The notes under the pieces were generated by a model. It did not search any database. It was not told where the DNA came from and saw only the letters and a list, made by a program, of their open reading frames with translations. A stretch of 64,000 nt of DNA from Rosellinia necatrix (lineage: Eukaryota > Ascomycota > Sordariomycetes > Xylariales > Xylariaceae): the NCBI GenBank assembly GCA_021209875.1, contig JAGYVD010000006.1:1736001-1800000 (forward strand), in the 5' to 3' direction. Shown here one piece after another: positions 1-64,000 of this stretch. The first letter of the stretch is position 1, and every line of letters starts with the position of its first letter. The position numbers were made by a program, and so were the translations under genes.

Positions 1-881
1 TTGCAGATCCTCATGCGCAGTTGGCGAAGGGTATGATGTTCTTACCGGATGGCCATGAACAAATCTATCCGGTCCAACCCGAGTCACCACCAGTAAAAGA
101 TATAGTGATTGTAACTATACCCAGCTATGCTTAATATAAGTAGCATTTGACTTGAAGTTTGCAACAGTGATCATGGCAGTAGCCTGGCTGGAGAAGAAAT
201 TGTAGATGGGCAATCAATCTATATAAGGACTAATGGATGGACGTTTTAGGTGTCATGTTGCGAATATAATATCATTGGCCGAGACTATTGAACATCTTAC
301 ATTCTACTAGGACTAGATAGTGAAATAAGAAGGTAAATATTATTACTACTTAAAAGAGTATAAATAAATCATCGCCTGCGCGTACCCGGTAGACGCGTTA
401 CATGAACACACTTCCATAAGCGGGCATTTACTAAAAACTAAATGATAAACCCTTATAACCTAAGCGCCTTAGTATATACCAAGTCTGCAAACCCATGGCC
501 TGAGGAAGATGAAAATCAACGCCGACTCTCATCACATTGTTCTTTTAGTTCCTGAATATATTAGCTATGCTCAAACGTAAATTAGGTTAGAATATATAGG
601 ATATGTAGGCATAGGAACATTGGAGAGGTATGGAGGAAGCAGGTGACTTTACTTCTGGGATAGTCTATCTATGACGCCACGACAACCACGAAATCAAACG
701 TTTAAACGCCGTCCCTTGAGAAGCGCATCAGAATACCGCCAACATACTGAAGAAAGCATGGCAAGTAATATCTATAGTATAGTGGAGGGTGGGCATTCTA
801 TGGAGGGAAGTGATATCCAACGTGGTAACGGCATAGGAGGAGATGGCGCGAAGTAAATAAGATGGAAGCGAGAAAAGATAC
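1..881. other. Left-edge intergenic stretch, no gene seen
   Basis: No open frame here has a protein-like composition or a recognisable motif. The right end (below 885) probably contains the 3' part of the minus-strand gene that starts at 1352, because that gene ends at a good splice donor. Candidate acceptors on the minus strand lie near 800 and 745. The rest is unremarkable, moderately AT-rich sequence. Confidence 0.5.
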
Positions 882-1352
882 TCACAACAAGGCTAGTGTT
901 AAATCGCCATGAATTCTCGCCTTCAGCGTGACCTCGACCTCTAGGTTGAGGTCGAGCCTCAGTTTCAGGGTATCGCTCTTGCCGCTATCGCCGCCGCCGC
1001 CCCCCACGACGCCGCCGAGGGTGTTGCCCGCGACGTTGCCCAGCGTGCCCTGGGCGCCGCCAACGAGGTTATTCGCGGTCTCGCCGACGTTGCCGACGGG
1101 CAGCGCACCGCCGGCGAGCGGTAGGCCGCCCAAGGGTCCACCTCCTTGGATCTGCTGCTGCTGCGTCTGCTGCTGCTGCCGCCTCCGCCGCGGCGGCGGG
1201 GCCTCGTAGTCGTCCTCGCCGCTCTCGTCGTACTCTTCCTTGATGTTGGGCTGCGGCGCCGCGGGGACCTGGGAGCGGTTCCGCCGCGACCGTCGGCCAC
1301 CTCGCGTCCGGCTCTTGCTCTGGCTGGCACCGCTTGGGCTCTGCGAAGACAT
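882..1352 (-). CDS. Small Gly/Arg/Gln-rich protein with conserved LDLNLEVEV tail
   Basis: Seen: 156 residues from ATG at 1352. It has a basic Ser/Arg-rich N-terminus (MSSQSPSG...RRSRRNRS), an acidic patch, a poly-Gln segment (about 58-68), a Gly-rich LEA-like middle with GNV/GNT repeats (about 70-120), and a conserved tail LKLRLDLNLEVEVTLKAR followed by IHGDLTLALL. The tail is almost identical to that of the plus-strand gene at 3326, so the two are paralogues. From memory this tail recurs in uncharacterised Pezizomycotina proteins; no function is known to me. The frame closes with TGA at 882-884, but a strong donor GTGAGT starts at 885 inside the penultimate Leu codon, so a short terminal exon further left is likely. 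Composition suggests a largely disordered protein ending in an amphipathic beta-like segment. Function not assigned. Confidence 0.75.
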   Translation of the reverse strand: MSSQSPSGASQSKSRTRGGRRSRRNRSQVPAAPQPNIKEEYDESGEDDYEAPPPRRRRQQQQTQQQQIQGGGPLGGLPLAGGALPVGNVGETANNLVGGAQGTLGNVAGNTLGGVVGGGGGDSGKSDTLKLRLDLNLEVEVTLKARIHGDLTLALL

Positions 1353-2095
1353 GGCGATGTCGGGCTGTGCTTGGCGTGGGGATAAGGTATAAGTGGATGA
1401 GAGGGGCTAGCGCGGCTGTATTCTGCGATGAAGCGGAATGTGCAAAGGTACTGCGCGAGATGGACATGGGATATCTGATCTTTAAAGTGTTTACTAGCTA
1501 TCTATCGAAGCCATCTTAGGGCGGAGGCACCGGTTCTTGGTATCGACGTCAGGAAAGTGGATTTCAAGGTTCGGAGGTGTGGAGAGGCTGATCAATGCAT
1601 TGTCCTGACATTGTCTTTCCATGGCCTGGGGACGACGTCACCGGCGATGTCACCCCGGGTCACCCACAGCCCAACGACCAGGGTGTCAAGGATGGTTCGT
1701 GTCTTACACGCACCCTTCCTACTATACATCTCTGCTACATCCCTTCTTATGGCGCTGCCACCGGGGCTTACGCGCATCAGTACACTAGACGGCTTCCTTG
1801 TCAGTGATGCCCACATTAGATGGTCTTCATTTACTAGCACTCTTGGTGTGGAATTATCAAATTGGGTTTGCACAAACCGCATAGGTCGACAGGGAGAGAC
1901 CCGAAAGAAATAGTTGATGCGCCACATGTACTCCGCATGTATTCCTCGGACCGAACATCTTTGGCATGTGGCTACCGGCATCGTTTTAAGCTACTTTGAT
2001 TGTCGTCTATCAAGGGCATGTGGGAAGGGGCTTTATTTCACGTCGACACTGAATCTTAGGTATGGTTGTTTTGCTGTCGGGGGTTAATCATCTAG
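1353..2095. other. Intergenic between two minus-strand genes
   Basis: Contains the presumed promoter of the gene starting at 1352. Open frames of up to 129 codons occur on both strands at 1557-1981, but they overlap each other, lack family motifs and have no supporting splice or start context. I do not call them genes. Confidence 0.4.
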
Positions 2096-2755
2096 TTAGT
2101 CCCTGGTCATCCGACTAGATACACCCAACTGCAACTCCCTATGAAGTTCAATCTCTACTACGTCTCGGGGTGCCAATACCGCGTCTAGATCTCCATTCTT
2201 ATCATAATGGACGCACCACGAGCCGTCCTCGTTTTGAACAGCGACGAAGTACTGCTCGCCCTCGAGGATCAGGTATTCCTCGTCCTTTGACCAGCTCCAC
2301 GGCCCTATAATATGGCCAACGGTGTCTTTTCTTCCCCCATGATAGAGCAATCCCGTATCCTTATCAGCATAGATCCAATTGAGCGCAGGCGGATCAACTG
2401 CTATGGGTGAAACCAAGCCTTGATGCTCCTCCGGACATGGATACCCGAAATAGAAGCCATTGAAACGGAAGCCCGCTACGGGGCTTGCCGGGTGATCTAA
2501 GTAGAGCTGCTAGAGCGTTAGTCTAAGGAGTATTCTAGATGAGACGATCATTCAGCTTACTTTATTGTCCTTAAAGACTACATATGCAGTCTGGGGTGGC
2601 GAGACGCCGTCGTGAGAGAACTTGGCCGTTAGGTGAAATTTAATTCTCTCTTTCGCCTGTTCGTTCTGTTTCTTCTGAGCGTCGATCGCCTCGGCCACAC
2701 CAATGACTGTTGGAATCGACCCGATCGCCAACAGCCCAATAGTAGAAAGAGCCAT
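2096..2755 (-). CDS. Conserved fungal protein of unknown function with N-terminal hydrophobic anchor
   Basis: Two exons: 2561-2755 and 2096-2506 (minus). The intron runs 2560 to 2507, with donor GTAAGC and acceptor CTAGCAG, and keeps the frame (phase 0), giving about 201 residues. The chosen start at 2755 gives MALSTIGLLAIGSIPTVIGV, a hydrophobic helix that could be a signal anchor, followed by a charged stretch DAQKKQNEQAKERIKF. An upstream in-frame Met at 2845 is possible. The C-terminal part has Trp/Gly-rich motifs (LYLDHPASPVAGFRF, LNWIYADKDTGL, IIGPWSWSKDEEYL, EGEQYFVAV). From memory, similar uncharacterised proteins are widespread in filamentous ascomycetes, with the same LYLDHP and GPW motifs. 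No reaction or partner can be assigned. It sits between the two paralogous LDLN-tail genes. Confidence 0.8.
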
Positions 2756-3325
2756 GAGGCGGCGGTAAACTCGTCTGATATGCGCGGAACTACACAACAA
2801 CCCCACCTGGGCTTGAGGGTGACTTTGTCGATTAGCAGAGGGCAATGGAGGAACAGAGGTGACATATGCCCTTCATCCCCTTCTCAGAGGGAAGCGGACT
2901 TGGATCCCTACATGGCCGTGTTACCAACGGATCGAACACGATCGTACAAAATCGTATAAACCAACTTCTTGCACCCTCTGGCCAAGATCCCGACCGAACA
3001 ATGACCTCATTGGACACAAGGGTGCCCAGTTTATGAATACTCCGGGGGGTCGGGGGATATCATGCAATGACAGGGATCTGGCCTCAATCCATGCGTGGGG
3101 ATAATAGGGAGTCCCATGCTCCGGACGGGGAACTCGCCCTGCTTCAGTTTGATTCTTGAATGTTGCGTCATGGGCGTAGCCGAATCAATCGGGATTAACC
3201 GCCCGGATTAACGGACAATAAAACAAATCGCCCATGCTGGTGAAATTTGGCGGGATAGGTCGTTCCCCGCTAAATCCATTTCTGAAGTGCCATTCTGCTC
3301 GTGGCCACCACATCTCGCCGCCACC
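2756..3325. other. Divergent intergenic region
   Basis: Lies between the minus-strand gene starting at 2755 and the plus-strand gene starting at 3326, so it should hold both promoters. I see no clear TATA box or known operator. Short ORFs here are shadows. Confidence 0.5.
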
Positions 3326-4042
3326 ATGTCGTCGGATTCCCAAGATGAAGGCCAACAATCAAACAACGAGCATAGAGATGGCGAAACAAACAATGCGCAT
3401 GCCGACGAATTGAGCGATGGCGAAGAGCAACTAGAGCAGAACAGCCTGAGTGAGCGCCAGGACAATGAGACTGAGGATGCTCATGCTCCGAAGGATGACA
3501 AGGACGAAGCGAAGAAAGATAAACAACGAGATGCCTCGGCTAGCGCTCAACCAGCAGAGCACCAAGAAACAGAGACAAGACCACAGAAAAGGGATGCGAA
3601 ACCGGAACCCGAGAAGCAGGCAACTCCACCCCGTCAGGAAAAGCAGCCCGTGAAGGCTCCGACCCGGGTAGAATCCGAGAAAGGCTCGCGCCGGGCGCGC
3701 CGGCGCCGCAACCAACCATCGTGGCTCGACGACTCGGACAAAGAAAATGCACAACAGAAACACCTGGCACCCCCACAGCGACAGCAACAACAGCAAGAAT
3801 ACCAACGCCAGCAGCAGCAGATGCAGATGCAAATGATGCAGCAACAGCAGATGCAGATGCAGCAGCAACAACCGCAGAAGGACAGTGGGAAGAACCCGCT
3901 GAAGTTGCACCTTGACCTCAACCTCGAGGTTGAAGTCACCCTCAAGGCCAGGATCCACGGTGATTTGACGCTGTCACTTTTGTATGTGATTTCTATCTAT
4001 TTCGTTTCTGTTCACTTTAACTATACTATATGCGCTGGATAG
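3326..4042 (+). CDS. Acidic, Gln-rich low-complexity protein with conserved LDLNLEVEV tail
   Basis: Start chosen at 3326 (CGCCACCATGT context) rather than 3287, because the resulting MSSDSQDEG matches the MSSQS start of the paralogue at 1352. Seen: an acidic Glu/Asp/Gln-rich first 130 residues, a basic RRARRRRNQPSW patch, a long Gln/Met-rich tract (about 150-195), then KNPLKLHLDLNLEVEV followed by TLKARIHGDLTLSLL. The tail is nearly identical to that of the 882-1352 gene. Unspliced, the frame runs to 4042 (238 residues). More likely it splices at GTATGT at 3982, in the same phase 2 position as the paralogue's donor, with acceptors at 4042 or 4044 and branch-like CTTTAAC. The 4044 acceptor would give a five-residue end. 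Probably disordered; function unknown. Composition differs from the paralogue except for the tail. Confidence 0.75.
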   Translation: MSSDSQDEGQQSNNEHRDGETNNAHADELSDGEEQLEQNSLSERQDNETEDAHAPKDDKDEAKKDKQRDASASAQPAEHQETETRPQKRDAKPEPEKQATPPRQEKQPVKAPTRVESEKGSRRARRRRNQPSWLDDSDKENAQQKHLAPPQRQQQQQEYQRQQQQMQMQMMQQQQMQMQQQQPQKDSGKNPLKLHLDLNLEVEVTLKARIHGDLTLSLLYVISIYFVSVHFNYTICAG

Positions 4043-4410
4043 AGCGGTCGCCCTGGCTAGTACGACACAGGCCTGTGCAGCCTGCGGCTTTTTCTTGCTT
4101 AGTGACTACACGACTGACATAGGGCCCCCTCAATACCCCCTTTTGGTACTCCCTTGGCACCTCCCAAAAGCTCATCGAGCCCACTACTTTAAAGAACCCA
4201 TCGAACTGACTATTGGCGAAGTGATACGTCTTAGTATTTACAAGAACATTCGGGCAACTCTTCGATACAATAGGCAAGCATTGCAATACTTGAGACGTTG
4301 TCATCACCGGATAGTCGGACGTGCTTTTAGGTAATGGGGTGGACGCCGGAGCGAAGCATGGCAGTTCTGCCACTAGTTGATGCTGCAAAGGAATGGCATG
4401 AGGAGAAGCA

Positions 4411-4434
4411 GAAGCGGAAGCGGAAGCGGAAGCG
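4411..4434. repeat. Hexanucleotide microsatellite (GAAGCG)n
   Basis: Four tandem copies of GAAGCG read directly from the sequence. Confidence 0.85.
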
Positions 4435-4870
4435 AATTAGACGGCAGTTGGCTGGAAATTCTTTTCTTTTATTGATCTGAGAAGATCAACCTTAATACCT
4501 GTAACTTGATCTTCATTTCTTCGGAGAGGCGTTTGAGGAGACGGGGTTTTATTAAAGGGAACACTTGCATCAGTACCGCACGACGTATTTCGCGGCATTG
4601 TATTATAACCACAACAAGAGTACCTATTATACTGCAGTGAGCCCCCCAAATCTCTGGCATTTGACATAACTATAGCCTATACTGCGTAGGTACCGGACGC
4701 CATCACCCACCCGGGAAACAAATGGTACCATATCCTGGTGGTTGGGCCTTCAGCAGCTGAGGTGGGCTCCGACAAGGTATGGAATCCTCTATAATGCATT
4801 GACACAGCTGCCCAATATACCTCATACCTAGTGGCCGTTCTAGACCTCCTCGGGGCTGCAAGGCTGCTCC

Positions 4871-4896
4871 ATATATATAATAATAATAATAATAAA
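4871..4896. repeat. AT/TAA microsatellite
   Basis: A short AT run followed by about six TAA/ATA triplets. Confidence 0.85.
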
Positions 4897-6064
4897 ATAC
4901 TGTACACATACAATAACAACAGAATAGGCAGTATTAACCGAAATCGGTTCAGACTCACACAAGGCACGACTTCCAGTAGTGTACACGCGTAGCGCCTTTG
5001 AGCCACTTTCCAACCCGATGGGACGGCTGATATGCTTGGGGTTTCGGATGCCGCCCACAAGCCCCGGAGCGTCGGTGTTTGGTCACATATAGCATGCTGT
5101 TCTCTCCTTCATTGGTTAGTTAAATTCCATGATTGGCCAATTGCAGTGTAAACACTGCGGTAAACTTCTTACCATTCATCTGCCTCCTGCACCATGTACT
5201 TAATTATCATCTGTCGTTCATGTAATCGTACATTATCTACTGTGCCATGTAAATACGTGCCCAAGTATGTTTCCCGCGGTGGCGGCACTGACCTTAACCT
5301 ATCTACCAAGGTAGTATGCACCATTCCATTTTCCTATATGTGTACATACCGAGATATGAGATACGATGTCGACTTTGTTTGATACTATTTAGATCATTCC
5401 CGTCATGCGTCGTAACTAATACACTACTTGTTAACTATTGTCAAAGACGACCGGATGCTTCCGAGAATGCCGCTAAAGGACAGGCGTAGGTAGGTGCAGT
5501 CTCTAGTGTAGTGTACTTAGGTAGATTATGTACTTATTTAGTACACATGGGGATAGGCATTCCCACTCTTAACCGTGTTACTTCTCTTCTCGTGGCGTAG
5601 TGTGCCCATCGAGTGTTGCGCCATAGGTGGGTCTGCACCAGGGCGATAGCTACAGGGACTACCCCAGTTTCATGCACCACACCCCTCTACTATATTCCAC
5701 CAATTATATGCCTTCGAAAACAGGTGGCATCTGATACCCCAGTCAAGAAAGTCCCGTTATGACGCAATCGAACCAGGTCATTGTGCCCAAGCAACGGTTG
5801 AAACTTGAAAGCTTCACCTTTTTTATCCTACTAAGTATCCAGTATGTATAGCTTTGAAATACGGCGACTCGGGTGAGACTACACTTGTCAGTTGGTTATC
5901 CATGCAAACTTAATAAAGTAAGAAAGCACAATGTTGACTATGCCAATGAATAGATGAATATCTCAGCACCCGATCTTGACCTTATACACCATATAATCCT
6001 AGCCATTTATTTCATCATCTTCGTGTTCACTCGGGCAAACCAAATCCGGTACCTCGCAACCGCC

Positions 6065-7944
6065 ATGGCAGACTCCATGGTTCCCCAGACCCCTCCCAGG
6101 AAACTCTTCAAGCCCTCGAGCAAAACGAGGACGCCAACGCGGTCGAAGCCCTCTCCTCACTCAGCATCCTCGACTGACCGTCCGCAAAGGACGGCGCATA
6201 GCGCTCCACGATCTGTCGCATCTGTCGCATCTGTCGCATCTGTCGCATCTGAGTCGGCAGAGCCTTTACATGAGTCAACTGTCGGCAATGCTGCCAAGTC
6301 CACGAACCTCGCGCCTCTCACGAACATATCCGCCGCCTCAGACCGGCCACCCGAACAAGCGGGTTCTGACACGACCGGCGAGACTTCAGTCGGATTGGCT
6401 GGCAACCACGTTCTAACCCCCTCCGAGACCGCGAGCCGAAGTACAGGTGCTCGTTCCCCTCTGTCTAGGAGCACCTCCCAAAATACACAAGGGCCTTCCC
6501 CGACATTCAAGGATAGGTTATCCCACGCTGAGCAGTCCGCGAAACAAGCCGTCATCGACTTGACCGAGACTGTCGCAGTCGGTAAACCCACGGGTGCCCC
6601 AGACAACACGATAAGCGATCTTCCCCATGAATCGGATAATCTTGCCGACGCCCTCGACTCCCCGACCACTATAGCCAAATATTTCAAAGACCAAGGTAAC
6701 TTCGAGATGAGTGACTTTGTGACTTCTTTAGCGGGCAAAAAGTCCCCTAATTCTCCAGGGAATACCCCTAGAGCTGTCAAGTCCCCGACGAACGAGGCGC
6801 GCAATCTCAGCGACCGGGCCGACCGAATCCCTAACAGTAGTGAGAGCGATGAGTTGGATCGTGCCGGTAACCCCGGGGAAGCAAAGGATACGAGAATCAA
6901 CGACTTTCTAGTGCCCGCCGATGTCTCTAGGGCGGCCGATGGAAGTTTTAGAGACACAAAAAAATGACGAGCCGACAATCCAACCCATTAAGAACATGGG
7001 CGAGCCAAATGTTTCCGACATCTCGCAAGCCGCTCAACCTGTAATACCGAGTGCGGCTCCGGCCAGTAAACGCCAATTGTCTGAAATTTCACAACCTGAC
7101 GATCGAAACGGGGCGGTGCATGTAGTTGATAATATGGGTCGCCCAGTGCATCTGGAAAGGAGCATAGAAATTCCACTACAACGACCGAAAAAAGAGGCTA
7201 TTAGCCCACCAGACCCCTCTCGGAAAAGAACTGAGAGTCAGGATCTTGGAGATTTCGAAGACCTTCCCGGGGTCGAAAATTTACCAAGCACAGGCGGCAT
7301 ACCTAAAATGTCTGATGTCGACTCGCAGGACCCCCCCCGAGGAGATTTTAGACCCGTCTGTGCATTCTACGTCAACAAGTATCACACCGATCCCAAAGAT
7401 ACCAAAGATTTCTCATATCGACTCATCCGCTCCTGCTGGCCTTCTGCGCCTCGCTAAGGGGTTGGCGGGCCATGTAATCGACGATGTTGGCAATGTCGTG
7501 GATGAGTCGGGCGATGAGGTTCTGGGCCATGTGACAGGAGATCTACCCGCTATGGTAGGCAAGAAGGTCTCAGATGACGGCGAAGTCTATGGGGATGAAG
7601 GTCAAATCGTTGGCTATGTGTCTGAAAACTTTATTAGCCCACCATCCCCTACGGAGATCCCTAGTGATGTTTTAGGTCGCCTAAGAGTAGACCACCAAGG
7701 TAACATTCTCGACTCGGACGGCAAAATTATTGGAAAGTTCCATCAGCCACCACACCCCTCGAAATCGTCTGCTTCCAGACCAAGTCAGAAAGAGGAGCCA
7801 GAGGAGGAGCAGAAGCCCAAACTAAACGCCAACACCGGTGGCAGTCCATCGGATCTTTTTTTGGATGTCAAATCGACTACGGATGGTATACAATTAACGA
7901 TACGGATTCCAACTACATTTTCACGGCCGCCACCTGAGTCTTAA
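6065..7944 (+). pseudogene. DUF3659/LEA-type repeat protein, open frame broken by two +1 homopolymer shifts
   Basis: Three overlapping frames read as one protein. Frame A starts at ATG 6065 (CCGCCATGG context; MADSMVPQTPPRKLFK) and breaks at an A7 run (6958-6964). Frame B breaks at a C8 run (7331-7338). Frame C runs to the stop at 7944. Dropping one base at each run gives about 625 residues with smooth composition. The first two thirds are Ser/Thr/Pro-rich and disordered. At about 460-560 lie DUF3659-type units (HVIDDVGNVVDESGDEVLGH, GEVYGDEGQIVGYV, GNILDSDGKIIGK), and the end is DLFLDVKSTTDGIQLTIRI, a tail I associate with fungal LEA-domain proteins. It is a shorter relative of the 9659-13698 gene, likely acting as a hydrophilic structural or stress protein (inference). 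Either a real pseudogene or an intact gene with assembly indels; both shifts have the same sign and lie in homopolymers. Confidence 0.7.
6212..6247 (+). repeat. 9-bp tandem repeat within coding sequence
   Basis: Four perfect copies of TCTGTCGCA, encoding repeated Ser-Val-Ala. The unit is a multiple of three, so copy number can change without a frameshift. Confidence 0.9.
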
Positions 7945-9658
7945 GAGATAGAAAAGGGGCTGTGCTCATTATAGTAATAAATAGGCTGGGAAATCTTATC
8001 GAACGGCTATTCCCCGTGCTGGATGTTGAGGCAGGAGAATGAAAAGTATAAGGTTCATAAACGCGTGTTAGCCGTACCTGACATAGTGATAGTACATATA
8101 TGCAATTAGTATCGCGAACGTAATTACTACTCAGTGGTTACCTGCTGCGGCGGACTCCCATGTCATTTACTGGATCTATCCCATCTACGACTTCGCTCCC
8201 TATCGCTGCAGATTGGAACATAGACGGGACAGACGCCTTGGCCTAACTGTGAAGGTCAAAATATAACATACGCCATCAATGCAATATCCACAGTCGCTTT
8301 CGTTCCCAGCCGCCTGGAGGCCCCCCTACACTAAACTATATATGACGTGGAGTCGACGTCGATCTATTCTTGTGTGGCTTGACGGGTCACTGAAAACCGG
8401 TTGTGATCTTAGAACAGGGTGAGAACTGTCTCACCCCCCCTCCACTAAACTAAAGTCCGCTGCATCTGCAGGGATTAAGGGGGAGGGGTCTACATAGCAT
8501 GCCGTTGAACCTACTACATCCCTATGACTGCTGCTGGACCGGCACTGGCCGGACACATTAGCAGAGACCCTCAGACTTACCCTTCGACCCCCACACATGT
8601 TACGAAAAGGAAAAACTAATATTGCTCCTTGATCATGCTAAAAATGACGATCTAACGGCCTTCAAGCTAACTTGGGCAGCTCGTAACACATCCTTGGTCA
8701 GTGTGGCTGTCATGGGTTGCGTGGCTGATGGAGGGATTAGAACTGCACGCCAACTTTTGGGTGGTTTTTGCATTCATGTTGTGTAATATCAGGGGCTTTG
8801 GAAGGCGGCACTTCACACTCAACGCCACCGTCATTATGTATGTTGCATACATACTCGAGATACTGTAGGTACCTAGTTTGTCGAGATCGAGATCTGGAGG
8901 AAGCCACATCCATAGTGGCCGTGAAACGCGAGCGAATATGTCAGATTCCTTGTTTTCGGCCGTCAAATCTCTCCCGCTGGACCAATTAGAAGGTGAGTAT
9001 CCATCTAGACCGAGGGCTAGCATCTAGCTGCACATACACTTTTCGCTAAACATCACATATCTCACTTAGGCCGTGACTAGGTAACAACCAGCAAGTCTAA
9101 GAAGGCGGCGAGTGTGAGATCACTCGGCTATGCAAGGTAACCTGCTAAACTTCATCACACCTTACGTTCGGACCGGCATATGCTCCATCCTAGTGTTGGA
9201 CAGTAAAAGCAGCCTCATTCGTGGCTTGACCGGACGGTGCGAGAGTCATCGACATGGGTTCCATGTGGCGGCCTGCCTCGAATGACGTTCTAGTCATGAA
9301 CCTCCAACGCCCTACCTGATGGACATGACGTCGGACTCCATGTACGAAGGGTTCAAAGTTGCGGGGACGAGTGGGAAGTCAGGTCTTGTTATCATCAAGC
9401 GTATCCCTCCGCCGACGGAGTGACGTAAGTAGACGTAGCGGCAGCATTTCACCTCCCGAGAACTCACTATATCTTCCCTATCGAACCTACAGTATCCGTC
9501 TCGAGATGGAGGAGAACAACTCAAAACCTACGCTCAATGAAAACCAACCAAACACATCGCAAATATCACAATACCCTCTCATATATCTCAGAACCCCTAT
9601 AAACATCCGAGAACTTAACATACACGAGAACCCGGTAAACGTCATCCACCCAGCCGCC
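7945..9658. other. Intergenic region between the two DUF3659-type genes
   Basis: About 1.7 kb with no supported gene. Short ORFs at 8667-9023 overlap on both strands and have no motifs. The open frame of the next gene extends back to 9359, but the good start is at 9659, so 9359-9658 is probably 5' leader. Confidence 0.5.
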
Positions 9659-12600
9659 ATGTCAGGCATCGCAGGATCAGCCCGGAGCGTGACGAGCCGC
9701 GCGGGCAAGACGGCGTCGCAGACGGGCCTTACGGAGAACGCGCCCCGGACGCCCCAAGGCCAGCAGCTACAGCAAGCGGAACCGAGGTCAATGCCGGACG
9801 TGTCGGAATCGCGGCCGGATCTCGGAGAGGAGGAGGGCTCAAGCGTGGAGAACGAAGGCGAGATGGTGCCGGCGGCGGGACGCATCAACGAGCGCGGCGA
9901 CGTCGTCGACGACGACGGCAACGCCATTGGACGCGTGCTGACGAGCGGAGCGGCGACGGCGTCCCGGTTCGCCGGCTACGTCGTCACGCAGGAAGGCGAC
10001 ATCCTCGACGACGACGGCGGCGTCGTCGGCAAGGCCGAGCCCCTCGAGGACGTCGCCTCCAACCTCAACTACACCACACAGTCCGCCATGGACGTCCACG
10101 CGCCGCCCGAGGGCGAAGACCAGCCGAAGGAAGAGGACGGTGACCGGGAGAGCCGCCTCGGCGGTGGAGGCCTTGGCAGCGCGTTCGGTGGCGTCGCGGA
10201 TACTGCGCGCTCGGCGGCGGGAACCGCCACGGGGGCGGCCGGCGATGCGGCTCAGGGCGCTACTGATGCTGCTGGAGACGCGGCCGGAACCCACGAGGCC
10301 GCGAGCGCTGTGGGCGGCGCCGCGGGAAGGGTTACGGATGCTGCTGGTGATGCTGTGGAAGGCGCTACAGATGCTGCTGGAGATGCCGCCGAAGGCGTAA
10401 CAGGCATAACAGGCATCCCTGATGATGTTGCCGACGAAGCTGCTGATATTCCAGAAGGAGATGTCGATGTACCTGAAGGTGATATCAATGTGCCTGAAGG
10501 CGGCGCTGATGCCGCTGGTGACATTGCGGACGGCGCAACACTTCCCACGGCTGGAGAAGCAGTAGAAGGAGCCCCTGAGGACGCGGAACAAGGCATTGAA
10601 GGCGTTGCAGAAGCTGCCCCGTCAGGCACCGGCCTAGGCGACTTAGGCTCTAAAGCAGTCGGTTCAAAAGCTCTCGGCTCCAAAGTACCAGGCTCTAAAG
10701 CGCTCGGCTCTCAAGCAGCCGGCTCCAAAGCTCTAGGCTCACAGGCCCATGGTCTTACCGAACAAGCCCCTATCCCCATAGATATCCCGTCGCTATCGCC
10801 CTCGGTAGCAAACAAGGTTATTGCTATGTTCGACGGCCCTTTCACCATTGCCGACGGTGGGAAGGTCACCGACCAGTCCGGCAAGGTACTGGGTAAACTT
10901 GCGAATGGCTCTGACATTCAAGACTTGATAGGCAAGGAAGTCAAGGGCATCGATGAGCAAGGCAATATGCTGGGTGAAAACGATACCATCATTGGCAAAA
11001 TAGACATCGCACCGGAGGGCTCCATGGCCGAACGGGTCAAAGTGGAAGTTCCTGAGGCCGCAGACAGGCTGAACGCCCTACAGGCAGCGCAGGCAGAGAT
11101 AGAGGCACCAGTCAAAATCCCATCCTTCACGTCTTCCGTCGCTGGCAAGGTAATCGCCATGTTCGAGAGCCCGTTCAACATCGCCGAGGACGGCCAGGTC
11201 ACCGACCAGAAAGGCAAGATCCTGGGCAAGCTGGCCGAGGGACAAGATTTCCACAGCCTAGTGGGGAAGGACATCAAGGGCATCGACGAGCACGGGAATC
11301 TTCTCGGTGACAATGGCACTGAGCTTGGAAAGGTCGACCTGGTGCCCGAGGGTACCATTGTCGAGCGAATCAAGGAGCAGATTCCGGAAGCTGCCGAGCG
11401 CCTAGACGCTATTGAGGCTGCGAAGCTACAGGCCGAAGAGGCCGCCGGGCCCGATTTATCTATCCTTGAAGGCCTGAAGATCAACAAGATGGGCAACGTT
11501 GTCGACGCCAATGGCAACCCGATCGGTAGAGTCAAGAGCGGTGACCTGAAGAGACTCATCGGCAAGGTACCTGATAAGGATGGCAAGGTCTGGGACGACC
11601 GCGGTAAGGTCATCGGCGAAGTAGAGCTCCTCCCGGAAGTCATTAAAAACGAGTCGTCCCCGTTCGAGGACTTCCCCGACGCGGTTGTCGACAAGTTCGG
11701 CAAGGTCATCTACGATGGCCGCCAGGTGGGCGTCGTCGTCGGAGAGGACTGGCAGAACCTGATCGGCAAGAAGGTAGATGCGGACGGCGACATCCTGGAC
11801 AAGAACGGCAATGTCATCGGCCACGCCGAACGCCAGGAGGAAGAAGAGCCGGAGGAGCCCGAAGAGGAGGAGATTGACTACTCCATGCTGCGAGATAAGA
11901 AGGTCAACAAGATGGGCAACGTGGTGGATGATAAGGGGCAGGTCTGGGGCCATGTCGTGCAGGGCGTGCTCAAGCTGCTCATCGGCAAGAAGGTCGGCGA
12001 CAAGGGCCAGATCTTCAACGATGCGGGGAAGGTGATCGGACAGGCGGAGCCGATCCCGGAGAGCGAGCGCGAGGAGACCAAGGAGCCGGCACCGTTTGAG
12101 GACTTCCCGGACGCTGTGGTGGGCGATGACGGGGCCGTGCTGTCGGGCGGCGAGAAGATCGGCGTCGTAGTCGAGGGCGACGCCAAGAAGCTGAAAGGCA
12201 AGGCCGTCGACCCGGACGGCGACATCCTCGACCGCGCGGGCAATACGCTCGGCCGCGCCGAGCGCTGGGAGCCCGAGCCCGAGCCCGAGCCCGAGGAGGT
12301 CGACATGTCGGCACTCGCGGGCAAGCGCATCAACAAGGCCGGCAACGCGGTGGACTCGCACGGCGACATCTATGGGCGCGTGATCGAAGGCCCGCTGGCC
12401 CGCCTCGTCGGAAAGATGTGCGACAAGAACGGCTTCATCCGCAACGAGGGCGGCGACGTCATCGGCAAGTGCGAGCTCATCCCCGAGGCCGAACGCGAGG
12501 GCATGAAGGAGGGGCCCTTCACAGAGCTCTCCGGCTGTACTGTCACCAAAGAGGGTAAGGTCGTGACGCCCGGCGGGGACGTCGTCGGACGCCTGGTGTC

Positions 12601-13097
12601 CGGGGACGCGCGCGCGCTCGCGGGCCGGCCCGTCGACGACGACGGCGACATCCTCGACAAGAACGGCAACGTGCTCGGGCACGCGGAGCGCTGGGAGGAG
12701 CCCGAGGTCGAGAGAGAAGTCAGCCCCATGTCCGGCCGCAAGGTCAACCGCGAGGGCAAGGTCGTGGACGAGAACGGCGACGTCATCGGCAAGCTGACGA
12801 CGGGCGAGCTCAGCCAGTGCGCGGGGAAGAAAATCGACGACGACGGCGACGTCGTGGACCAGAAGGGCGCCGTCCTCGGTCACTGCTCGCTGCTCGAGGA
12901 CATCCCGCCCACGCCCGAGCCTGAGCCGGAGCCGGAGCCGGAGCCCGAACCCGAGGAGACGGAGGAGGAGCGCGAGGAGCGCCTCCGCAGGGAGCTGGAT
13001 CGTAAGATCGCCGGCCAGATCGCGTTCTGCATCGAGCAGTCGCTGGACAAGATCAAGCCGATCTGCAGGATGATCGTCGAGGTACGTCAAATCATAT

Positions 13098-13135
<38 letters not shown>

Positions 13136-13698
13136 GTAGTATGACTTTAAAAGGCTAACGAGACACGCCAAATAGCGAATCAACCAAGAAGAGGCGAAGT
13201 CGGAAGAGGACCGCGACGAGGAGGAGCTGGTGAAGCAGGTGCGTCCGCTGATCGAGGAAGGGGGCAAGATCCTGACGGAGGCGAACGGGGTGATCCGGGG
13301 GGCTGGACCCGGACGGGCGGATCTCGGCGCAGGCGAAGCACCACTCGGCCGGGCACGAGGCGACGCCGGAGGAGTACCACCTCGCGGAGCTGCTCAAGGA
13401 GCTGACGGGCACGGTGACGGAGACGATCGAGAACGCCAAGCGCAAGCTCGAGAACCTGCCCAAGGCCAAGAAGGGGATCAACCCGCTCTGGGGCCTGCTG
13501 TCCGAGCCCCTCTTCCAGATCGTCGCCGCCGTCGGCCTCCTGCTCAGCGGCGTCCTCGGCCTCGTCGGGAAGCTCCTCAACGGCCTCGGCCTCGGCGGGC
13601 TCGTCAATAACCTGCTCGGCGGCCTCGGGCTGACCAAGGTCCTCGATGGGCTTGGCCTCGGCGTTATCCTGAACCCGCTTACTGGCAAGAAGAAATAA
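9659..13698 (+). CDS. Giant LEA-like protein with about 20 DUF3659-type repeat units and hydrophobic C-terminus (one frameshift)
   Basis: Start at 9659 (GCCGCCATGTC; MSGIAGSARSVTSRAGK). Exon 1 is 9659-13081 and exon 2 starts at 13176; the intron has donor GTACGT and acceptor AATAG and contains a CT microsatellite. Domains: two DUF3659-type units near residues 70-130; LEA-like Ala/Gly/Asp repeats (DAAGDAVEGATDAAGDAAEG, about 190-300); a GSKALGS-type repeat (about 330-360); then about 18 further units of the form G-x-V-x-D-x-x-G-x-V-I-G (380-1090) separated by acidic linkers. The end is the domain I recall as DUF6987: an amphipathic helical part, then PLFQIVAAVGLLLSGVLGL and Gly-Leu repeats. 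The frame shifts +1 at a G6 run (13297-13302). Without it the protein is about 1314 residues. From memory such proteins are called LEA-domain or DUF3659 proteins; the molecular role is unproven and septal, cytoplasmic or stress roles are inference. Confidence 0.8.
13082..13175 (+). other. Intron with CT microsatellite in the giant LEA-like gene
   Basis: GTACGT donor, CTAAC branch-like motif in AGGCTAACG, and acceptor CAAATAG. It joins GAG to CGA in phase 0. The dinucleotide CT run lies at 13106-13133. Confidence 0.85.
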
Positions 13699-14392
13699 AC
13701 GCGCTGTAAGCGTCTGCAAAGGGTGAGAGGCGCTCTACTGCTCTGGTGGTGGGATTTTGTGTATCTTTGTCACTGTGTGACTGACTGTAATGTGTACGAA
13801 TTTTTCTTGGCTTCTCTGTCAGTTGGATGGATGGGTTGGTTCTATCTACCCTGTTACGAGTAACATCATCAATTGACATTTCGCGTGTCACGTCTCATCT
13901 GGTTTGGAAAAATATTTCCTTGGTACAAATAATAGGTAGTTAGTGTAATCAAGCCATATTGGGAACTTTCCACGAGACTCCGTGCAAAATTCCCTCGTGT
14001 TTTTCTTGTCTCTCAGATAGTCAACTTCCTCCCCGTTGACATTGGCCGTTTCGGTGCACTCAAGCAGCCGGTCGCAATACAGCAGCGCACCCGCGAGGCC
14101 ACTCATCAGAACTGTCGCGATGGAACTTGCCCAAGTGTCCCGAACGATGGTGTGATCACGCACCAGACCCTTATGGCTTGATATTTTCGCTCGGAAGGGA
14201 TACCCCCGAAAACTCGTTTTTGGAGCTGGAGGAAGCATTTATCGAAATCGATCGCGTACTGGGCACAGAGCATACTCGTATCTACAACAAATGGGAGTCG
14301 CATTCTTACCGTGGTATTGAACCGATATAGTCACAGAAATCTCGCTAGTATACGGATCGTTTTTGAAACAAGGCACATAAATAGCTTCAGAG
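13699..14392. other. Intergenic stretch
   Basis: A minus-strand ORF of 116 codons (13888-14238) has a fairly protein-like composition (LLYCDRLLECTETANVNG), but there is no recognised family, no intron support, and overlapping plus-strand frames. I leave it uncalled. Confidence 0.35.
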
Positions 14393-14888
14393 TTCCGGAG
14401 ACCCGCACCTCTTCGACCAGGTGATGGTTCGACTGTATGGGTGCTGAAGCACCCTACTTTTCAGCAGTGGCAAGGACCAGGCTCATCCCCTATATTGTTC
14501 ATCAGCGGTCCACCCGGTTCCGAGAAAAGACCTCTACCGTGGTCCATTCCATATCCCTTGAGCGCTCAGAATCATGAGAAAGGAAATGAATGATCAGAGA
14601 GAACTTTATCTGGCTTTTGACTTCAGCCGTTGTAATGCCCGGCTCGAGACCGAGCAAAATCTCGTCATGTCCCTCATTTACCAGTGTCTTACGCTTCGAC
14701 CACAACTTTTCCACACTGTCAAGGCAATGTGCCAATCGGTTTTGGCCCTTCGATCTGGGGCTATATCCTCTAGTCAATTGTGGTTACTCTTTCGCCAACT
14801 GTTATTATCATCGGACGAGCATCGCATCTTTGTGAACTTCGAGGATCGGCATTTTCGCTATGATCTAAGCGATAGAACTCAGATATAA
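14393..14888 (+). pseudogene. Decayed NACHT/STAND NTPase fragment
   Basis: One frame (about 14393-14590) reads TVWVLKHPTFQQWQ, then ILFISGPPGSEKRP. This matches the pattern W-L-L-x-H-P-x-F-x-x-W ... L-x-I-x-G-x-P-G-S-G-K that opens NACHT domains in fungal NLR-like proteins. The Walker A motif is degenerate: Glu replaces the last Gly and Arg replaces Ser/Thr. The match then continues in another frame (14574-14888): RELYLAFDFSRCNARLETEQ, LVMSLIYQCLTLRPQLF and LWLLFRQLLLSSDEHRIFV, as expected for the segment between Walker A and Walker B. Both halves end in stops, nothing of the downstream repeat region is seen, and upstream effector sequence is absent. A relic of a nonself-recognition type gene is the best reading. 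Confidence 0.55.
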
Positions 14889-16026
14889 GGGATATGACCC
14901 TAGCCGGAATGTTGGCTGATGGGTGTCTGATAATGAACCATGTCGGGGACACAGGGGCTCTGATACATTTCTATCTAGAGACGCGGCCAACGCTATACAA
15001 CACCTTCAAAATCAGAACACAATGAAGACGGATACAATCAAGACGGACACAATCAAGACAGACAGTTAAACAGGTATTGCTTATTTCTGATAAGTTTAGC
15101 GCAGCAAAAGAGTTCTCTAGTGAGAAGAGGTACCTAAGATTCCGGGGCCTCCCCTTTGGCGGAACCAGTTGTTACACTTGCATCGACAATCATAAAGGCC
15201 TCCGTAAACAACCCTTTTAGTCGGCAAGGGGTGCCAGGATTGGCACCACCAGTTGCCCGATGTGTAGGTTAGATAAGCTGGCACTAATCACGGTAGGCTA
15301 GGCCCAACCACACTAACTAATAGTGGAATTCTTGGACTGCACTTAGAATTCCACAACCTTCGCGCATATAACACCAACAACACCAGGATCCAGATCAATA
15401 TCCCGTTTTTACAACTATTTACAGCTTCATACCCCTGATCGGACTTATCACATTTGGTCCCACGTATGGGGTCAATGCCCCTCCTTCTTGGAGCCTTCCA
15501 TACTAACACTTCAACATTGGCATGCAATAATTTCTACTTTTTAGGTCCATTCTCATGTCATCAGATCTCTAAATACACTCTACATATCAAATAGTCCGAT
15601 CTCTACGTGAAATATATTATCACTCGATATATCGAGGGTCCGTTATTAGATACGGCACACTCCTGGCGTTTCAGTCAACCCAAATCCGGTATTTTATGGA
15701 AGGATGTATATAGTGTAATAGGCTAGTTGATGACGCTGGATGACGTACATAGGAATTGCGATGGTGTGTGGCGCCCGGGTAGAGATGATGTAGTAGTAGC
15801 GCCTCGTTTGGTCGCGACACCGAAAAGCGTAGAGCGCCGCGTAACCTTCCCAGGTACTTGGTCAGTGATCTGTTGAGAGTAAATTTACGCCATTTACGAC
15901 ATTTACATCCTTTGTTCTTCGTACCTACGAATTATTGCAACACCTAAATATTTTTACTGTCCACTTTCCTTCCGCCGCCCATCATCGGTCTCGGGCTATC
16001 AGCATCATCCAAACTGAAATTGAAAG
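14889..16026. other. Intergenic stretch
   Basis: Contains a 15-bp tandem repeat at 15017-15061 and AT-rich sequence near 15590-15720. No supported gene. The right end is the promoter region of the hydrolase gene starting at 16027. Confidence 0.5.
15017..15061. repeat. 15-bp tandem repeat, three copies
   Basis: Three adjacent near-identical 15-mers of the type ACACAATCAAGACGG at 15017, 15032 and 15047. Confidence 0.85.
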
Positions 16027-18146
16027 ATGCCGCGAACGCTTTTATTATGCTTCTTGCACGGCTTCAAGGTAACCGATCGCTTAACTGTCCCCCCTCTCGC
16101 AAGTAGCTCTCCAGCCTAACTCTGGCGCAGGGTAGCGATAACACATTCCGCACCTTCCCGGAGGACCTCCAGGCACAAGTTGCAAAACAGCTCCCGAATG
16201 ACAATGTCGAGTCCATCGTCTACCCTAGGTACGAGACAAAAGGCGAGCTGGGACAATGCTCCGTCACGTTCCTTGCATGGTGAGTGATTCCTCAGGATGG
16301 AGATGATACGATTGAAAAAAAAAAAAAAAGAAAAGAATACCGATAGAAAGCGAGGGGGAACCCGTTCTAATGGCTTTCTAGGCTAAAGGAAAGGGTATTA
16401 GACGTGCGTAAAACGCGCTGCGAGAAGCCGTGGCCGGCAGACGATCGGGAGGTCGGTGTGGTGTTGGTCGCGCATTCAATGGGGCAAGTGGCATCCGAGT
16501 CGCATCACTCTTGGAAATTACACCCCGTGGTTCGTAGAACGTTTGAATTTCTAGGCTAACAAATAATCTAGGGGCTTTGTAGCGTCTGACACCCTGATAC
16601 TGATTTTAAACGAGCGGCTCGCCTCTGAAAAGGAGGAGGGGTTATCGAAAGCGCCCATGTTCCCGCTGATCCAGGGGATCTTGACATTCGACACGCCGTT
16701 CAACGGCCTTGCGAGATCCATGTTTGTCTACGGAGCCTTCTCCAATTACTCGAAAGTGAGTAGCGTCTTTAACGTCATGACAGCTTTGTCCGCGGCGCCT
16801 GCGGCCCTCGGGAAGACGGCACTCAGACGGACCGCTACAAGTATCCCTGCCCGAGGTTCCTCTAGCCCGGCATGGAAGGGATGGCAGCTGGTCGCTGTTC
16901 AGACTGGCACGGTCGGCGCCATCGCCGCCGGTGGTGTTGCAGCGTATATGCATCGGCAGCAGATCATGAGCGGCATGAGGAGCATGCGCAACCTCAATAA
17001 GGAGTCGGTCAAGGGTACGTGGTGGCATCATTCATGCGATTTCGTTAATTGAATTGGGTTTGACAGCTGACGGTTGGTACAGAAGGGTATCAGCAGGGGG
17101 TTGACACGATCAGTCAAGGGCTGGCGTATATCAATCGTGGGAACGTTGGAAGGTCTTTTGAATATCTATCAGACCACTTCATCTTCGTGGGGGCACTGTT
17201 GAAGCAGCAAGAACTATCCCAGAGACTGGAGCGCATTGCACTCTTGAAGGGCATAGGGATTCACGACTACTACACTTCCCTCGGTGAGAATGGGATGTGG
17301 AGCGGCGGATATTTCGTTCCCGAGCGCACATTCTGTGCTATTCCGTCCGAAGACCATCAGGCATATCACCTCTTCTCGCGAAGGATTATAAAACATGTCG
17401 ACGATGAAGTCCAAGCGCACGTGAGCATGTTTATTCGAGACAAAAATGACGAGTACGACCAAATGACTCAGGAAGCCAGCAACCTTGTTGTTCGATGGTT
17501 TGCTGACGACTCTGGTGTTGAGGACAATTCCATGTTTCTGGAAACATCTTCAGAGCCCGCGGAACAGCCAGTCACCACAACCCCGGAGGGACAGAAAGTT
17601 CCTACAGTGAATGAAATTATCGGGGGCCCTGACTCCGGCCAGGAAGGCCTCGCAGAAGTCGAGGTTGACGGTATTAAGATTCTTGACGAGTCACCGATCG
17701 ATATCACAGCGGCCGCGGCGGCTGTTCCGCTTCCTGATGACGATGAAGACACGTCTCTTGTGGCAGACACAAGCGAAGCACGCAACACAACTTACATGCG
17801 TTATCTCATGGGGATAGCACAGCAGGCCGGCACTGGGGTGAAATCATACGTACCGACTAAGATGCCAGAAATACCATCAGGACCAAGCTTTAAGTCATTC
17901 GTGCCAAGGTCAATGCCACAAATGCCACAAATGCCGTCGATTCCCAGGCCGGCAGTCGGTATTTTCAGCAAGAAACAACCCAAGGACGCGAATTATCCCG
18001 ATGAACCCTCAACGGGGGAGGTATCGACACCTAATCCAGAGCCTGAACAGAGCGACGGCAATGAAACTTCTACAGCCGCAAATGCGTCAAATCAGTCCCA
18101 CCAAGAACTGAGCAACCAGAAGCAATCGCCACTTACTGCGTCGTAG
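16027..18146 (+). CDS. DUF676-like alpha/beta hydrolase (putative lipase/esterase)
   Basis: Five exons: 16027-16068, 16131-16279, 16382-16483, 16572-17014 and 17083-18146, giving about 599 residues. The N-terminus MPRTLLLCFLHGFKGSDNTF has the oxyanion-type HGFKG motif of the DUF676 serine esterase family. The nucleophile elbow reads VLVAHSMGGFVASDTL. The next stretch, ILTFDTPFNGLARSMF, matches the T-P-F-x-G motif of this family. A short hydrophobic segment (VGAIAAGGVAAYM) follows. The last 200 residues are disordered, with MPQMP/PSGPSFKSFVP proline repeats. The intron at 16484-16571 begins with GC (GCAAGT) rather than GT; only this splice restores the HSMGG motif. From memory, relatives are common single-copy proteins in ascomycetes, predicted lipid or protein esterases. 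The substrate is unknown. Confidence 0.85.
16484..16571 (+). other. Probable GC-AG intron splitting the nucleophile-elbow Gly codon
   Basis: The exon ends ATG GG and the intron starts GCAAGT and ends ATCTAG. Joining gives M-G-G-F-V-A in frame (phase 2). No GT donor nearby gives an open frame with the HSMGG motif. Confidence 0.75.
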
Positions 18147-18978
18147 GGAGCCTCGAGTTGGCGAGTCACGCGCGGGGTCTTGTTTCCGGCGTTCCGGTGT
18201 AATTTTAGCGGATGTCCCAGTACGGACATGGCCTTCATGGGGGATATTTCAGGGATGTCAGGAGCAGGACGGAGTTAAGCTAGAACAAGGCGCCCTACAT
18301 CAAATCAAACTGTGCTTCGAATCAAAAACTGATAGATAATTCGTTATTTCTTGTTTGCTGTGTTGGACGCCAGGTATCTTGACCAGTCGCAAGCCGTATA
18401 GGACCTAGCTACTGTGTGGCCCTTCGTAGTTAGTTGTCTGGACCATGTGTCTATGACTCCATGACTCTAGTATACTAAATTTCTCTGTGTTTCCCCGACG
18501 TGTTTCGGACCGGTATAAGCGAATTATTTCGTATGAGATGCACAAATGTGTTGAACGACATGTGATTCTCACCTCGATAAAGTTTTTATTTCCGACCAAG
18601 TTGGGCCCTGTTCAAGTTTCTCTGGTGTCTGGTTCGTCTTGTTGTATCAATGTGTTCCGTCCCGATGGCATCATCCCAGCATCAATTGGTGCGGCATTAT
18701 GCCTAGTGACCTCATGACGTCTAGACTACGTCGTCATATCACGTCAGTGTATAAGTTTCTAACACCAAGCAGCAGGAGGCAAGTCTTTGGGTCGCTGGGG
18801 ACTCAACTCCTATATCATTGCTGGTAATTCGCCGGGCCCCAAATTTTCACATTATAACTGGAGGTTAAGATCCTATGATCAGTAGAAAACAGATTCTCTC
18901 CAATAATTACCTGGCCTTTTCGAGAGTAAAATACCATTTTGCACCGCGTTGTAATCACGAATACCCACCACCGCAACT
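18147..18978. other. Intergenic stretch
   Basis: No gene supported. The right end, with a moderately AC-rich leader just before ATG 18979, is presumably the promoter and 5' leader of the next gene. Confidence 0.5.
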
Positions 18979-19311
18979 ATGGCAGGCGAACTCGGCAACA
19001 CAAAGAAGACTCAACAACAACAAGGTGGGATTCTAGGCGGACTTGTCGACGGCGTCAATAACATCTTGTCAGGTGGCGAGAAGGCTGAAGGCCAAGGCGG
19101 CCTCATTGGCGGCCTTCAAAGCACCGTCGGCAAGACTACCGAAGGCGTGGGCAACACCCTCAACGCAACGACCGAAGGCGTGGGAAACATCGCGGGCTCG
19201 GCGACAGAAGGCGTTGGAAATACGGTGAAAGGCGCTACGGGGGCGGTGGACGATACGGTCAAGGGCGTGGCAGGTTCTGCCAAGGGGCAACAGCAACAGA
19301 GCCGTCAGTGA
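18979..19311 (+). CDS. Small Gly/Thr-rich LEA-like protein
   Basis: A 110-residue single-exon frame starting MAGELGNTKKTQQQQ. The core is built of 11-residue-like repeats of the form TTEGVGNTLNA, TTEGVGNIAGS, ATEGVGNTVKG and ATGAVDDTVKG, ending in a Gln-rich tail. There are no Cys or Trp residues and very few hydrophobic residues, as in group 3 LEA-like hydrophilins. It resembles the Gly/Asn/Val-rich middle of the 882-1352 protein and the Ala/Gly repeats of the 9659-13698 protein, so it belongs compositionally to the same local set. A role in desiccation or stress protection is inference from composition only. Confidence 0.75.
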   Translation: MAGELGNTKKTQQQQGGILGGLVDGVNNILSGGEKAEGQGGLIGGLQSTVGKTTEGVGNTLNATTEGVGNIAGSATEGVGNTVKGATGAVDDTVKGVAGSAKGQQQQSRQ

Positions 19312-20116
19312 TGTTGCATCCCAAGCCGAGAGATTGGTACTGGTTCTACTGCCATTAGGAGGCTGAACTGATATGGGGATATGCTTCCGGAACAGTTGGG
19401 CCTGGATGGTGGAAAATGGTCTTAGTAGTCTCTGAACGTCGTAAGGCGACTCGAATATTCAATTGATACATATTGTCCCTGTCGAAGTCAGCTCCTCTTC
19501 CTACCGTTCATTGAGGCGCCACGATGTTGGCACGGATAGCGGACTCGTGTAGTTGACGCGTATACCGACCACGTCAACGGTTATGCGTCTTGCTGGTGGC
19601 ACACTATCACGAAATCATAAGGTGTTGTGGAAGGCAGCTGGGATATGGTGCCGCCGCCACTTATTAAGTACCCATTATAAAACATACCATCCTCAGGCTA
19701 TGTCGATGGCGCCATGACCTCGCATATCTACCTGGCTCGCTTGAGCTTTGCATGGCCCGATTGAGTAGGCAGACACGGTTGCCACTGATATCGCGGCAAC
19801 ACTGTAGAATGATCACATAAATGTTTGGGTTCCTGTACCGATATTCCGATCTTCCGCTCCCCCTGTGCTTGATAACTTGTAACTGGGTTAGCCAGGGCCA
19901 CTTTCGACGGGCTTGACGACCTTAGGCTAGCTGAGAATGAGCCAATGCCGCACTCATCATTTTCCCTCTAAAGCGCTATTCTGCGCTGCCACTCGGATAA
20001 GCATTTCCTAGAGAAGCGTCTGATATGAGAGGTTGATTTTGATTGTTCAATGTCGTCGGTATACATAGTACGTCAAATGCGAATTGCACAGACATTTGGA
20101 ATCGTAGTCGCATACT

Positions 20117-20206
20117 GCAGTAGGAGAATGCAGTAGGAGAATGCTGTAGGGGAATGCTGTAGGGGAATGCTGTAGGGGAATGCTGTAGGAGAATGCTGTA
20201 GGAGAC
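20117..20206. repeat. 13-bp minisatellite
   Basis: About six to seven tandem copies of GGRGAATGCWGTA (for example GGGGAATGCTGTA), differing at one or two positions. Confidence 0.9.
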
Positions 20207-20741
20207 GGCACCGTGTTGGCAGTTCCGCGACTAGGCAGTAGTGTATGTATGGGGTAGTAGCGTCCGTAGCAGTGTTACTGTTCCCAGCACTGCCACGCTT
20301 TGATGTAAGGTGCCGGGTGCCGGGTGCCGTGATTGGCCGGGCATCGGGTCTCGGCCCTCATCTCTGAAGGATCTCAAACTAGTCGGAGACCTGGCGAGCA
20401 ACGAGAGAACTGGTTAACAGAGGTTAGTTGAGCATGTGACTATCTTATTTCGGCACATCGTGCAGTGCATTTGACGCTGAGCACGTAAAACACCACCACT
20501 GCACACCACCGGACAGTACTGGGGAGAACAATTCACCTCCTCTCTCTGCCCCAATTGCTCTCCGCCCCGTATGAAGACAGTGTTTGGGACAGAGTTCGGA
20601 GATGATCGGAGGGGGAGAGTGGGTGCGGATCTGCTCCTAATGAGGGGCCCCAACGTCATATGCCCTTATCGAGAGTTGTAGGTAAATTCTGTACCAGGCA
20701 AGCCAGGGAGGAATAGGCGCTTCTCCACCTATGTCCACCTA

Positions 20742-20800
20742 CCTAATGTACCTACGATACCCCTAATGTACCTACGGTATCGTAGGGTAGGCACATTAGG
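20742..20800. repeat. Direct and inverted repeat cluster
   Basis: CCTAATGTACCTACG occurs at 20742-20756 and again at 20762-20776. An imperfect reverse-complement copy, CGTAGGGTAGGCACATTAGG, occupies 20781-20800, so the block could fold into alternative hairpins. Confidence 0.8.
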
Positions 20801-21944
20801 TACCTTGGGTAGATAGTGGTTGGCGGTCACAATAACCAGTACGTTACGTTCTTTCTGGCCCTTCTGGATACTGTAACTGTAGGCCTGGGCCAGTGGCAGG
20901 AGTGGGCAGAAGTGGGGAACACAGAGGGCGCAAAGAGGACCTGGAGGGAGGCCGCGGGCCAAAAAGACTGCCCCATCGCCCCGGATTTACCCCAGGTTTT
21001 TATATGGTTCTTTACAGTACATACACTAACTAGCTGCCCAGTGTACACAAACCCGCATGACTCCAATAATAACAGGCGCCAAACCCTATCGGGCAACAAG
21101 CTATGTGGAGAACTTTAGTGCCAACTTCCCGACGGAGTTCAGCGGCGTGGTGGGGATCACGCCAGCGAGCATCTGAACATTAAAGCCTGAGGTCACGCGA
21201 TATTGCCGATAGTCAGAACGTACAGCAGTTGTATCATGCAACGACCGCCGGCGCCTTAGATGCACGGCCTTTCAATTCGCATAGGTACCTGGAGCACCAC
21301 GAGCACTGTATGCCGTAGCGCAGTAATTATTACCAAGGTGGTACCTAACCTACTTACCTACCTAGGTAAGGAACCGAGAGAGAGAGATCCGTTACCTTGG
21401 CATGGCTCAGTGTTTAATGTCTTCCAACCCCGCACATCATACCATGCTAGGCAATACCTGCCGTTGCGGCCTGTTACAACGGCGAGAGAGACCTAGGAGC
21501 TTGAACTGTATCAGCTGGCCGTCGATCCCCCCTTGAGCTTCCATCTGCTACCCACCTCTGCAAACAAGTACCTACCTACCTAGGTAGACTCTTAGGCTCC
21601 CAGAGCCACTACCTACGAAAGTAGCAATTTGTTTGGCTCTCCTCACCTGAGGTACTGTGCCTACGCCTCGGTGCTATGCACGGTCATGACGGATATAGCC
21701 AAACTACCTACCTCCCTGAGGAGGTTACATGTAGAGAAGTACATCATGTACGTATGCAGGTAGGTACCTGGTATTCGTACTGTTTATTGCCCTGTCGAAC
21801 CTATACCCATTCATTACCCATGGCCCAGCATCCGTAACCCAGCACCCGTCATCCAGCACTTGCCCGTCTTAGCCAGTCCAAGCTAGACATCGTGTCAAGA
21901 ACCCCTCCTTTCAAAACACCCTTTAATTGCTCTCCGATCTTCCC

Positions 21945-21985
21945 CTCCTCCTCCTCCTCCTCCTCCTCCCTTCCTCTCCTTCTCC
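21945..21985 (+). promoter_or_regulatory. Pyrimidine-rich tract upstream of the 22310 gene
   Basis: CT-rich run (CTCCTCCTCC repeats, then CCTTCCTCTCCTTCTCCC). Such tracts often precede transcription starts in filamentous fungi; the assignment is inference. Confidence 0.4.
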
Positions 21986-22179
21986 CAGCTCTCAGGCTTC
22001 CCCTCTTTTGTCTTACTGACCTACACTCCCACCAACCCAACGTCCCCCAACGTCCACCCTTCCTACGTACTCAACACTCTGTGTTCCTACATCATCAGAG
22101 CAACAACAGGAGCAGAAATCTGCATTCTTCCCTCGGTATCCATTCTCGTCGCACCCCCCCAATTCACAACCAAGCGAAG

Positions 22180-22285
22180 GTGAGCCTCACCGAGAATCGG
22201 CCCGTGCCCCCTAACTTGATGCTGACGAGTCGTAAAGGTAGCTGAATCGACAGCTGCCTCTGACGTAACTCTCCGGTCTTCGCAG
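22180..22285 (+). other. Probable 5'-UTR intron
   Basis: GTGAGC donor at 22180, acceptor CTTCGCAG ending at 22285 and a pyrimidine stretch before the acceptor, 24 bases upstream of the start codon at 22310. Confidence 0.5.
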
Positions 22286-22309
22286 CGACAAATTAAACCC
22301 CCCTTCATC

Positions 22310-23094
22310 ATGACGGAACCTTTGTCCAAGGTCGACTCCGCCGTCCAAGGCCTGTCATCCTCGCCCCCAAAGGAAAAGTCACACAGGAAGAGTTCGAGTG
22401 TACCCGGAGTACCTAGTGTAAAAGAAATGTGTAAGGCCCGACGACCGCAGCCTTCTCGGCAGAGGCTAACAGACCAATAGACCACACCAAGACGGTGCTC
22501 AAAGTTGCCGTGGAAACCCAGAAATCTGGCTGGTAAGGGCCTTGGCTACCGTCATCTCTGACCTTGTCGCCCAGAATGCTCATCGTCTCCCTAGGAAAAT
22601 CAATACATCCGGCACCAGTGTGGATGACAAGGATATCCTTACCAAGCCGCTCATTGAGCCGTTGGTAAGGGTAATTGACTTGCAGTTCCCTCTCGGCACC
22701 ACGGTCACAGCACGGAATAAGTTTGGTGTTACAATCAAAGATGCATTCGACGCCATCTACAAGACGCAAAAGAAGAAGGTGAGATTTATGCACTTCCAAG
22801 CTCGTGGGCTCTTCCGAGCCCCTTAGTCAACCAGTCCCGATCATCTATGGCCTCGACTATCCAGACTAACACAACATCTTACAGGCCGACGATGAGCTAC
22901 CAGAGCCGTATCTGAAAGGCTTCGAGTGGCCACCAGCGCATCCAAGCTGGGAAGAAGAGATGTCAAGGGTAAAAGAGGAAGACAGGGAGCACACGAGAGA
23001 GAAGCAATGGGGGACTCTCCTCATCCATCTATCGTCCGTCCCCGAGGTCAGCAATGTTGGCGGCGGCAAGAAGAAGAAGAAGGCCGCCGAGTAA
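22310..23094 (+). CDS. Conserved fungal protein of unknown function, Lys-rich C-terminus
   Basis: Four exons: 22310-22430, 22481-22532, 22595-22778 and 22885-23094, giving 188 residues. Introns: GTAAGG...CAATAG with a GCTAACA branch; GTAAGG...CCCTAG; GTGAGA...TTACAG with an ACTAACA branch. The protein starts MTEPLSKVDSAVQGLSSSPP (low complexity). The folded part then reads TQKSGWKINTSGTSVDDKDI, IDLQFPLGTTVTARNKFGVT and IKDAFDAIYKTQKKK, then ADDELPEPYLKGFEWPPA. It ends in GGGKKKKKAAE. From memory, related small proteins with a W-x-x-N-T-S ... F-P-L-G ... V-T ... D-A-x-D-A-I pattern occur across ascomycetes without an assigned function, and the fold may be of the DUF6699 kind (uncertain). Intron 2 is confirmed by restoring Trp at the junction. 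Confidence 0.75.
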
Positions 23095-24013
23095 AGCACT
23101 CTTAAGCGTCTCATCCAAATCTGTTTCATACCTCGAAACGTTTTGCTCACTGTCTTCACCTCAATTTTCGTCAAAGGCGTACGGGGCACTGTAATAGATT
23201 GTCCGGATGGCACCATTGCACTGCCGGTGTATTCACTCGAAAGGGATTTATATTTCTGCTGGGGGGCACTGACATGTACTCATATTACCTAACAAAGACG
23301 TTCGGCGTCGAGTCTAATAAAACATTTCACACATGGCGATGGAATATGTAAAATACCACCATGAATAATAATTGGTTGTTAGAACGCCGTCAACTGCAGT
23401 TGGGGGTATGCGCGATTAATTGTAGCCGGCAATGTTTAATAGTTACCAAGCTGCGACGCACCGCGCCATCGCGACTACCCGGATCGGGTGGATTTGATCT
23501 ATTGGCTCAAAGGCAGCGGAGATGTGACAAAAAAGGATTCGGCCGTCTTGCACAATGCATCAACAGAGCCAACGAGAAGGCTGGCACCAGGAGATGCAGA
23601 CCATATCCGGAACAAAGAGTGTTGGCACCCCTCGGCGCTGCAGTGGCGTCCAGCGGCGGTTTAGGCCAATCGAGACAGTGGAATATCGACGGTATTGCTT
23701 ACCATTGAAAAACGCTTCTGCCAATAGATCTTACAGAGGAACGTGAGACATTTGCTACCATAAGGGCTTGACCATTGCTCTATCATAGTCGCCAGCCACA
23801 TATGAAACCAGGGCTGGGGTCACTCGTCACATTCAAAGTGAGATAGATAGGTTATGCCGAACTCATATTTGATCTGCCTAATACTACCAAAGTAAAGGTG
23901 AAAAGAGAGCTTTTTTTTTTACTGTATTTGTGAGAATCGCAACGGAGAATCCATTTCGTCACACACTGTCTCTACCGCAGCGGCGTAGTCCGTCCGTTCA
24001 GTCGTGTGTTTTC
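23095..24013. other. Intergenic region between convergent genes
   Basis: Lies between the 3' ends of the plus-strand gene ending at 23094 and the minus-strand fusion gene ending at 24014. The 23361-23708 open frame has no motif and is not called. A T10 run is at 23911-23920. Confidence 0.5.
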
Positions 24014-27000
24014 TCACTTCACCTCGAAGTACTGGCGGCGCTGCTGGTGCTCCTGGTAGTCGGGGAACATGGTGGGGTAGAACTCGGACCAGCCGCCCAT
24101 GCGGACGCGGAGGAGGTTGTACTTCTCGGGGTCCTCGGAGGCGCGGCGGTAGGTGTCGGGGTCAGCACAGGTGAGGGTGAGGAGGTTGCCACCGACGGTG
24201 CCCTCGGCGAAGTCGCGGACGAACTTCTGCAGGTCCTCAAGCGGGAAGTCCTCGGGGATGTTCATGTCGACGGGGGCCGCGTTGGAGATGCCGATCTCGA
24301 CGGCGTCGTTCCGGTAGCACTCCATGGCGGCGTAGATGTCGCGGTTGACGGGCTGCGGGGGTAGGTCCTGCGGACTCGGGACGGGCGACATGTCGGAGGC
24401 GATGGGGGCGCCGTTGCGGCGCCCGTCGGCGGACGCGCCGCACGTCAGGCCGTCTCCTACGAAACCCTCGAACGTGCCGACGCCAGGGGTCACGACGAAT
24501 TCGAATCCTGGGCCGTACTTGGTATAGATGCGGTCGAGCACGGGCTTCAGCCCCGGGGCGGGCTTGCGGATCGCCTCGACGCAGATGCGCACCATGTTAT
24601 CGATCAGCCACCGGCCGAGCTCCTCGATTCCGGCGTCCCGCTCGCCGTTGGCCCACTTTGGCAGCGACATGGCCACCTCGCGCAGCTCCTGGTACCGTAC
24701 CGCGTTGGCCGCCGCGTTGGCCGGGCCTAGGGACTTGTCCTGGTACGGCTCAATCATGCTGTAGCCCCAGTCGCAGATCAGGCACCTCACGAGCTCCGGG
24801 AGCGTCACGCGCGCCGACTCCGGGTCGAAGACGAGCTTCTTGATCGCGTAGAGCGAGTCGATCGTGTTGGCCGTGCCAATGCACAGGGGGGCGACTATGG
24901 AGATCCGATATCAGCTTTTGGGTGGCATTTATAAGGGAAATGAGGGCTCGGGAGGAAGGGGCGACTGTTAGGATATATCTCTGAAACGGGAAATAAAAGA
25001 AAGGAAAGGGAGGTTATACGTACTCATGTGGAATTTTGCGCCGCCGGCCGTCAGGTCGCGGCCAGACTCGACGCAGCCGTCGAGGACGGCGGAGAGCATG
25101 GGAGAGGGGCAGATGCCCTCGAAGTTGCCGTAGGCGTTGAGAACGGTATTGTAGCTACGGTTGACGAGCCAGGAGAACTGCTGGAGGAAGACGGCCTTGA
25201 GCTGGTCGAAGGACTTGATGTCGGCGGCCGCGGGGGAGCGGAAGGCCTGCTTGAGGCCGCGCAGGTGCACCGATCCGGCCATGCCGTAGGTAGACCCTTG
25301 GTTGAGGGCCTGCTCGAGCGCCGCCATGGGCTCGACGTTGCCAAAGGTGAACTCGGACGCGCCCGCCATCATCGGCTCAAAGCAGCCGTCAGCGGCGTAG
25401 TCGCGCGACCACGCGCGCGTGATGCCCCCGCCGGACCGGAAGAGCCCTTCGCACATCTTGTCGTCGTTGTACAGGATCGGATGCGCGCCGCCCGACAGGA
25501 TCGACGCCGCAGCCTCGTCGATGTACTCCTGCGGGATGCCCTTGTACACACGCAGCGAGAGGCAGGGCGCGTTGACAGGGATGCGGCGCGCCGCCTTGAG
25601 GCACAGGAGAGTGACGAGGTTGGCGCCGCCCTCCGGCGTCTCGCTGTCCGTGGCCTTGTACCCGCCCACGGTGACCTGCTGCACCCACTGGTTGATGCCG
25701 CCGCCCTGGGGAAAGTTGCCGCCGAGGCCGTTGATGGACGTGGTGCCGTAGCTCCTATAATCGTAGATGAACGCACGGTTCACAAATGCATTCTCGCCTA
25801 GCTTCACCCAGAGACAGTCTATGATATCCTGTGCGCGGTCGGCAGTAATGAGGTTCTTCTCGAGGTCTTTCTCAAGATAGGGCCAGAGGATCTGGTCCAG
25901 TCGGCCGACGGCGGTGAGCTCGCCAACCAGATGGAGACAGGTGTGGAAGGTGAAGATGAGCTGCACTGCGTCTTGGAAACTGGCGGGGGGGTTGTTCACG
26001 AGACGCTGGAGGCGGTCCCTGACGTCCGCCATGTTTTCTTTGTCGTCCGTGTCAGTGGTCTCGTCATGCGCCTTGGCCGCTATCGCCGCCCAATTGACGA
26101 GGTAGGCTTGAACACCTTTGAACGAGTCGCTAGCGGAGATATAGAATGATGCCTTCTCGGCGCCACCCTCTTCTTTTGCAGCCGCCTCTGCCCGTCGGTC
26201 GAAATCCTCGATCATTTTTGCTAACCCATTGTCTACGAGGGTCTGCATGTTGGGTACGATATGGCCCATAGCACTCCATTCACTCTGGATTGACGTATTA
26301 GATATCATCACCTTTAACGAATGTCTTAACAAGAGGGGAAATACATACGAGCTGACATTTTAGCCATGCGGCCATGGTTTCATCTTCGGTTAGGTAAGGG
26401 ACTACTTCCTTTCCTCTGCCTAGCGTGAAGTCGGGTATCGCACCAACGATCAGCTCCTTAACCGCTATGCGGACTAAACCGGTGTCTTTCGCGATTTTCG
26501 AGGTCGGCAATGAAAGAAGATTGGCCAAAGTCGCGAAATTAGCAAGGCCCTTGCGTTCAAGAATTGAATCTGGGACTGCAGTCTTCTTCACGATAGGAAG
26601 TAGCTCCTTTAAGTGTGGTAAGAGCGGGAAATGTTCGCCCTTCATCCAACCGTCTCGCCAGTGGTTGAACGTCCTCGATAGGAGGCTTAGAAGACGGACG
26701 CTCGGCTGATCTCCCGAGGCATAATAACCCTCTGCCATCTGATGCATGTAATCCTGCGTGTTATAGTAGAGATAGCCGTTGCGGCTTCGGACCTTCCAGT
26801 GAGGATCTTCATACGTGTCATCTCCGGGCCTGACCCCAGAGACATCCAACTCGGCCGCCGAAGGGATGTACCAGTAGCTGCCGCCCTCGCCCTGGATGAA
26901 ATCCATTAGGCGGTCGACTGGTCTCTCTGGGCGGTCGCCGAGCATACTCTGCAGTATCTTCTCGAACCTATCTTGTTCGTTGGCGAAGGCTACGAACATG

Positions 27001-27785
27001 ATGCCCTCCTCGCGACTGGCATGTCCATTGGACTCGTCATAAGGGAGAGCTTGACGCAGCAGTTTTCTCTGGTCGCGGTTCTTGTCTATCGTATGCGCAC
27101 GATGAATGTGAGCGTTGACAGCCCTGTCAGCTTGCTGGGAGATTATCTCGCCGTTTGGCCGCCGCCCAAGCACAGCATCTAGAGCATCGCCAGACTGCGA
27201 GTTGAGGTCGGGCCAGTCAAAGACAAACTTTTGCGTGAAACAGAAACTAGAGCCGCTGTCTAAGCCGCCACTGGTAACTAGGATGTCCTCGGCCAAGCTG
27301 ATGGGATCATTGGGGTTGCTGATATGGTCGACATAACGACCCCCCATAACTCGCCCATCCGGTCGTTTACCCAGTCCCAAGGTTTCAATATTATTGACAA
27401 TCGGGAATAATTTTTGGATGAACGTGGCAACAATCTCTGCTCCGATCGTCTTGTCTGGCGACTTAATGTAGATCAGGACATCTCCGCCGGTATCCTTGAA
27501 ATGAAGGCCGTGTTTGAGCACATCAGATGTGATAGGAATGTCCCGGCCAGTCCATTTCCCCCATAATGCCGGCGCAAAGCCGACGACGAAGGCACAGTCT
27601 TGGTGGTTTTCGTTGATTTCTTTGTCTAGGTCCTTCATGATCTGACGAATAATTGCCTGTGCGTCATCGCCATGGTTCTTGAGAAAGATGGTCAAGATCT
27701 GGCCAAAATGGGGTCGCATGGGAAGGCCGCGTTGAGCTGCCCCAAGGCAGGAGCGAAGCGCTCTGTCCATAGTATCGCTAACCAT
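24014..27785 (-). CDS. DyP-type peroxidase fused to glycyl radical enzyme (PFL-like)
   Basis: Three exons (minus): 26349-27785, 25024-26284 and 24014-24894. Introns are GTATGT...ATCCAG (phase 0) and GTACGT...CCATAG (phase 1). Product about 1192 residues, no signal peptide. Residues 1-330 are DyP-like: VVGFAPALWGKW, GGDVLIYIKSPD, GRYVDHISNPND (catalytic Asp), NAHIHRAH (proximal His region), LRQALPYDE (distal Arg), EEGIMFVAFANEQDRF. From about 350 a full glycyl radical enzyme follows: KELIVG, GRLDQILWPYLEKDL, GGANLVTLLCLKAARR, HPILYNDDK, ADGCFEPM (active Cys about 780, with C-x-E as in dehydratase/decarboxylase-type members), and a C-terminal radical loop RVRMGGWSEFYPTMF (Gly about 1167). Substrate unknown. 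The first intron spans the domain junction and its splice keeps both frames, so the fusion rests on that prediction. No radical-SAM activase is seen nearby. Confidence 0.88.
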
Positions 27786-28176
27786 CTTGTCTCTCTTGTG
27801 CTAATCGCTCATGGGTACAGAGACAGGGTTGAGGAGGGATGGCCGAAGCAGCTGCCCTATTGATATAGCCATCGCCCAAGCGATAATCCTTTCTGACATG
27901 CCCAATCCAAAACCTGCCAAAGCAAAAGACAAGTCTTCAGCCCGCCACAACAAGCGCCAGGTTCCATATTCATCACTACGTTGCACCTGCAGCTCCATCA
28001 TCTATCGAACCTGAGTTGTAGTGGGACATGCGCCCCAACTAATGCGGTTATACGTAATTCGTGGTGCGGGGTGAGCGGTTGAATTGACTCTGTATTGGTG
28101 CGTACGTACGCTAAAGATGTCCGTATATCATGGGAGGCGGCGGCAGAAGTGATGTGTAGAAATTGTGGCGGCATTC

Positions 28177-28199
28177 GGGGGTGACAACATATCACCCCC
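28177..28199. repeat. Perfect 8-bp-stem inverted repeat
   Basis: GGGGGTGA, a 7-base spacer, then TCACCCCC. It lies about 390 bases upstream of the fusion gene start on the minus strand. Confidence 0.7.
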
Positions 28200-29409
28200 G
28201 TCCCATGGGAACCCGAGTTCGTAACCTCACACGATGCCGTGGATTTCTCGTCCTCGGATATGCAGCCGTGCATCATATCAGCTCCCTCCAGATGCGCTAG
28301 TTGCTGATCTTGTCTTCCACAAAAGCACTGGCCGCATTGCCAAAGTGCTGTCCCGCCACCCTCTTATATCGAAGGGTATACTCGCGAGTTGGTGTAATGA
28401 CGATAGCTAGATAGAGTATAGCATGCCAGAAAGCGCGTCCGAGACGAGATAGCAATGGCCTTCAAGAGAGAATGAACTCCCATACACAACGGCGGCGGCA
28501 CTATACATGGTAGGTGACAAAGGCAAGCTACAGACCTCAACGCTTTTGTCTCGACGGCGTATTTGATATCGTCATCTTACGATTGGGTGTATAAGGACTG
28601 AAGCTCGGCGGGGGGCTGGAGTATAGCGCAAACGGCTGCACACATTTTGCTTTTCTCAGTGGCGCTCAACGACACACACCGTCTAATGTACGTCGTGGGC
28701 TGTACTCGTAGGGCGTACAACATACGGCACCGGAACCAGGCCGTAGCCGGCTGTTCAGCAGCGTTCCGTCAGCGTGTATGGAACGGGGGACCATACTGGT
28801 TCGACCCGATGAGAAACGTACGGCGGGTAACATCGAACGAGATGGCTACAAAGAGAGATACCGTAACTCTAGGTCGTACATGGGACAAGAGTGCACGAGA
28901 GAGTGGACGAATGCAGACGTATTGCTCGACGTATTTGCTGGACGTATTGCTCGGCGCTCGTCTTGCATCTTGCGCGGCATCTCAGACGGATCTCAGACGG
29001 TTGACAAAGGCCAAATGACGTATACGTTGGTGGGCGTGGTGTTCGGGTGTTCGACGACGATGTGCGTTTATGAGAGGACTGGGTGGCTTGCAGACAATAG
29101 TCGAAATGCCAACGCATGTCAAGCCCCCTTGGCTCCGATGCCCGTATTTCAGTGGTGGGTGTTTGACCCGGGGGCACAGGATGCACCCAATAATGGCATC
29201 CCATTTGACAATTTAATGGCATGATGTTGAGGCGCGCCGCGAAAATCGGATAATCTTGGTTAGACAAGGGAGCGCGACGAAACAAGCAGCAAGCTGGGAA
29301 TGCAGCTAAAAATCAATTTGTAATTTAATTGGTTATGCATTAGCTATTGCATCTAGACCGACTGGCATACATACATGGGCGGGGAAGTCGTGCCCAAGGT
29401 TAGACCAAA

Positions 29410-29412
<3 letters not shown>

Positions 29413-29448
<36 letters not shown>

Positions 29449-29457
29449 AAGAAAGAG
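29413..29457. repeat. GA/GAAA microsatellite
   Basis: Uninterrupted GA dinucleotides grading into GAAA units. Confidence 0.9.
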
Positions 29458-30332
29458 CTCAAGATCGCCCCTCCCCCTCACTGTGCATAAGTAGGCATCA
29501 ACACATATTATTTTACGTAATTCTTCAGGAGCTTATCTTCACCTAAATCACATACACTATGCCCAGGTTAGGTGGGTATGTGCACTACAGTCTACAGCCT
29601 GAAGCGCGACGTATCGGGTGTTCATCCTGATATTCCACGCATCTTGCGGGTATTCGATCTATGACATCGGACGGTTAGCTAATACTGCGGAACAAGAGTT
29701 ATCTGACCAGATCCCCAATATTTCCCTAGTCCCCTGCCTAATACCTAGTGCTTGATGTGCTCCTGTGCCCCCGTTCACTGCATGAACCCTGTATACTGGT
29801 TACCGTCCATGATACATCAGGTAACCTCCTCGCGCAATCTTAGAGGTAGCTACCCGACACAATTAAGCTCTACCACATCCAAAAATAAAACCGACTGGGT
29901 CCGGGTCTCGCGTATGAAACGCTTCGCCCTACGACTCTCGCAATGGCTCTTCACCAACCATCTACCTAAAAAAATGTTTGTGATCCCAAGCCAGCTACTG
30001 CATACGCAGAGCCAATCAACAGCGTTCGATTTACAACATGCACACCCACCCCCATGAGGGATACCGTGGTCCCTCGGCGGCATGTCATCGTGTATATTGC
30101 CTCCCACATCCGAAGAGAGGCATAGACTCTGAGATGCCGATGCTATCCGGTGCATTGGCCCTGCCCACTGCCGTGCACACGATCTTCTGTGACCAGGGTG
30201 ACTGATGATCCTCAGCCGCGGCTCCCGGTCCTTGACTGGCCTTCCTTGTCGCTCATTATTCATGGATCCGATATTCGATTGTCATTCTTCCGATTCCCGC
30301 GCGTATGTTCCGTTGTATGAATAAATAAATCC

Positions 30333-30359
30333 CAGTCACCAGTCACCAGTCACCAGTCA
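30333..30359. repeat. 7-bp tandem repeat
   Basis: Nearly four copies of AGTCACC. Confidence 0.85.
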
Positions 30360-33041
30360 TGGTTTTGATGCCATCGCCAAGCCAGTGTAGCCTCCGCCAG
30401 TGTGGTCCCCTGCCGCGTCAATCGTGCCATTACCGAGACGTACGAATGCAATCAATAGGTTGATGACTTTTCCAGGCTCAGTCACGCAAATCCTCAAGCC
30501 GCCCAGATCGACCCCTTTCAAAATATAGATTAGCCCCTTTGCAGTGCACCTCACGTTGGGCCTATGTTCTATTATAGATGTTGAATTATCGGCTGCTAAA
30601 TACTAAGAACATGTACACTTCTAAGCATCTCATACCTAGTTATGTAACAACGCCTCATAGCAATATATATTTACCTACTTGACTGCGGCTATACACCTGC
30701 CACAGCGCCCCTGGTAGTCATTGTGACAACGATCAGTGGTATTTCTTGTGCCCAGAGATCCATTCCCCGGCGCTATGATGGTCCGTACGGGTCGACGTCG
30801 TTTGCACGAGACATGGAGGACCCTGAGATGTCGGTACCAATCCCTCGAGTGCCGTCAGGAGGCCGTGGTGATGGTATCAAACCCCCTGGCGGCGGGTCTG
30901 AAGAAGAAGCTGGCGCGTGTGATGCACCGTCAACAATTCTGTCATTAACGGTCGTGGTCTCCGTAACCTACGTTGCTAGTTGTTTAGAACCACTTAGCAA
31001 CGAAATCAACACTGCCTCAGAGGAGGAGAGGTAGGCAGATATAAACAGCAGTCGTCGACACCGGTCATGTTCAAGGACGCTGGGTATTCAACCCATGCTC
31101 CGTCGCCATTCGCAATGTAGGTAAGGATGGAGAGTATTCGCTGGCAGCGGGAACAAATCCATTGGATCGCGATTTCTTATGATAGGCAAGAACCCCGGCT
31201 GCACGCTCATCGTTCCAATAACTCTGTAGTTTTGAGGGACATATATTAGTTACACCTTCACCTTTTCTAGCTATGCTATGTTCAAAATTTGACACAGCCA
31301 ATTTCGAATGGGAGACACTGCTGCCGGATATTTTCGTCCTGATGTGTTGTCGTGTCTTTGGCACCTGTAGTGTCTAATATTTCTTAATTGTACTTTTAGC
31401 ACGAGGAATAGGGTTCAAGAGATCCTCTATCAGTCTCATTTGAAATTAACGTCACTCATATTTATTCAGTATATTGTCAATGCCTTTCCCCGAATTCCAT
31501 AGAGCTCTAAGATCGACCTAGTCCTCCCAGCTGCAGCTATCACTAAGGTGTTCGTTTGTGACACTGGACAATCAGTATGGCCTGCTAAGAGCCGTCCAAT
31601 AACTACCCAACATGCCCAACCCTTGCAGCCAATCCTTTCCCTGGAGCTACCAGTCTATTTTGATGACTTCCCTTATTCATAATATTTCATTAACTAGAAG
31701 CTGTTTATCTTGGAAACTTATGCGGTAATATGTACGATCTAGGCTTAAGAATTACTCTCTCCCGTAGATTTTCAGGGTGCGACGACGCGTCGAGCTCCAA
31801 TAGAGTGGCAGGCGCTCCATCCAGAGCCCTGATCGGCAATTTATAAATCGCGCGCCTAGTTATCCGTAAAGACTCATCAATATATCAAATTATATTTGAG
31901 CTGGCTCAAGCCCATCTTTGCATTTTGAAAACTACTTTTTTTTATGAGAATATGTCGTCGAAGGATCTGATGAGAACCTACATCATGCGTAAAAGAACAA
32001 CATATACATCAGATCAGAACTAAAACAATACATATAACTAGCTTATCGAGCACGTTCATAAAATGAGTTTTAGGATGAACCACACCTTAGGGTATGCAAC
32101 GAACGTATTCGAATATACTCATTTGAACAAGCCCTTGCAGCAACTTGGCCTCTAACTTCTTAAACTAGTATTCGTAAAGATTATGATTCAAGCCAGTTTT
32201 GAAAGGGGAACTGCTAATGTTGCACAGCTCTTGATTCTCATCTGTTATGATAACGATCGGCACTGGGAATAGTTTGCGCGGGACGAAACTCTAAATTTTA
32301 TTAGTTTATATAATAACTTACAGAGACAGAAAGAGCCGCGAAGGGGCTTGGGGACCCGCACAAGATGCCTGATGGTGATGGCTGCCTCCGCAAGCGAACT
32401 GAAAGACATAGAATCTACTGATCATCTGTCTTGGTTCTATGCTTTTATACCGTCATCGTTTATTATGGAAATCTTTTCGCGCCATGGTTAGGCGAACAGG
32501 AGATAGCGATATATTGCCTCTAGCGACAGCCTTTCGGGGCACATTGCAATGCGCCACATACAGCCGATTCAAGCTTATGCAGCCCTCCCGCTGCTAAATA
32601 TCAGCTAGACGGTTGGTTGGCGATTGGTTAGCAGTGAGGACCAGCTGGGGGACTTGCTAGGCGTACATTTACTGAGCGGTCAGTTGAAGCTCAATGTCTC
32701 GCATGGCATCGGAGGTAGGGCAACTAACATTAGAATTAGAAAGCCTGGAACCAACGAGAGGTCGTCCGCGCTACAGGCAGCCAACAAACAAAGAGAAATT
32801 AAAAACGCGTGTTTCAAGAAAGGACAAAGGAGGTAGAGAGCATTTATTCCATGTTATTTACGATGTATCTGCTACCTAGAAAACAGTCACTACCTAGCTT
32901 TGTGTGCTTGTGTGAGGGCCGAAAAAATGACATCAGGCAAGGACAGCAACCACGGTATGTATCCCAACACTTCTCTACTGGCTGTGCGTCCGGAAAAGTG
33001 CTTATGGATTCGAAGGGCTACCGTATCCCATAGAATCGAGG

Positions 33042-33845
33042 ATGCCGGCCAGCCCACGAGATGACGCTGGGGAGGAATCTCAGCCGGGGCCCAGGCAAGA
33101 AGTGTTGTATCTAGACCACGTCGGCAACCATGATAACCCGTTTGCCGCACTGAAGTACATCGATACCCTTCTGCTCATCGATGACTCGGAATCCATGCAG
33201 CAGTGCTGGGACGAGGTGGGAGACATCATTCGGATCATCGCGCCGATCTGCATGAAGTACGACGACGACGGGATCGACATCGAGTTCGTGAACCACCGCG
33301 CGAGCGGCTACTTCGTGACCGGCCGCAGCGGATACAAGCATATCGGGTTTATGAAGGGCCAGCTGGACATGCACGACAACGTGGCGGGGATCTACCACAG
33401 CGTGAGTCCGAGGGGGAGGTGTCGCATGGACAGGCGGCTAGCATCGATCCTGGACCCCTACCTCCAAGAGTACGAGACCCAGCTCAACCGGAGCGGGGGC
33501 AAGAAGTTGATAAAACCGCTCAGCGTCATCGTCATATCGGATATGGATTGGGACGCCGACCAGCGTGATTATTCCGCCATAACCCGGGTGGCGCGGAGGC
33601 TGGGTGTCCTTGGCGCCCCGCGGTATCAGGTGGGCGTGCAGTTCTTCCGCGTGGGCCAGATGGGGCGGATGATGGACGACGAGGCGATACAGTTTGTGGA
33701 TGACCAGATATGGAAGAAGAGAGGGGTCAGAGATATGGTAGACATAACGACCTGGACGGGGAAGCCGGGCGAGTTGTCGCCCGACGGTATCCTGAAGGTG
33801 TTGCTTGGGGGGGTACGACGGTCCATTGACTTCATGGAAGTCTAG
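33042..33845 (+). CDS. von Willebrand factor A (vWA) domain protein
   Basis: A 267-residue single-exon protein starting MPASPRDDAGEESQPG, with no signal peptide. The vWA fold is seen from about residue 40: YIDTLLLIDDSESMQQCW carries the MIDAS D-x-S-x-S, then IIRIIAPICMKYDDDGIDIE, a MIDAS-like loop near SVSPRGRCRMDRRL, KLIKPLSVIVISDMDWDAD, and APRYQVGVQFFRVG. From memory this is a common fungal intracellular vWA family in which the domain makes up most of the protein. In many relatives the third MIDAS residue is a Thr in G-x-T-P-T-G, whereas here it reads RGRCRMD, so metal binding may be altered. It is tail-to-tail, 118 bases apart, with the NTPase-like gene ending at 33964. Function unknown; a scaffold or adhesion role is inference. 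Confidence 0.85.
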   Translation: MPASPRDDAGEESQPGPRQEVLYLDHVGNHDNPFAALKYIDTLLLIDDSESMQQCWDEVGDIIRIIAPICMKYDDDGIDIEFVNHRASGYFVTGRSGYKHIGFMKGQLDMHDNVAGIYHSVSPRGRCRMDRRLASILDPYLQEYETQLNRSGGKKLIKPLSVIVISDMDWDADQRDYSAITRVARRLGVLGAPRYQVGVQFFRVGQMGRMMDDEAIQFVDDQIWKKRGVRDMVDITTWTGKPGELSPDGILKVLLGGVRRSIDFMEV

Positions 33846-33963
33846 ATGGCCGAGTCTTGAAGTTGATAGGGCCATGCCCATTTGATAGAGGCCTGCAGCA
33901 GGCTTGATTAGAAAGCTAATGAATTGCCCGAAGGAAGTTATATTCACTATGTAAGGGCACTAT

Positions 33964-34647
33964 TCATCTCGTCACGGTGTAAAGCAGGCGTCCATCATTC
34001 CGCGCCAATATGCGCTCGAGAACAGCGGTTACTTGTCTCATGTTATCAACCGCGCCATCAGGGCCAGCTGGATTCAACCCGTGGACGATGCACAGGATCC
34101 TTTCGCCGTGGAGCTCGAGCGGCGGGAGAGCCTCGAGGATCCTAAGCCCTGCGCCGATGCCCGGCGTTCCGCCCTGCGCCAGCAACTCGAAGTTGCGCCT
34201 GCACAGGTCGGGCACTTTGTCGAACTTGCGGGGCAGGAGAGAGATGAAGTTGTATATGAGCGAGCTCAGGAGCTGGCAGAGGGTGTGCTCCGGGTTGACT
34301 GTGCGGCTTTTTGGATACACGCGTAATACGGTGGCGCCGGGGTCCCGGACACGCAGGAACGCCGCCCACTCGCAACCTGCCCTGCGGGCATCGAAATTGT
34401 AACCATCGCCGTCGACGGTATATGTACGAGGCTCACTGGATAGCCAGTGGTCTAGCAATTTCTTTTGGACGCCGCGCCTGTAGAGCTCGGCGGGGAATTG
34501 TTTGCCGTTGTCATAGCCGCGTTTGTCCTCGAGCGCCTCGAAGCGACCTACACAGTGATATACCGAGTCAAGTCCCTTCGCCAGCTTGGAGAGGTCGTGC
34601 TTCGTCATCATCTTCGGACCAAAGACATGCTTTAACTTGGAAACCAT
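33964..34647 (-). CDS. Conserved fungal NTPase-like (STAND-related) protein, P-loop region degenerate
   Basis: A 227-residue single-exon frame from ATG 34647. It opens MVSKLKHVFGPKMMTKHDLS and LAKGLDSVYHCVGRFEAL, continues FPAELYRRGVQKKLLDHWL, and has LCQLLSSLIYNFISLLPRKF, GLRILEALPPLELHGERILC and IVHGLNPAGPDG. From memory this layout (short N-terminal helix, a region where a P-loop would sit, a helical pair with L-x-S-L-I-Y-x-x-I-x-L-L-P, then a Walker B-like strand ending L-C-V-I-D-G) matches fungal proteins often encoded beside vWA genes. Here no GKT/S P-loop is visible and the Walker B-like Asp position reads IVHGL. The C-terminus is shorter than usual. It may be a pseudoenzyme or a decaying copy. 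The convergent neighbour is the vWA gene. Confidence 0.6.
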   Translation of the reverse strand: MVSKLKHVFGPKMMTKHDLSKLAKGLDSVYHCVGRFEALEDKRGYDNGKQFPAELYRRGVQKKLLDHWLSSEPRTYTVDGDGYNFDARRAGCEWAAFLRVRDPGATVLRVYPKSRTVNPEHTLCQLLSSLIYNFISLLPRKFDKVPDLCRRNFELLAQGGTPGIGAGLRILEALPPLELHGERILCIVHGLNPAGPDGAVDNMRQVTAVLERILARNDGRLLYTVTR

Positions 34648-35099
34648 CGTAGCGGTCGATCGATCCTCGCGATGTTGCTACTGTGCCGCTGTAGTAGTCA
34701 AACCGATGCACCACACAAGTAAGTGTAACTATTTGAGAGGTGTGCGCGAGTAGGCGAGAAACCGAAAGCTAACACAACAGTTATACTAACAATCTATGTG
34801 TATGATGAATCAATGACGTTACTGGTATCGCATCCTTTGACTTCGCCCACAAGGCTCAAAGGCTCTTCCAACAAGCGACGGCCGGGGTAAGAGTCAACGT
34901 ACAAAGAGGTATCCGAGCTGAGCTTCGATTACTGCGCTACAGGGCCAGAATGAGGCGATGCAATATAGGCAGCACACAAGGGATAGCAGCCCATTCCATC
35001 TCGGCTGCCAACTCATATGTATTAGTTTCACAGGGATATGCAATGCGAATGGGAGAAATACATGGACCAGACAACAAATCAGGGGGATACGCGGGATGC
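34648..35099. other. Intergenic stretch
   Basis: Lies between the start of the NTPase-like gene and the 3' remains of the HET pseudogene. No gene supported. Confidence 0.45.
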
Positions 35100-35391
35100 T
35101 CGATGCCCAATGATAATGGCGCGCCCTACCAAAATGCAAAACACGTGCTTCTGGCTGTCCAGGGGCCGGTATTCGCCGTCCATTATGCCCCAGATGAAAG
35201 CCTCGCCAGCCAACTCCTAAGCCCCCGCCGTGCCAATCGTCAGCTTTGGTGCAACAAGACCACCACGTCGCCTTTCCGCGTGTCGCCGGGCGCGAGCCCA
35301 ACGTAACCCTCGGCGTTCAGGCCGGGGCCGTTTCTTGGCCCATCGCAACATCGTCTTCGTATAAGGTCTGGCGTCCTTCGAGACCTGGGCA

Positions 35392-35422
<31 letters not shown>

Positions 35423-35915
35423 TGCCGTGCACGCATCGTCTCACGTCCTCGAGCGCTGTCCGACGCGCCCTCCGCATGTCAGGGTGACCACGGACGAACT
35501 TGGACTCGATGAGCAGCTGGTCCGCGCAAGGAACACGCCAGACAGCCTCGCGGCGCGGCCCGGTGACCCCACCGGGCGGGAACGGGTGCACGCGGACCGA
35601 ACGCTCCACGAGCCGCTCTACCTCGGTCAGGTAGGCGAGGATGGCCTCGAAGGTCGCGGAGCGCGATAGCATATCCGAGAAGCTCTGCGCGCCGCCCCTT
35701 GACGCAGAAGCTGGCCATGGCCGCGCGCAGCGAGTGGATCCGCGCCGAATACACGGACGTCTAGATCAGCATCCGGTGCATCTCGGGGTAGCAGGTGGCC
35801 GTGAAGGCGAACTCGCGCAGCTTCTCTGGGCAGGCATCTGAGCCGAGGAAGGACACGGCGTGCTTCTGATACGACTCGAGCAGGACCAGCGCGCCCGAGT
35901 CACCTTGGCGCCATA
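35100..35915 (-). pseudogene. Decayed HET (heterokaryon incompatibility-type) gene, C-terminal part
   Basis: Minus-strand homology-like segments are scattered over different frames. Going downstream: DSGALVLLESYQKHAVSFLG and CPEKLREFAFTATCYPEM, then an in-frame stop near 35763. The same frame continues ARIHSLRAAMASFCVKGRRA, then a shift to SFSDMLSRSATFEAILAYL and REAVWRVPCADQLLIESKF (matching the E-A-F-W-R-T-L-x-A-D block of HET proteins). A Gly/Asp expansion encoded by a GCC-rich run (35397-35422) follows, then NAEGYVGLAPGDTRKGDVVV, and finally ELAGEAFIWGIMDGE, the typical HET C-terminal signature. At least one stop and several frame changes mean no intact product. The N-terminal HET domain itself was not found. 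Inferred relic of a nonself-recognition gene. Confidence 0.6.
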
Positions 35916-37016
35916 TTGGGATTCATTCGGATAGCGAACTGCATTCCGTTTACTCGTATCGCCGTTCCTGGAATATCGTTGCCCCAGACGTACGACAGCG
36001 CAACAAAATGGGGGGCGCTTTCGACAGGAAACTTTTCCAGGCCTATTGTGATTGGAGTCTGGGTTTGATAGCATACCCTGATGAGCCGGCAAAACTACTG
36101 ACAGACGCAACATCATTTGGTGCGCTACGAAACATTTCTTGTCAATTAACACTCCCAGTAGCTGGAAAGGCTGTGCTGGAGCCAGTGGACTTAGCAAATC
36201 GGTGAGATGGCGGCTGGCTGGCAGGCATGAGATGGTTGTGTGGTCCCAAGTGTTGAGTTTCTCTCCCGTCTCCCAATGTCGTTGGTATGATATATCCCAC
36301 GGCATCCCTTGGCTCCGAGTTCGCAACCCAAAATACCCGGAGCCAAATCCCATGAAGAGATGGTTTTCGCACCCTTTGATCCTGTAAACGGTATTGTGCT
36401 TCCTCTTTGCGCTATAACCATTGTAGGGATTACATTGTCTGACGATATCCCCATTGACGAAGAATTTACCGGCTCCTCGGCCATCGCCACTTCAAGCTTC
36501 TCAAGGGTTTGCTGCCTAGCTATTGAGATAACGTTTAGGGTATCTAGATCCACGACAGGGAATTTTGTGCCTGTGATAGGATAGAAAGCTCATTTCTGAC
36601 AACAGTTGCCATTTAAGGGCCTCGTGAGCACATATGAGTGAAGAGTAGAGGAAAGACCTGGGGGTTTTTTACCTGGCACAGCCGCCCGCTGTCCTACACC
36701 TGTTGTGCTACCTTAGAGGCTACCATGTGATCTTGGCATGCGAGAACTTAATTGAGGCAATGTCCGCCATGACGAGTCATCATAGAGCACGGGGGTCGTA
36801 CCTCATTCCTCCTGCGATTTCGAAAATAAACAGGTTGTTCTTTCTATTTGGGCCCAAGTGGCCAGAATTCACATCACCCATATTCCCTCAAACCAGCTTC
36901 ATGAATCTCACCCTGTGACGACCCGGGGGGGGGGGTTCGGATGTCATAAAGTTCATATTAAGTTTGTTGTATTAACACTACCAAATAACTATCGCCATCT
37001 ATGCCGAATGGTCGCC
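35916..37016. other. Intergenic stretch, possibly further pseudogene debris
   Basis: Minus-strand open frames at 35766-36553 may include more of the decayed HET gene, but I see no diagnostic motif. A G11 run lies at 36925-36935. Confidence 0.4.
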
Positions 37017-39517
37017 TTAGTAATTAACCCGAGCCTTCTTTGTCCACTGGTGGGACATAGTTTCACCGCCCCGGAGCTTCTCTTGGAACAAGAGGTGCGT
37101 CAGCTCCTTGAATAGGTACGTATAGGCGCCGTTGTAGCGGATTGAATGATCGGAGTCGGTGTACGTGCGCCACTGCATCTTCGCGGGCGGCACACCCGCG
37201 CCGACGAGTAGGTCGATAAGCGCAGCGGCATTCTGGTAGTGGACATTGTCGTCGCCGAGTCCGTGCATGATGGCGAAGCCGCCCGCGATGTTCTTGAAGC
37301 CCTCGACGTTGCGCACCGCTGTTTTGGCGTAGCCGTCGGGGTTCGTCTGCGATGTTTTCATATAACGCTCCGTGTACATGCTGTCGTAGAAGCGCCAGTC
37401 GCTCACTGGTGCTACAATGAGCCCCAGCGTGAAAACACCAGAATCAGCCTCCACGACCTTCGATGAAAGGTAACCGCCATATGACCAACCAAAGATGCCG
37501 ATATGGTTCTTGTCGATGAAGCTATGGCGGGAGGATAGCTCCTGGGCGGCCCAGATCTGGTCTTCGGCTTCGAATTCGCCGAGATGAGACGCTACTAACG
37601 ACCGATAGGCCCGGCCTTGGTATCCGGAACCTCGGTTGTCTACCGTGTAGGTAATGTATTCAAGCTCAGGGTCCGAAGAAATATACGCATTCCAGTTGGG
37701 GGCAGCGAAGAGCTTGTCAACCTCTTGGGCGCCAGGGCCACCGTAGGGTGTGAAAAGAACGGGGTACTTTTTCTCGGGATCGAAGTTGGGCGGGAGGACT
37801 TGTTTAACATCCATGGTGTAACCGTCGGGATGCTCTAGTTTGAAATATGTGCTATTCGGTAGATTGTATTCTTGCAGCTTGTTCCAGAGCTTTTCGTTCG
37901 ACGTGACAGTGCGCAGGGGTGTGTTGGTGTCGTTGGCAGCGTACAGCTCCTGGTACGGAACATCGGGGCCGCGATAGCTCAAGATGTAATAGCCACCACC
38001 CGAAGAAAAAGAAGCACTCCACGAGGCCGCGATTGCATCATCAACAAGAGCCTTCTTCTCGCCACTAGAGTAAGATACGCTGTAAAGGTGCCTCTCCGTG
38101 CTGTCATGCTCCGTCGAGCTGTAGTAGATCAACTCGCGTGACGTGTCGACCTTCAGGATACTCACGACCTCCCACTCTCCGCTAGTGAGAGCTTTCGAGC
38201 TAGACCCATCAGCAGCATATAGATATATGTGTAGCCAGCCAGACTCGTCAGAGAGATCAACGTAGTAGGTGGTGTTAGAGCCATTAATAGGCCCGACATA
38301 TTGCATTGCGATGTTGTTGTCAAGCCAGCCATCAGTCCCATCACGCTCTCGCACCACTTCCGTCGTAATATCATCGCCAACGTCAACACGAACATGTTTC
38401 GACAGATCCTGCACACGATTGAAAGCGGTATATATGAATGTGTCATGGCTGTCCGTGACCCACGCGACCTCTCCAATGATCAAATCGTCTTCGTCAAACG
38501 CATCCAGGGGGATGATCACCTTGTCGTTCCCGTCAACCGTAAGTAATGTCAGGCTAACAGTAGGATTCTTGGAGCCGACTTTGGGGTAACGTAAGTCGAG
38601 GTTTTTAGGGTATACGGGAGCAATCTTCATGTTGTCCATGAAATATGGAACAGTGAACGTCTCAACGCCAGTCTCGTTGAATCCGAGGTACGCGAGCTTT
38701 TTGCCGTCAGGCGACCACCAGAGCGCCGAGCGACTACCGAAGATTTCTTCCTCATACACCCAGTCGGGGACCCCGTTGAACATGTCCGGAGACCCATCCT
38801 TGGTGATCTGGGAGATGGTGCCGTTCTGGCTCACGAAGAGATTGTTGTCCCGGACAAATGCGATCGCATCACCAACGGGGGCAAACTCGGCGTACTGAAT
38901 ATCACCGACTTGGTCATCGATGAGGGGGGTAACCTTGCCCGAGGCGAGATCTAGGATCGAATAGTCCGCGAAGTACGAATGACGGTATTGCTTGGTATAA
39001 TTAGTGGCAAGGAGTACCCTCGACAGGTCCGGATGGATCCAGTACTCCCATAGACCCGCAGGGATCATGTCGGCCGAGACAAACGTGGACGCTTCCCCGG
39101 TAACGAAATTCTCGAGGATAAGGGCACCATCGTCATTTTGGTAGATCTTTGGGGGGGGCAAGGCGTTAGCCATTGGCACTCGTAATTGCGGTTCGGGCGG
39201 GCCAAAAACACCATGGAGGCACACAGAGTGGGCATATTACGGAATGGCAATTGGGAAAGATGAATTGAGCCAAGGGAATACGACGACCTTGTCAAACAAA
39301 TACTTACATACTGGCCATCCTCGCCGCCGGAGAGCCAACTGACAGAAATGCTGCTGGCGCCGAACTGGTTGCTCACGAAGGTCTCGTTCCACGTCAGGAC
39401 CTTGTCGCCATTTCCGGTCGGCTGGTGAGGCTGTCGTGGCGGTTCAATGGCCAGGGCCGTGGACTGGAGCAGCACCAAGCCCCGAACGAGGCGGGACATC
39501 GGAGTTGAGGGTCTCAT
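37017..39517 (-). CDS. Secreted dipeptidyl peptidase IV (S9B serine peptidase)
   Basis: Two exons: 39308-39517 and 37017-39146. The intron has donor GTAAGT, a GGCTAACGC branch and acceptor CCAAAG, and the junction reads GEDGQY-IYQNDDG. Product about 779 residues, as expected for fungal DPP4. The N-terminus [20 protein letters not shown] plus ALA is a signal peptide, followed by a beta-propeller domain and a C-terminal alpha/beta hydrolase. Catalytic residues: Ser in [14 protein letters not shown], Asp in [14 protein letters not shown], His in [12 protein letters not shown]. The EE motif that anchors the substrate N-terminus is in [11 protein letters not shown]. Several N-x-S/T sites fit secretion. 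It releases X-Pro/X-Ala dipeptides from peptides outside the cell. A second Met at 39499 is an alternative start. Closest described relatives are the secreted DPP4 proteins of Aspergillus and dermatophytes. Confidence 0.95.
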
Positions 39518-41050
39518 GATGACCTATGTGGCGCAGGCGCAAGCTCGAAATAAGGACCAAGGTAGGACGTGCACGCCAGGAAAAGACCAGAGACACATTG
39601 GGTCTTAGACGGCTATTTATACGGCCATGTAGAACTGCGGCATGGGCGAGGCATGCGCGCGAAGGTCAATCCCAACAATACTACAGCCCGGCCAAGGTAA
39701 ACACGGTATCGCCAGAGCGGCTTGGCGAGCAGCACGTCAGATCGCCGGCGGGGAAGATTGGAGATGTCGCCAATGGAGCGCGTCCAAGGCGCTGGGGAGA
39801 GCCTATCGCCTGCCTGTACGGGAAATCTTGGTCCTCCCTGGCTGACTTGGCATCGGTCGAGATTGGCATGTCGAGGTTATGTCCAATTGCACCTGTGCCC
39901 TTGGCGTGAAATAACAGGGTCCGTGAACCTGTACTCCGAGCCATCGGGTCAAAACCTATGAGGAACTGAGATAACTACCTACTTACATCTTACATGTCGG
40001 TGACGCAAACTGGCTACTTGTTCTACTTGTACCTAGGGTGTTTGCGCCTATGGCACCCATCTACATCAAGTTAACTGGAACTGATTCCTTTGTCTTGACA
40101 CTGTGTACCTAGGTAAGTACTTATTAGCGTATAATACCCCGTACTTAGCCTGGTTACCAAGTAGCTTATCTTTTAGGCAATTAGCGTAGCCCGACAATAC
40201 AGGAACCACTTGGTAGCACTAGGTACCTGCTTCGACGCATCACGATAACTACCTAGGCACTCGCTCCTAGATTAATAAGTAAATCTCATCAATCAGCGAT
40301 TGATGGATTTCGAGCCTTTCAACAGTGTTCCTGAACATAAACATTGAAGTATAGCGATGGCCTATTTACGGTCGATGATTGACGTTATGTTTCAATTTGT
40401 CCCAGCAAAATACATGGGTAATCTGTTCATTCCTACCTATGTGCTGCTGAGATCTATCGCTATATAGAATCCACTGCGCCGTTTCTGCGGACTAAGATGG
40501 AGTAAAACTTTGGTAGTATACGCCCAACTAGCTAGTTTACATATATATATAATTAGAGTGTGTTATATCAATATACCTCCTCTCTCTTCCTCTCTTTTTA
40601 CTTTTTTTTCTTTCTTTTCTTTTTTCTCAATTCGTTTCACCTAGTGTAGGATCTTACAATGTAAGTATGTCCCACGACAGTAGCATGGTAGTGCAGGTAG
40701 TTAGCGGGTATTGGGCTCCCGAGGTGCCGGATATCACTGGATAGCGTCGGACCAACCCCGCCATGAGCCCCAACATCCCCAATGCCGACCCGAGGGGTGA
40801 CGGAATTTGGGGTCTACCACCCCCCTCTCCTGTTCTGCTCGCGTGAACCTGCAGTAGCCGCGCTATTCGTCCGTGTGGTTACATATTAAAGCTCATCCGC
40901 TCTCTTTTGTCCGGCACACAGCCTTTGAAGATGGCATTAACTACGTATCTTCAACCCCCTTCGGAAGAAAGTGTTTTTGTACCAGACTAGCTCCTCGCTC
41001 TTGAAGCCGCGAATCTCCAATCCCGTATAGCAAACCCCGCAGAGGTCACG
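39518..41050. other. Divergent promoter region of DPP4 and homogentisate dioxygenase genes
   Basis: About 1.5 kb. Holds scattered TACCTA/TAGGTA motifs (39975-40260), a TATATATA run near 40542, and a strong pyrimidine tract at 40571-40640. ORFs at 39526-39961 overlap on both strands and are not supported. Confidence 0.55.
40571..40640 (+). promoter_or_regulatory. Pyrimidine-rich tract upstream of homogentisate dioxygenase
   Basis: CTCCTCTCTCTTCCTCTC followed by T/C-rich sequence, about 410 bases before ATG 41051. Its position suits a core promoter or transcription-start tract. Inference only. Confidence 0.4.
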
Positions 41051-42538
41051 ATGCCCGTTACAGCATTCGAGCTTCCCGAACGACACAAGTACCAGAACGG
41101 GTTCGGATCATACTTCGAGTAGGTTACCCATCGTCTATGGGCGGTAGAGTTCATATATAAATATAAATACATCATCGGGATAACGCTCACATTACAGCTC
41201 ATCAGAACCGAAGCCGTTCCAGGCGCCCTCCCCATCGGCCAAAACTCCCCCCAGAAACCTCCACATGGGCTCTATGCCGAAAAGCTCTCAGGAACCGCCT
41301 TCACGGCTCCCCGGCACGAGAACCAGCAATCCTGGCTATACCGAATTCTTCCGTCCTGTGCCCATCCCCCCTTCACTTCGGTAGCCGACGGGCCTTTCCA
41401 GTCCGACAAGCCCAGTAGCCCCGCGAGACTCGAGTACATCCCGAACCAGCTGCGGTGGGACCCCTTCGACCATGACAACCAATCCGATTTCGTGTCCGGG
41501 CTGCGTCTCGTTGCCGGTGCCGGCGATCCTACGCTGAAGCAAGGTATCGGCATGTACATATATGCCGCTGGCAGGTCCATGGACGCCCACTCCGCCTTCT
41601 ATTCAGCCGACGGCGACCTATTGATCGTGGCACAAGAGGGTGCCCTCGATATCCGGACGGAGTTGGGGTGGCTGCTTGTCCGGCCGATGGAGATCTGTGT
41701 TATCCCACGCGGCGTTAAATACCAGGTTCATCTACCGTCCGGGCCCGCACGGGGCTATGCTCTAGAACTATACCAAGGACACTTTACCCTGCCGGAGTTG
41801 GGTCCTATCGGCTCCAATTGTCTTGCCAACGCCCGCGATTTCCAGGCCCCAGTCGCGGACTTCAGTGAGGACTATGGCGCCACCGCATCGGAGGGCCCGA
41901 ATTCCTATACGATCACCGTGAAGTTCAACAACTCATTATTCCAGACCAAGCAGCCCCATACGCCCTTCGACGTCGTGGCGTGGCATGGTAACTACTACCC
42001 GTATAAGTACGATCTCGGCCGCTTCAACACCATCGGCTCCATCTCTTTCGATCACCCGGATCCGTCTATCTTCACCGTTCTCTCGGCGCTATCGGACCAC
42101 CCGGGAACAGCGATCGCTGATTTCGTCATCTTCCCACCACGCTGGCTGGTGGCCGAAAATACATTCCGGCCTCCATGGTACCACCGCAACACTATGTCCG
42201 AATTCATGGGCCTCATTGCTGGTGACTACGACGCGAAGAAGGGGGGGAAGGGAGGCTTCATGCCCGGAGGTGCCAGCTTACACAACGTCATGAGCGGTCA
42301 TGGGCCGGACGCGAATAGCTTCGAGGGTGCGCGGAATGCGGAGCTAAAGCCGGCTTTGGTGGGCAAGGGAAGCTGTGCCTTCATGTTCGAGAGCAGCTTG
42401 ATGATTGGCGTGACAGAATGGGGCCTGAAGATGTGCAGCAAGGTCCAGGAGGGCTACAGCGACGAGAGTTGGGGTGGTGTCAAGGTCCATTGGAAACGCC
42501 CGGAAGTCCCCGACATCAACGAACAACCCCCCAACTAA
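41051..42538 (+). CDS. hmgA: Homogentisate 1,2-dioxygenase
   Basis: Two exons: 41051-41118 and 41206-42538. The intron is GTAGGT...CTCATCAG, and the junction restores [20 protein letters not shown]. Product 466 residues; family members are about 440-450. Family signatures are [30 protein letters not shown] and [19 protein letters not shown]. The iron site is visible: His and Glu in [15 protein letters not shown] and His in [15 protein letters not shown]. The enzyme opens the aromatic ring of homogentisate to maleylacetoacetate in tyrosine/phenylalanine catabolism (cytosolic, Fe(II)-dependent). The last enzyme of the same route, fumarylacetoacetase, is at 54073-55426. Maleylacetoacetate isomerase and 4-hydroxyphenylpyruvate dioxygenase were not seen in the window. 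The symbol follows the Aspergillus name. Confidence 0.95.
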
Positions 42539-43551
42539 TACACCAGTGTGATACCCCTCCACTGCAACGAAGATAGAATCGACGGACTTGAAATGAAATG
42601 TAATGATAAATTCATCTCCCAGCGTATTTAGCTCACATAGCCTCATGACATAGAATATTGGATCCCATGACCTGAATCTCAAAGCTTCAACATCCGAATC
42701 TGAGTTGAATTCACCCTCGCCATCCACGCCTGATTCCGATCGCTCATCCGATGGTTCCCCTTCCCCTCCCTTGAATTGGAGACGGGAGGTAAGCTAGTGC
42801 GAGCGCCGTGCATACGCCTTTCCCTTTTATACGGTCCATTTTTTCTCGAAAGCCCGAGCGTGAGCGCGAGTCCGATGGTCAGTACTCATAAGGGCGTGTT
42901 TTTTTTCGGCCGGTTTGACCCCGACCCCGACCCCGAGCCGCTCCAGGCACCGAGATACCCTCTGTTCCGCATATGACGCATTGGAAGTGCGCGCACAGAT
43001 CCGGATCTAACGCGGGGGAAGCTGGAAAAACTGTGTGGCTCGATCGCAATATCCCCTGGAAGGCCTAGGCCATCTCCTCTGCATCGATCGCACAAGCAGG
43101 TGGCCGATCGGAAAGCCGCTTCGGGTGGGATGTGTCCCACCCCCCTATCCCCGATGAGCGACCCGACCCAAGATATTCGACGTAACGGTCACCTGGGTCA
43201 AGAGTGAGAGCCGTTGGTACAAAGTACGCCGCGTGTGCAGGACAGGGGGGTGTTAGACAGATGGAAGCGGTTGGCCCGTCGCGACATTGATCGGTTTTTG
43301 CCTAACACGTCAAGCAGCATGGGTGTTCGAGAACGGGTCTGACGAGGCGGCTATCCGGAACAGCGGGGAATGATTCGTGCCACCAGGGGGGGCTGGCGGT
43401 GATTTATATCTTACACGACGAGGAGACGCGAACGAAATATAGAATAGGGCGAGAGGACGAGGGTTCAGAGCATACCTACACATACCCGCAAAGGAAATAT
43501 TTCGACGCACATACAGCATAAAGCAAAACATCTACAGACAAACATATACAA
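42539..43551. other. Intergenic region
   Basis: No gene supported. Contains a short CCCCGA tandem near 42920-42942. The right end, with an A/C-rich leader, precedes the monooxygenase start at 43552. Confidence 0.5.
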
Positions 43552-45345
43552 ATGCCTCTCAAGGTCCTCATCATCGGCGCCGGGGTCTGCGGCCCGGCGT
43601 TCGCGACGTTGCTCCGGCGCGCCGACCCTTCGTTGACGGCCTACGACATCACCATCATCGAGCGCTCCCCAAAACTGCGCTCCAAGGGGCTACAGATCGA
43701 CTTGCGGGCGCAGGGCATCCCTATTGTGAAGAAGATGGGCTGTAAGTTTTCATTTCCCTTTGATTCGCTTTCTCGGGGTTATTTCTTTATTTTGTTGCTA
43801 CTCGCCCTAGTTTTTAGTCTTTGGAGCTATGGTTTCAAGAGTGTATGGGAGAAAGGGAGGCTAGAAGGAGAGTTGGCCATAATCGACTTCTCTTTTACCT
43901 TGTTCATATCTTCTCGACTATACTACCCTAAAACACGCGGTCTCCCACACACGCTATACACGTCTTCCCCCGAAAAAGCCACCACAACGCACATTCAACA
44001 ACCATATACTAACGAGAGACGGCCGCCGTCACGCGCGAGAACAGTGATCGACGCGATCCGCAGCCGCGTGGTGCCGGAGCAGGGCGTGTGCTTCGTGGAC
44101 GGCCGCGGCCGGCCGTTCGCGACGTTCGGCAAGAACGACTCGGGCCGCGGCGCGCAGGCGATGACGAGCGAGTACGAGATCATGCGCGGCGACCTCGTCG
44201 ACGTGCTGTACCGCGCGAGCCTGGGCCTGAGTCCGTACAAGAACAACGACAACAACAACGACGACGACGACGACGGTAACCCCACTACCACCGAGGCCGG
44301 AAACGTGCGCTACCAGTTCGGCGTCACGGTCGCGCAGCTGACGCAGCCCGAGGACGGGTCCGCGGTCGAGGTGACGTTCTCGGACGGGCGGCGGGCCACC
44401 TTCGACCTCGTGGTCGGCGCGGACGGGCAAGGGTCGCGCACGCGGCGGGCGCTGCTAGGAAGCGGCAGTGGCGGCGGCGACGGCGACGACGGGCGGGGGG
44501 CGAGCGGCGACGCGTGCTTCCGGTCGCTGGGCATGTTTACGGCGCTGTTCCTGGTGCCGCGGGACGCGGCGGCGGACGACGGCTGGATGCGGTGCCACAT
44601 GATGCCGGGGCGGCGGATGGCGATGACGCGGTCGGCGGACGAGAAGGCGCCGACGCAGGTGTACCTGGCGGTGCAGACGGATCCCGGAGCTGCGGCGGCG
44701 GCGGCGGCGGCGACGGCGACGGCGACAGCGGGGAACGGGAACGGGAATGAGGAGGGGGTTAGGGGAGACAAGTACGGCATCGTGGCGGCGATGCGGCAGC
44801 CGTCGGGCGTGGCGGCGCAGCGGGACGCGTGGGCGCGCGCGTTCGCGGGCGCGGCCGGCGCGGGCTGGCGCGTCCCGGCCCTCGCCGACGCGCTCCGGCA
44901 CCGCGTCCGCGACGAGGACTTCTACGCGGCGGAGATCGGGCAGGTGCGCAGCCCGGCGCTGGCCCGGGGCCGCGTGGCCCTGCTCGGCGACGCCGGCTAC
45001 TGCCCGAGCCCCATCACCGGCATGGGCACCACGCTGAGCCTCACGGGCGCGTACGTGCTCGCCGGCGAGCTCGCCGCGCGCCGGCACGGGCCCGCCGCCG
45101 CCGTCCCGGGCGCGCTGCGCGCCTACGCGGACGCCGTCCGCCCCTTCGTCGACGAGGCCCAGCGCCTGACCCCGGGCGTCCCGCGCATCCTGTACGCCGA
45201 GTCCCGCTGGGGCGTCTGGCTGCTCACCACGGCCATCGCGCTCCTCTCGAAGCTGCGCATCGTCGACTTCCTGGTGCGCATCCTGCCCGAGAACAAGGGC
45301 GGCCTCGCCATCCCTGAGTATCCGGAGCTGAACTTGGGGAACTAA
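43552..45345 (+). CDS. FAD-dependent aromatic-type monooxygenase
   Basis: Exons 43552-43741 and 44045-45345. The 303-base intron (GTAAGT...AACAG) happens to stay open, but its product is not protein-like; splicing gives KKMG-LIDAIRSRVV as in relatives. About 496 residues. Seen: N-terminal dinucleotide-binding LKVLIIGAGVCGPAFATLLR, then GLQIDLRAQG, the MTSEYEIMRGDLVDVLY block, DLVVGADGQGSRTR (the DG motif), and the flavin GD motif VALLGDAGYCPSPITGMG. It should hydroxylate a small aromatic or polyketide substrate with NAD(P)H and O2 (the PF01494-type family); the substrate is unknown. Three low-complexity inserts (Asn/Asp at about 163-175, Gly/Asp at about 237-250, Ala/Thr near 312-330) are unusual for the family and GC-rich. 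It lies between hmgA and the methyltransferase. Confidence 0.88.
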   Translation: MPLKVLIIGAGVCGPAFATLLRRADPSLTAYDITIIERSPKLRSKGLQIDLRAQGIPIVKKMGCKFSFPFDSLSRGYFFILLLLALVFSLWSYGFKSVWEKGRLEGELAIIDFSFTLFISSRLYYPKTRGLPHTLYTSSPEKATTTHIQQPYTNERRPPSRARTVIDAIRSRVVPEQGVCFVDGRGRPFATFGKNDSGRGAQAMTSEYEIMRGDLVDVLYRASLGLSPYKNNDNNNDDDDDGNPTTTEAGNVRYQFGVTVAQLTQPEDGSAVEVTFSDGRRATFDLVVGADGQGSRTRRALLGSGSGGGDGDDGRGASGDACFRSLGMFTALFLVPRDAAADDGWMRCHMMPGRRMAMTRSADEKAPTQVYLAVQTDPGAAAAAAAATATATAGNGNGNEEGVRGDKYGIVAAMRQPSGVAAQRDAWARAFAGAAGAGWRVPALADALRHRVRDEDFYAAEIGQVRSPALARGRVALLGDAGYCPSPITGMGTTLSLTGAYVLAGELAARRHGPAAAVPGALRAYADAVRPFVDEAQRLTPGVPRILYAESRWGVWLLTTAIALLSKLRIVDFLVRILPENKGGLAIPEYPELNLGN

Positions 45346-45939
45346 ACTGAAATACGACCGACCGACCGACCGGGGGTGGTGTCCCGAGGGTGGATTGAGT
45401 TTCCGGTTTCTATTCGCGTGTTTTGTATGATGAACGGTTTAAACTTTATCACTTTCTTTTTCTTTTCTTTTCTATTCCTTTCGGGTTGGGCGTCGGGAGA
45501 CCTACCTGGAGCGGGTTTGTCGTTGATGCACGAGCCTATCCTGCCTAGTACCAAAATATGATGCTATAATATCCAATCTCAGTAAACGAATGGATGGGCC
45601 TACAGAATGCCGTGTTTTATAAATGTAACGGTCCGCACATATATGATCAATACCACTCACAGAACACGTTTGTGTGTTATAACTTAACCGAGTAAAGCAA
45701 ATATCCATTATGATAACCAAGAGAGTCTCTCAAACACCGGTCCGCCATGCTATGCGCTCCAACCTCTTGATGTAATGCAATCCTACCCTTAATAGGCCAA
45801 AATAAAATCAAACAATAGGTAACCATAAAAAAAAAAACGCAAGCCGCCCGACCCCAAAATTCCCAATTCCGAACACGCAAGCGCAAAATCAGCGATCATC
45901 ATCATCGTCGTCATCATGATCTATCCCACCTCTTTCCTT
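45346..45939. other. Short convergent intergenic region
   Basis: Between the stop codons of the plus-strand monooxygenase and the minus-strand methyltransferase. An ACCG tandem is at 45357-45372. No gene seen. Confidence 0.55.
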
Positions 45940-47143
45940 TCAAGCCCTCAAGACGCTGAACGTCATCTTCCGCAGCGCGGTCTCGACGCCGGGGGCGCCG
46001 GTCTGGATCTTCTCGGTGGGCTCCATGGTGGTGCGCCAGCGGGTGGCGGTGCGGGCGCCGACCTCGTCCCAGAGCGCCTGCCAGGACGCGGCGTCGTGGA
46101 GGTATACCTTGTCGCTGCCGGCCTTCCCCCCGCGCTCGCGCGGGCGCAGGGTGCCGACCTGGCGGCCGAAGACCATGGCGTCCGCGCGCCCCGGGTGCAG
46201 CAGGCGCACGATGCGCGACGCCGCCCGCACCTGGTCCGCCCACGTGAAGAGGTGGAAGAAGCTCGTGGCGTGCACGAACGTCATCGTGCCGTCGAGCGCC
46301 GACAGCCCGTCCGCGTCCGCGTCCGCGGCCCCGGCCCCGGCCCCTTCCCTTCCGTCCTGCCCTCCCTCGTCGTTCTGGTTTCGGTCGTCGTGGTCGGATC
46401 GGAGGACGTCCCCGACGACGAAGCGGCCCTTGAACGTGTCCCGGTCCCGGAACAGATCGTACCCGAGCTCTAGGAACCGCGGCTCGATGTCTGTCCCGTA
46501 CAGCCGCGCCGAGTCTACGCCGTCGAAGGCTAGCTTGCGCAGCACCTGCCCTACGCAGCAGCCTACGTCTAGAAGCCGCGTGTCGTCGTCCTCCTCTTCT
46601 GGTGGGGCGGAGGAGGGAGGAGAAGAAGAAGAAGAAGAGTCCGCGGGGCCCGCCGAGGTGTTGGGTTGCGATTGCGCCTGTAATAGCCGGAAGAGCGCTA
46701 ATTGGTAGTAGGCGTCGCTGGCGAACTCTAGCGACGCGAACCGGAACCGCCCGACGCAGGCGTAGGGGTACAGGTCCCAGAGCCTATCGCGCTATATTGT
46801 TTTGTAGTCATGGTGAGCATTGATCTCCGTCATTACGGCCTTCCACTCTTGGCTGGACGTGAAATATGAGATGTTCCCTCTCTCGTTCAAAAAACAACAA
46901 CGGAACAACAAAATCCGTGGTAATATTTACATAAAACGAATATACTTCAATAACATATATCTGTATATATATGCCTATGTCTTTTGCATGTGGGCATGTA
47001 TAAAGGTGGGTATGATCTAGGGTGAGAAGCGAATTGTTACGTACCATTTGGTAGACATGTCTGTCTACGTCTTCGGCAGGGATTCCGCTGTACTGCTGTA
47101 GTAGGGCCCTGGTAGGCTCTACGTCCGGCGGGAGGGTGTGCAT
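45940..47143 (-). CDS. SAM-dependent methyltransferase of fungal secondary-metabolite type
   Basis: Exons (minus): 47045-47143 and 45940-46791. The intron is GTACGT...AATATAG, 253 bases and AT-rich. The junction reads DRHVYQM-RDRLWDLYPY. About 316 residues from ATG 47143; an in-frame Met at 47251 is an alternative. Family pattern: ALLQQYSGIPAEDVDRHV, CVGRFRFASLEF, the SAM-binding motif I LLDVGCCVGQVLRKLAFDG, then ARLYGTDIEPRFLELGYDLF, VVGDVL, VHATSFFHLFTWADQV, and AMVFGRQVGTLRP. An acidic/Ser insert (46600-46640) and an Asp/Ala insert (46310-46350) interrupt the fold. From memory such methyltransferases sit in many polyketide and terpenoid clusters. The substrate is not inferable. It faces the monooxygenase tail-to-tail, about 590 bases apart. 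Confidence 0.85.
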
Positions 47144-47366
47144 GTACCTCCTATCGGCCGATGCCGCGCCGGAGTGTGTGGGATTGGTCTCTACTGTCGG
47201 TGCCGTGGCGCGGCAGTCGAGATCGTAACCTGCGAAGCGCAACGCCGACATTAACAAGCTGTTTCCCCTGCCGGGTCTGCCGGCTGGCCTCTCGACGCTC
47301 ATCTCACACACGGGCCGGGTTGTTCCGGGCTTGGCCGGGCTGGGGCTGAGGCTAGAGCTGGGCGAA

Positions 47367-47512
47367 GATGGTGATAGTGGTAGTGATAGTGGTAGTAATA
47401 GTGGTAGTAATAGTGCTGGTGATAGTGTTGGTGATAGTGCTGGTGATAGTGCCGGTGATAGTGCTGGTGATAGTGCTGGTGATAGTGCTGGTGGTAGTGC
47501 TGGTGGTAGTGA
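47367..47512. repeat. 12-bp minisatellite GGTGATAGTGCT
   Basis: About 12 degenerate copies. In the plus frame it would encode Gly-Asp-Ser-Ala repeats and on the minus strand His-Tyr-His-Gln repeats. Neither is in a convincing gene, so it is treated as noncoding. It lies 220 bases upstream of the methyltransferase start. Confidence 0.9.
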
Positions 47513-48079
47513 CGTCGCCCTCGTACCTGTTTGTAAAAGTTCGCCTGGGGAGTGGATGTTCTCATGGGAACTACGCGGGCAATTTAGGTCAAGCGAGGTC
47601 TAGCGACCACGGTTGCATGTGCATGTTTTCGGCTGCGAGGGAAAAGTAGGACCAGAGGGTGGCAGGCAGATGTGGCCAAGGTTCCAAGGTTGTATCCTTG
47701 GGTATCCTCTCGCTCGATCGCACGCTTGTGGTCCCGCCGGCGGGTTGATATCCCCGAAGAGAGGGTCACACAGGCAGGCTAAATCAAGGGCCAAGATTCC
47801 TCTAGCACGAGATGGTGTATAAGCAGTGTCGCCTAAGACGGGAGGTAGATGTGTAAGTAACTACCAGAGGAGGAGGTTCGGTGGTCCGTTGATGTCCGCG
47901 GACAAAACAGCTGAATAATCAAAGGGGCCGCCAGCCAGCGTACTAGGCTGCTAGTGTCCCCGGAACGCCGCATCTGTCTCACCTGAATTGATTCACCTGA
48001 ATTGACTGGCGCGCTCTTTTGCTTTTTGGAAGCGTGGAATCGGAGGTCTACCTCGGAGTATGTAGATGTGTAAGAATGT

Positions 48080-48160
48080 ATACCTACCTACCTAGGTAGG
48101 TGGGCTGGGTAGATAGGTAGTTATGTACTTAAGTATGTAGTGTAAGTAGGTAGGTTAAGT
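48080..48160. repeat. TACCTA/TAGGTA palindromic cluster
   Basis: Contains TACCTACCTACCTAGGTAGG (self-complementary core CCTACCTAGGTAGG) followed by further TAGGTAG units. Confidence 0.8.
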
Positions 48161-49556
48161 TGCATGCTTAACTGAAGGAACAGGTACTGATCGCTCGGGT
48201 CATAACCGAACCAGATCCTCAATTTATTTCCCTTGGGGAATTCCCCGAGGCGTCAGTTACCGCGTGCTTTGTTTGAAAGCTAGGCTAAGTTAACCGGTAG
48301 GCTGGCTGGAAGGAGGCAACGGTCTCTAAACGTCACGGCCTGTCTATCTGTTTTCATCATAGCGTGTGCATGCTATCTATCTAGTTCCTCGCCCGCATAA
48401 GTGCCGGCCATGCCATGTGTGAAGAGATGTCTGCTAACCGCTTCCGAACACCCCAAACAGCTGCTAACTCAGAGGGGCTTATGAATCATTTACAGTACAC
48501 ACCCTACCCGATGCAAACTGCCGGTTTTCAGCAGTCTCGCCCAACCGCTTGTTTCTGCCTCAGGTCCTCTTACCTTGAAACGCCCAAGTGTAGCTTTAAG
48601 CTATAACCTTATCTATATTTGGGGCATTGAAAATACAAGGTACCTAGCTAGAGGTAGCTGCTATAATCTGCCCCGACCTACCCCGACCTTGGCTGCATTC
48701 ATCACACCCGCTTCACAGTGTTGTAGGTAGGTAATTAATAGAGTAAGTTCACGCCATGGCTGCGAGTTGAGTTTAGGTACACATATACTTCTCTTGATGT
48801 AGGTAAAAGATAGGGTCCGCATTGTGTAGCACTAGGTAGGTACTAGGTACCTATACGAGATGGATAATGCGAATGGGAATAGGAGTAAAACGACAACAAA
48901 GAAAATCAATCGTGTGTATTATGACGATCTACTCAACTCACTCCTAGTTTATAGATACCTACACGTCCCGACTCCCACTTCGCGAGATACAGACAGGGGG
49001 GCTAGCGTACATAGCTCCAGGGTCCAAGCTGTGGCATCCATATTCCTTGATTCCGGATATTGTTCGATTCTTTGACCTACCCGACCTCCTAATAGTCATG
49101 ATGTAGAGATGGCTGCAATCTGTACTACCTCCCTCCCTGCCCCCTGCGGCTCTATGCTACCAGTAGTGTACAAGCTCCCCCCCCCGCTTGCCTAATAGCC
49201 GAGCTCATACCATGTAACGGTATGGTATGATATAGCGTGACTCCCAAGCCCACGTGTATGAATATCAAATACTTCCACGGCTACGGTGGTGGATCTACCG
49301 AGACCCCGGCAATCCCCCCTTCCCCTCTCCCTCCCCCCAAGCTAGCCAGCCGGCAATCCGAGTACCGATACCTTCAATGTTTGGTAACCGAGTTGAAACA
49401 CTTAAGACATGACTCATCAATGCCGCCTATATATTATAACTAGCTATATTAACCCGCGGAATGCTTTATATACAACCCACGATGGACACCTCATTCTTTT
49501 TTAATTCTCCCTCCGCATCTAGATCGCCTCATACATACATACATGCATACGTGATT

Positions 49557-52455
49557 CTAAAACGCATCCCTGAAAGGCGGGTACACGCTACCACGCGGTG
49601 GGCCAAAGGGCATGGTTGGAGCGCCGGGGGCGACTCCGGCGCCAACGACACTCGGGTCACCGTGGCCCAGGCCGTCGTGTAGTTGGTTGTGCTTGACCGA
49701 GACGCCCTCGAATATCCTCGACATCTCGCTAGACATTTGCACCGGCGTCTGCATGCCGTCGAACCCCGGGGACGGCGGGACCAGGAGCGAGTGGCCAAAG
49801 GGAGAGATCACCACGTGGCTTGGTGCCGTCTGGCTGTGGCCCGTAGCCAACCCGGCCATCGTTAGCGCGGCGCTCGAGTGGGGGTCCTCGGCCAGGCCGA
49901 GGCGAGGCGCGACGTCCCGCAGCGATTTGACCGTGCCCCAGAGACGCTTCGACACCCACGACTTGGTCGACATGTCTTTGAGCAGCTCCAGCGCCATGTA
50001 GAACTCGTCCCGGCAGGATGAACTGAAGTTCACGGGCGCATGGCAAGACGCCACGAACAGGATCGTGATGGCCGACGAGAGGAATTGGTGATAGAATATC
50101 TGCATTTTCCGGTAGACATTCGTGGTATTGTTGAGATGGGCCAGGTACCGGATGGTGTTCTTGGCCAGCTTGACAGCGACCTCGGCGTGACGCAAATTAT
50201 CCATAATGCTACTGTGTGTGTGAAGGATCGGGGTGTGGAGCCACATTCGAATTTGATTGTACCGCAACCAAGTCCAGATTTGTAAACGCTGGATATCATA
50301 CTCCTTCTGCGAATTCACCGGCGGGCTTAGATACTGGGGCAGGGCCTCCCAATCGGATAGGACCAGCTGTACTTCCTTCGGTAGCTCATTGTACCATGTC
50401 TTAATCAGCTGATCCAAGTGTTCTATATCATCTACCGGTGCATCCATGCTTGCTTCCGAGTCAAAGTGTCTAACGAACCGCCATACTCTTCCGCTGAGCT
50501 TTGAATATGTTATCATCATTACGAGGAAAGGGAACTGCTCCTGACACGATGGGTGTTAGAGAGAGATTCGTCAAGAGGCGATGGGCGATGGGCGATGGGC
50601 GAAATCAGAAACCAGACAGAAGCACTGATATTCCACACACCCATATGGTGCAATTCCACTTACTGGGGATGGTAGGCTGGAATCTATTTCCTCATCTGGC
50701 ACTACATAGGGCAGGCCGGCGGAAAACGCCCATCGACGATCCAAGACGTACACGCTCCAGAACGTACTAATGGCAAGCCTCCGTTCCTCTTCGTCCTTAA
50801 TCTGCTGGACGGCTTCGCGTCGGTGAAGACCTAATTCGAGACAAAGTCTCACAACCTGACCCATAACGCGCCAACACAAGACCTCGTCCGCCGAGAGGAA
50901 ATGGTATCCAGCCTAGCAAGGTCAGCCATTACTACACAGAAAGCGACGCCACAACGGCATGGGTAGGTGAATCTAGAGGGCGGGGGTTGGGGGAATGACG
51001 TACAACGAGAGCCAGAAAAGGTAGCGTTCGGACATTAGGCGGATCACTCATCAACATTCTATTCGCGATAGACTTGATACCAGCGAATATCCTTTGAGCC
51101 TGTGCGCTACTACCGTGGCCTTCGACAAGCAAACCACCGCACAAGACGATCTTCAGAAGCAAGGTATTCGGATCGTTGATACCCCCGTTCTGGCCACCGG
51201 CAAGGCCGCCCCTCTTCGCGGCCTCCATCCATGTTGCCAACGTTTTGGCGTGAGAAATGATGGACTCGATGCTGAGGACGGGGTACATGATGCCGACTTC
51301 CTCCTCGTAAATGCGGCATATGCGTATCATTTCATCTTTGTCGAGTTCCCATAGTGCGTCCACGGTAGGATTCTCGACGGACGGAGCTATCTGAGGCCCT
51401 AGCTTAGGAGAGGTGCTAGGCGTCTCCTGGGCGTTGCCGTTCGCGTCGGCATGGTCGCTGGGGTAAGAATACCCCATCTTATGCAGGGTATTCTTCGCGA
51501 CGTCGAGGCTGAAGCGATTGCTAGTCGGTCCCCGAAACGAGGGCTGACGCGGCTGCGGGAGCATCGTCATGGTAGTCGAGGTCGGGGTACTGGCGGCCGA
51601 GGGGCCATTCAGCGACCGGTCGGGCTGGTGTAGGGAGCCGGCCCGTAGTGTTTCGGCCCGGAGGGCGTGCAAGCTGTTAAATAGCGTCTCGACCTGTTCT
51701 TGCAGGTGGTTAACGCGATTTGCCATCTGCTTGAACTCTTCCGAGTCCTTGACGCTGCTGGCGCAGCAATTAGGGGCGTATAGACATTGTAGGTTGAGGT
51801 GGCCACACCGGCCGCAGGGGGTCTCCCCATTGCACTTTATCTTGCGCCGCTTGCATTCATTGCAGGCGATGGATATGTATCGGTTCCGTTTACTCCTCTG
51901 CTGGGGCCCGGACTTGGGAGCATTCGGTAGTTCGTCATCGTCGTCGTCGAGGTCAACGCCCGGATTCTTGCGCTTCGCGCCGGCCACCGATGCGGGCGTT
52001 GGCGCGCCCGGCGTTGAGGCGGTGACCGACGGGGTCGCGGATGATGTTATGGTGTCGTGTCGCGTAGTGGAGGCCTGCTTCTTCGCCCTCTTGTCGGGTT
52101 TGCTGGTGTTCTGACGCGACTGTGCACGTTGCGTGGCAGAAGAGCTGTGGTTGATGTTGTTACTATTACCGTTGTTATTGTTGTTATTGTTGTTATTGTT
52201 GTTATTGTTGTTATTGTTGTTATTGTTGTTATTGCTGTTGTTGCTGTTGTTGCTGTTGTTGCCGTTGTTGTTGTTGTTGTTGTTTCTGCTGCCGGACGCA
52301 TCGGCACCGCTGTTCGCTATCGTGGCGCTGGCCGACGCCGCTGGTGATGAGGAGGTGCCCGGCGTGACGGGCGGTGCGACGCTGCCCGCGGCAGAAGGGT
52401 CGGGGAGAGTGGTCAGGTATCGCACCTCGCCGACTTGGTTCTCGAAGAACTCCAT
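49557..52455 (-). CDS. Zn2Cys6 transcription factor with fungal regulatory domain
   Basis: Three exons (minus): 51004-52455, 50664-50912 and 49557-50540. Introns are GTACGT...TTGCTAG and GTAAGT...TGTCAG, both phase 0. About 894 residues. N-terminus: Ser/Ala/Thr-rich, then a poly-Asn tract of about 40 residues (52156-52289), a basic stretch, then the binuclear zinc cluster CNECKRRKIKCNGETPCGRC continuing GHLNLQC (spacing C2-C6-C5-C2-C6-C). A short coiled-coil linker (FKQMANRVNHLQEQVETLF) follows for dimerisation. The middle homology domain contains AGYHFLSADEVLCWRVMGQV, RLCLELGLHRRE, FWSVYVLDRRWAFSAGLPYV. The C-terminal 100 residues are Pro/Gly/Ser-rich. A nuclear DNA-binding regulator; its targets could be the surrounding metabolic genes (inference from position only). 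Confidence 0.93.
52150..52289. repeat. (GTT/ATT)n trinucleotide repeat encoding poly-Asn
   Basis: About 45 triplets, mostly GTT with periodic ATT and GCT, reading AAC/AAT on the coding strand of the zinc-cluster factor. Confidence 0.9.
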
Positions 52456-54072
52456 GCCCTTGGATCTTCTGCTGCTGTGTCGTGGCTCTCTCGCATGGCC
52501 AGCGTCGTGAGCATCGTGGCCGCGGGGTCCGTCCGTGTAGGTGGCAGGCGAGAGGAGAAAGAGATCGGGATCGAGATGGAGATGGAGACAGAGGGTCTGG
52601 AGACGGTATGCCTACCCGTGTCCGTCCGTCCTTTGCCGAGTGACAAGCTTCTTTTCCAGGCTTCCTGCTGGCGCTTTGGCCCTATTGGGTCTACCTCGTT
52701 GCCCATTACCTAGGTGAGTTAGGCGGGTACATGTCTCTGAGGTAACCCGCCGTGCCTGCCTGTGTCCCCCTTATCCATCTCCTGCTAGATCGGTACTTTC
52801 GTCTAGCGGACATGTTCCTGGGTTTAGTGTACACACTTCACCTACACTACCTCACTACGCTACCTACACTACGATAGGCCCCTACGATAGGCCCCTACGA
52901 CACTACATGGGTGCGTAGTAGATGGTGGGTGCCCCCAACACGCCAGCCGCTCCAGCTCGTCGTGTAATTAGCTGCACCCCGAGTCACGACCCGGTAACGG
53001 CCAACGGGAGCAAACGATGCCTAACCTTGTAACTATTGGGTTAAGCTGTTTCAGGTACTCGGAAGCGGCAAAGAACGCCTCGATTAGCTGTGCATGGTGC
53101 TTCAGCTGAAAAACGAACTCTTGGCTCCCCAACGCCCAACAAGCCACCACAGCCGGCTTAGTGTACTATGTGCGCCTTAGGTGTTGCCAAGGTCGCCGCC
53201 CCTTTCTGCCTCCTTCGATTGCAATACGTCGTTATCTGCCGGTAGGGTTGTTGTGTGAAATCCCGGGAAGCCACGTGGATATGTCGCGTATGTGTTCGCA
53301 ACGATGCCTCATTACCAATGTGGGTAGTTGTGATAATGTGAGATGCAACGTCGTAGTGTATAGACGCATATAGCCCCCGTGGTGCTTAATGCATTAGGTG
53401 CTTACGACGAGCAGGGTGTTTTGAGCTGCCCGCAATACTACGCAGCACTACGCAATACGCAAAGCTTCTCTATCATCCTTGCCCCATAATCCTGGATTCG
53501 AGAACAATTTTGTTTGTTTGTTCTTTGATGATGTAATGAGGAAGAAGGGAGCACCTAACGACTTCAGGTTAGTTTATAGGAGCTAGCCTAGGTTGTAGCT
53601 ATAATAGACCATTTCTGATTGGCACCAAGCTTTCTTGGAGGGCGATATGAAGGATTGACACACTACTGCCATGTATGTACATCCTTCAATGAAGGATGGT
53701 ACCCAAAAGCCCTGCTCTGCGTATGCTAGAGCACGGAGGTACTTTGTCCGCCAGCGAGGATTCCAAATATATACAAATGGCCCCAGCTAGCCCCGAGTAT
53801 TGATAGAGTTTAATCCATCCAATGGGCCAGGGTCAGGTGGCTAGTGGTTAAGCTTCCTTGATCGATATTCGTTGACGCCATACCACTGTAGGTAAGTTAA
53901 CCTAAAGCAACACATCCATACGTTGAGATTGGACGCGCTCAAGCCCTCATTGCTTCGCCGCGCATGGTATGTGCCAAGGAATACACCATCTGTGATATGC
54001 ATGTCTAGACGAAGCTAGCATTTTTTGTCTTCTCGGGATACAACGTTAAAATAGTTGCATAGGAACCACCCA
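52456..54072. other. Intergenic region
   Basis: Holds the promoter of the zinc-cluster factor and the 3' flank of fumarylacetoacetase. Short CTACGATAGGCCC direct repeats occur at 52867-52897. No gene supported. Confidence 0.5.
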
Positions 54073-55426
54073 TCACAGAGGTAAGGCAGTTTCAATCCTG
54101 CCGACACACTCACCAAATCCTACCCTCTGCCCCGGTTTCCCACAGCTTCCACGAATCGTGATGGTATCGCCATCCTTCAAGAATCGGCGAACATCCATAC
54201 CATAAAGCATAATGTCCTCCTTTCCCCCTTTGCTTAACTCAAGGAGACTGCCACTTTCTCGAGGGTCTGGTCCACTAATGGTGCCCGACCCCAGCAAGTC
54301 GCCAGTGTTCATCGGACAGCCGCCAAGAGAATGATGGGCGATCATTTGCGGGAACGACCACATTAGATTCTTTGAGCTCGTTCGACAGATCGTCGTCGTA
54401 TCTCCTTGCGGCGCTGTGGAACGTTAGCCACGGGATACCTTTTTCGTCTGATTAGCATGCTCAGCACTTACTTTCGATGTCTACCTCCAGCTCAATATCA
54501 AAAACTGTCTCTTCCCTACCATCTTTAAGATAGCCCTGTAACGCTGTTTTGTTCTCAATTGGTCTGGTCCGGAATGGCTCCAAGGCATCGGCCAATACAA
54601 CCCAGGGGCTAATGGTTGAGGCGAAATTCTTGCTATTAAATGGGCCCAACGGAACGTATTCCCATGTTTGTATGTCGCGCGCGCTCCAGTCGTTCAGAAG
54701 GACGTATCCAAAGATGTGGTCCTCAGCATCGGCAATTTTGATAGGAGAGCCCATTCGGTTTGGTTTTGCGATGATACAACCCAATTCGAGCTCGATGTCT
54801 AACCGCCTGCTAGGTCCTGTTATGGGCTGCTTCGGCTCTGCTGTCGGGTCAAGCAGAATTTGCCCGTTTGGACGACAGATAGGCGTGCCTGAAACCACGA
54901 TGCTGGAGGCACGTCCATGATACCCCACGGGAAGATGTGTGTAGTTCGGCTGCAGAGCGTGCTGTGGGCCACGGAACATAACTCCAACCGCGTAAGCATG
55001 ATGGTATCCGGCGTAAAAATCCGTGTAGTCCCCGATGCTCACAGGAAGGTGAACCTTCACGCTCCTCTGAGAAAGAAGGGCCTTCTGGCGTAGCTCGTCG
55101 TTATCTCTCAGCGCCTCTGGGTTTGTCGTCTCGGCTGATAAGAGTCGTTGTATAGCGCCCCGCACACCCCGATGAACCTCCCTCCCTAATGCTGCAAACT
55201 CGTTGAGAGTCGGTGCGGAGAGGACATCTTCTTTCCCCGCTAAGGTTGGGAAGAGCTCAGCGAACTTGCTATGGGTCGCTAGGACTTTGAGGTCAAGAAC
55301 ATGAGCACCGATTGCCACAGCAGCATGCGGCGCGGGGTCGTTAGATGTGCTTATAATTCCAAAAGGGATATTTGCTAAGGAGAAAGGGGTGTCAGGCGAG
55401 ACGCCAGGTACCCACGTGGCGCTCAT
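54073..55426 (-). CDS. fahA: Fumarylacetoacetase
   Basis: Two exons (minus): 54472-55426 and 54073-54413. The intron is GTAAGT...TCCACAG (phase 1), and the junction reads ELEVDIE-TPQGDTTTICRTSS. About 431 residues, the usual length. N-terminal domain: PFSLANIPFGIISTS and HVLDLK. Catalytic domain: DYTDFYAGYHHAYAVGVMFR (metal Asp and catalytic His), LPVGYHGRASSIVVSGTPI, RRLDIELELGCII (metal Glu pair), GYVLLNDWSARDIQTWEYVP (metal Asp), and HHSLGGCPMNTGDLLGSGTI. It hydrolyses fumarylacetoacetate to fumarate and acetoacetate, the last step after homogentisate ring opening. Its partner dioxygenase is 11.5 kb away at 41051-42538. The symbol follows the Aspergillus name. Confidence 0.95.
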
Positions 55427-56315
55427 TATATCTACCTCGTATCTTGTTCACGACAGTTGCTTACAGAGGAAGAACAGAGGTTGCTCTCGATGTTCGGGTC
55501 AGGAATGCCGTGTTGGTGGTTGTGCAACTTGAGATCAAGAAACTTAGCATCCGATGCAAGCCGCCCCGCATCTTCCGCTGTGGGGCAATCTTTGCGAGTC
55601 AAACGCCTACAGGCTACCAGATACCTAACTAAACGTTGCCTATGTACCACCTTTGCGAGCGGAAGGCTTTGCTTCCCAAAAATAGCTCCTGCCCCCCCTG
55701 CAAGTAAATACATACTAGGCGCACAGATCAAGCTACTCTCATTTCTTTCCCTTCCCCCATCCCCTATGGTAAACCAAGCTATGTGCTATCGAGATCCCTA
55801 GGCTGACTACCTACTCAAGGCAGATTACTGACGCTAGACGCACTAAGAGTGCAAAGCAACAACGATGATTTCGAAGGCGACCGACGGCCATCACGTCAAT
55901 CATAACGTCTAACAGCATAGGTCAGGGGACTATCTAGGTCATGACAGTCTTAGCCAGGAACGGCGAATCAAGTTAATTATTACCCAATACAAACCCCTCT
56001 CTGTGCAAGTTAAACGTTACCAAGAAAGAATCCAATATGAAGGAGGACTGTCCCGGACTCCATTATAGCACATCTGAACGCCTGGCTTCTTCATATATGC
56101 AGTCGTGACCTCGGCCAGCTATCCAACGAAAAATAATAAAAATTGTACACAAGACTAATAGTGAATCCAATATGCTTCAAGGGTGCTGCCATCTAGATTA
56201 AAAGCTTCTCAAAATCGGATATCGTCAGCCGAGATGCAACCTAACGGCGATGGCTGTGACAGCAACCCCGCGAATGATACCGAGTGTACCACGAAGAAGG
56301 AAGGAGCCCTGGTGA
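55427..56315. other. Intergenic region
   Basis: The left part is the promoter of fumarylacetoacetase. Overlapping short ORFs at 55432-55801 have no motifs. Confidence 0.5.
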
Positions 56316-57515
56316 TCACCGCGAGGGGATAACCCGAGTAATCTCCGTGAGGTTATTAAGGTTATTGACGCCAAGCAAACTCATGCGGAAATAAGCTTGT
56401 GCATAAGCCTGACATCATCTACGTTAGTTATTTCTCCTCTAAGACCATAAAAAAAGCGAAAAGAAAAGGAAGGGTTTCCAACAACGCCGAAAAGGGCACA
56501 CGCAGAGGGAAAAAAAAAAGAAGGAAAAACTCACGGGGTTCCACAGCGGCTGACCGAGGGCGCCGGCGAAGGCAGCCCACTGCAATTTGGTCTGCGCGTA
56601 GGTGGAGAGAGCCTTGTCGCTGTGCAGGATGAAGAAGGTCTTGTTGTCGCCAGTCTGGACGTCACGGTAGAAGCCGGCGTCCCAGATCTGCGGGTCCGGG
56701 TCGAGCGGGGCGCCGGCGCGGGCGGGGTCGACGAAGCGCTGGCGGGCGCTCGTGTGCGCGCCCACGAGGGCGACGAGGTCCGAGGCCGTGAACGTCTTGG
56801 CGGCGAAGAGCGACACGAGCTCGGGCCCGTCCATGGAGGGCACGGGGAGCTTCCCGGCCGGCGCCGCGCGCGCGTCGTCCGGCCGCCCGGCGAACGCACG
56901 GATCCGCGGGCCCCCGGGACACGCCACGGTCCCCACGAGCGCGCCCAGCTGGATGATGTCCGCCATACCCGCCCCGAACGGGTGGTACGTCGCGTAGTAC
57001 GCCCGCGTCCGCGCCCCGATCGCCTGCAGGCCCAGGTTCTCGCGCCGGTCGAGCTCCGTCGTCAGCAGGATCGACCCGTCCGCCCCGCCGTACGCGGAGC
57101 TCGTGTCCCACGCCCCCGCGTCGTGGAAGCCCAGCCGCACCGCGCCGCGCGCGAGGTCCGTACAGCCGTTCGCGTCCGCGAAGTCCGCCCACATCGTCGC
57201 CGCCACGTACGACCAGAGGCAGAGCGGGTCCGCGCTGCACGCGCTAGAGCCGAGCGGCCCCGGCGGCGTGTAGGCTGCGGACGCCGCCGCGCCCGCGCCC
57301 GGGGCGGTGGCGTTCGTCTTGAGCTGGAGGATGTCCTTGATCACTTGGCCCGTTTTCGTCGGCGTGCCTGACCGCAGGTCGCCGAGGAGGACGTCGGACC
57401 GCGCCTGCAGGTCGAAGTCCGAGCGGGCTTGGATCTCGGCCAGCGCTCTGCTCATGCCCGGGTGGGCGGAGGCTTGCGCCGCGGCGTAAAGAAGAAAGAT
57501 GGTAGAGCTCTTCAT
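56316..57515 (-). CDS. Secreted class II-like heme peroxidase
   Basis: Two exons (minus): 56535-57515 and 56316-56408. The intron has donor GTGAGT, branch AACTAACG and acceptor ATGTCAG. The second exon gives AYAQAYFRMSLLGVNNLNNL, then TEITRVIPSR, the usual C-terminal helix of this family. About 357 residues. The start at 57515 was chosen because it gives the signal peptide MKSSTIFLLYAAAQASA; upstream Met at 57569 lacks that shape. Heme-pocket motifs: distal AVRLGFHDAGAWD (Arg and His), and proximal DLVALVGAHTSARQRF (His). Also GGADGSILLTTELDRREN and VACPGGPRIRAFAGRPDD. Cysteines CSADPLC and NGCTD fit disulfide bonding. It oxidises phenolic or other substrates with H2O2 outside the cell. It is related to ascomycete class II-like peroxidases; lignin activity cannot be inferred. 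Confidence 0.92.
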
Positions 57516-59515
57516 ACTTGGAAGGTAGGAGGCTCGGTGACCTTGTGAGAAGGGGTATCTATGATACAATGTCTTCCTCTGGTTTAATTAATAGAGGGGT
57601 ATGAAGCTGGGATTCTAGACTGGGGAAGAGGTAATGGTTTTGCAAAAGAACGACAAGAGGGTAAAAGAGTGTTGCCCTGATATATTATGGACGTCAGGCT
57701 TAATTACAAGTCTCAGGCCATTATCAGTGTAGTCTTGCCAGAATGCTTTATATTTATATATTTTTATCATCTCTGTCTCATACCTGTGGCGTTTATATGT
57801 ATTGAAACTGAACGCCACCAGCTTCCACTATTGCCGAAGGCGCCGCCTCTTGCGTGGGTGCCAAAAAGTCGAGCTGCAGCTTGGCTTGATGCACTTGGTA
57901 TGCACTCAGATGCATGCGCCGCGTGCACACGAGCTACTCGGGGCTGTATGCAGATGATTTCGGTTGTCTCTCTCAGGCCTGAGTGAGGCCTGACATGCAT
58001 GGGCTGTATGCCATAAAGCTATCATACGACAGCTTCAGGTCACCGTTCTTCATCTTCCGCTGGAACACGGGGGCGGCATGATTATGCGCCTGTATCGCGC
58101 AAGCATCGCTCGATCGGTACAGCTCAAAGATGACAGCATTCGTATTCCAACCATGGCGCTGGCCTGGATCGGTCTCAAAGGGGGGGGGTTACGCTTCAGC
58201 GGTCAGCTCGGTTGCATCGTCGTTACAGACTGCCCAGAAACTGTTCTAAGAGCAGATTATTTCCTCAGGTGGCGATTTAAATAACCCGTTTTCAAGTTGA
58301 TGCTTTTGCTGTCTTTCAGGAGTAACGTGATGGAATAAGCAACCCCTGATTGGCCATGAATCATCAAAGCCGTAACGCCTCTTGGCACTAAAGCTGCGCC
58401 TTGATATCGGATATCCGGATACATATTGTGCGCTCATCTAACACACATTCCCACTTCTGTAAATTTGCGCAGAAAGGCGGCACATAAAAGGAGAACGTGT
58501 CGACATACCAGGGTTAGAATAGGCGAAAAGCATGACCTCTGTCTCCTTCGGTCCCGGTTCTGTCGTACTCAGGCAGCAGGACAGGAGGCCAGACAGACAG
58601 TGCGGTTTCAAGCTGACAGCAGGTTCTCTCTGTCGTGGTTGTATTTCCTACGGTCGTGTGATATCGACCCAGTTTAGGGTTGATGTTAGCTGGTTTTACC
58701 CCAATGCTTATCAACGTGCTCCCGGTCACGATGGTACACGATAACTAGTAACCGGGAAAAAAGGCCAATGAATGTATAGCTGACTCCTGAGTCTCTAGAT
58801 TTAAATGACTAGAGACGGCTCGCCTTAGGGGGTTCCTCCGGCTTGAATCAAAACATTACGGCTTAGACGGCTCGGGCTGGATGTCTGATTTACCATGCAC
58901 TGCATCTGCCTGCTTGCCGCGGTCCGGCTTGCATCATGCAAGCCCGGCCAAAGACAGCTGACGAGTGAAATTCCGTTGCCAATCTGATCGACGCTAGGGT
59001 CTCAGCAAGTTTGAACTTATAGCCGCTTAATTATAAGGGAGAGAGGGGTAGTTACTGCCAGGATTGAGTGATAGTATAGACCTGCTACCTGGAGCTAAAG
59101 CGATGCTATGCCGGCTTGGCAAGACAATATCAATACCAAGACCCGAACCAAGAGCTAAGATCCCGACGGGGCGGTTTGTAACACTCTTAGATAATAATAG
59201 ACTGAAAGGAGCGATAATTGTAAGATTAATAGGGATGTGGGATCATGTTGTGTACCACGAGCTTAGTAGAGATCGCCTCGGATATTAAACGGGAGGCGTT
59301 CAACGAGGTAAAAACGATAGAACCAAAAACGGAAATAAAATAAACAAGACGCGAACTTCTCCGATCCCGACCGAGCACTTTAATTAAAGCATAACACACT
59401 GAACGCGATCAGGAAGCCCAGGGTCATCCCCTTCGACTGCATCCTACCCCAGTACGCCTAACATGAGTCGGGTCGCGTCCAGCCCGATCTATCCGCTCCG
59501 GCGATGACGATGGTG
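57516..59515. other. 2-kb intergenic region
   Basis: No supported gene. An AT-rich, somewhat ORF-like stretch at 59041-59290 has no recognisable domain. The gene at 59516 ends here, so the right part is its 3' flank. Confidence 0.45.
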
Positions 59516-60746
59516 TTAGTACTTGGCACCCCCGAGATGCTTCTCAAACCATGCCAGGGCCTGATCCTCAGCTTCAACAGCTCCTTTAGGATCATCGTTT
59601 TGGACGTCCGCTCGGCAAGCGAAACCATGGGCATAACCGGGATACACCCGGCATTCGCCCTTTTGCCCATCGGGCTTGCTTGTGACGATCTTCTCGAGCT
59701 GCTCTGCCTGCTTCAGAGATACCTGGTTGTCCTTGTCGCCTATGGCAAAGCTCACGGGGACGGTCATCTTCTCGATCTCGTCGAACAGGTTCAGAAAGCT
59801 GGGGTGGGCTGTAAAGCCCACGTCGATGAGTGGCTTGTCATCGATTTTGAAGCCCTCCGCTAGCGAGACGACGTGTTTCCCACCCCAGCAGTAGCCAGTG
59901 ACACCAACAGGGAGATGGGCAGCCTCGTTGCGGCGTAAGGATTCCATGAAAGCTTTGACGATCGGGAACGTTTTCCCCGGGCGGTTCAAGACGATCGAAG
60001 GTATGACGGACCCGACGAGGGCCAGTGCATGATACCTTCGTCGGAGAGTTTATTAGCTTACGGGGAAGTTAATCTCCCGCGCTCCCGCGCTTATGGGGAT
60101 CTGACTTACGGCATGGAGAGAGTCTCGGTCCACGACTTTGGCGCCAGGACTTTCTGCATCGAATCAATTGCTGAGACGGGCGCAGCATTGCCTGTGCGAC
60201 CTATCAGCTAAAAATGCCCCCGAGACGCCTGTCCCCTTAATTTGAGGGCAGGTCCTACAAGTACGTACCATTCATGAAATCTGGTACATATACTCGGTAA
60301 CCGCCCTTCTTCGAAAAACTGTCGGCCATCAATCGGATGTTTACGAAGGTCCAGCCGAAAATGTCGGGAATGAGGACTGCACCAATTTAAATTAACACAT
60401 CATCGCCCCCAACTAGCCATCATGGGTTTTGAACCGAAAAAGGTGTCGCGGCTGATACGGGCATCACATTCCACTTACCGACGATGGCCTTGGGCGGGTT
60501 CTCGCTAGCAGATTCGGCGACATAAACGTCAAGCCCGTGAAGCTTGGTGGCAGTACCCGTGGGCGTGCCCTCACTATAATAATCCAGGTATTAGAAGCTC
60601 ATGCTGAATAAGGTGGATATTCGGGTTTGGTTTTTGCGATCATGTGGGGAGCACCTCATGCGACAGCGATAACGTCAATGGAATATGGACTGGAAAGGCT
60701 AGAATGCGTACTGGACGGCACCGCTAAAGCAATCGGGACAGGACAT
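59516..60746 (-). CDS. Dienelactone hydrolase family protein
   Basis: Five exons (minus): 60712-60746, 60479-60573, 60269-60376, 60110-60200 and 59516-60035, giving 282 residues. Junctions restore MSCPDCFSGAV-HEGTPTG, KAIV-VLIPDIFGWTF, VYVPDFMNG-RTGNAAP and ETLSMP-YHALALVG. Start MSCPDCFSGAV is the hallmark N-terminus of the fungal DLH family. Catalytic triad: Cys in VGVTGYCWGGKHVV, Asp in AIGDKDNQVS, His in YPGYAHGFACR. Family members hydrolyse dienelactones in aromatic degradation, but most fungal copies have unproven substrates. It has no signal peptide, so it is likely cytosolic. The small exons and phase changes are well supported by the protein pattern. Confidence 0.92.
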
Positions 60747-62749
60747 GGTCAATGGTGGCCTGATGAACGGACGGTTTGGAGATGCAACAAGAACCAGAAC
60801 AATTGAGACAGAGAAAGGATGTTGTTCGAGACGACAACAGACAGGCCAGCAGAGAATCCGTCAGCCCGATGCGTCGTCAGGAGGAAGCGCTTGCCGAGTA
60901 TTGTTATAGAAGATTATAAGATCATTGTAGAACGCAAGGTAGGAAGCACCTCGGATTTATAGTAAGCTAGTCGTTTAGCACTCAAAGCTAATCGCCGAAA
61001 TAACAGGACTTGTAGCGGGCGTATGCCTCCAGCCTTAGACGTCCACACCGCAGCGCTCATGGAGTCATACCGGTGTTGGACATTTGTACTTGATAATTAC
61101 AACCTAGCGATCCTTTGAACCACCTCCTCCCACCAGAGATAATGACGCAAAGCTTACATTAGTGCTAAGACATGCCAGATAGGCAGATTGAGTCACCGTA
61201 TGCCCCGGTAGTATCCCCGGTCGGCCGGACTGCTCTCCCCCCGCTATTTCCGAGGCGGATGAAGGATTGCGATGTAACATGATTGAGTCTATCGGCTGAA
61301 GCTTACGTTCGGTCTCGAGTTGGGCTACCATTCGCTAATTCGAATGTAATCTCATGAGCCGCGATAAGAGTATTTCACTAATGAAGCATCAAGGCGCGAG
61401 GGTAGATGGGAACAAGATATATTTAGTCTTAAACAGAGGCCGTGGGGGGAGGGGGGGGCATTGAATTGTGCACCAAGTATTCTAAATTGATCCCCCTCCC
61501 CCCCCTCCTCGAACAGTCTCGCCTTGAGATTTGGGGGAAAGACTGGGGCTATACGTAGTATGATTGCCGTGCCCCATTACATGATTCTGTCAAAACCATA
61601 CTAACTGACGCTTTTCATGCTATCATCACTTGTGGCGCGCTTCGTTCCCTGAACTGTATGACGTGAAGACACAGCGGTCGGGCGGCGATGTTTACAAACC
61701 CTGTGCGACGAGGTGAGAAGTTAGTGCTAGCATTCGCTCGCTTTTCATTTTTAATGGGATGGCGATAAATTCATTTAGTATGACCCTATCTTCAATCTCG
61801 CCTGAGGTATCGGAGCCGCAGTGCCAGCCGGCAAACATACGCTCCTAAGTTTATATCGAGGAAGATGAGGACTAAGGGGGTGGGACTACGCTCTGGCCCG
61901 GCTCTTCCCGGCCTCTGCATCGTGCTCGCAGGGCGAGAAGGTCAGACTACCTGCACCCCAAGAACTTTACCGCTCCTGCATGCAGCACAGCACAGCCCGC
62001 CTACGACCCTCGACTCTCGACCCTCGGCGCCGTGACGCCGTGTACGACAGGCGAATATGAGTGCGCGCGGACGACGGGGAAGCAGGGCCCCGAGCAGCAC
62101 AAGCAACTAAGGATCATGGGACACACGCAAGCACGCTTCGGTGCGAGTATGACATAAAAGATCGCAGCAATGGAGCGAAGGCACACGAACAACCGGCCGG
62201 TGCGGCGCGCTCCTGCATGTCGAGGCCCTGTACGAGGCGCCTGTGGTATACACGGCGTGGGTGCGCGACAGCGATCCTGCATGACCTTGCGATCGTATAT
62301 GAATAAAATTCAACGTATTGTATGTAACAACGGCGATGTAGATATAGGATTCGGCGGTACAGTCTCAATATAACCTACCTATCTTTTGTGAATACGCCGG
62401 CCCCAATGGTAGGAATTGAAAACAATTATAACTGAGGTTGCTCCTATAAAAGGCTCAGATAGATCCTAATTAAGGGCTGGGATCTGGGGCACGGCAAGGA
62501 GCCAATTGGCCTGAGATATACTACCAAATTGGGCATCTAGCGATTGCTCTCGATAAAGCTTTCAATATGGCGTGATGGGGTTTTCAGACCTACTTATGCG
62601 CGCGACCGACGACATAACTTCCGCAACTCAATTTTCAGACCGCAGGTTAATTATGCGCGAAGCCCGAAATACTTAAGACATAAGACTAACGAGAGGAGAG
62701 CGACCGCAGCTTCGGAAATCATCACACATATCCATGAAAAATTCAATCT
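60747..62749. other. 2-kb intergenic region with G/C inverted repeat
   Basis: Promoter of the hydrolase at the left, 3' flank of the LPMO at the right. No gene supported. Contains the G/C-rich inverted repeat at 61444-61508. Confidence 0.5.
61444..61508. repeat. G-run / C-run inverted repeat
   Basis: GGGGGGAGGGGGGGG at 61444-61458 and CCCCCTCCCCCCCCTCC at 61492-61508. GGAGGGGGGGG pairs perfectly over 11 bases across a spacer of about 39 bases, and each arm is also a G-quadruplex/i-motif candidate. Confidence 0.8.
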
Positions 62750-64000
62750 TCATGCACCCGGCGCGCGACCATCAACCGGCTTATCCTGGACATAATCGAC
62801 GCCGTCCCACAAAGCGCCGCCCGGGTAGACGTAGTCGCCATCGAGTATCCTGCTCTGGTACATTGCGAGGATAGTGGCCATCCCTACATCATCGCGGTCA
62901 GCCAGTAAGATATTAAAAAAAAAAAAAAACCATCCGAAGCATTCGGTGAACCCTTGGGAGAGGGGGACGTACCGGGGGATGAATGGGCGAGCGCCTCCGG
63001 GATCTGCACGCCCTTTGGGAGCTCGCCTTCGCCGTCCGTCCCCACCTCGATCTGCGCGCACGTCGCGTAGAGCTGGGCCGGGAACTCGGTGAACCCGGGC
63101 TGCGTGACGCCGGTGTTGACGAGGTCGAGGCGGAGGAGGTATTGGCCCCTGGGTGTCCGCTCGGGGATCTTGAACACGATCTATAAATAACGCGTTAGCT
63201 CTGCTATCAATAACTAGCAGGGATACGAGGGTGCTTTGGAGGGGAAGGGGAAGGGGGGAGGGGGAAGGGGAGCTTACCCGTGATGGGAGGCGATAGGAGC
63301 CGTTTGTGTGACGGTCGCCGTCCCAGGGTAGCCAGTGGACGGGCTCGCTCACGTCCTCTGTCATTTCCATGCCCAAGGTATAGATCTTCACCCAGTCCCC
63401 GGATCCGTCGTACTGGCGGACATCATGGCCCTCGGGGACCTTAGAGAGATGCGCTATGAATGGGCCGGGATGGTTGATATCCATAATATCCTAGGCCGCC
63501 GGCCATGGGTTGTTAGTGGATGTCAGATCTCGGTCCTCATCACCCATCTTGCTCGCTACTTACGATCTTACCACTCCCGCCGAACCGAATGCAGCTCCCT
63601 CTTTCGTAGGGGCAGTTGTCCCAGACCACCTGCGACCAGCTCTCGGGGCCCGACCGCGTATGGGCGACCTCGATCGTGTCGCCGCCGCGGACCTGGAGGA
63701 CTTCCGTGTCCGCTGCGTGGATCATGTTGTCGCGCCCGCAGCGGACCGACTCCGGCCGGTCCGTGGCATAGGTGGGGTCCGTGTACGCCCGCACGTTCAC
63801 GTTGGTGTTAGGGGTCCAGTCCTCGGAGTAGGGGGATGTTTTGTTGCTGCCCCGATTAGCGGCGGGTTCTTCCGTATAGAATAAAACGGCGATTTACCGG
63901 ATGAAGCGCGTAGGTGCCTGCCACTCCCCATTCAGGGCAACACGAACAAAGGCGACTTGGCTTGTTAGTTGGTGTACCTGGATGTCGACACGATGTCGAA
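62750..64000 (-). CDS. AA9-type lytic polysaccharide monooxygenase, 5' end outside window
   Basis: Five exon parts (minus): 63898-64000 (open at the edge), 63564-63846, 63278-63490, 62973-63180 and 62750-62883, all with GT-AG introns and restored frames. Visible: VAFVRVALNGEWQAPTRFIR, PYSEDWTPNTNVNVRAYTDP, ESVRCGRDNMIHAADTEVLQ, VRGGDTIEVAHTR, DINHPGPFIAHLSKVPEG (second copper His and the GP turn), DGSGDWVKIYTLGME, FKIPERTPRGQYLLRLDLVN, and PAQLYATCAQIEVGTD (axial Tyr). It ends GGALWDGVDYV plus a short Arg/Gly tail, with no cellulose-binding module. The signal peptide and the first copper-binding His lie to the right of 64000. It cleaves cellulose or related glycans oxidatively outside the cell. 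The Cys/Tyr core fits AA9; the spacing is a little unusual, so a diverged subfamily is possible. Confidence 0.85.

Follow-up and report, generated by a model that had tools for sequence, protein, structure and literature searches.

A fused DyP peroxidase and glycyl radical enzyme in Rosellinia necatrix as a candidate for peroxide-driven radical formation

A single gene of Rosellinia necatrix joins a DyP-type peroxidase to a glycyl radical enzyme (GRE), and we propose, with a probability of about one half, that the peroxidase half of this fusion generates the catalytic radical of the GRE with the help of H2O2 and thereby replaces the radical-SAM activase. GREs are textbook anaerobic enzymes, which are normally charged by such activases. 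In the readable loci that encode this branch of GREs, the DyP is always fused to the GRE or encoded adjacent to it, and most host genomes gave no clear activase match; taken together, this points to the peroxidase as the likely maker of the radical.

The fusion itself is already in print. Passages of one article describe a fusion of DyP-B and pyruvate-formate lyase (PFL) in Chaetomium cochliodes and C. globosum, where its significance was called elusive and a transfer from bacteria was proposed (PMC5041501). Passages of a second article mention g1956 of Xylaria grammica together with two relatives from GenBank (PMC8469222). As far as these passages go, both have the same order as the protein described here, an N-terminal DyP followed by a C-terminal PFL-like enzyme, and belong to the same family. 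The passages available from PMC9064869 mention neither formate lyase nor PFL. In the open-access literature searched, we found no functional study of a DyP-GRE fusion and nothing on point about activase-free glycyl radicals. The statement of the first-pass annotation, which was made from the sequence and knew of no described function for such a fusion, thus still holds for this literature. While the architecture is known, three observations are added here: the form with two adjacent genes, the missing activase and an altered radical loop. None of them is mentioned in the available passages of the Chaetomium and Xylaria papers.

R. necatrix is a root-rot fungus. The gene was identified on the minus strand of the window, by which we mean the whole stretch of 64,000 nucleotides that was analyzed, with its ATG at position 27785 and its stop codon at 24016-24014 (Table 1). 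The first-pass annotation had read one polypeptide, which continues from the DyP through a GTATGT-ATCCAG intron into the GRE. This reading is borne out by a continuous spliced frame of 1192 residues, identical to the R. necatrix database protein P0001 at 1188 of 1192 positions, and the intron at 26285-26348 (64 nt) was recovered as well. A second intron had been omitted (25023-24895), which is also required for the 1192-residue frame to stay open. Both introns are predicted from splice signals, the open frame and the match to the R. necatrix database protein. That two adjacent genes were wrongly joined can practically be dismissed: the intron at 26285-26348 is a sequence-based prediction, but uninterrupted ORFs with both domains are present in 28 bacterial loci, like that of Andreprevotia lacus (L009, 1167 aa), and the same join, with both Pfam domains, occurs in 115 of the 120 homologues listed. 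For the family, the intron-free bacterial ORFs refute an artefact of gene calling or splicing. AlphaFold modelled the whole chain with a pTM of 0.94, which suggests that the two halves are held in a fixed relative arrangement.

Table 1: Features of the DyP-GRE fusion gene of R. necatrix, given as positions in the window
Feature	Position	Strand	Remarks
Whole DyP-GRE fusion gene	24014..27785	-	Three exons, 1192-residue product; based on the spliced frame and the database protein
Exon 1	26349..27785	-	Residues 1-479; DyP peroxidase domain and start of the GRE domain
Intron 1	26285..26348	-	64 nt, GTATGT...ATCCAG
Exon 2	25024..26284	-	Middle of the GRE, with Cys780 and Glu782
Intron 2	24895..25023	-	129 nt, GTACGT...CCATAG
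Exon 3	24014..24894	-	C-terminal portion of the GRE with the predicted glycyl radical loop
DyP fold	26841..27743	-	Residues 15-315
Asp153, distal DyP aspartate (GGRYVD)	27327..27329	-	96 fused rows: 80 D, 14 E, 1 N, 1 H
His226, predicted proximal haem ligand	27108..27110	-	96/96 fused rows; aligned with solved DyPs
Arg244, distal DyP arginine (LLRQALP)	27054..27056	-	95/96 fused rows; aligned with solved DyPs
GRE fold	24017..26795	-	Residues ~331-1192
His487, MGH motif	26261..26263	-	108/108; aligns with GH of glycerol dehydratase
Cys780-Phe781-Glu782, GRE active-site motif	25376..25384	-	Cys and Glu 108/108
Gly1167, predicted radical glycine in RVRMGGWSE	24092..24094	-	108/108; gapless alignment with the loop glycine of 5i2a

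The DyP-like domain with Asp, His and Arg motifs, which had been recognized in exon 1, was confirmed by two models. Dyp_perox_C (PF20628, Pfam) matches residues 151-311 with an E value of 5.6e-23 and 81.9 bits (cut-off 20), and the NCBIfam model Dyp_perox_fam (TIGR01413) scores 129 bits and exceeds its cut-off of 100.5. These two models matched in place of the N-terminal DyP model PF04261, the search suggested by the first-pass annotation, which gave no match to the window protein at E values up to 1. The DyP fold spans both DyP halves in the fusion protein, and proximal His, distal Asp and distal Arg are all present (His226, Asp153 and Arg244). Arg258 was rejected as the catalytic arginine, since it varies among the rows and the alignment with solved DyPs indicates Arg244. 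Since 14 of the 96 fused rows have Glu in place of the distal Asp and the Scalindua protein L020 is without both the distal Asp and the distal Arg, some of the fusions may not be active as peroxidases.

In the GRE half, the PFL-like model (PF02901, Pfam) covers residues 472-1007 with an E value of 8.2e-103, above its cut-off. The Gly_radical model (PF01228) reaches 14.4 bits in the window protein, below the cut-off of 22.2, and gave no match when it was run over the R. necatrix genome. The earlier description of a full PFL-like enzyme with a C-x-E motif and a C-terminal radical loop is right in architecture and motifs (PF02901, Cys780, Glu782 and Gly1167). By this profile score, the GRE of the window is placed in a divergent branch and is not a conventional member of the GREs. 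To assess conservation in the branch, 108 relatives were aligned, of which 96 are fused and 12 have the two-gene form. Cys780, Glu782, His487, Arg1162, Arg1164, Gly1166, Gly1167 and Trp1168 are invariant in all 108, and for Cys, Glu and Gly this invariance holds down to an identity of 34% with the protein of R. necatrix. Trp191, Tyr306, Trp376, Trp380 and Trp1168 are conserved in at least 105 of 108 rows, or in at least 95 of 96 in the DyP part. The GHS and D positions of glycerol dehydratase, which bind glycerol, are not conserved in the alignment of the window GRE.

The radical loop of the family reads R-x-R-M-G-G-W-[ST]-E, in contrast to R-V-[AS]-G-Y in the three solved GREs aligned and in the canonical PFLs of the host genomes. 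GRE activases read this loop. The motif was found in 112 of the 120 homologues listed; the 8 proteins without it are shorter (676-1021 residues). A GRE fold which has lost its glycyl radical chemistry, as part of a peroxide-stress enzyme or sensor with a structural, binding or redox-cysteine role for the GRE half, would agree with the low Gly_radical score of the window protein and with the failure to detect an activase in R. necatrix. We regard such a loss as decidedly unlikely, as Cys, Glu and Gly are retained in every aligned relative and 7 two-gene relatives, assigned by coordinates, pass the Gly_radical cut-off with 22.3-31.4 bits.

A scan of genome contigs with a single sequence gave no confirmed match. 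For identification of related loci, a scan with two motifs was applied, which yielded 48 loci. Both motifs were taken from the GRE half, so the presence of a DyP is not built into this set. 31 loci are fused, of which 28 are full-length, L023 and L055 are interrupted and L050 is a remnant. A separate DyP gene occurs in 14, and 3 are unreadable, since L048 stops within the GRE, L054 starts within it and L056 is a remnant. In all 14 readable loci with a stand-alone GRE (L037-L047, L049, L051 and L053) the DyP gene follows directly downstream. Thus, the DyP is fused or encoded by the next gene in 45 of the 48 loci of this GRE branch, i.e., in all readable ones. The 28 full-length fused proteins all match Dyp_perox_C and PFL-like. 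Likewise, the 14 separate DyP genes all match both DyP Pfam models, and Asp, His and Arg are invariant at the DyP positions. These separate DyPs are a different-looking group and are located after the GRE, not before it. An independent case was found on a plasmid of Hymenobacter cellulosilyticus, where the GRE (two adjacent ORFs) is likewise followed by genes for a Dyp-type peroxidase and PLD-like, HAD-like and VOC proteins, in this order. In the surroundings of the two-gene form, the genes are of PLD-like, HAD-like, glyoxalase-like, nuclease and deaminase type.

Homologues encoded always as two genes had been named in the first-pass annotation as an argument against a single polypeptide. The two-gene form is instead used by one lineage, and its side-by-side arrangement in 14 of 14 readable loci supports a functional link between DyP and GRE. 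Such a link could also mean that the DyP oxidizes a substrate and passes the product to the GRE half, or the reverse, by substrate channelling in a two-step catalysis with a separate source for the radical. The catalytic sites are conserved in both halves, and there are fused as well as two-gene forms, as is the case with enzymes of one pathway. However, a two-step catalysis leaves the missing activase unexplained and the surroundings of the fused genes revealed no conserved metabolic gene, and we consider it quite unlikely.

A quick tree was calculated without bootstrap, for which the two-gene group was chosen as the root. On this tree, a fully supported branch has the two-gene GREs on one side. 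All 27 named fungal rows fall into a branch of 49 rows (SH-aLRT 99) without a named bacterium, which adjoins mostly beta-proteobacterial fusions. The tree program gave a long-branch warning, so the joining of the long fused group to the two-gene group is unsure. The placement of the fungal rows agrees with the published proposal of a transfer from bacteria. The occurrence of the same architecture in other fungi, for which the first-pass annotation had suggested a search, is evident from the printed Chaetomium and Xylaria proteins and from the 27 named fungal rows.

In the genome of R. necatrix, the activase model TIGR02494 gave noise only (15.3 bits), and thus no GRE activase was detected; this result rests on one model and on exon-wise searches with a rapid initial screening step, which may overlook an activase that is split or very divergent. 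A search of the genome with the Andreprevotia activase gave no match but, being carried out without a positive control, carries no weight. R. necatrix contains at least 6 radical-SAM genes, with best matches to MoaA, LipA, viperin, TYW1, ELP3 and BioB, where the exon pieces for TYW1, ELP3 and BioB stay below the curated cut-offs. Besides its best match to viperin, the viperin-like protein matches Fer4_12 and, weakly, NrdG2, and may therefore be a candidate for what was formerly labelled "PFL activase" in fungi.

Among the bacterial host genomes, 3 of 46 have a strong TIGR02494 match (127-150 bits, 1 of the 3 above the cut-off), followed by a next best match of 47.9 bits; no strong match was obtained in the other 43. 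The same 3 genomes have a strong canonical Gly_radical match, and each activase adjoins a canonical PFL with an RVSGY loop. In Chromobacterium alticapitis, the distance of activase and canonical PFL from the fused gene is about 8 kb. At E values up to 0.001, 33 of 46 host genomes have some match to TIGR02494. No hidden activase was recognized among the ten best-placed non-canonical matches: 2 are MoaA, 7 have AmrS as best match and 1 (L075) was unreadable as an ORF. AmrS is a radical-SAM enzyme, and 6 of the 7 proteins score above the AmrS cut-off, with L081 just below. Within the 48 loci, radical-SAM motif genes were found only in L033, an activase beside a canonical PFL, and in L047. The latter gene, located 3 kb upstream of L047, was dismissed as an activase, since it is closest to quinohemoprotein-type peptide maturases. 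As a control, ten canonical GRE loci were taken from the 30 plasmid matches listed, some of them closely related and with H13 left out as an unannotated record. An annotated activase is located within 4 kb in 10 of 10 of these loci and adjacent to the GRE in 9; in the exception, H11 of Enterococcus raffinosus, three genes lie between GRE and activase. Compared with these controls, the constant presence of a fused or adjacent DyP, together with the activase that was not detected, indicates that the DyP occupies the place of the activase.

A purely protective function, in which an ordinary GRE is charged by an unrecognized activase and the DyP only removes H2O2 or O2-derived oxidants nearby, seems unlikely to us. 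The catalytic residues of the GRE are intact in 108 of 108 relatives, and some hosts keep activase-related radical-SAM proteins, e.g., AmrS in at least 6 or 7 of 46. In its accessible passages, the Chaetomium article further reports for the fused gene of C. cochliodes an induction of 3-fold with H2O2 and of 18.5-fold with peroxyacetic acid, and that this fungus has a putative PFL activase with 81% identity to CHGG_03160, with others in filamentous fungi (PMC5041501). If this published candidate proves real, protection is the strongest rival explanation, and as a putative PFL activase it counts against our proposal. On the other hand, 43 of 46 host genomes are without a strong activase match and no activase was detected in R. 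necatrix, radical-SAM motif genes in the 48 loci are limited to the L033 activase beside a canonical PFL and the L047 peptide maturase, and the loop differs at positions around the radical glycine. The first-pass annotation had offered protection, supply of an oxidized intermediate or a changed chemistry as functions. The activase searches favour the changed chemistry, with the peroxidase as the probable radical source, while plain protection fits them badly.

For radical formation by the peroxidase, the following sequence of steps can be envisaged. Haem would be bound at His226 of the DyP half and converted by peroxide to the ferryl state. From there, the oxidizing equivalent would be transferred within the protein to Gly1167 and/or Cys780. 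The thiyl radical of Cys780 would attack a small substrate, with Glu782 acting as the base, and a group would be eliminated, as in the dehydratase/lyase branch of the GREs. In view of the Gly-Cys-x-Glu motif, we expect an elimination and not the reaction of pyruvate-formate lyase. It speaks against the proposal that O2 cleaves glycyl radicals, so that a glycyl radical living beside peroxide would be unusual. More tentatively, and with somewhat less than even confidence, we suggest a class of glycyl/thiyl enzymes free of radical SAM, distributed over nine bacterial phyla and ascomycete fungi, in which a fused or adjacent DyP makes the radical with H2O2 and replaces the activase both in its place in the genome and in its function, so that GRE chemistry could proceed in organisms that live in air.

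If a haem peroxidase does replace the activase, this would be a second route to the glycyl radical. It would explain why such an enzyme is retained in moulds and many soil bacteria, and radical eliminations could be carried out by a single protein that requires neither SAM nor strictly anaerobic activation. In addition, a fusion that was printed as unexplained is turned into a testable proposal, since each half can be studied separately in the two-gene form.

In class I ribonucleotide reductase, where radical SAM plays no part, the thiyl radical of a related barrel is supplied by a metal cofactor oxidized by O2. The proposed system may work in a similar way, but this is a functional analogy only: cofactor, subunits and reaction differ, and no membership by sequence is claimed. 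According to the available passages of the Chaetomium and Xylaria papers, a normal PFL with a radical-SAM activase was assumed there (PMC5041501, PMC8469222), whereas an activase was not detected here. The DyP-type peroxidases YfeX, KpDyP, DypB and DtpB are stand-alone enzymes, in contrast to the DyP described here, which is joined to a GRE or encoded beside it. For the GRE half, identities of about 22-24% were found to the B12-independent glycerol dehydratase (1r8w), the 1,2-propanediol dehydratase (5i2a) and the choline TMA-lyase CutC (5fau). Members of this dehydratase/lyase branch have the loop RVAGY and an activase as partner, whereas the family of the window has the loop RMGGW[ST]E and a DyP as partner.

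The fused proteins of 1308-1377 aa (loci L026, L036, L025, L028 and others) form a long subgroup, which is found in Myxococcota, Cyanobacteriota, Actinomycetota and other groups. In all 11 of its aligned rows the distal Asp of the DyP domain is replaced by Glu, although His226 and Arg244 (R. necatrix numbering) are kept. Decayed or interrupted fused genes, with an internal deletion, a remnant, stop codons or frame breaks, were observed at L050, L056, L023 and L055, from an Acidobacteriota MAG, Saccharothrix, a Kordia MAG and Saccharopolyspora. Some or all of these defects may be assembly errors.

In two bacterial loci the fused gene directly follows a sulfatase-modifying-factor-like gene. Around the two-gene GRE-DyP loci L037, L038, L041-L047, L049 and L062 and the fused locus L029, PLD-like, HAD-like and glyoxalase/VOC-like genes are recurrent, as are genes for cytidine deaminase, DNA/RNA non-specific endonuclease and trypsin-like proteins. 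The HAD-like domain is sometimes joined to the C-terminus of DyP in this set. Upstream of the GRE-DyP pair in a Hellea genome (L047) lies what looks like a maturation cluster for quinohemoprotein amine dehydrogenase, including a radical-SAM maturase and a QhpG-like monooxygenase.

In the window, the genes for homogentisate dioxygenase and fumarylacetoacetase are about 12 kb apart and, together with the Zn2Cys6 regulator gene between them, represent a loose tyrosine-breakdown cluster. The window also contains a second haem peroxidase gene and an open frame with DUF3659 repeats.

Positions of other genes in the window and of neighbouring genes in bacterial loci
Feature	Sequence	Position	Strand	Remark
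DUF3659 open frame	window	9329-13144	+	1271 residues, 10 repeats
Homogentisate dioxygenase	window	41123-42538	+	
Zn2Cys6 regulator	window	50932-52611		
Fumarylacetoacetase	window	54461-55447	-	
Second haem peroxidase	window	56439-57587	-	plant/fungal family, PF00141
SUMF1/EgtB-like	L052, Pseudomonas sp. SDI	8537-9637		
SUMF1/EgtB-like	L063, Asticcacaulis plasmid	6387-7391		
Maturation cluster-like genes	L047, Hellea	4207-9447		

The R. necatrix genome (L005) encodes a viperin-like radical-SAM protein. A conventional GRE together with its activase is carried by plasmids of Moraxella osloensis (L061) and Acinetobacter towneri (L069), which is surprising since both genera are usually grown in air.
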